Assembly (NCBI RefSeq): GCF_025361915.1
Contig: NZ_JANYJC010000107.1
Span: forward strand, 1-36,694
DNA from: Chamaesiphon sp. GL140_3_metabinner_50
GTDB taxonomy: Bacteria; Cyanobacteriota; Cyanobacteriia; Cyanobacteriales; Chamaesiphonaceae
Direction: 5' to 3'
Length of the DNA stretch: 36,694 nucleotides
Shown: positions 1 through 36,694 of the stretch, piece by piece
Layout of the letters: each line of letters opens with the position of its first letter
Numbering within the stretch: the first letter of the stretch is position 1
The notes under the pieces: generated by a model
Databases searched by the model: none
Told to the model about the DNA's origin: nothing
The model's input: the letters and a program-made list of their open reading frames with translations, nothing else
Program-made: the position numbers and the translations under genes

Positions 1-897
1 AATCGCGCTCGCCTGTGTTAACCTAACCACATCATACAGAATTCGATCGCCATAAAATTTTATCCAAGCAGCTCGCCCAGATTCATAAGCCGCCATTAGT
101 TCCGGTGCAGAATTCCCCACTCCCCGAATATACTCCAGCTCCAATTCATGAGTAGCCAAAGTCTGCACCAGCATCTTCACAGACTTACTCGACTCATTCC
201 CGCCATGATACCGATATTCCGACACCACTCGATCGTGAAAATAAATCGGGTACTCCCGCGCAATCCGCAAAAATAAACCCAAATCCTCTTCACCCACAGG
301 GAATCCCCCCACAGACTCTATCGCCTCTCGCCGAATCATCGCTGTGGCACATTGAATATTATGTTGCGCCGCCAAAATAGTTCCATAACTAGCAACTGGC
401 GGCGGCTCGGCAAACAGCGGTTGAGTACTATAAGAACCGTCAGGATTAATCGATCGAAATACGTATCGCCCAAACACAAACCCCGCTGCTGGATGTTCTT
501 GCAGACAATTTACCCCGATCTTTACCGCGTCAGGGAGCAAGCAATCGTCAGCGTCTAAAAAAATCAGATACGTACCGCGACTTGCTTCGATTCCAGTATT
601 ACGCGCTCCTGGTAAACCTTGATTGCTTTGATAAATATACGTGACTGTCGGATAGCGATCGCACACCGCTTTAGTATCGTCCGTCGAACCATCATCGACG
701 ACAACGATCTCAATTTGTGGATCTTGCCCGTTGGCGTTGGCGAAGCCTCTCGTTCGCAGAGCGTCTCGGAGAGAAGAGAAGCCTCTCCCGTGGAGAATCG
801 CACTCTCGATGGCTGCTGGTAAAAATTCGCTGCTATTGTATGCCGGAATGATGATAGATACGCTCTTTTCGATCGAGTTTTTCAGCGGTTGATGCAT
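1..897 (-). CDS. Glycosyltransferase family 2, 3' end beyond window
   Basis: Manual translation of the minus strand from ATG at 895-897 is open to base 1: MHQPLKNSIEKSVSIIIPAYNSSEFLPAAIESAIL...QIEIVVVDDGSTDDTKAVCDRY...NQGLPGARNTGIEASRGTYLIFLDADD. Classic GT2 motifs. Not in the ORF track because it has no stop inside the window. Confidence 0.92.
   Translation of the reverse strand, partial: MHQPLKNSIEKSVSIIIPAYNSSEFLPAAIESAILHGRGFSSLRDALRTRGFANANGQDPQIEIVVVDDGSTDDTKAVCDRYPTVTYIYQSNQGLPGARNTGIEASRGTYLIFLDADDCLLPDAVKIGVNCLQEHPAAGFVFGRYVFRSINPDGSYSTQPLFAEPPPVASYGTILAAQHNIQCATAMIRREAIESVGGFPVGEEDLGLFLRIAREYPIYFHDRVVSEYRYHGGNESSKSVKMLVQTLATHELELEYIRGVGNSAPELMAAYESGRAAWIKFYGDRILYDVVRLTQASAI
727..792. 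repeat. Palindromic interspersed repeat inserted in frame in the GT2 gene
   Basis: CCGTTGGCGTTGGCGAAGCCTCTCGTTCGCAGAGCGTCTCGGAGAGAAGAGAAGCCTCTCCCGTGG encodes HGRGFSSLRDALRTRGFANANG between the conserved GT2 strands; similar core CGTTGGCGGAGCCTCTC near 18319. Confidence 0.75.
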
Positions 898-1481
898 TAA
901 CTTTTTACTCCCTGTCACGATCTGTCAGTTTTCGCTACTTTGCGGCTGTAATTAATATGGATCGAATTATCAGTTTCTATATTTGGGCACGATCTCGATA
1001 CCCCTGTAGCTTCAGCCGCACGATTAGATTGGAATATGTAAAGGATCGTACAATGCCAAACTTTTACATCAACATGCTGAGTAACGATCTAGACTGCTAG
1101 CAAAAGTTTCAATTATATTATACTATGTAGTTATTGAATTAAGAGCTATCGGGCAACTTACACAGATTTTCTTAATTTTTCCCCAAAATCTGGCAATTAT
1201 CAACAGCCAGATGACTGAATATATCCTGCACAGGTATCTAAGTCCACTGAGATTTAACTTACGACATTCATCTCGATCGTCTAGCCATTAACTAGAATCT
1301 GTAGTTAATATGTTTATATAAATTTAGCTGCGCGATCGTTGACATTGTTCGTTGTTTTTAGCGATGATAAAACATATTATTCTCACTAAAGTATCTTTAA
1401 CAAATATCACAGATTATTCGTGACTGAGATCACTGCAAGAAGTTTATTTGACTCCATATCACATACTTTCGGAGCGATCGC

Positions 1482-2942
1482 ATGACCGAGTTAAAAAAAA
1501 CCGACCCCATCATCAATCTTTGGCAGACCGAAGATATTCGCGCGACAAATTTGGCAATTCGCTGGCGGACACCGCTAATGGTGCTGCGATCGCTCATGCT
1601 AATTACGCTCGATGCTACGATGTTATTTGGATCGTGGACGATTGCCGACAGGCTCGGTACGCCAACTTTGGGGAGACATATTTCAGATGCGCTGGTACCT
1701 ATTCTCGCAGTTAGCGTCGGCACTCTGATGGCTTCCGGGTTTTATGGTACCGATGATAAGTTACATCGATTTTCTAAATTATTAAAATCACTAACGTTGG
1801 CGCAGTTAATGATTTTAATCGCGGCGTTCTTTTATCATCCAGGACTGTGGTGGGTGTCGCGTTCGGTGTTTGTGTGCGCGTGGGTGTTGAATTTTCTATT
1901 CATCAGCTCGGCTAGATTTTTCTTCGATCTAGTCACAATTCAGATTCGCAAACGCAATCCAGCTTTACAGCAAGCGGTCGTACTAATTGGCGACCGCTCG
2001 GACATCGATAAGGTGAGTAAATTGCTCGATCGCTCTCAACAATTCAGAGTCGATAGTATCATCGACTTATCGCTATGGGACATCCAAAAACAATTAGACC
2101 AAATAATCGATCGCATTCGATCGCGCAAAATTAGCGAAGTATTTATTTGTTCTCAGCAGCTAATTGACAATCAAATTATTCTATTTTGGAATCTCAAAGC
2201 CGCCGGAATTCACCTGCGAGTAGTGCCGACAGAGCTGCAACTACCCCAACGGGCATCTGAGACCAAAATGATCGAAGAAATCCCCACCGTTCGCTTTAAA
2301 TCTTTGGCGATTTTTGGGTTCAATTTTTGGTTGAAACGTTTGTTTGACAAAATTTCTGCTTGCGTCCTATTAATTCTGTTATCGCCGATTTTGGTGACGA
2401 TCGCAATTCTCATCAAACGCTCTTCACCTGGTACTATTTTTTACAGACAGTACCGCGTCGGTCTCAAAGGTCATCGGTTCCGCGTCTGGAAATTTCGGAC
2501 GATGGTTGCCAATGCTAGCGAACTCCAAAAGCAACTAGAAGCACAAAATGAAGTCAAAGGTGGCGTTCTATTTAAAATTAAAGAAGACCCTCGGATTACC
2601 AAAATTGGTAAATTCCTCCGCGATTATAGCTTAGATGAATTACCACAATTATTCAACGTTTTACAAGGACAAATGAGTCTTGTCGGCCCGCGCCCGATCG
2701 CTGTCCGGGATTACGAGCTATCGATCCAAGACGTTAAAGATCTCGATCGCGACAGGTTTCTACGATACGAAGTTTTACCTGGAATTACCGGACTGTGGCA
2801 GGTGAAAGGACGCAGTAGCAGCGATTCCGAAGAGATTTTTTATTGGGATATGGTTTACATTCTCCAATGGTCGCTCGCGCTCGATTTAAAGATTTTACTC
2901 GAAACAATCAGAGTAGTGTTGTTTAAAGAAGGATCTTGTTAA
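1482..2942 (+). CDS. Exopolysaccharide biosynthesis polyprenyl glycosylphosphotransferase (WcaJ/CpsE-like sugar transferase)
   Basis: N-terminal membrane helices; C-terminal bacterial sugar transferase motifs KRLFDKISACVLLILLSP, VWKFRTMVANA, SLDELPQLFNVLQGQMSLVGPRPI, LPGITGLWQVKGRSS. Confidence 0.93.
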   Translation: MTELKKTDPIINLWQTEDIRATNLAIRWRTPLMVLRSLMLITLDATMLFGSWTIADRLGTPTLGRHISDALVPILAVSVGTLMASGFYGTDDKLHRFSKLLKSLTLAQLMILIAAFFYHPGLWWVSRSVFVCAWVLNFLFISSARFFFDLVTIQIRKRNPALQQAVVLIGDRSDIDKVSKLLDRSQQFRVDSIIDLSLWDIQKQLDQIIDRIRSRKISEVFICSQQLIDNQIILFWNLKAAGIHLRVVPTELQLPQRASETKMIEEIPTVRFKSLAIFGFNFWLKRLFDKISACVLLILLSPILVTIAILIKRSSPGTIFYRQYRVGLKGHRFRVWKFRTMVANASELQKQLEAQNEVKGGVLFKIKEDPRITKIGKFLRDYSLDELPQLFNVLQGQMSLVGPRPIAVRDYELSIQDVKDLDRDRFLRYEVLPGITGLWQVKGRSSSDSEEIFYWDMVYILQWSLALDLKILLETIRVVLFKEGSC

Positions 2943-2945
2943 GTT

Positions 2946-2972
2946 AGTGGATAGTGGATAGTGAATAGTGGA
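2946..2972. repeat. 7-bp short tandem repeat (GGATAGT-type)
   Basis: gtggatagtggatagtgaatagtggat. Confidence 0.8.
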
Positions 2973-3068
2973 TGTGACACTAAGAATGTAGTATAAATCG
3001 ATCGCGGACGATCGGATTACAATTGGGTTTAGGAGTGGAGGCTCAATAATCTCCAATATTTCTAACTC

Positions 3069-4430
3069 ATGAATAGCCGTAAATATTTAGTGTTGATGGC
3101 TGTCGCGATCTCCATCATCACGCCAAGTGCGATGGGTTTACTGCAAGGAAATCACTGCTGGCAAATGATTCCGGTCTTTGTATCTGCTAGTATTTTGATG
3201 TTAGTTGCCGGATTAGGGCAATTAAAGCTAATTATTTCCACACCCTGGCTATTTCCAGCCTCGATCGGTTTGGGACTAATTGGTGCCACAACTTCGGCAA
3301 TTCTATTTTACCTGTACCCAATCTTCACATTTCCAGTACCGACTGGTCGGTATGCTGTCGGCACGATCTCGATCGATTTAGTCGATAAATCCCGGATTGA
3401 ATTGTGCGATCCGACTACCACTAATGCCAATCGAGAATTAGTCGTTCGCGTCTGGTACCCGGCAATCGCCAATAATAACAGCCCAAAAACTCCTTACATT
3501 GAAGATCCACGGTTAATTCCGTCAGGGTTATTCAGTCATTTGAGATTGGTGAAAACTCATGCCATTCCAGCGGCACCGATCGCCACGACGGCGACTCCAT
3601 ACCCCATAATTATTTATACTCCCTCATGGGGCGGCTCTAAAACCGATAATACCTTTCAAACTCAAGAGTTAGCCAGTCAAGGTTATGTCGTCATCGGTTT
3701 AGAACATGCTTGTTCGGTACCGATGGCGATTTACCCCAGCGGTAGAGTCATTCGCAGCAATTTAGCTGCCGATTACACGTCTTCTGATGCCGCGATGGCA
3801 AAGTTCCTCACCGTCGCCCGATCGCAATTAGATCTCAGAACTCAAGATGTGCGGTTTATACTCGATCGATTGCCAGAATTGAACGCTACTCATCAGCTCT
3901 TAACAGGTAAGCTCAACCTCAGTAAAATTGGGATTTTCGGGCCTTCGTTTGGCGGCGCGGTTGCAGCACAAGCATGTTCGCTCGATGCACGGCTCAAAGC
4001 TGGGTTGAATATGGATGGCTTAATGTTTAGCTCGTCTGCACAAACAGGTGCAACGCAACCATTCTTATTCATGAATTCCGATTATCCCCGTCCTACTACT
4101 GCCGAACTCCGCTCTACGAATGGTAAGAAGCGACGCGCGCAACAAACCGATGAATGGGGATTCCAGCAGCGGGAACGATGGTTTCAGCAGCATGGCGGCT
4201 ACAATCTCACCCTCTTGGGTGCCGCTCACATGAATTTTGCTGATTCTCCATTGAAATCGCGGTTTGGCAATGGTGGCGGTAAAATTTCGCCCGAACGCGC
4301 AATGCAGATTATTAATCAATATACGGTGGCATTTTTCGATCGCCATCTCAAACAAATCGATTCGTCACTACTCACACCCAAATCTACCAGTCCCTTTCCT
4401 GAAGTAATCTTTCAAAATTTTAGGCTTTAG
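3069..4430 (+). CDS. Alpha/beta hydrolase with N-terminal membrane helices (PAF-acetylhydrolase/dienelactone hydrolase-like)
   Basis: IIIYTPSWGGSKTDNTFQTQELASQGYVVIGLEH and nucleophile elbow GIFGPSFGGAVA; His region LLGAAHMNFAD. Confidence 0.8.
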   Translation: MNSRKYLVLMAVAISIITPSAMGLLQGNHCWQMIPVFVSASILMLVAGLGQLKLIISTPWLFPASIGLGLIGATTSAILFYLYPIFTFPVPTGRYAVGTISIDLVDKSRIELCDPTTTNANRELVVRVWYPAIANNNSPKTPYIEDPRLIPSGLFSHLRLVKTHAIPAAPIATTATPYPIIIYTPSWGGSKTDNTFQTQELASQGYVVIGLEHACSVPMAIYPSGRVIRSNLAADYTSSDAAMAKFLTVARSQLDLRTQDVRFILDRLPELNATHQLLTGKLNLSKIGIFGPSFGGAVAAQACSLDARLKAGLNMDGLMFSSSAQTGATQPFLFMNSDYPRPTTAELRSTNGKKRRAQQTDEWGFQQRERWFQQHGGYNLTLLGAAHMNFADSPLKSRFGNGGGKISPERAMQIINQYTVAFFDRHLKQIDSSLLTPKSTSPFPEVIFQNFRL

Positions 4431-4475
4431 GTTTTAGGTTTTAGGCTTTAGGCTTTAGGCTTTAGGCTTTAGGCG
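4419..4475. repeat. 7-bp short tandem repeat (TTTAGGC)n
   Basis: About eight tandem heptamers ttaggct/ttaggtt immediately at the stop codon of the hydrolase. Confidence 0.9.
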
Positions 4476-4489
4476 TTGGAACTGCGTTC

Positions 4490-4513
4490 CTTACTTCTTA
4501 CTTCTTACTCTCT
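4490..4513. repeat. 7-bp short tandem repeat (TTACTTC)n
   Basis: ttacttcttacttcttactct. Confidence 0.85.
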
Positions 4514-4521
4514 AATCCCCA

Positions 4522-4546
4522 ATACCCGACTAAAATAGTCGGGTAT
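4522..4546 (+). terminator. Hairpin, possible terminator
   Basis: Perfect inverted repeat ATACCCGACTA-AAA-TAGTCGGGTAT, followed by a weak T run. Confidence 0.5.
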
Positions 4547-4623
4547 ATTTGACGGCTCGATCGAGCCATGATAAGCTTATTTTCAACAAGTAGACGGATA
4601 TCTAATCACCACTGCCTCCAACC

Positions 4624-5922
4624 ATGACCCAAGCAACCTTAAACAGCAACAGAACGACTGCCGCCAAAGGACTAGCCTGTAAAGAGTGCGGTACAGAGTA
4701 CGAACTCAAAGCCACCCACATTTGCGAACTCTGCTTCGGGCCATTGGAAGTGCAATATGATTATGATTACCTCCGTACTAAGGTGACTCGCGAGAGCATC
4801 AAAGCAGGCCCCAACTCGATTTGGCGGTACAAAGATTTACTCCCCGTTCCCGACGAGCATATCGTCGATGTCGGTACCGGGATGACACCATTACTTAAAG
4901 CCAATCGGTTGGCGCGTCGCCTAGGCTTAAAAAATCTCTACATTAAAAACGATGCTGTAAATATGCCCACCTTGAGCTTCAAGGATCGGGTGGTATCGGT
5001 GGCACTTTCCAAAGCTAAAGAATTTGGCTTCTCAACTATTTCTTGTGCGAGTACTGGTAACTTAGCCAACTCCACCGCAGCGATCGCGGCTCATGCAGGC
5101 TTAGAATGTTGTGTATTCATCCCAGCAGACCTCGAAGCAGGTAAAGTCCTGGGCACGGTCATTTATGGCCCCACTGTCATGGCAGTTCAAGGCAACTACG
5201 ACCAAGTAAATCGCCTCTGTTGTGAAGTTGCCAACACATATGGTTGGGGATTTGTCAATATCAATCTTCGCCCTTACTACTCCGAAGGTTCCAAAACCCT
5301 CGGCTATGAAGTCGCCGAACAACTCGGCTGGCAATTACCCGACCACATCGTCGCGCCATTAGCTTCTGGTTCGTTATTTACCAAAATTCACAAAGGCTTC
5401 CAAGAATTTGTCAAAATCGGCTTAGTCGAAGATAAACCAGTTCGGTTCAGCGGCGCACAAGCTGAAGGCTGTTCGCCGATCGCTCAAGCATACGCCGCAG
5501 GTCGCGATTTTGTCACCCCAGTCAAACCCAATACGATCGCTAAATCGATCGCAATTGGCAACCCCGCTGACGGCATTTACGCACTAGAGCTCGCCCGCAA
5601 AACCAACGGTAATATCGAATCCGTCACCGATGCCGAAATCATCGAAGGGATGAAACTACTCGCAGAAACTGAAGGCATTTTCACTGAAACTGCTGGTGGT
5701 ACCACCATTGCCGTCCTCAAGAAGCTCGTGGAAGCTGGTAAAATCAACCCCGACGAAACGACCGTAGTTTACATCACTGGTAACGGACTCAAAACCCAAG
5801 AATCGATTCAAGGCTACGTTAGCGAACCCTTCCAAATCGAAGCCAAACTAGATAGCTTTGAACGTGCGCTCGAACGCTCCCAAACACTCGATCGCCTCGA
5901 CTGGGCACAAACACAAGTCTAG
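4624..5922 (+). CDS. thrC: Threonine synthase
   Basis: N-terminal zinc ribbon CKECGTEYELKATHICELC; PLP fold type II motif NMPTLSFKDRVVSVALSKAKEFG, ASTGNLANSTAAIAAHAG; full-length 432 aa. Confidence 0.95.
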   Translation: MTQATLNSNRTTAAKGLACKECGTEYELKATHICELCFGPLEVQYDYDYLRTKVTRESIKAGPNSIWRYKDLLPVPDEHIVDVGTGMTPLLKANRLARRLGLKNLYIKNDAVNMPTLSFKDRVVSVALSKAKEFGFSTISCASTGNLANSTAAIAAHAGLECCVFIPADLEAGKVLGTVIYGPTVMAVQGNYDQVNRLCCEVANTYGWGFVNINLRPYYSEGSKTLGYEVAEQLGWQLPDHIVAPLASGSLFTKIHKGFQEFVKIGLVEDKPVRFSGAQAEGCSPIAQAYAAGRDFVTPVKPNTIAKSIAIGNPADGIYALELARKTNGNIESVTDAEIIEGMKLLAETEGIFTETAGGTTIAVLKKLVEAGKINPDETTVVYITGNGLKTQESIQGYVSEPFQIEAKLDSFERALERSQTLDRLDWAQTQV

Positions 5923-6000
5923 GCTTTAGGCTTTGGAACTGCGTTCCAGATTCTTAATAATTACACTTCTTACTTCTTACTTTTTTCTCCCATCTCCTTC

Positions 6001-6276
6001 ATGACTGTTAAAGTATTAATCCCTACTGCACTCCAAAAATTTACCAGCGATCGCGCGACGATCGAATGTAATGGTAATAGTATTGCTGAGTTATTAGATG
6101 CCCTTGAATCTGACTGTCCCGGTGTGAAAGCCAGATTGTGTGATGGAGCTGGTCAATTACGAAGATTTCTCAATCTCTATGTCAATGACGAAGATATTCG
6201 CTTCCTGGATGGTACGAATACACTACTCAACGATGGCGACCAAGTAAGTATCGTTCCGGCTGTAGCTGGCGGCTAG
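6001..6276 (+). CDS. MoaD/ThiS-family ubiquitin-like sulfur carrier protein
   Basis: 91-aa beta-grasp-sized protein ending [14 protein letters not shown] (C-terminal Gly-Gly). Confidence 0.88.
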
Positions 6277-6450
6277 ATTAGATCGATCGTTCCAAAAAAC
6301 CCTAACTTATCTATAAAGTCGGGGCTTTTTCTGTTTCCCGTTTTGCTACGCACCGATCGAATATAGTGCGATCGCCTATTTTGTAGTCGTGGTGGGCAGC
6401 TTGGATTTCGGCAATGTCATCAGGTGAATTCTCATCATCTGAAAATAATT

Positions 6451-6475
6451 CAGCTTCTGTATGTATCAGAAGCTG
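6451..6475. repeat. Perfect inverted repeat, 9-bp arms, 7-nt loop
   Basis: CAGCTTCTG-tatgtat-CAGAAGCTG. Confidence 0.85.
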
Positions 6476-6483
6476 GTATTTTT

Positions 6484-6510
6484 CAGCAATTTCATTACTA
6501 GAAATTGCTG
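6484..6510. repeat. Perfect inverted repeat, 10-bp arms, 7-nt loop
   Basis: CAGCAATTTC-attacta-GAAATTGCTG. Confidence 0.85.
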
Positions 6511-6525
6511 CTAGCAACAATTGAA

Positions 6526-6921
6526 ATGATGCGATATCAACAAGCTCTCAAACATCGATCGATTTGGTCGCATGGCCCTATTATTGGAACGATCGGACGA
6601 ATTGTTTATCTAAGTTTATGGGTGAGTTTGATCGGTCTATTTTGGCTGAGAATAGCTCAGTTCATTGGCATCAAGACATATACCGGACAACAGTTATTAG
6701 TTATTCTACAACAATCGATCGCTAAAAATTCTGCGATTTATATAGCTTTATTTTGCGGTCTAGAATTGGGCGCAATGAGTCACTACCTGAGCGATTGGTT
6801 GGTCTCGACATATAAGCGGTCTCCATTTCGTAATCTCGATGCTCGTAAGTCAACCTTAAAAGTAGCTAGCAAGCCCAAAAAGGTGCCTACTAAATCGAAT
6901 GGAAAATCGCGAGTTAGATAA
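6526..6921 (+). CDS. Hypothetical membrane protein
   Basis: ORF 6505..6921; start at 6526 (MMRYQQALKHR) looks more natural than 6505. Two hydrophobic segments. Confidence 0.5.
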   Translation: MMRYQQALKHRSIWSHGPIIGTIGRIVYLSLWVSLIGLFWLRIAQFIGIKTYTGQQLLVILQQSIAKNSAIYIALFCGLELGAMSHYLSDWLVSTYKRSPFRNLDARKSTLKVASKPKKVPTKSNGKSRVR

Positions 6922-6957
6922 CCCACTATACAGCTAATATCCACCATTCACTAATTT

Positions 6958-7893
6958 ATGAATATAGTAGACAAGACATACTTAGAAATCCTCGACCGCA
7001 TCCTAGCAGAAGGAAGCAGAGAAACTAACCGCACGGGTACCGATACCGTCTCATTATTCGGGCTGAGTTATCGGCTACCTGTTACGGCTGAAGCCTTCCC
7101 AATTTTGACTCATAAAAAGATTCAATGGCGCAGCTTAGTAACAGAATTAATTTGGTACCTATCTGGCGAACCACATATTCGCAATCTCAAACAGCATACT
7201 AAAATTTGGGATGCATGGAGCGATGCGGATGGTAATTTAGAAACTGCTTACGGTAGGTTCTGGCGATATTATCCAGTTCCCGGTTATGCGGCTCCGATTC
7301 GGCGCGATAATAGCAACTATTTATGCGATGGCGAATCGTTGGTTAATCTAACCGACAGCAAATATCGACACGATCTAATTATCGATACCGAGCAAAATTT
7401 AGTTTTGCCCTGTTTCGATCAATTTAGATGGGCGATAGATGAATTAAAACGTAATCCTCGATCGCGTAGATTGCATATTACAGCTTGGTATCCACCCAAT
7501 GCAACCATGAGTAAGCTACCACCTTGCCATCATAGTTTTACGTTAAATTATCAAGGTGGTAAATTAAATTTACATCTGCAACAACGCTCCTCAGATCATT
7601 GTGTTGGTAATCCTTTCAATTTAACTTGTTATTCATTACTACTACTACTAATTTGCCGAGAAGTTAATCTCATACCAGGAGATTTTTATCACTCGATTAC
7701 CGATGCACATGTATATGTCGATCATATCGAACCCTATCAGGCTGCTAGCCGCGAGACTTATGATTTACCGCAATTAGATTTGAGTCAATTAGGCGATCGA
7801 TCGATGTTCGATCTGACTTATGATGATATCGATCGGATTCAGTTAGTTAATTATCAACATGGTGCATTTATTAAATTACCTGTAGCTGTTTAG
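6958..7893 (+). CDS. thyA: Thymidylate synthase (ThyA type)
   Basis: YLEILDRILAEGSRETNRTGTDTVSLFG; WRSLVTELIWYLSGE; catalytic Cys in LPPCHHSFTL; LHLQQRSSDHCVGNPFNLTCYSLLL; DAHVYVDHIEP. Confidence 0.95.
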   Translation: MNIVDKTYLEILDRILAEGSRETNRTGTDTVSLFGLSYRLPVTAEAFPILTHKKIQWRSLVTELIWYLSGEPHIRNLKQHTKIWDAWSDADGNLETAYGRFWRYYPVPGYAAPIRRDNSNYLCDGESLVNLTDSKYRHDLIIDTEQNLVLPCFDQFRWAIDELKRNPRSRRLHITAWYPPNATMSKLPPCHHSFTLNYQGGKLNLHLQQRSSDHCVGNPFNLTCYSLLLLLICREVNLIPGDFYHSITDAHVYVDHIEPYQAASRETYDLPQLDLSQLGDRSMFDLTYDDIDRIQLVNYQHGAFIKLPVAV

Positions 7894-7909
7894 AAAATAG
7901 AGTCATAAA

Positions 7910-8473
7910 ATGGTACAAAAAATTCTGATTGCGGCGATCGATAAAGATGGTGGTATTGGTAAAGATGGTTACATGCCTTGGCATTATCCAGCCGATCTAA
8001 AACTATTTATGAATCTAACGATGGGTAATACGATCGTGATGGGCAGAAAGACATTTGATGGTATGTTCGATCGCGAGAAAGTTCCATTAAAGGGCAGACA
8101 AAATATTATTGTGACATCTAAGGTTGCCGAATATCGATCGCAATTTGCAGATAAATATCCATCATCGGAACTAGGTTTCACTGACGACCTGAATTGTGGC
8201 GATGTAGAATTAGCTAAAGACACCAAAATATTTTATTGTGGCGGTGCTAATCTCTACCAGCAAACAATCGATACTGTCGATATGATGTATCTATCGCGTC
8301 TGGAAGATAGTTATGATTGCGATACTTTTTTTCCGCAAGATCCGCAGTCGTTAGGTCAAGAATTTGCTCCATATATTCCAGCTTATATGGCTAAGAGTTT
8401 TTCCGATCGCATGGCAGGTAAAAAATCTTTTACTTTTGAGATCTATGCGCCTAAGCCATTAATTATTTATTAA
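7910..8473 (+). CDS. folA: Dihydrofolate reductase
   Basis: ILIAAIDKDGGIGKDGYMPWHYPADLKLFMNLTMGNTIVMGRKTFDGM; FYCGGANLYQQTI. Confidence 0.92.
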   Translation: MVQKILIAAIDKDGGIGKDGYMPWHYPADLKLFMNLTMGNTIVMGRKTFDGMFDREKVPLKGRQNIIVTSKVAEYRSQFADKYPSSELGFTDDLNCGDVELAKDTKIFYCGGANLYQQTIDTVDMMYLSRLEDSYDCDTFFPQDPQSLGQEFAPYIPAYMAKSFSDRMAGKKSFTFEIYAPKPLIIY

Positions 8474-8690
8474 TATTTTGGTATTTAGCTAACTAGCAAT
8501 TGAAATAGATTTTAGGTAATTTACGATAAAAATATACGATCTGAACTATGACTTATTTGATTAATAGATGAACTAAAATTGTCGGATAGCAGTCCATTAA
8601 AGTCCATCAGTCAATCATTTTAATCATAGTTTAGACGATATTAGAGGAGGATTATTTCCAGGAATTACCTCGATCTATCAACACATAATT

Positions 8691-9356
8691 TTAATGATGT
8701 GAAAAAATATCCTCATACTGCAATATATCTAGCGCAACCAACGTAGGCAACACCTTAAAACAGTCCTGCGCTAGTTCCCACCGATCTTCGCGTTGCAACT
8801 TGGCAGTCAATTTTTGACGCATACTAATTAAATATCGAACATCATTAGCCGCATAGCGGAGTTGGTGTTCCGAGAGATTTTCGGCATCGCCCCAATCGGA
8901 ACATTGAGCAGATTTGTCGAGATCGACACCTTCGAGTTGAGATACTAATTCCTTCAAACCATGACGGTTTGAGTAGGTACGAATCAGTTTACTAGCAATT
9001 TTAGTACAAAATATTGGCTGAGTTTCGATACCCAAACGGTAACTGAGTTGTGCCACATCGAATCTGGCAAAATGAAAAACCTTCGTAACGGTGGTAGATT
9101 GCATCACCTGTTGTAAATTTGGTGCGGTTGTTTGTCCTTTGGCAATCCGAATTACCGTCAGGGCACCAGGTGAAAATAATTGTACTAAGCACAGCCTGTC
9201 GCGATGATAGTTCAATCCCATTGTCTCAGTATCGACAGCGATCGATTCTGCCTGGAGATATTTGGCAGTGAGAGCATCATCTAGATCTCGATCGCAAATT
9301 TGAAAGTCTTCCATATTGAGAGCTGGTGAGATAGCACGATCTACATCATAAGACAT
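8691..9356 (-). CDS. Ribonuclease D-like 3'-5' exonuclease
   Basis: DEDDy motifs: AVDTETMGLNYHRDRLCLVQL; VFHFARFDVAQL; YAANDVRYLISMRQKL. Confidence 0.9.
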   Translation of the reverse strand: MSYDVDRAISPALNMEDFQICDRDLDDALTAKYLQAESIAVDTETMGLNYHRDRLCLVQLFSPGALTVIRIAKGQTTAPNLQQVMQSTTVTKVFHFARFDVAQLSYRLGIETQPIFCTKIASKLIRTYSNRHGLKELVSQLEGVDLDKSAQCSDWGDAENLSEHQLRYAANDVRYLISMRQKLTAKLQREDRWELAQDCFKVLPTLVALDILQYEDIFSHH

Positions 9357-9359
9357 AGA

Positions 9360-9965
9360 CTAGTCAGCATCTTTAACGTACCAAGCTTTGCGAATAAATA
9401 TTTGTGTAAAGTAATATTCGCCCTTAGAGTTTTGGACGATGCCGATGCCAGTAAGATCGTATGGCCCTGTCATATTATCTTGGTGTCCGGGACTTTCGAT
9501 CCAGCCTTGAACGGCAACTAAATCTGGTTGTCCGTAGCCCATATTGTAAGCCACATTCTCGGCAGCCTTACGGTAGACGATCGTCTGCGCGATCGAATCC
9601 GCACGTTCGTGAAAACCGTCATGATTCATATTCCGATCCCTAGCCATCTTTTCGCTATGTGCCTTAGCCTGAGCCGAAATAGCTGGATCGATTGTCAGTG
9701 GTGGTAAATTGCGAGACTGGCGATATTTATTGACTAGGTTATAAGTGTCCAATTCTAAGCGAGTTAGCACAGGGTTAGATGTCGATTGAGGATTATTGTA
9801 GGCGCGTTTGGTCGGCGCGGCAGTTTCTGGAGGAGCTTCTTGCCCAGTGGCGGCACTAATCGATCGATCGGCGGGTATACTAATGCTAATATCGGCACGA
9901 ACTGTTGCTGTTATCCCCAAGACGGTAGCAACTACACAGAAAGTGCCCAAAAAACCGTATTTCAT
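9360..9965 (-). CDS. CAP (SCP/PR1)-domain secreted protein
   Basis: Signal peptide MKYGFLGTFCVVATVLGITATVRA; YNLVNKYRQSRNLPPLTIDPAISAQAKAHSEKMA; VQGWIESPGHQDNMTGPYDLTGIGI. Confidence 0.9.
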   Translation of the reverse strand: MKYGFLGTFCVVATVLGITATVRADISISIPADRSISAATGQEAPPETAAPTKRAYNNPQSTSNPVLTRLELDTYNLVNKYRQSRNLPPLTIDPAISAQAKAHSEKMARDRNMNHDGFHERADSIAQTIVYRKAAENVAYNMGYGQPDLVAVQGWIESPGHQDNMTGPYDLTGIGIVQNSKGEYYFTQIFIRKAWYVKDAD

Positions 9966-10185
9966 CTGAATTTACTCAACTTGTGTAGATCTAGCCGTAG
10001 GAGTAGTAAATGTCGCTAGGTCGTCAGCAACTGCGCCTGTGGTTAAACCCAAGATGACATCAAAATTTACAATCCACTGCGATCGATCTCACTATATAAG
10101 GATGTAATCTGAGAATCGATCGACTTCGATCGTCTTGCCTGAGAATTCGCTAAAATAGTAACTAAGATCGCTTGAGACTATCACT

Positions 10186-10875
10186 ATGACATCCTATTCT
10201 GCTGCCTCTGCTCGCGCTGAAATGAGTGAATTGCGTCGGCTTAAAAGCTTGCTGCCACCCGAATTGCAAAGCTGGGTAACGGTAGAAACTACCGTCGAAG
10301 TCAATCCGCCTTTGGTGCGGAGTGAAGAATTGGGCAAAGATCAAGTCGAAATTCAGATCGATTTAGTCAAGTGGGAACGTCTGGCTCTGGATCAACGCAA
10401 TTTATTGTTCTGGCATGAAGTCGCCCGCGTTCAAAACGATACAATCTCGCGCGATGGCTGGGAAATGGCTGCGCTGGCGATCGGTTTAGGCGGTGCTGTG
10501 GGAGAGTTATGGGTACAGGATGGGTTGCTACTAATCCTGGCTCTGGGACTATGCGGCGTGTCTGGGTATCGGCTCTATTCTCGCAATAATAGCGATCGAC
10601 ATCTCAAAGAAGCCATCGATGCCGATGAAAAAGCGATCGCCCTAGCCACCCGCTTTGGATACACGCTCCCCAATGCTTACAAGAGTCTGGGCAGTGCCTT
10701 AAAAACTCTCACTGATGATACTCCTAAAAAGAGCAAACGCAAGCACTATGAGTCCCGTCTCGATGCACTCAAACGCAGTGCTACTAAAGCCAAAGATAAA
10801 GTCGATCGCAATCGGACTTCTACTCGCTCCCGCGCGCTAGCAGACGATCGTGAGAATCGCGAAAGCTATCGATAA
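10186..10875 (+). CDS. DUF3318-family cyanobacterial protein
   Basis: SELRRLKSLLPPELQSWVTVE...LLFWHEVARVQND; typical cyanobacterial membrane protein architecture. Confidence 0.8.
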   Translation: MTSYSAASARAEMSELRRLKSLLPPELQSWVTVETTVEVNPPLVRSEELGKDQVEIQIDLVKWERLALDQRNLLFWHEVARVQNDTISRDGWEMAALAIGLGGAVGELWVQDGLLLILALGLCGVSGYRLYSRNNSDRHLKEAIDADEKAIALATRFGYTLPNAYKSLGSALKTLTDDTPKKSKRKHYESRLDALKRSATKAKDKVDRNRTSTRSRALADDRENRESYR

Positions 10876-10970
10876 ACACGCTGATGCTGCAAATCAGGGT
10901 AGGGGCAATTCATGAATTGCTACTACCCTAGATTTTTATGGGAAATCTTTGGGACGATCGAGATCGCATC

Positions 10971-11008
10971 AAAAAGCCCGACTGCTTTCAGCAAGAATCG
11001 GGCTTTTT
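10971..11008. terminator. Bidirectional intrinsic terminator between convergent genes
   Basis: AAAAAGCCCGA ... TCGGGCTTTTT with nested TGCT-ttc-AGCA. Confidence 0.85.
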
Positions 11009-11035
11009 AACACATACTTATTAATAGAACTCAAT

Positions 11036-11587
11036 TTAGACAGCTAATTCTAATAAAGCTGGATGTGGATTAGTACCAGTTAGAATGAGCCGGAGATCTG
11101 TAGGGATCTTGGTGAGAAAATCGAGCGCGGCTTCGATACTAATTAACCCCAACTCGATCGATAGACTTAGATCGTCTAAAATCAACAAAGAATATTCACT
11201 CGATCGATCGTTATTAGTAGCAGATCCAGCTACATTGCGAACGTGCTTCCATAACTGCTCGAAATTGTGTAATTCTAGATCGTTTAAATCGGAGATCGAA
11301 ATATTCCGAATTAAATTGCAACGAATCCAATCTAGATTTTGAGCCAGATTGACAATGCGATCGTGTCCTTGCCAAATGCCACCTTTAAGTAGTTGGACGA
11401 TTAATACTCTTTGTCCCGTACTGGCAAGTTTAAGTGCATTAGCAACGATCTCGGTGCAAAATCGATCGGCTGGTGTATCGATAATCTCGATATGTTTGTG
11501 AAGTGGTGCTGAATCGGGATGAAGTGAAGTGTTACGATTAAGCGCAGAATTTTCTGGATGACTATTTAGTTGTGCAATCATATTCAA
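11036..11587 (-). CDS. P-loop-NTPase-like protein, BtuR/CobO-related fold with degenerate Walker A
   Basis: GQRVLIVQLLKGG, YSLLILDDLSLSIELGLISIEAALDFLTKIPTDLRLILTGTNPHPALLELA resembles BtuR C-terminal half; no GxxxxGK(S/T) near the N-terminus. Confidence 0.7.
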   Translation of the reverse strand: MNMIAQLNSHPENSALNRNTSLHPDSAPLHKHIEIIDTPADRFCTEIVANALKLASTGQRVLIVQLLKGGIWQGHDRIVNLAQNLDWIRCNLIRNISISDLNDLELHNFEQLWKHVRNVAGSATNNDRSSEYSLLILDDLSLSIELGLISIEAALDFLTKIPTDLRLILTGTNPHPALLELAV

Positions 11588-11787
11588 CGTAAAATGAGCC
11601 GCGTTTCATTCAAAAGGTGTACTATTACAGGCGATTCCTGTCCAGCTCGGCAGTCTATAGTAGACAATATATAGCGTTTCGTTCCGTGCGCTTATCCAGT
11701 GAAACACTAAATATACGATCGGTCAAGTAGTACTTAATAGCTAGTAGCTCGATCTGGTTTCCGATCTTCATTCTCCCTGAATTCTAC

Positions 11788-12531
11788 ATGCAACGCCAAG
11801 ACCGCCAACCGAATAAATTACGTCAAGTGAGCTTCCAGAGCGGCTTTACCAAATTTGCTACCAGTTCTGTATTGACTAGGTGTGGCGACACGCAGGTACT
11901 GTGTACCGTCACCATAACCAACGGCGTACCCAGGTTTTTGGCAGGAACGGGGACAGGCTGGCTGACAGCCGAATACCGAATGCTACCGGGTGCGACACCC
12001 CAACGTCACGAGCGCGAACTGATGAAGTTATCGGGACGCACGCAAGAAATCCAAAGACTCATCGGTCGGAGTTTGCGATCGACCCTCGATTTTGCCGCCC
12101 TGGGAGAGAAAACAATCCTAGTTGATGCAGATGTCCTCCAGGCAGATGCAGGCACCCGCACGACGGCAATAACTGGCGGATACGTGGCATTAGTGCAAGC
12201 TATCCATCGACTCGTGAAGCGGGGAGAATTGAGTCACTCGCCAATCGTTCGTCAAGTTGCAGCGGTGTCGGTGGGCTTAGTTGCTGGGAGCGCGTTTTTA
12301 GATCTGGACTACCCAGAAGATGTCGCGGCTGATGTCGATTTTAATGTGGTAATGACCGATAATCGGGAATTAATTGAGGTGCAGGGCACGGCAGAATCGG
12401 GGAGTTTTAGCCGCCAGCAACTGAATGAGTTGCTAGATCTTGCCGATACGGGAATTCAGGAATTGATGGCGATGCAAAATGCCGAAATTGCTGCGACGAC
12501 TGGTAATACGGTTCGGTTAGTCAGCGACTGA
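11788..12531 (+). CDS. rph: Ribonuclease PH
   Basis: [90 protein letters not shown]. Confidence 0.95.
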
Positions 12532-12722
12532 AGTCGCCGCTAATGATGCAAAGTCCGCCTTCGCGGACTAGTTTATTAGACTTCCTGCAAAAGTTAGGGG
12601 CTAGGGAATAGGAAAAGTTTTAGATGAAAACAGTATTGAAAAAGGTTGTGTTTTTACTTTCGCAGGAGATCTATTAGTCCGCGTAGGCGGACTTTGCAAC
12701 ATCAGCCACGACTTCAGTCGTA
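12524..12722. repeat. Compound palindromic element with a nested MITE-like insertion
   Basis: Left arm CGACTGAAGTCGCCGCTAATGATGCAAAGTCCGCCTTCGCGGACTA is matched by the reverse complement of the right arm, CGACTGAAGTCGTGGCTGATGTTGCAAAGTCCGCCTACGCGGACTA; each arm contains its own AGTCCGC-N4-GCGGACT hairpin. Confidence 0.85.
12579..12671. mobile_element. MITE-like element copy 1, TA-flanked
   Basis: Ends GACTTCCTGCAAAAGT...ACTTTCGCAGGAGATC; shares both ends and internal AAACAGTA..TG(T/A)TTTTTACTTTC with 30005-30135. Confidence 0.7.
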
Positions 12723-12746
12723 GGCATTCTCAGGTAGCAACTCAGG

Positions 12747-13760
12747 TTACTTAACCAATTCTTTCAGCGGTAGTTCGCTACCCTGTGACTTTTTTTCCCA
12801 GGCTAAAGCCGTGCGAACGATAATATCGAGATCGTTATACTGTGGTTTCCATCCTAGTGTTTGGGTAATGCGTTCGGCAGCAGCAATCACGCAAGCAGGG
12901 TCGCCAGCACGACGTTCGGCTTCGATAACGGTAAAATCTACACCGGATATCTCTTTGACTTTTTCGATGACTTGGCGGACGCTATAACCCTGTCCGTAGC
13001 CACAGTTGAGAATCTGACTCGCAGCTCGTCCATCGAGATAGATCAGTGCATCTACATGCGCGCGTGCGAGATCGTCAACATGAATGTAGTCACGAATACC
13101 CGTACCATCGGGAGTATCAAAATTGGTACCAAAGATACTCACATTGTCTCGTCTACCTAAAGCTGCATCGCAAGCTACTTTGATCAGGTGCGTGGCTTTT
13201 TTGCCAGATTGTCCTAAGTTTCCGCCAATTTCGGCTCCAGCTACATTAAAATACCTAAGAATGACATATTTAAAATTAGTATTCGCAATCGCATAATCCC
13301 GAATTAACCGTTCGCTCATCAGTTTAGAACTACCATAGGGATTGAGCGGTTCTGGAGCAGTTTCTTCGGTAATCGGGTTGACAGTTGGCTGTCCGTATAC
13401 CGCCGCCGTACTGGAAAAAATAAATTTATTTACGCCAAATTGCTCGCAGCAGTGGAGCAAGTTTAGAGTATTGGCTGTATTATTGCTGTAGTAAGCCAAG
13501 GGCTTAACGACCGATTCTGGGACAGAAATACTGGCAGCAAAGTGTAAAACAGCGTCAAAATTATGTTCTGTAAAGACTCGTTCTAGCTGTTGTCGATCGG
13601 CTAAATCTCCCAAAGCTAGCTTACCAGTAGTTATCGCACTGGTCGTACCTGTAGAAAGATTATCATAGATGACGATTTCATAGCCAGCTCGACCCAATTG
13701 GGCGATCGTGTGAGAACCGATATAACCAGCACCACCAGTAACTAAAATTTGTTGATTCAT
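12747..13760 (-). CDS. galE: UDP-glucose 4-epimerase
   Basis: ILVTGGAGYIGSHTIAQLGRAGYEIVIYDNLSTG; YGSSKLMSERLIRDYA; GTGIRDYIHVDDLARAH. Confidence 0.94.
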   Translation of the reverse strand: MNQQILVTGGAGYIGSHTIAQLGRAGYEIVIYDNLSTGTTSAITTGKLALGDLADRQQLERVFTEHNFDAVLHFAASISVPESVVKPLAYYSNNTANTLNLLHCCEQFGVNKFIFSSTAAVYGQPTVNPITEETAPEPLNPYGSSKLMSERLIRDYAIANTNFKYVILRYFNVAGAEIGGNLGQSGKKATHLIKVACDAALGRRDNVSIFGTNFDTPDGTGIRDYIHVDDLARAHVDALIYLDGRAASQILNCGYGQGYSVRQVIEKVKEISGVDFTVIEAERRAGDPACVIAAAERITQTLGWKPQYNDLDIIVRTALAWEKKSQGSELPLKELVK

Positions 13761-14096
13761 CGGAATTTCAATTGGATAAAATAGGTTACAGGATGGTATT
13801 ACTAATTTAGTGTATTAGTTGTGGCTACTGAGTTACGAATCCTAACGCTGCTAAATACAACTTGGGCTGGCAATCTGTTTAGACATCTAGACAAGATTAA
13901 TATACCTCTTTATTTTATACCAGTGAATCTCCGTGGATGACAAGAGTTAGTTTTGAACTAATTGCGACAATTCAACCTTGACAACCGAGCATCTTGGCGA
14001 TCGCCACTCATATATTTAATAGATATTTAGTATATTTAAGAGGATGGCACGACGATCTGTAATGTCGATCCCGACACTCTGAGTCTGGCTGTCAAA

Positions 14097-14531
14097 CTAC
14101 TTCCATCGTTTAGCTAATAACTGTTCCTCCAATGCCGCAATCCGGTTGTATGCAGCAGTTAATTGAGCGGTAAGTCGTTGAATCTGAATTTGTGGGGATA
14201 AATCTTGTTCTTTAATTTGGTGGTGACTGATTTCTACGCCACTACTATCGATCAAAACATCCTGTTGGGCAATTACCGATTCACTCTCGCGATGATAATT
14301 AGAGCTGCCAAAGTAGTCTCCATATCCATAGCGACGATAGCTAGAAGCTGGTACGTTACTTGTGGGCGAGAGATCTTCACGGTTGAGCGGATATCTAATC
14401 GAAGTTTCTTCTCCGCCAACATTCGGGGAATCGAGCGTCTCGAAGACATGTTGGTTCAATCGATCGACGATCTGATAGACTCGATCGACCTTCCGGGTCA
14501 AGGTACTAATCTGTTGTTGGATTGATTCCAT
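14097..14531 (-). CDS. Hypothetical protein with terminal coiled-coil segments
   Basis: MESIQQQISTLTRKVDRVYQIVDRLNQ N-terminus and IQRLTAQLTAAYNRIAALEEQLLAKRWK C-terminus. Confidence 0.55.
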   Translation of the reverse strand: MESIQQQISTLTRKVDRVYQIVDRLNQHVFETLDSPNVGGEETSIRYPLNREDLSPTSNVPASSYRRYGYGDYFGSSNYHRESESVIAQQDVLIDSSGVEISHHQIKEQDLSPQIQIQRLTAQLTAAYNRIAALEEQLLAKRWK

Positions 14532-14739
14532 CTTTTACCTTACAATAACTTTCAATAAGTTTAGATACTAAATTGAAATTTGGTGACTTATTGCTGAATT
14601 ATTTAACTTTTGATAAGTACAACAATCTTAATTATTAATTAATTATGGAACTGGATTTAGACGCTCGCCAGCAAATATAGATTATTATGTGAGTAACTTT
14701 AATTGAGCGAATGTCAATATTGAAATTATTACTAAAAAA

Positions 14740-15369
14740 ATGCTAGAAATTCAAGACTTTTTTGCAGATTGTGTCGGCACCTGGAAGACCGAGCGGACGT
14801 ATCATTATCCGCGCCATAATGAGGTAGAACGCTCATATACCGAATTTAACGTAGCTGGATTGGAAGCTGCCGAAAAATATCAAATTTCTTCAGCTTTTTT
14901 ACCACTTGGTAGCATGGAAGCCTCGACACAGATCGATCTATTTCCTGGATTTAGGATCGACTTCAATACAGTGTCAGAAAAAGGGGAGCGAGTCGCCATG
15001 AACCTAAAAGCTCTATTTGTGCCCGATCGATCTATTAGTAAGCCCGATCTACTGCCGAGCGATCCACTTGCACCAGCTCTCCCCTTAGTCGCCGAAATTC
15101 CCGATAGTCCCGAACTAATCAGAGGTTTATATTTACGAGATGAAGGGTATTTAGAATCTGGGACGATTACTGGTCGATTTACCTATCAACCCACTCGGCA
15201 AACTTTAGAATTAGTCACATATTACAGTCGATCGGTGGCAGTCGATCGGCTGCAATTAATAAATTCTCACTCGCGACTGCGGACGATAGTGACCTATCGC
15301 CGTCCCGAACCCGGCGCGGTACCTACAGAAATCGATTTAGTTGGATTTGGATTAGAGCAAAAATCTTAG
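14740..15369 (+). CDS. CpcS/CpeS-family phycobiliprotein lyase-like protein
   Basis: DFFADCVGTWKTERTYHYPRHNEVERSYTEFNV; calycin-like lyase length and pattern. Confidence 0.72.
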   Translation: MLEIQDFFADCVGTWKTERTYHYPRHNEVERSYTEFNVAGLEAAEKYQISSAFLPLGSMEASTQIDLFPGFRIDFNTVSEKGERVAMNLKALFVPDRSISKPDLLPSDPLAPALPLVAEIPDSPELIRGLYLRDEGYLESGTITGRFTYQPTRQTLELVTYYSRSVAVDRLQLINSHSRLRTIVTYRRPEPGAVPTEIDLVGFGLEQKS

Positions 15370-15395
15370 GGATGGGAGATGGGAGATGGGAGGTT
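15368..15395. repeat. 7-bp short tandem repeat (GATGGGA)n
   Basis: gggatgggagatgggagatgggag. Confidence 0.85.
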
Positions 15396-15402
15396 AAACT
15401 CC

Positions 15403-16104
15403 ATGAGTGAATTCGAGCAAATTGGTAATTTTCAGTTACTGCCAGCGGAACTGTTACCACTCTTGAAAAGATATCAACTGCTACCAGGAATCGTCCGCGA
15501 AATGACGATCGATCGGGCGATTATCGGCGTTGAGTGTAGCGATGACGAGCAAATTGTCGCGCTCAAGCAATTTTACGATCGCGAAAGCTTGACAACGGAA
15601 GAGCGGCTGCAATATTGGCTTAATTTTCATTATTTGGATCGTCAACAATTAGCCGAAATCGCAATTCGTCAGTTTAAAATTGCGAAATTCAAACAGCAAA
15701 CTTGGGGTCATCAAATATCCTCCCATTTTCTCAAACGCAAAGGGCAACTAGATCGGATTATCTATTCATTAATTCGGACTAAAGAGCTAGGCATCGCCCA
15801 AGAAATCTATTTTAGATCGATCGCAGGCGAACAAAGTTTTACAGAGCTTGCTACTGCATATTCTGAAGGTGCTGAGTCGCAAACTGGCGGACTAATCGGC
15901 CCTGTAGAAATTAGCGTACCGCATCCCGCGATCGCCCAGGCAATTGCGACTCAACCATTAGGGCAGGTTTGCCCGCCGATGCACCTGGAAGAATGGTATG
16001 TCGTCGTGCGTCCCGAAAAAATTATTCCCGCTCAATTAGACGAACCAATGCGCCAACGGCTGCTCGATGAATTATTTCAGATTTGGCTGCAAGAGCAAAT
16101 TTAG
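15403..16104 (+). CDS. PpiC/SurA-type peptidylprolyl isomerase-like protein
   Basis: ORF 15379..16104; AQEIYFRSIAGEQSFTELATAYSEGAESQTGGLIGPVEISVPHPAIAQAIATQPLGQV parvulin pattern. The ORF-track start at 15379 lies in the heptamer repeat, so 15403 (MSEFEQIG) is preferred. Confidence 0.75.
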   Translation: MSEFEQIGNFQLLPAELLPLLKRYQLLPGIVREMTIDRAIIGVECSDDEQIVALKQFYDRESLTTEERLQYWLNFHYLDRQQLAEIAIRQFKIAKFKQQTWGHQISSHFLKRKGQLDRIIYSLIRTKELGIAQEIYFRSIAGEQSFTELATAYSEGAESQTGGLIGPVEISVPHPAIAQAIATQPLGQVCPPMHLEEWYVVVRPEKIIPAQLDEPMRQRLLDELFQIWLQEQI

Positions 16105-16151
16105 TTGGGAGATGGGAGTAAGGAGTACAGTTCGGCTATCGCTCACTGACC

Positions 16152-16195
16152 GGAGTAAGGAGTAAGGAGTAAAGAGTAAAGAGTAAGGAGTGTGG
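16152..16195. repeat. 7-bp short tandem repeat (GAGTAAG/GAGTAAA)n
   Basis: ggagtaaggagtaaggagtaaagagtaaagagtaaggagt. Confidence 0.88.
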
Positions 16196-16224
16196 GGAAG
16201 CTTGAGGCGACTGAGTTATTTAAA

Positions 16225-16264
16225 GATTCACTATCCACTATCCACTATTCACTATTCACTATCC
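16225..16264. repeat. 7-bp short tandem repeat (ACTATCC/ACTATTC)n
   Basis: ttcactatccactatccactattcactattcactatccc. Confidence 0.88.
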
Positions 16265-16267
16265 CCT

Positions 16268-17437
16268 TTACACACAAGCTAATTGTGGAATTTGGCGGGC
16301 GAGAATTTGTTTTAATGCCATCGCCGTCCAGTCGATATCTTCCACGGTGGTGCCTTTGCCGAGCGTGAGTCGAATTCCGCGTACTGCTTCGGTTTGGGTA
16401 TATCCCATCGCCAATAGAATCGGGCTGGGAGTAAGTTTGCCACTGGCACAAGCGGCTCCAGAACTGATGCCGATGCCAGCGAGGTTGAGTTGGCGGACGA
16501 TCGTTTTACCAGTGATGTTTGCTGTGGCATGACAATCGGGCAGGTGCAGACAAAAACTCAGGTGATGGGCGAGGCGGTGTAAGCGATCCCCGGTCGGAAT
16601 TAGGATCGGACAATCAGCTAAGAGATCGAATAAGCGATCGCGCAAACCGATTAGTCGATGATTTTCGGTGGTTAATTCTTCACTAGCTAGCTCTGCGGCG
16701 ATGCCAAATCCAGCGATTTGAGGCACTGCTTGAGTGCCAGATCGCCAGCCCATTTCTTGACCGCCGCCAGCTAATAGGGGCACTAGTTCTAACTCCGGAC
16801 GAATATACAGCGCGCCCGTACCTTGAGGGCCATACAGCTTGTGACTGGAGATTGAGAGTAGATCGATCCCCAGCGCGCGAACATCGATTGCCACTCTGCC
16901 AGCAGCCTGGACGGCATCGGTATGGAAATAAACTCGATACTGTTGACAAATAGCGGCTAATTCGGCGATCGGTTGAATGGTACCGACTTCACTTTGACCG
17001 TAAATTATCGACACCAAAACGGTATTCGGGCGAATTGCCGCAGCCAAATCTTGGGGATCGATCCGTCCCGCGCGATCGACTGGCAATCTAGTTACTTGCC
17101 ACCCTCTACTTTCTAACCAGCGTGCGGGCACTTCGATCGACGAATGTTCGACACTAGAAATAACTAAATGTTGCGGGGTTATATACAAATTGGTCACCCC
17201 TATAATCGCCTGATTATTAGCTTCAGTGCCTCCAGATGTAAAAGCGATCGCGTCGGGGTTAGCATTAATTAATGCTGCTACTTGAAATCTCGCTTGTTCG
17301 AGCGCGGTGGAAGCGCGTTCCCCCCACTGATGGATACTCGAAGGGTTGCCCCATTCTGAAGTGAGAATTCGGTGCATCGTCGCGATCGCTTCAGCGCGCA
17401 TTGGTGTGGTCGCACTATGATCTAGGTAAATCTGCAT
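16268..17437 (-). CDS. Cysteine desulfurase (NifS/IscS family)
   Basis: MQIYLDHSATTPMR; FTSGGTEANNQAI; SISSHKLYGPQGTGALYIRP; ISSGAACASGKLTPSPILLAMG. Confidence 0.94.
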   Translation of the reverse strand: MQIYLDHSATTPMRAEAIATMHRILTSEWGNPSSIHQWGERASTALEQARFQVAALINANPDAIAFTSGGTEANNQAIIGVTNLYITPQHLVISSVEHSSIEVPARWLESRGWQVTRLPVDRAGRIDPQDLAAAIRPNTVLVSIIYGQSEVGTIQPIAELAAICQQYRVYFHTDAVQAAGRVAIDVRALGIDLLSISSHKLYGPQGTGALYIRPELELVPLLAGGGQEMGWRSGTQAVPQIAGFGIAAELASEELTTENHRLIGLRDRLFDLLADCPILIPTGDRLHRLAHHLSFCLHLPDCHATANITGKTIVRQLNLAGIGISSGAACASGKLTPSPILLAMGYTQTEAVRGIRLTLGKGTTVEDIDWTAMALKQILARQIPQLACV

Positions 17438-17495
17438 GGGCTGGGATAGCTAATAATTTTCAGTCGATTTACAGGGGTGAATTTCAGCATTCACA

Positions 17496-17515
17496 TAGCT
17501 AGATTCCTCTAGCTA
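17496..17515. repeat. Perfect inverted repeat across the stop of the zinc-ribbon gene
   Basis: TAGCTAGA-TTCC-TCTAGCTA. Confidence 0.8.
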
Positions 17516-17889
17516 CCTGGTTTACAGATATTATAATCTTCATGCGATAGCACTTCTTTAGGTTTAAGAATGCCATCTTGCTCGAAACACAACATCCGGT
17601 AATTGCGAGTCACAGGAATGCTAATCACTAATCGGTTGTGGCGCAGCCTTTTACCACCAAACTCTCGATAGTTACGACGATCTTGTAACCCGATAATAAT
17701 ATTTCTAGCTTTTAAAACTACATGCGATGGTAAGCTTTTAAGATCGATCGGATCGAAGGCAAAGCTATCATGCCAGGTTCGTTTTTTCTCTTTCTTTTCA
17801 TTGACATCTACCTCTTCCTGGAGGCAGCGATGGCAAATCTGCCCGTAGCCTTTATGACCGCATTGAAACATTTTTCTGCGTCTGCTCAT
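17509..17889 (-). CDS. Zinc-ribbon protein with RelE/ParE-like C-terminal half
   Basis: ORF 17509..17898, likely start MSRRRKMFQCGHKGYGQICHRCLQEE (CxH..C..C); C-terminal GGKRLRHNRLVISIPVTRNYRMLCFEQDGILKPKEVLSHEDYN resembles the RelE/ParE core. Confidence 0.65.
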   Translation of the reverse strand: MSRRRKMFQCGHKGYGQICHRCLQEEVDVNEKKEKKRTWHDSFAFDPIDLKSLPSHVVLKARNIIIGLQDRRNYREFGGKRLRHNRLVISIPVTRNYRMLCFEQDGILKPKEVLSHEDYNICKPGS

Positions 17890-18026
17890 GATATACACCT
17901 CGATGTCTAATGTAGTTAGTAAAAATGGTAAGTAAGCAGTTACTAGTTATCTGCCTGGAAATTTGAACAACGATATCGATCTTACCTTTGATAAATTGAT
18001 AGAGATCGAAATACGATTCTATGTTA

Positions 18027-18049
18027 GCAAACATGACGGGCATGTTTGC
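18027..18049. repeat. Perfect inverted repeat, 9-bp arms, 5-nt loop
   Basis: GCAAACATG-ACGGG-CATGTTTGC. Confidence 0.85.
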
Positions 18050-18056
18050 CGTCGAT

Positions 18057-18085
18057 TCAGTAGCTGCTCTTCAAGCAGCTACTGA
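18057..18085. repeat. Perfect inverted repeat, 12-bp arms, 5-nt loop
   Basis: TCAGTAGCTGCT-CTTCA-AGCAGCTACTGA. Confidence 0.9.
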
Positions 18086-18240
18086 CATTAAAACCACTAG
18101 CTAGTAACGATGACCGCATCTAGCACAGCCAGATGCTAACACACCAATATTCAAGTCTAGGGGTTTATGGGCACTCAGACAGCGATCGCTGACCATAAGT
18201 GAGTAATAAATGATACAATGAAGTAAGTATCTCGCGATTA

Positions 18241-18350
18241 CCTCTCGGCGCGGCTGTACCTACGGTATGCTTTGCCAACGTCAACGCGAACATCAACGCC
18301 AACGCCAGCGAGATTATCGTTGGCGGAGCCTCTCATGAGAGAGAATCGTC
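18241..18350. repeat. Intergenic copy of the GGCGnAGCCTCTC repeat family with AACGYC hexamer run
   Basis: cctctcggcgcggctg...caacgtcaacgcgaacatcaacgccaacgccagcg...cgttggcggagCCTCTCATGAGAGAG. Confidence 0.65.
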
Positions 18351-18355
18351 ATTAT

Positions 18356-18384
18356 TGAATTAATAGTACCTATCTATTAATTCA
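18356..18384. repeat. Perfect inverted repeat, 11-bp arms, 7-nt loop, just upstream of PLD gene
   Basis: TGAATTAATAG-TACCTAT-CTATTAATTCA. Confidence 0.85.
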
Positions 18385-18416
18385 TCATTTATCATTCATA
18401 ATTTCTGAGTTTCCTT

Positions 18417-19838
18417 GTGAAATTTCGACGATTTAGCCAGATTTCCGGCACATTACACTCCTCTCTCTTTTATAGTTTAGCTCTTGGAAGCATCGGTATT
18501 ACCATTTTTTGTGGATATTGGTTCTTTGCGCGATCTGCATCCACAATTTCTGCAAAACCACCACCACTCCCACAAGATGAGTCGATCCAAGTCTATTTTA
18601 ACCACGATCGATCGGTAGATTTTACTGAATCTTATCGACAGAAAACTAGACCGGGCGTAGATTTGGCTGCTAAATTAATTGCTGCCATCGATTCATCACA
18701 ATCGAGCATCGATATTGCAGTACAAGAGTTTCAATTACCAAATATCGCCCAAGCTCTGGCGGTAAAATCTCAGACGGGAATCAAAATTAGGGTAATTTTA
18801 GAACATAATTATAGCCGTCCGCTCAGTGAGTTAACAACTGCCGATATAGAGGGTTTGACAACCAGGGAACGCGAACATTATCAGGAATTTCAGAAATTAG
18901 TAGATATCGATGGCAATGGTACGCTCTCACCCGCAGAGATTAACCAGCGCGACGCGTTAATTATCCTTCGCAATGCCAAAATACCCATTCTCGACGATAC
19001 GGCAGACGGTTCGCGCGGTAGTGGGTTGATGCACCACAAATTTATGGTGGTAGATGGGCATCGAGTCATCGTCACTTCGGCAAATTGGACGATGAGCGAT
19101 ATCTATGGCGATTTGAGTCGCCCAGAAAGTGAGGGCAATCAGAATAATCTGGTGCAGATCGAAAGTAGTCAATTAGCTGCTGCATTTACGACTGAGTTTA
19201 ACCTGATGTGGGGCGATGGCAACGCAGGCAACCAAATTAGCCAGTTTAAGGCCCGTAAACCCGCACGTTTACCGTTTGAAGTACTTGTAGGTAAAACGCG
19301 CGTCCTGGTGCAATTCTCGCCGACTTCCAAGCAACAGGCATGGGATGATAGTACCAATGGCTCGATCGGGAAGTTCCTCGGTAGCAGTCAACAACAAGTC
19401 GATTTTGCATTGTTTGTCTTTTCCGAGCCAGGATTGGGCACTATTTTACAAGCTCAATCGCAGCGAGGTGTTAAGATTCGTGGGCTGATCGATCGACAGT
19501 TCGCCTATCGCGAGTATAGTTCGGGTTTGACACTGATGGGTGTGGCTGAAGGTAATGTTTGTGCGGCGACAAGTAATTCTCAGCCGTTGGCGACGATTGG
19601 CGTACCGACTTTACCGACAGGCGATTTACTTCACCACAAATTTGCGATAATCGATCGACAGACTGTGATTACAGGTTCGCATAATTGGTCGAACGCTGCC
19701 AATTATAGTAATGATGAAACTTTACTCGTCATCCAAAATAATCCTACCGTCGCCGCACATTTCGATCGCGAGTTTGACAGACTCTATACGGGTGTAGTCT
19801 TAGGGATTCCCGCACGGCTTAAAAATAAACGGTGTTAG
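18417..19838 (+). CDS. Phospholipase D-like protein with EF-hand loop
   Basis: Start GTG; two HKD-type motifs (MHHKFMVVDGHRVIVTSANWT and LHHKFAIIDRQTVITGSHNWS); EF-hand loop DIDGNGTLSPAE. Confidence 0.88.
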   Translation: MKFRRFSQISGTLHSSLFYSLALGSIGITIFCGYWFFARSASTISAKPPPLPQDESIQVYFNHDRSVDFTESYRQKTRPGVDLAAKLIAAIDSSQSSIDIAVQEFQLPNIAQALAVKSQTGIKIRVILEHNYSRPLSELTTADIEGLTTREREHYQEFQKLVDIDGNGTLSPAEINQRDALIILRNAKIPILDDTADGSRGSGLMHHKFMVVDGHRVIVTSANWTMSDIYGDLSRPESEGNQNNLVQIESSQLAAAFTTEFNLMWGDGNAGNQISQFKARKPARLPFEVLVGKTRVLVQFSPTSKQQAWDDSTNGSIGKFLGSSQQQVDFALFVFSEPGLGTILQAQSQRGVKIRGLIDRQFAYREYSSGLTLMGVAEGNVCAATSNSQPLATIGVPTLPTGDLLHHKFAIIDRQTVITGSHNWSNAANYSNDETLLVIQNNPTVAAHFDREFDRLYTGVVLGIPARLKNKRC

Positions 19839-19867
19839 ATTAGTTGACAGTTGACAGATAAAAATCA

Positions 19868-20551
19868 ATGCACCTAATTATGTTCGATTTAGATGGTACT
19901 TTGGTCGATAGTAATGCGATCGATTCCCAGTGCTATTTACAAGCCCTAGTAGATGTGTTTGGCTTCGATCTCAACAAGATCGATCGTAATTGGGGCAATT
20001 ATCCGCACATTACCGATGCCGGGATTTTACACACACTCTGTCAAACAGAATTAGGGCGCGATCCCACACTTGGAGAACTCTATGCTTATCAACAGCGATT
20101 TTTAGAACTATTAATAATTGCCGTCAGCCAAAAACCCTTACAATCGATCGCTGGAGCTAGCGAGATTTTAGAGAGCTTAAATGCAGATCCTCATTATGCG
20201 ATTGCAATTGCGACAGGTGCGTGGAAACAAACGGCACTGTTTAAACTTCAACAAGTAGGATTAGACAGAATCTTCATCCCGATGGCTTGTTCCGACGATG
20301 CCCGCGCGCGTGTAGATATTATGCACTGCGCTTACGATCGCACGTTAGAATTTTATCGACGATCTCAATTTCAAACCGTAACGTATATCGGCGATGGGGT
20401 GTGGGATGGAATTGCATCAAAACAGTTAAATTATCATTTCATTGGCATCGGTACAGGCGAACGGGTTGTCGATTTATTTGCTGTTGGTGCCAAATGTGTT
20501 TTACCCAATTATCAAAATCTAGCTGAAATTATGCCTGTAATTTTTGGATAA
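19868..20551 (+). CDS. HAD-family hydrolase
   Basis: MFDLDGTLVDSNAID; AIATGAWKQTALFKLQQVGL; TYIGDGVWDGIASKQL. Confidence 0.9.
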   Translation: MHLIMFDLDGTLVDSNAIDSQCYLQALVDVFGFDLNKIDRNWGNYPHITDAGILHTLCQTELGRDPTLGELYAYQQRFLELLIIAVSQKPLQSIAGASEILESLNADPHYAIAIATGAWKQTALFKLQQVGLDRIFIPMACSDDARARVDIMHCAYDRTLEFYRRSQFQTVTYIGDGVWDGIASKQLNYHFIGIGTGERVVDLFAVGAKCVLPNYQNLAEIMPVIFG

Positions 20552-20612
20552 GTATATTTTACTTACTCATTCGGTCTTCACTCATATTGAATTCGAGCTA
20601 CATTTAAAAAAC

Positions 20613-21437
20613 ATGCTTTTATCCCAAATCCCAATCGCGATCGATCCAGTCGTTCGGGTTATTGCCGACGATCTCGGTCGGATTGCCTGGAATAGCTTTT
20701 TGGCACTAGTTCCGCTGACATTGAGTTTTTTTCTATTTAATAAGCCCCGGTCTTCGATTTTTTGCTGGAGTACTTATATCTTATTGGGGATCAGCTTTGT
20801 TATCGGCATTAAAAAATATAATAACGGCAATTTACTCGAAGCACTCGAACGGATCGTCATGTCTCTATGGGGCGTAAGAATATTTTTTATTGCGATCTCG
20901 GTCGGCTTAATTATTATTTTAGCAATTGTAGATCGACGGTTGAGATCGAATCGCGATCGGTCGATTTTTTGGTGGATGGGTTTATTTTTATTTCTTGCTA
21001 TTTTACCTAATGCACCATATATTCTTACCGATATCATTCATTTCTATGAGGCAGTTCGCACCTTAGATTCGGTATGGGCAATTACACTAATTATCGTACC
21101 AATTTACATAATATTTATTGGCTTAGGGTGGTTCTGTTATGTGTGTTCGCTAGTTAATATCGATGAATACTTACATAAATATCATCTCGATCGTTACACG
21201 AGTACCATCGAATTAAGCTTGCATCTATTGTGTGCGATCGGGATTTATATCGGACGATTTATTAGATTTAATAGTTGGAGTTTAGTAACACAGCCTAAAT
21301 ATTTTTTAAGTATTTTGCCAGGAGAATTGATTGGTAAGTTTCCGGTAATTGTAATTCTATTAACATTTTTAATTATTACTATTTTGTATGCCATCTGCAA
21401 ACCAATTATAGTCAAATCTTCTCTTTACAGTCACTAG
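20613..21437 (+). CDS. DUF1361-like multi-pass membrane protein
   Basis: ORF 20544..21437; likely start MLLSQIPIAIDP near 20613. FLFLAILPNAPYILTDIIHF pattern. Confidence 0.7.
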   Translation: MLLSQIPIAIDPVVRVIADDLGRIAWNSFLALVPLTLSFFLFNKPRSSIFCWSTYILLGISFVIGIKKYNNGNLLEALERIVMSLWGVRIFFIAISVGLIIILAIVDRRLRSNRDRSIFWWMGLFLFLAILPNAPYILTDIIHFYEAVRTLDSVWAITLIIVPIYIIFIGLGWFCYVCSLVNIDEYLHKYHLDRYTSTIELSLHLLCAIGIYIGRFIRFNSWSLVTQPKYFLSILPGELIGKFPVIVILLTFLIITILYAICKPIIVKSSLYSH

Positions 21438-21637
21438 AAAGTTGCCGAGTTTAAGTACAATTTATCATCTCTTACAACCAACAATTATCCCACTCTTCTT
21501 ACTTACTTCTTGCTTCTTACTCCCATCTCCTAGCTCCCAGATCCCATCTCTCTTGACCTCCCGTACGGATGTTGCTAAGATGATCTTGAGATTTAAACGA
21601 TATTCCGATCTAAATACAGTAGATTTTGAGAAATAAC

Positions 21638-22681
21638 ATGATAACCGTCAGCCAGCAAGTACTCAGATCGATAGCAGGATTATTTATTGGTACGGGTTTG
21701 AGCCTGTCTATGGTAGCTTGCGGCAACCAGTCAAAAACTAATAGTTCGGGTGCTGGCGCGAAAAAAGATGTAGAAATTACCTTAGTAGGCTACGCCGTTC
21801 CTAAAGCCGCTCACGATGTAATCATCAAAAAGTTTGTCGCTAAATGGCAACAGGAACATAACCAAAAAGTGACATTCAAACAAACTTATGGCGGTTCTGG
21901 ATCTCAAACTCGTGCAGTCATCGATGGTTTACCTGCGGATGTGGTGCATTTGGCTTTAGGTGGAGATGTCAATAAATTAGCGCAAGCTTCATTAGTCGCG
22001 AAAGATTGGGACAAAAAGTTACCAAATAATGCCATTGTTGCCAGATCTGTCGCGGCAATTATTACCCGTTCGGGTAACCCCAAAAAAATTAAATCCTTTG
22101 CAGATCTGGCGCGTCCTGATGTCAAATGGGTAACGGCTAATCCGAAAACTTCTGGCGGCGCGCGGTGGAATTTCTTAGCTTTGTGGAATAGTGCGATTAA
22201 AGCTGGTGGGAACGAAGCCAAAGCCACAGAATTTGTTACCGCTGCTTTTAAAAATGTTGTCGTCCAGCCAAAAGATGCGCGAGAAGCCACAGATGCTTTT
22301 GCCAAGCAGGGACAGGGAGACGCACTCTTAAACTATGAGAATGAAATTCTCTTTGCCAAAGAAAGAGGTCAATCACTCGACTATGTAGTGCCAGATGTGA
22401 ATGTTTCGATCGATACTCCAGTCGCAATTGTCGATAAAAATGTGGATAAACACGGCAATCGAGAGGTCGTCGAAGCTTTTGTTAACTATATGTTTACACC
22501 TGAATCGCAAGCCGAATTTGTGAAGTTAGGCTATCGTCCTGCGGCAACAGTAGCAGATCCACGTTTCCCAAAAGTGAAGACACTGAGTAACATAGCTGAA
22601 TATGGGGGTTGGAGTGATTTTCAAAAGAAATTCTTTGACGACAGGGGTGTTTACGACAAAATTGAAGCTGGGAAAAAATAG
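21638..22681 (+). CDS. Sulfate ABC transporter substrate-binding protein (SbpA/CysP-like)
   Basis: Lipoprotein-type signal LSMVACGN; ITLVGYAVPKAAHDVIIKKF; GGSGSQTRAVIDGLPADVVHLALGGDVNKLA; NPKTSGGARWNFLALW. Confidence 0.92.
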   Translation: MITVSQQVLRSIAGLFIGTGLSLSMVACGNQSKTNSSGAGAKKDVEITLVGYAVPKAAHDVIIKKFVAKWQQEHNQKVTFKQTYGGSGSQTRAVIDGLPADVVHLALGGDVNKLAQASLVAKDWDKKLPNNAIVARSVAAIITRSGNPKKIKSFADLARPDVKWVTANPKTSGGARWNFLALWNSAIKAGGNEAKATEFVTAAFKNVVVQPKDAREATDAFAKQGQGDALLNYENEILFAKERGQSLDYVVPDVNVSIDTPVAIVDKNVDKHGNREVVEAFVNYMFTPESQAEFVKLGYRPAATVADPRFPKVKTLSNIAEYGGWSDFQKKFFDDRGVYDKIEAGKK

Positions 22682-22883
22682 TTCCAGGGGTGCTTGTCAC
22701 CCCTTCATGCCGTAGAGTCTACTATCAAACAGATCGATCGACGATTAAAAATCTCTCTTTGCACAATGGAACGAAGGTAATGTCTCTCAAGTTCTCAAGC
22801 ATCACTGTGCTTACCTTAACGCCCAGCTTTAGCGATCGTTTAGTTCATTCGTTCTGGCAAAGTTGGCGCGCTCCCGCCCGAAC

Positions 22884-23456
22884 TCACGTTAAATTACCAT
22901 GAAAATCTTGCCGAACCTTGTGCGTTAATTGCTTAGAAACTCGATTGACAATTTGTTTTAAGAGTTTATCGCCAGTACCTTGAATGACACCAGTTGGTAA
23001 CTTGTAGATAAACTTTGGAAACTGAATATAGACATTCAAATCGAGATCCCAATCGACGTTGGTTACCAATTTATCGCCATTTACGGCTTCTACTAGGCGC
23101 ATCTGGGCATTGAAACTTACTTCATATCCCGGTGGGGTATAGTCAGGAATTTCGACGGTTTTGATGCGGTATACGCCGCTATCTTGGGGCAATAACTCTA
23201 AGCCGATTTTGGGTTCGACAACATAGCCAAACGAATTGAATTTGCCGATCGTCAGTGCATAGCCATTTTTACCCAGTGGGTTGGCAGTCATCGGACGAGC
23301 GCAACGTGTAAACCAGCCCTGATGAGCATCTAGGTATTTAGCCACCGTTTTGATATCAGCACCCATCAGCATAGCATCGGTGAAGCGATAGCTAAAACAA
23401 AAAGGTTGGAGTTGCTTTGTCTCGATCGACACCAGTCGCTGCTCTAATTCAGGATT
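22884..23456 (-). CDS. DUF1997-family protein
   Basis: ORF 22884..23510, likely start MNPELEQRL; CFSYRFTDAMLMGADIKTVAKYLDAHQGWFTRCARPM. Confidence 0.75.
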   Translation of the reverse strand, partial: NPELEQRLVSIETKQLQPFCFSYRFTDAMLMGADIKTVAKYLDAHQGWFTRCARPMTANPLGKNGYALTIGKFNSFGYVVEPKIGLELLPQDSGVYRIKTVEIPDYTPPGYEVSFNAQMRLVEAVNGDKLVTNVDWDLDLNVYIQFPKFIYKLPTGVIQGTGDKLLKQIVNRVSKQLTHKVRQDFHGNLT

Positions 23457-23786
23457 CATCACGATCGAACTCTGTGTATGGCTGTTTTTTTCTAGTGTAG
23501 TTACTGGCATCTCGCTGTTATCCTGTTGATGTGCTGACTGGGTGGTAGTGGTAAAAATGCACTGACTCTCAAGAGTTATTTACAAGCTCTAGCTAGTGAA
23601 AACCGGAAATTTTTAGTAAGTCTTCGCTCTATTTTTAATGGTCGATCGAACTGTACATCATAATTATGTGGAAATCTGGGCGATCGCACCTACGATTTGC
23701 TGACGGTAGATGCCCATTTAATTGTTTCTGTCTTTAACATAAGAAGTAGTGAAGCTGAATTTTTAGTATATTGTAACAAAAACTTA

Positions 23787-24443
23787 ATGAAAGCATTTGT
23801 AGCCGGAGCGACAGGAGAAACTGGACGACGGATCGTTCGGGAGCTAGTCAAACGTGGGATTCCAGTCCGAGCGATGGTGAGAGATATTACCAAGGCACGA
23901 GAAATTTTACCATCAGAAGTAGAGCTAGTGATGGGTGATGTACTCGATCGCGCCAGTATTAATGAAGCAATCGGCGATAGTACGGTAATTCTCTGTGCCA
24001 CGGGAGCTAAACCAAGTTTAGATCCGACTGGCCCCTATCAGGTAGATTATGAAGGCACTAAAAACCTGGTAGAAGCGGCAAAATCTCACAATATCGAGCA
24101 GTTTGTGTTTGTTTCATCGCTGTGCGTATCGAAGTTTTTTCATCCACTCAATCTGTTTTGGTTGATTTTGTGGTGGAAGCAACAAGCCGAACAGTATCTT
24201 AAAACTAGCGGACTCAACTACACGATCGTGCGTCCCGGAGGACTCAAAAATGAAGATAATTCCAACCCAGTAATTATGTCTGGAGCGGATACCCTCTATG
24301 ATGGTAGTATACCCAGACAAAAGGTGGCTCAGGTGTGCGTTGAGTCACTCACTAGTCCTCAAGCACGCAATAAAGTTTTAGAAATTGTCAGTTCGCCGAC
24401 AGCAGAATCAAAAAGTTGGGAAGATCTCTTCTCGGCGGTGTAG
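23787..24443 (+). CDS. NAD(P)-binding SDR-like protein (Ycf39/Tic62-related)
   Basis: MKAFVAGATGETGRRIVRELVKRGIPVRAMVRD; VDYEGTKNLVEAAKSHNIEQFVFVSSL; YTIVRPGGL. Confidence 0.88.
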   Translation: MKAFVAGATGETGRRIVRELVKRGIPVRAMVRDITKAREILPSEVELVMGDVLDRASINEAIGDSTVILCATGAKPSLDPTGPYQVDYEGTKNLVEAAKSHNIEQFVFVSSLCVSKFFHPLNLFWLILWWKQQAEQYLKTSGLNYTIVRPGGLKNEDNSNPVIMSGADTLYDGSIPRQKVAQVCVESLTSPQARNKVLEIVSSPTAESKSWEDLFSAV

Positions 24444-24490
24444 ATATATAAAAGCAAGAAGGTTATAATTTGCCTTCTTGCCCATCCCCG

Positions 24491-25210
24491 ATGTCAGAGA
24501 TCGATTTGCTGACATCGATCCTCCCCGATGCCTCTGTTGTAATGGATCTAACTAAACCCAAGCCTTATAAAACGATCGGTATGGCGATCGGTAGTATTTT
24601 CGCACTGTGCTTACTATTACTATGGAGACAAGCATTCCGTCAGCCGAAGATGAGTCCCACCTTCGAGACAGCTCGAAATCCACCGTTAATGATGACAGGC
24701 GGCGATCCCTACATCCGCGCATTAATGCGGATGATTTCGGCGAGTGAAGCCAGCGATCGTCAGCCTTATTCGGTAATATATGGCGGGAGTCATGCTAAAA
24801 GTCTCGATCGTCATCCCGAACAGTGTATTCGGATTACTAGTGGGCCGAATATCAATAATTGTTCCACAGCAGCGGGACGCTACCAGATGATTAATACTAC
24901 CTGGGCAACAATGTCCAAGAAATATCATCCCCAACCTGATTGTCTGTTATTCGTTTTTCAGTGTGCTTATAGTTTCGAGCCTGAATACCAAGATGCTGTC
25001 GTTCATGCTTGGCTCAGTGACGAAAAATTCTGGAAAATGAATATTTCACAGTCATTAAAAGATGGCAAGTTAGAGCAGGTAAGAAAGCGATTATCGAGTA
25101 CCTGGACGAGTTTGGGCTATGGGATTGAGACAAATACGGTGACATCTAAGTTGGCTGGAATTTATCAACAGATCTTGCAGGAAGAATTGGCACGAAAAAG
25201 TAAACTTTGA
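24491..25210 (+). CDS. Membrane-anchored GH104/lambda-lysozyme-like glycoside hydrolase
   Basis: Single TM near the N-terminus; MMTGGDPYIRALMRMISASEAS...YSVIYGG...STAAGRYQMINTTW. Confidence 0.82.
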   Translation: MSEIDLLTSILPDASVVMDLTKPKPYKTIGMAIGSIFALCLLLLWRQAFRQPKMSPTFETARNPPLMMTGGDPYIRALMRMISASEASDRQPYSVIYGGSHAKSLDRHPEQCIRITSGPNINNCSTAAGRYQMINTTWATMSKKYHPQPDCLLFVFQCAYSFEPEYQDAVVHAWLSDEKFWKMNISQSLKDGKLEQVRKRLSSTWTSLGYGIETNTVTSKLAGIYQQILQEELARKSKL

Positions 25211-25231
25211 TGATGCTACCCAATCGTCAAT

Positions 25232-25678
25232 ATGGATAAATTTGATTATACGCTGGACTTTAAGACGATCGATTTTCGCCAGCAGCCCGAACTGTATCGA
25301 GTCGGTAAAGGCGAACAAGGTGTTTTACTAGTGGAACCATACAAAAGCGAGATTCTACCTTACTGGAAATTCAGAACGCCAGAAATCGCTCATCAGTCTG
25401 CTCAAAAGATTTACGCGCTGTTCCTCGAATACAAAGCACAAGCAGATTTCGTGGGGATGGATATGGCGCGGAAATTTCTCCAGATGGGATACACGCGATC
25501 TCGTCGCTATGCTAATCATAAATCGGGACGCAAGTATGGCAAAGACGATCGAACCATTCTCCCGCGCGAGGAAGATCCCATTAAAGCTGAATCTGCCGGG
25601 ATTTTCTATGAAATTTGGCAATTAGCCAAGGCAGATCCCGATTATGTAATGATGCTCGATCGACACAGGCATCGATAG
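25232..25678 (+). CDS. DUF4385-family protein
   Basis: ILPYWKFRTPEIAHQSAQKIYALFLEYKAQADFVGMDMARKFLQMGYTRSRRYANHKSGRKY. Confidence 0.75.
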   Translation: MDKFDYTLDFKTIDFRQQPELYRVGKGEQGVLLVEPYKSEILPYWKFRTPEIAHQSAQKIYALFLEYKAQADFVGMDMARKFLQMGYTRSRRYANHKSGRKYGKDDRTILPREEDPIKAESAGIFYEIWQLAKADPDYVMMLDRHRHR

Positions 25679-25772
25679 TTGTGTCATGTATCTTACTGTT
25701 CTCGGTGCCGATTTTTGTTAAAGTAACAGCATAAATATAGACCACTGCTGCCCCATTCCCCCGCACTAATAT

Positions 25773-28700
25773 ATGACGATCGTCAATCCCACTCGTTCTA
25801 GTTCCGAACCGATTAGCGATCTGAAGATTGAGGCACAAACTCAAGCTATTGCCAGTCAGCTACTCGCCGCCACCACCGAAAAGCGATCGCTCTTTGCCAA
25901 GCTGCGAGATAAATTTCGGTGGGATGACATGCTGCTGGGTTGGACGATGGAAAACCCCAGTTTGCGGGTACAATTATTTCGGGCGATCGATTGTTTGCCA
26001 TCGCTGGCGACTAAGGCGCAAATTGCCCGTCACCTTCAGGAATATTTAAGCGATGCGGCGGTAGAATTGCCCCAGGCTCTTAAAGATTTACTTAATTTTA
26101 CCGCGCCCGATTCGCTCCCCGGACAGGTGGCGGCGACAACGATGACTACTGCTGTGGAAACCTTGGCGCGTAAGTATATTGCAGGCGAAAACCTGCCTCA
26201 GATGCTCAAAAGTATCGATCGACTCCGCAACCAGTCGATGACGTTTACGATCGATGTGTTGGGTGAAGCCGTAATTACCGAAACCGAAGCCCAATCTTAT
26301 CTCGATCGCTATTTGGAGTTAATGGGGCAACTTACTACCGCTGCTAGCAATTGGCGATCTGCCCCTGATGCATCCCCCGTGCAGGTTTCGGTTAAATTAA
26401 CGGCGTTTTATTCTCAATTCGATCCGCTTGATGTTAGAGGTTCTCAGGCTAAGGTCGGCGATCGGCTCCGGATCTTGCTCCGCAAGGCTCAGGAAGTGGG
26501 GGCGGCGGTGCATTTTGACATGGAACAGTATCGTTATAAAAACGCGACGCTAGAGGTACTTAAACCCCTGCTGCTGGAACCAGAGTTTCGCGATCGCACC
26601 GATATTGGCATTACCCTCCAAGCCTATCTTCGCGATAGCTACCAAGATTTGCAAGAGTTAATCTCGTGGGCGAAAAAACGGGGCAACCCGATTACGCTCC
26701 GGCTCATTAAAGGGGCTTATTGGGATCGGGAAACGATCGTGGCACGCCAAAATCATTGGGCGACACCAGTTTATAACCACAAATCTTCTACGGATGCCAA
26801 TTTCGAGCGGATGACCGCTTTATTATTGACAAATCACGAGTATTTACATGCCGCGATCGGTAGCCATAATATCCGATCTCAGGCACATGCGATCGCAATT
26901 TCGCAAGCTTTAAATATTCCCCCGCAACAGATCGAATTTCAAGTTTTATATGGCATGGCGGATAATCTGGCGATCGCCCTCGCCCAACAGGGTCACCGCG
27001 TGCGGGTATATTGTCCTTATGGTGCCCTCATTCCGGGGATGGCGTACCTGATTCGGCGACTCTTAGAAAATACTGCCAATACATCTTTTCTCCGTCAAAG
27101 CTTGTCGGGGCAACCGCTAGAGGGACTTTTGGCGGCTCCAATTTGGGGCGAAGGCGACGCGGATGGTAATGAGGTGCTACCCTTACCGATGCCTGCTTCG
27201 ACAGCTTTAGTAACGCGGATCGACCCGGCTGCGGATACAGATTATGCGATCGAGCGGTGTCGATCGGCGGCAACTGCGGCACTAACTTCAGTAAAATCGA
27301 AATTAGGACAAACCTATCAGCCGCTAATTAACGGCGAATGGGTGCCAACAACCGCCACAATTCAATCGGTAAACCCTGCTCATCCTAACGAAATCGTCGG
27401 ATCGATCGGGCAAATTACAATCGACGGTGCCGAAAGTGCGATTTCCGCCGCTCAAGCCGCTTTTAAAACCTGGAAAAACACCCCCGTCGCCACCCGCTCC
27501 GCCATCTTGCGACGTGCGGCTGACTTACTCGAAGCTCGTCGCCACGAACTCAATGCCTGGATGGTATTTGAAGCCGGAAAACCCCTGCCGCAAGCTGATG
27601 TTGAAGTCTCTGAAGCTGCCGATTTTTGTCGGTATTATGCCGCAGAAATGGAACGACTCGATCGCGAAACAGTCTACGATGTTGCTGGTGAAACCGATCG
27701 CTATTTGTATCGCCCCAAAGGCATCGTGCTAGTAATTTCGCCCTGGAATTTCCCCCTCGCAATTCCCACAGGTATGGTGGTAGCCGCCCTAGTTACAGGC
27801 AATTGCGTCTTACTCAAACCCGCCGCCGTCACCTCAGTAATTGCTGCCAAATTAGCTGAAATATTAGTCGATGCAGGCATCCCTAAAGGCGTATTCCAAT
27901 TCGTCCCCGGTAGCGGCTCCACCGTTGGTGCCCACCTTGTCAAACACCCTCACGTACAGGCGATCGTCTTTACAGGCTCTCAAGAAGTCGGGTGCGAAAT
28001 TTATGCCAGCGCAGCCATCCTCCAACCCGGACAAAAACACCTCAAGCGCGTCATTGCTGAGATGGGTGGCAAAAATGCGATCGTCGTCGATGAAAGTGCC
28101 GATTTAGATTTAGCAGTCCAAGGCGTTGTTGATTCAGCCTTTGGTTATAGCGGTCAAAAATGCTCCGCCTGCTCCCGCGTGGTGGTACTCGCCTCAATTT
28201 ACGAACCATTCATCGAGCGACTGGTAGCAGCAGCAAAATCGCTGAATGTGGGCGATCCGATCGATCCGAGTACCAAAGTCGGCCCCGTCATCGATACCGC
28301 TGCCCAGCACCGAATTCGCGAAACGATCGCCAAGGGTAAAACGACGGCTACACTCGCTCTAGAGCTACCTAGCCCCGATTCGGGCTATTTTATCGGGCCA
28401 GTCATCTTCACCGATGTCGATCCTCAGTCTGCCTTGGCTCAGGAAGAGATTTTTGGCCCCGTATTATCGGTAATGAAAGCCGAGGATTTCGATCGTGCCA
28501 TTGAAATTGCCAACAATACCAACTTTGCCCTCACAGGCGGACTCTACTCGCGCACGCCGTCACATATCGATCGCGCTAAAGTAGAATTTGAAGTCGGCAA
28601 CCTCTACATCAATCGGACGATTACAGGTGCGATCGTGGCGCGGCAACCCTTTGGCGGCTATAAGCTATCGGGTGTTGGTTCTAAAGCTGGTGGGCCTGAT

Positions 28701-28784
28701 TATCTGCTTCAATTCCTCGATCCGCGCACGGTGACTGAAAATATCCAACGTCAAGGTTTCGCTCCGATTGAAGGTATCGATTGA
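25773..28784 (+). CDS. putA: Bifunctional proline dehydrogenase / L-glutamate gamma-semialdehyde dehydrogenase
   Basis: PRODH: [93 protein letters not shown]. Confidence 0.94.
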   Translation: [1003 protein letters not shown]

Positions 28785-28830
28785 GGGTAGGGGTGAAGAT
28801 TAGTCAGGACTATATCCCCGACTGTCTTGT

Positions 28831-28865
28831 CGGTTTTATTCGGAGGTTCCCTCCGCATAAAACCG
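28831..28865. repeat. Long near-perfect inverted repeat downstream of putA
   Basis: CGGTTTTAT-T-CGGAGG-TTC-CCTCCG-C-ATAAAACCG. Confidence 0.8.
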
Positions 28866-28988
28866 CCGCTGCTTCAACTCGACTTTGAACACTTGGGCGT
28901 AGCTCTACTCCATTTTTTCGCTTTGGCAAAGCCTTTCGGCACGAGAATCGAATCCTCCGCCATGATGAGACTCAACCAAATCCCAAAT

Positions 28989-29011
28989 CCCCGACTTTTC
29001 AAAAAAGTCGG
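28989..29011. terminator. CCCGACTTTT..AAAAGTCGGG hairpin between putA and map
   Basis: tccccgacttttcaaaaaagtcgggaattt. Confidence 0.6.
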
Positions 29012-29037
29012 GAATTTAAATGAGTGGCATTAACCAA

Positions 29038-29865
29038 TTAGACTAGATTGCGATCGGTTAAAATTTCATAGCCATCTTTGGTAACTAAAACAGTATGCTC
29101 GAACTGCGCGGATAAAGATTTATCAACCGTTACCGCCGTCCATTTATCTGGCATCATTTTAGTAATCTTCGATCCGGCGTTGATAATTGGTTCGATCGCG
29201 ATCGTCATGCCTGCTCTGAGTTTCACATTGGGCATCTCGCGGGTGCGGAAATTAAATACCGATGGTTCTTCATGCAGATTGCGTCCGACACCATGCCCGG
29301 TAAAATCTTCAACGATACTGAAGCCATTCGCCTCTACATGGTCTTGAATCGCGCCAGCGAGGTCGAGGAGGTAAGCACCTTCTTTGACCTGTTCTATGCC
29401 CTTGTATAGGGCTTCCTCGGCAACTTGAATGAGTTTAGCAGCAGCGGGTGTAACGGTACCAACGCCGATCGTAATGCAAGAATCGCCATGAAATCCTTGA
29501 AAATAAGCTCCGGTATCGACTTTAAGCACATCGCCTTGCTTAATGACTTTTTTGCGGCTGGGGATACCATGTACCGCCTCGTTATTAATGCTCGAACAAA
29601 TCGAGGCGGGGAATCCATATAAGCCTTTAAAGCTAGGGATTGCATCCATTTCCCGAATCCGCTTTTCGGCATAGGCATCGAGATCGGCTGTTGTCATCCC
29701 TGGCTCCACCATCCCGAAAATTTCTTTTAAGACTGTGGCGACAATCCGCGAAGATTGGCGCATGATGGCAATTTCCCGCTCCGTTTTAATTTGGATGCCT
29801 TTTTGTTGCTTCTTTTCGCGGGTGGGTTGTTGCTTTTGTAAAAGTAAATCGCTGAGAATGTTCAT
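29038..29865 (-). CDS. map: Type I methionine aminopeptidase
   Basis: [88 protein letters not shown]. Confidence 0.95.
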
Positions 29866-30004
29866 ATCGTGATGGAGCAGGCTGGCTAAAGGTAAAATAG
29901 GGAAAGTCGAGTGTTAGCGGCTTGTCATTCGTCGGATCGGGACGCTACCAGGTTTCAGACTCTGGCTTCTTTCACTGTAAAGGAATCGATCGCAACTATC
30001 AATA

Positions 30005-30135
30005 GACTTTCTGCAAAAGTCAGGGATAGGGAGAACTTTAGCAGAGTTGAGTCGGTGGTTTCCCGTCAATACCCCACGATCGAGCAGCTAAAAACAGTAC
30101 TAACAAAGATTGTATTTTTACTTTCACAGCAGGTC
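30005..30135. mobile_element. MITE-like element copy 2, TA-flanked
   Basis: TA|GACTTTCTGCAAAAGTCAGGG...GTATTTTTACTTTCACAGCAGGTC|TA; ends similar to 12579-12671. Confidence 0.7.
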
Positions 30136-30851
30136 TAATAATTTCCCACTTCTTTCATCAATCGCTGGCGCATTCGTTCGGGTTCGCCCCGATCTACTAA
30201 TTGCCCGTGTTCGATTAAAAATGCCCCATCGCAATAGTCTAGCTCTTCAAGCCGATGCGTTACCCAGAGCGCGGTCAAACCGCGACTTTTGACCAGATCG
30301 CGTACTTGTGCGACTAAATCTAGCTGGGCATCGGGGTCTAGTAGGGCTGTCGGCTCGTCAAATAAAATTACCTCAATTTGTCTGGCGATCGCCCCCGCGA
30401 TCGCCACACGCTGCTTCTGACCGCCACTGAGCGCGTAAATGGGACGGCGGATCAGGTCGGCTAAATTTACCGCACTCAGAGCTTCGGTGACGCGATGGCG
30501 GACTTGGCTGGGAGTCAGTTTTTCGGCAACTAATCCGAAGGCAATATCCGCACCGACTGTGGGCATGACTAACTGACAGTCGGGGTTTTGAAAGACAATT
30601 CCCAAACCGCCATGAATATCGATCGTGCCACTTTGAGGCGTTAGTAAGCCAGCAATCAGACTTAATAGAGTCGATTTACCGCTGCCATTAGTACCCAACA
30701 GCATCCAAAACTCACCGCGCGGTACTGAGAGCGAACAACGATCGAGCGCAATTTTACCAGATGTCCAGGCAAAGGAAAGATCCTTTACCTCGATTGCTGT
30801 CGCAGACGGCAAGCCGTTCGCGGGTGATGATAAGGGCACGGATTCGGGCAT
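30135..30851 (-). CDS. ABC/ECF-type transporter ATP-binding protein
   Basis: Walker A GTNGSGKST; signature ALSGGQKQRVAIA; Walker B VILFDEPTALLD. Confidence 0.92.
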   Translation of the reverse strand: MPESVPLSSPANGLPSATAIEVKDLSFAWTSGKIALDRCSLSVPRGEFWMLLGTNGSGKSTLLSLIAGLLTPQSGTIDIHGGLGIVFQNPDCQLVMPTVGADIAFGLVAEKLTPSQVRHRVTEALSAVNLADLIRRPIYALSGGQKQRVAIAGAIARQIEVILFDEPTALLDPDAQLDLVAQVRDLVKSRGLTALWVTHRLEELDYCDGAFLIEHGQLVDRGEPERMRQRLMKEVGNY

Positions 30852-30931
30852 GTCGATTTGGGTGTTTGTGACCGCTCCTGATGGAGACGCAATGCGCGGA
30901 CTTTGACTAACCTACCGTAGTCGAGCGGGTG

Positions 30932-31201
30932 CTAGGATGCTGCAAAAGCTACGAAACCAGGAGTTTTACCCGCAGCCGTCGCGCCAGATTTTTCATACAT
31001 TTGAGCGGCGACGATCGCATCGGTCATGACACAGATTTTCTTTTCTGGTTGTCGATCGCAAGCCAATTCTAGCAGGGTTAGATCGCTACCACGCATTGCC
31101 GCTAGCACTTGTTGGTAAACGGTAGTCGCTTCTTCAACAGTCTTGCGCTGTACGGACATAGGCATTGCTGTATTTTTGAGCAGGATTTCGATGACGTACA
31201 T
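30932..31201 (-). CDS. Small conserved cyanobacterial protein (UPF0367-like)
   Basis: MYVIEILLKNTAMPMSVQRKTVEEATTVYQQVLAAMRG...PEKKICVMTDAIVAAQMYEKSG; ORF extends upstream to 31234. Confidence 0.55.
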   Translation of the reverse strand: MYVIEILLKNTAMPMSVQRKTVEEATTVYQQVLAAMRGSDLTLLELACDRQPEKKICVMTDAIVAAQMYEKSGATAAGKTPGFVAFAAS

Positions 31202-31572
31202 AAGTATTCGCAAAATTTTGGTGCCACTCTTCATTGTAGGCCGAACGCTAATTTAGTGGCTAGTGACTGGTAAAATTTTGATGGGGCATCATTGCCTCTA
31301 TACTTAGAAGCCCAACCACACGCGATCGACTTCTATATAGATGAGAATTCTCTAGTCAATCTCAATGGATTGATTCGATCGCCCAGACAAAATAAGTATA
31401 TATACTCACAAAAGTTTAGCAAAACAGCATAAAAGAGGTTGTTTTAGCTAAGAATATTAAAATTTACCGAAGAAAGGCTAAAGATCCTGCCCTTTTCGAC
31501 ACAATTCTATTAGACTAGGTAAAGAAACGTAAACTGATTTAATAAATCAGCTAACTACTAGCGGGCTGACGG

Positions 31573-31605
31573 TACATTAATAATGTAACTGCCTGTTCGC
31601 GAACA
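31573..31605. promoter_or_regulatory. Paired inverted repeats in psbD leader region
   Basis: TACATT-AAT-AATGTA (31573-31587) followed by palindrome TGTTCGCGAACA (31594-31605), 37 nt before psbD ATG. Confidence 0.45.
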
Positions 31606-31642
31606 ACAATGTCCTTATAATATTCTGGAGTTTTGCTGCATC

Positions 31643-32707
31643 ATGACAATTGCAGTTGGCAACCAGCAAACGGAAAGAGGCATCTTTGATGTCTTAGACG
31701 ACTGGTTAAAAAGAGATCGGTTCGTATTCGTTGGCTGGTCTGGTATCTTACTATTCCCCTGTGCCTTCCTAGCCCTCGGCGGCTGGATGACTGGTACTAC
31801 TTTCGTTACTTCTTGGTACAGTCACGGTTTGGCTTCTAGCTACCTTGAAGGTTGCAACTTCCTAACTGCTGCACTTTCTACTCCTCCTAACAGCGTCGGG
31901 CACTCTCTGATGCTACTTTGGGGGCCAGAAGCGCAAGGTGACTTCACTCGTTGGTGTCAACTTGGCGGTCTGTGGGCATTTGTGGCTCTTCATGGTGCAT
32001 TTGGTCTGATCGGCTTCATGCTCCGTCAATTTGAAATCGCTCGTCTAGTTGGGATCCGTCCTTACAATGCGCTCGCTTTCTCCGGCCCAATCGCCGTTTT
32101 CGTCAGCGTGTTCTTGATTTACCCATTGGGTCAATCTGGCTGGTTCTTCGCACCTTCTTTCGGTGTAGCTGCAATCTTCCGTTTTATCCTATTCTTACAA
32201 GGTTTCCACAACTGGACTCTCAACCCCTTCCACATGATGGGTGTTGCAGGGATTCTCGGCGGTGCGTTGCTGTGTGCGATTCACGGTGCGACTGTAGAGA
32301 ACACTCTATTTGAAGACAGCGAAAGCGACAGTTCCAATACCTTCCGCGCATTCGACCCAACCCAGTCTGAAGAAACTTACTCGATGGTAACTGCAAACCG
32401 TTTCTGGTCGCAGATCTTCGGCGTAGCTTTCTCTAACAAACGTTGGTTGCACTTCTTCATGCTCTTCGTCCCCGTGACTGGATTATGGATGAGTTCTGTC
32501 GGCATCGTTGGTTTGGCTCTAAACCTCCGCGCTTATGACTTCGTATCTCAAGAATTGAGAGCGGCAGAAGATCCTGAGTTTGAAACGTTCTACACCAAGA
32601 ACATTCTGCTTAATGAAGGGATCCGCGCTTGGATGGCTCCTCAAGACCAACCTCACGAACAGTTCATCTTCCCAGAAGAAGTACTACCTCGTGGTAACGC
32701 ACTCTAA
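31643..32707 (+). CDS. psbD: Photosystem II D2 protein
   Basis: [74 protein letters not shown]; ends [12 protein letters not shown]. Confidence 0.98.
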
Positions 32708-32718
32708 GTGTGAATCGA

Positions 32719-32760
32719 TCGGAAGATAAATGTACAATTATATTTATCTTCCGGTTTTTT
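32719..32760 (+). terminator. Intrinsic terminator between psbD and psbC
   Basis: CGGAAGATAAAT-gtacaattat-ATTTATCTTCCG then GTTTTTT; the stem can extend inward through gta/tat. Confidence 0.88.
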
Positions 32761-32778
32761 ATAATCCGTATTTTATTA

Positions 32779-32820
32779 GTTCATCGATCGAGGTACTGCA
32801 AGAGTGGAAACGCCCTTTAA
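32779..32820 (+). pseudogene. Decayed second copy of psbD 3' end overlapping psbC start
   Basis: GTTCATC..GATCGAGGTACTGCAAGAGTGGAAACGCCCTTTAA aligns to the psbD end GTTCATCTTCCCAGAAGAAGTACTACCTCGTGGTAACGCACTCTAA, with a short deletion and a +1 shift. Confidence 0.7.
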
Positions 32821-34189
32821 TACTACAATGATTGCAGGCGGACGCGACCAAGACTCGACAGGCTTTGCCTGGTGGTCTGGTAACGCACGTCTGATCAATT
32901 TGTCTGGTAAGCTGTTGGGCGCACACGTCGCCCACGCTGGTTTGATTGTGTTTTGGGCTGGAGCCATGTGCCTGTTTGAGGTGGCTCACTTCGTACCAGA
33001 GAAGCCAATGTACGAGCAAGGAATCATCTTGCTTTCGCACTTGGCAGCTCAAGGTTGGGGTGTCGGCCCTGGTGGTGAAGTAGTGGATACATTCCCATAC
33101 TTCGTCGTTGGTGTATTGCACTTAATTTCTTCGGCGGTACTCGGTGTTGGTGGTTTGTACCACGCACTACGCGGCCCCGACACGCTAGAGCAATATTCTT
33201 CTTTCTTCGGCTACGACTGGAGAGACAAGGATAAAATGACCTCGATTTTAGGTTTTCACCTCATCATTTTAGGTTGTGGCGCATTATTGCTCGTCATCAA
33301 GGCGATGTTTGTTGGTGGTTTGTATGATACTTGGGCACCAGGTGGCGGTGACGTTCGCCTTGTAACCAATCCTACTCTCAACCCAGCAATTATCTTTGGT
33401 TACTTGCTCAAAGCTCCCTTCGGCGGCGAAGGCTGGATTATCAGTGTTAACAACTTAGAAGATGTTGTCGGCGGACACATTTGGGTTGCTTTACTCTGTA
33501 TTTCTGGTGGTGTATGGCACATTCTGACCAAGCCTTTCGGTTGGGCGCGTCGCGCTTTAATCTGGTCTGGTGAAGCTTATCTGTCTTACAGTTTAGCTGC
33601 TGTATCCTTGATGGCGTTTGTAGCGTCGATCATGGTTTGGTATAACAACACTGTTTATCCTAGTGAATTCTTCGGCCCAACTGGCCCTGAAGCTTCTCAA
33701 GCACAAGCATTGACCTTCCTGATCCGCGACCAACGTTTGGGTGCGAACATTGCAACTGCACAAGGCCCGACTGGTTTGGGTAAATACCTGATGCGTTCTC
33801 CTTCGGGCGAAATCATCTTTGGTGGTGAAACCATGCGGTTCTGGGATTTCCAAGGCCCTTGGTTAGAGCCATTACGTGGCCCCAACGGTTTGGATTTAAG
33901 CAAAGTTAAAAACGATATTCAACCTTGGCAAGCGCGTCGCGCTGCTGAGTACATGACTCACGCGCCACTGGGTTCCTTGAACTCTGTTGGTGGTGTCATT
34001 ACTGAAACCAACGCGTTTAACTATGTTTCTCCTCGTGCATGGTTGGCTTGTTCTCACTTCGTCTTAGGGTTCTTCTTCTTTATCGGTCACCTATGGCACG
34101 CTGGACGCGCACGCGCCGCTGCTGCTGGTTTCGAGAAAGGACTCAACCGCGAGACCGAACCAACGTTGTTCTTGAACGACATTGACTAA
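32804..34189 (+). CDS. psbC: Photosystem II CP43 chlorophyll protein
   Basis: GTG start with [55 protein letters not shown]; ends [24 protein letters not shown]. Confidence 0.98.
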
Positions 34190-34221
34190 TCGATTCTAGT
34201 TGGAATTAAGTTATGTAAGCA

Positions 34222-34256
34222 AAAACTCCTGTCGATTCGGCAGGAGTTTTTGTATT
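34222..34256 (+). terminator. Intrinsic terminator after psbC
   Basis: aaaaactcctgtcgattcggcaggagtttttgt. Confidence 0.85.
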
Positions 34257-34270
34257 TTCTCAGCGAGATA

Positions 34271-34303
34271 AGAAACCCGACTTTTTGGAAAAGTCGGGTT
34301 TCT
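34271..34303. terminator. Perfect 15-bp hairpin, bidirectional terminator
   Basis: AGAAACCCGACTTTT-TGG-AAAAGTCGGGTTTCT. Confidence 0.8.
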
Positions 34304-34321
34304 AAGGATGTCGATATCTGC

Positions 34322-34759
34322 CTAAATAGTTGGCTGAGATTCAGCAGTGGAGGATTGAGTCAAAGGTTCTTCGCCATCTAATGGCTCTAGATCTTCTGAC
34401 TCACCACGTTTTAAACTGAGTTGATTGATTAATGATAAGACGCTGGTGGCTCGATCGAACGATGTATCTTCGACAAAAATTACCGTCGGAGTCCGTCTGA
34501 GCCGAACTCGTTTACCTAGTTCGCTCCGCACGTATCCCGTCACAGACTTGAGTCCTTCCATCGTCGTAGCCCGAACTTCGTCGCTACCGTAGATACTGAC
34601 AAAAATTTTGGTATGCTGGAGATCGCCAGCTACATCTACAGCCGTAACACTAACCATTCCTGCACCAACCCGGTCATCTTTGATATCAAAGAGGATCATT
34701 TGACTGACTTCGCGCTTAATTAATTCGGCGACACGCGACACGCGACGAGTATTAGTCAT
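34322..34759 (-). CDS. rbfA: Ribosome-binding factor A
   Basis: [73 protein letters not shown]. Confidence 0.94.
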
Positions 34760-34796
34760 AAATTATATTAAAATCTTTAAAAATAGCGACTCAAAC

Positions 34797-35006
34797 TTAG
34801 GCGACAGGAGTAAGTCCTAACATCGCTTTGAGCGTCAATGCTATGGTCATAACTACTCCCACCAAAAATCCCACCAGCGCAACGGCGGTGACAGGACGTT
34901 TCCACAATGGTGCTAACCACCCAAATGCAGAGATGAAAATACCAAGGATAATGGTAACAAAGTAACTTGGGTATCGTCCGATGTTGCTAAAAAAATCACC
35001 AAACAT
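34797..35006 (-). CDS. DUF751 (Ycf33-like) small membrane protein
   Basis: MFGDFFSNIGRYPSYFVTIILGIFISAFGWLAPLWKRPVTAVALVGFLVG. Confidence 0.8.
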   Translation of the reverse strand: MFGDFFSNIGRYPSYFVTIILGIFISAFGWLAPLWKRPVTAVALVGFLVGVVMTIALTLKAMLGLTPVA

Positions 35007-35072
35007 TACAATCTCGATCGTGTTAGCGGACAAAAACTATTATAACCGAATGTCCACTAGCGTGCTGGGGGA

Positions 35073-35483
35073 TTGAGTCAAATTTTAAATCGTACCTTTA
35101 TGCAGCCTAAATTTGCCGATGAATTGGCTTGGCAACAAGCAGAGTTTCTGATGCAGCCGATTTATATTCGCATTATCGATCGCATTCGTCAACAATCCGA
35201 GACTTCGACATGGCAAGTCAGCTATGAAGAAATTAGAGATCCGCACCCGATTAATTATTTATGTCTCAAATCTGCCAATCGACAATTAAAGTTTGATATT
35301 TGGGATTTATGTTATCAGGTCTGTTTTCTCAATTATGAGGGCAGTCATAGCGAACTCGAAAGTCAAATTGTGGCAGTAGATACGAGTCTAATTGATATGG
35401 AAGCCCAAATTCCCGATTGGAATCGGTTGGATGATAAAGCTAAAGATGTGATTGCTAGAGTGTTCGGTAATCTGCCAAGCTAG
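35073..35483 (+). CDS. Conserved cyanobacterial hypothetical protein
   Basis: 136-aa ORF with normal codon content; the start may be MQPKFADELAWQQAEFLMQP. Confidence 0.6.
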   Translation: MSQILNRTFMQPKFADELAWQQAEFLMQPIYIRIIDRIRQQSETSTWQVSYEEIRDPHPINYLCLKSANRQLKFDIWDLCYQVCFLNYEGSHSELESQIVAVDTSLIDMEAQIPDWNRLDDKAKDVIARVFGNLPS

Positions 35484-35517
35484 TAATTTCAACTACTATT
35501 AATAATTATAAATTTAG

Positions 35518-36513
35518 ATGAAAAATAATTTGAATAACTCACATGAAATATTAGAGGCTGCTCGATCTGCTGCGGCTATTTACGATAGTTCTGAATGGGG
35601 TAAAATAATTGTGAGCGATCGCGACAGGCTGCGATTTTTACACAATCAAAGTACGGCAGATTTTGAACAGCGGCAAGCGGGTGAGGTCTGCGATACGGTA
35701 TTTATTACTTCGACCGCTAGAACGATCGATCTGGTCACCGGATTAATTTTAGATGATGAGGTGTTGTTAATTACATCACCGACGCGTCGTAAATATTTAT
35801 TTGATTGGTTGGATCGCTATATCTTTTTTGCCGATCGAGTTAAATTAAAAGATGTCACGGATAAGCTGGCGAGTTTCACTTTAATGGGTGCGGAAAGTTC
35901 GGGGCTATTAGAAAAATTGGGTTGTCCTGTGAATTTACCTCAATCTGGGCATCAATTAGTTAATATCGATGGGATTGAAGTGCGGATCGCGATCGGGACT
36001 GAATTAGGTTTACCTGGATATCGATTGATTTGCGATCGCGATAAATCGGCAGCTCTACAACAAGCTATAACTAATTTAGGTGCGGCAATCGTCGATGAAA
36101 ATGCTTGGGAATGCCTGCGAATCGAGCGCGGTAGACCCAAGCCCGATGCGGAGTTAACCGACGATTACAACCCCTTAGAGGTGGGTTTATGGGATACGAT
36201 TTCGTTTACTAAAGGCTGCTATATCGGTCAAGAAACGATCGCCAGACTCAATACCTATAAAGGTGTCAAACAATATTTATGGGGCATTAAATTAGCCGAA
36301 ATTGTGACGGTAGGTACGGCGATTACTGTGGGTGGTGAAAAGGTGGGCGTTTTGACTAGCTGTAGCGAAACCGCTGCTGGAGTTGTGGGATTGAGCTATG
36401 TGCGATCGAAAGCGGGCGGTGTCGGGTTGCAAGTCATGTTAGGCGATGTGGCAGGAGAAATTATCGATCTTCCATTCGTACGGCATGAATATCCCGAAAT
36501 AGGTAAGGCTTGA
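35518..36513 (+). CDS. YgfZ/GcvT-family folate-binding protein (Fe-S cluster repair/assembly)
   Basis: Signature KGCYIGQETIARL; GcvT-like fold RLRFLHNQSTADFE. Confidence 0.9.
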   Translation: MKNNLNNSHEILEAARSAAAIYDSSEWGKIIVSDRDRLRFLHNQSTADFEQRQAGEVCDTVFITSTARTIDLVTGLILDDEVLLITSPTRRKYLFDWLDRYIFFADRVKLKDVTDKLASFTLMGAESSGLLEKLGCPVNLPQSGHQLVNIDGIEVRIAIGTELGLPGYRLICDRDKSAALQQAITNLGAAIVDENAWECLRIERGRPKPDAELTDDYNPLEVGLWDTISFTKGCYIGQETIARLNTYKGVKQYLWGIKLAEIVTVGTAITVGGEKVGVLTSCSETAAGVVGLSYVRSKAGGVGLQVMLGDVAGEIIDLPFVRHEYPEIGKA

Positions 36514-36559
36514 GAGGGTGCCTGAAAAATCAATTCTTTTAAGCTTAAACCCTAGAAAT

Positions 36560-36694
36560 CCCCCTTGAAAAGGGGGACTTCCGGATCCGGTTCCCCTCTT
36601 AAAAAGCTACGGTGTATCCACAAGTATGTTAGTAACGATCGCAGACCTTTACCCCACCCCAGCCCTCCCCTTATAAAGGGGAGGGAGCCGGAAA
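36560..36694. repeat. Palindrome-rich intergenic repeats
   Basis: TCCCCCTT-ga-AAAGGGGGA; CCGGATCCGG; CCCTCCCCTT-ata-AAGGGGAGGG. Confidence 0.7.

Follow-up and report, generated by a model that had tools for sequence, protein, structure and literature searches.

A hairpin-forming small dispersed repeat probably inserted in frame, at a HIP1 core, within a glycosyltransferase domain of Chamaesiphon

A 22-residue interruption in the glycosyltransferase domain of a Chamaesiphon protein very probably stems from a non-coding mobile micro-element of the small dispersed repeat (SDR) type, a copy of which would have inserted precisely within the HIP1 core CGATCG and then been tolerated and translated. 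We base this reading on sequence comparisons centered on one contig of Chamaesiphon sp. GL140_3_metabinner_50 (NZ_JANYJC010000107.1), whose 36,694 nucleotides are referred to here as the window. An earlier sequence-only reading had described a dispersed palindromic repeat comparable in concept to Rickettsia palindromic elements (RPEs), and this much is borne out, as orthologs lack the insert and about twenty other genes of the genome carry the repeat. Its proposal that the repeat had been domesticated fared less well, since the tested insertions are absent from aligned congeners and the peptide differs among genes. The relevant features of the window are as follows.

1 to 918, minus strand: 5′ part of the gene for a GT2-NRPS/PKS protein (GT2 domain visible), with the contig edge at base 1 and the likely start Met at 897
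729 to 730, plus strand: CG, left half of the split target CG^ATCG (HIP1-like core)
731 to 796, plus strand: 66-nt composite small dispersed repeat in CG^ATCG, encoding 22 residues on the minus strand
731 to 736, plus strand: extra TTGGCG hexamer, a tandem copy of the unit 5′ end, found in all four composite copies
737 to 751, plus strand: TTGGCGAAGCCTCTC, the 5′ part of the outer unit, with hairpin GGC-GAA-GCC and left stem arm TCTC
752 to 787, plus strand: nested module of 36 nt that contains a diverged second unit (CGC-AGA-GCG, TCTC-GGA-GAGA), four copies in nine genomes
788 to 796, plus strand: remainder of the outer unit, with its variable loop (CCGTG) and right stem arm (GAGA)
797 to 800, plus strand: ATCG, right half of the split target CG^ATCG
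18320 to 18344, plus strand: second window copy, a simple 25-nt unit, intergenic, between CG and ATCG

The window gene is open on the minus strand from position 918 to position 1, with zero stops over 306 aa, consistent with the earlier claim of a frame intact over ~900 bp; the contig ends within the gene, so that no more than the first ~306 residues can be read. Its product matches PF00535 (Glycos_transf_2; E = 3e-32), and within this GT2 domain AAIESAI is followed by 22 extra residues (LHGRGFSSLRDALRTRGFANAN) and then by GQDPQIEIVVVDDGS. None of the six relatives that were aligned, comprising five congeners and a protein from another family (L076), has a counterpart of the insert; they pass from AAIESVL or AAIESVI through AQTY, NQTY, or SQTY to the IEIVVVDDGS strand. 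The in-frame interruption is thus present as first described, but its boundaries, originally placed at 727 to 792, have been corrected to 731 to 796. In silico excision of the 66 nt joins GCGAT to CGGG (AAIESAIGQDPQIEIVV), with CGATCG across the junction. No close strain supplied an exact empty site for this gene, for which the nearest ortholog is ~72 to 75% identical and the closest named ortholog is that of C. polymorphus CCALA 037, which is identical in sequence here to its counterpart in the congeneric genome G388.

The C. polymorphus ortholog has a GT2-AMP-binding-PCP-KS organization and is 1,275 aa or longer. Judged by sequence comparison, the host is the N-terminal GT2 domain of a GT2-adenylation-PCP-ketosynthase protein, so that its initial identification as a glycosyltransferase applies to the domain, but not to a stand-alone enzyme. 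Such a pairing of a GT2 domain with an NRPS/PKS module seems uncommon. The remainder of the window gene probably lies on contig C57 of the same genome, where a candidate continuation (G000:C57:2-1372) is 73% identical to the ortholog and has an open frame of 1,805 aa. Given this open continuation, the gene shows no sign of being a pseudogene, the outcome that the sequence-only reading had named as a possible refutation, albeit with ~500 residues between the two parts absent from the assembly.

An AlphaFold2 model of the GT2 region, built from a five-sequence alignment (mean pLDDT, 62.7), has a GT-A fold, with 6p61 as its best PDB match (TM score of 0.83 by target). In this model, a strand at residues 12 to 19 and a helix at 26 to 38 are followed by the insert at ~36 to 57, which is modeled at low confidence, and a strand at 61 to 68. 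The insert thus appears, in the model, to lengthen the alpha-1/beta-2 connection. In GT-A enzymes, this connection faces away from the nucleotide-binding strand ends, which makes tolerance of an insert plausible.

The 16-nt core of the repeat, GTTGGCGnAGCCTCTC, lies at positions 736 to 751 and, as had been noted from the window alone, also in intergenic DNA, at 18319 to 18334. With up to three mismatches allowed, the core has four matches in the window, relative to 0.62 expected. Directly before the second copy, positions 18269 to 18318 hold tandem hexamers related to TTGGCG in reverse orientation (CAACGC/CAACGT); since the composite also carries a TTGGCG duplicate, the 5′ hexamer of the unit tends to expand. 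Intergenic positions 28922 to 28937 hold a diverged core, TTTGGCAAAGCCTTTC, possibly an old decayed unit with the hairpin GGC-AAA-GCC. The 36-nt module that distinguishes the composite (two or fewer mismatches) occurs in only four copies in nine Chamaesiphon genomes, which are spread over three species.

Window: the module copy at 752 to 787
Contig C381 of the window genome: a copy in the 940-aa ORF of a histidine kinase
Contig C3 of genome G391: a copy in a 432-aa ORF, to both sides of which MFS-transporter plasmid records align
Genome G390: a copy in a 509-aa ORF

All four composites are read through in ORFs of more than 300 residues, in four different proteins and three frames. In its site, the composite is open in all six frames, a property equaled by 0.4% of shuffled 66-mers.

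Alignment of the copies yields a 24-nt unit consisting of TT, a hairpin GGC-GNA-GCC, and a hairpin TCTCN1-nnn-N5GAGA, each with a triloop and directly adjacent to one another. The N1 and N5 positions are complementary in 45 of 50 copies of the window genome (G000) and in 69 of 80 copies of G391, relative to ~17 and 28 in shuffles, and all four pair types are used. The outer pair of the first hairpin is G-C in 138 copies, C-G in 12, and mismatched in 1, around a G-N-A loop. Single units fold only slightly more stably than shuffles; stronger evidence for a role of the hairpins in the element comes from these compensatory changes. The insert had also been called palindrome rich, a description that suits its small repeated hairpins but not a single long palindrome: the RNA fold of 720 to 800 is at the shuffle level (z = −0.07), and the DNA fold of the 66-mer is likewise.

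The sequence-only reading had proposed searching the genome for the repeat and counting its in-frame copies. In the window's own genome, a 3.86-Mb draft of 394 contigs, the 16-mer occurs 81 times exactly and 156 times with up to one mismatch (reversed control, 0). The 24-nt pattern TTGGCGnAGCCTCTCnnnnnGAGA is present at 11 to 80 copies per genome in nine Chamaesiphon genomes, the window genome included, with no match to the reversed pattern; the genome with 80 copies of the unit that is assembled in 3 contigs is G391. The unit also travels inside bigger repeats, given that it occupies a fixed place within two families of larger intergenic repeats, GGGTTCCCCCC...TATAAAAAA and CCTTATCCC...AACTCACG (loci L010, L029, L056, L058, and L064 and loci L005, L043, L055, and L068).

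Outside the genus, the 16-mer was found in other cyanobacterial families (33 of 386 genomes). Copies in G118 and G002 read GAGAATCGC and resemble the Chamaesiphon unit. Those of family f6 were rejected as the same repeat: most of the copies read continue with GTAGAGAAG or similar and do not split a HIP1 site, so they represent a related but distinct repeat. In f6 and related genomes (L187 to L202), many copies of a related core, GTTGGCGCAGCCTCTC, which continues with GTAGAGAAG or CAAGAGTTG, lie outside HIP1 and look like another small repeat family.

The boundaries of the unit are sharply defined by its target. The C of CG precedes 76 of 79 copies, canonical copies end GAGA|ATCG, and 39 of the 50 canonical copies have exactly 24 nt from CG to ATCG. 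Among the 50 24-nt copies, CG^ATCG is complete in 39 and CG alone is present in 49. Full HIP1, GCGATCGC, is often absent at the sites, where the core CGATCG is present with outer bases T or C on one side and A or C on the other; since the outer bases are often not G and C, CGATCG is the better description of the target. One study gives CGATCG as a methyltransferase recognition sequence (PMC4390886). Orthologous empty sites, consisting of CGATCG or GCGATCGC, were found at the exact place of insertion at L122 (GGCGATCGCGAG) and at L110 and L112 (GCGATCGATCG). Within the window genome, a larger intergenic repeat is empty at L035, CCTTATCCCG^AACTCACG (CCTTATCCCGAACTCACG), and filled at L005, L055, and others, where the unit follows CCCG. 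No target-site duplication was seen in any of these comparisons of empty and filled sites, whether orthologous (L122, L110, and L112) or intergenic (L035 against L005 and L055). In a DUF3084 gene of G391 (L146; C1:6026600-6027400), the ortholog of L051, an apparent decayed insert with the opposite reading direction (KDAHSERLSQRQ) lies at nearly the same residue, which suggests that one HIP1 site may have been used repeatedly.

These properties bear on the question of what moves the unit. A REP element mobilized by a RAYT transposase of the GTAG type would be compatible with our main explanation, and it is suggested by the small hairpin with a GNAG motif beside its stem, by the Y1_Tnp-type genes found in 8 of 9 Chamaesiphon genomes, and by the degenerate tags known in GTAG families (PMC3733652). 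We nevertheless consider it improbable. The G-N-A-G motif is internal to the unit rather than terminal, and T fills its tag position in only ~50% of copies (T in 68, G in 36, A in 29, and C in 10; n = 143). Moreover, both sides of the target are conserved, and a scan of 20 Y1_Tnp loci revealed few with a unit nearby and no consistent pattern of association. A unit with the loop CTGCG does adjoin a Y1_Tnp-like gene in two species (L218, G390:C31; L230, G389:C155), perhaps as a shared older copy.

Many copies lie in genes. In the window genome, 21 of 80 copies are embedded 30 or more residues deep in ORFs of 180 aa or longer, the edges of which may include miscalled starts; in G391, 6 of 18 checked copies are similarly deep in ORFs. 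The genes hit include those for a histidine kinase, a PknG-type kinase, a TrpRS/TyrRS-family synthetase (TrpRS below), a nitrite/sulfite reductase-type protein, a DnaX-type clamp loader, PhyH, a Rieske oxygenase, a SpoU methylase, and an OprB porin. When twelve genes, including the window gene, were aligned with their congeners, the insert stood out as an extra stretch. Orthologs without the insert show exact 8-residue gaps for TrpRS (8 orthologs), the reductase (6), PknG (4 of 5), the histidine kinase (4), PhyH (3), L064 (3), and SpoU (1). L013 (PIG-L) was discarded as a clean insertion, its orthologs being too divergent there for a clean gap.

The length of the insert is divisible by three in 20 of the 21 deep-ORF copies (24 nt, 66 nt, or, in L062, 39/45 nt), compared to 29 of 49 copies outside ORFs (P = 0.002, Fisher test), although this test is partly circular, as frameshifted genes go uncounted, and the ortholog alignments are its independent part. 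Copies of 25 nt are common outside ORFs but not within them. The copies in genes use at least five of the six frames, giving peptides such as VGVASPxENR, SLAEPLxxRI, RWRSLSxEN, DSxxERLRQR, and AILxxRGSAN, which vary among genes because the frames and strands differ. Its length of 24 nt, divisible by three, and the lack of stops in most of its frames allow the unit to sit in genes, where its insertion usually adds 8 codons.

Tentatively, the repeat may go further and constitute a frame-safe cassette, in which the length (24 nt, or 66 nt for the composite), the stop-free sequence, and a HIP1 core that is abundant in coding DNA would together yield a steady supply of in-frame insertions of 8 or 22 residues in cyanobacterial proteins, these properties having been shaped by selection for an element that does no harm in genes. 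We regard this proposal as a whole as doubtful.

Domestication, in which the peptide would have gained a function, such as that of a regulatory or binding loop, and been kept by selection, appears very unlikely. The frame is intact over 306 aa, the composite is itself intact, and all four composites lie in ORFs, as this explanation would have it. However, the composites occupy unrelated proteins in three frames, so most of the peptides differ, and 0 of 12 well-aligned insertions in the window genome are common to aligned congeners. The low confidence with which the insert is modeled also argues against a functional loop.

Still less probable is the removal of the insert from the mRNA, or its skipping by the ribosome, as an intron-like or bypassing element that leaves the protein unaffected. 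The unit can form hairpins and is present in conserved, probably essential genes (TrpRS and DnaX). Nevertheless, a multiple-of-three length in genes is needed for translation of the insert, not for excision or ribosomal bypass, for which length would be irrelevant; the length bias of the copies in genes and the confinement of common 25-nt copies to DNA outside ORFs therefore speak against this explanation, as do the zero Rfam matches in positions 1 to 20000 of the window. The least credible alternative, an assembly or binning artefact or a local duplication instead of a mobile repeat, could appeal to the fragmented draft and to a gene that ends at a contig edge, but the unit is in 9 of 9 genomes of the genus, the 3-contig assembly among them, and one composite recurs at four unrelated loci in three species.

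We therefore favor insertion of a mobile non-coding repeat followed by tolerance and translation. In the sequence of events that we propose, the unit would enter the HIP1 core precisely at CG^ATCG and leave the target unduplicated. Its movement may proceed via a hairpin-forming intermediate of single-stranded DNA (HUH type) or RNA, which we infer from the hairpins and the absence of target duplication. Insertions that break frames or proteins would be purged, whereas those in tolerant surface loops would persist, their translation yielding inert peptides. On this view, the 22 residues in the alpha-1/beta-2 connection of the window GT2 domain would stem from a 66-nt composite.

If so, a free-living bacterial group carries Rickettsia-like repeat insertions in core genes, with a far smaller unit and a known target motif, and HIP1 sites in genes serve as entry points for mobile DNA. 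Since TrpRS, PknG, and other enzymes have both filled and empty orthologs, what a random 8-residue insertion costs and how new protein segments might be seeded by selfish DNA are directly testable. For annotation, short lineage-specific inserts of this kind are real sequence and not frameshifts.

Several known systems resemble the Chamaesiphon repeat. REP and REPIN elements with RAYTs share small hairpins and tens of copies per genome, and some REPs lie inside ORFs, including those of DNA repair and tRNA synthetase genes (PMC3733652, PMC3116915). In contrast, the Chamaesiphon unit carries no terminal GTAG/CGTC tag, shows no RAYT link in the loci seen, and targets the HIP1 core. Classification as a MITE was rejected because the repeat has neither a target-site duplication nor long terminal inverted repeats. 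RPEs and their Wolbachia counterparts are likewise dispersed and palindromic, with in-frame copies in conserved genes that are unrelated to one another (PMC2229807, PMC10969869), and an RPE-bearing guanylate kinase stays active (PMC2229807). They differ in their length of ~100 to 150 nt and their conserved coding frame, and they are not known to target HIP1, whereas the Chamaesiphon repeat is 24 or 66 nt, uses at least five frames, and has a different sequence. By analogy, the Chamaesiphon repeat would work like an RPE, yet it is not one.

The closest likeness is to the SDRs, a class that the sequence-only reading had not named and of which SDR5 and others were reportedly described in Nostoc and relatives by Elhai et al. 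in 2008 (cited in PMC4390886). SDR units are ~21 to 27 nt in size. A sister unit, GCG^TAGGCGNAGCCCGCCGNAGGC^ATCGC, with a 21-nt core of 7 codons, occurs in 20 of the 110 genomes searched in the order, with zero control matches. Its first hairpin, GGC-GNA-GCC, is identical to that of the Chamaesiphon unit, and the sister unit may be SDR5 itself. Ten of 33 sampled matches to the sister unit lie deep in ORFs; among loci L251 to L280 it sits in frame in ORFs, such as that of a histidine kinase (L268), which reads FYRVDGD-AYGGLRL-RSRKTGGTGLGL. The Chamaesiphon repeat shares the size class of SDR5 and its precise insertion point between nucleotides 3 and 4 of HIP1 (GCG^ATCGC) (PMC4390886). It differs in its host, in its length (24 nt rather than 21), apparently in its second hairpin, TCTCN-nnn-NGAGA, in a target that is often the CGATCG core only, and in the presence of 66-nt composites. 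By its site, size, and hairpin plan, the repeat belongs with the cyanobacterial SDRs as a putative new SDR5-like family.
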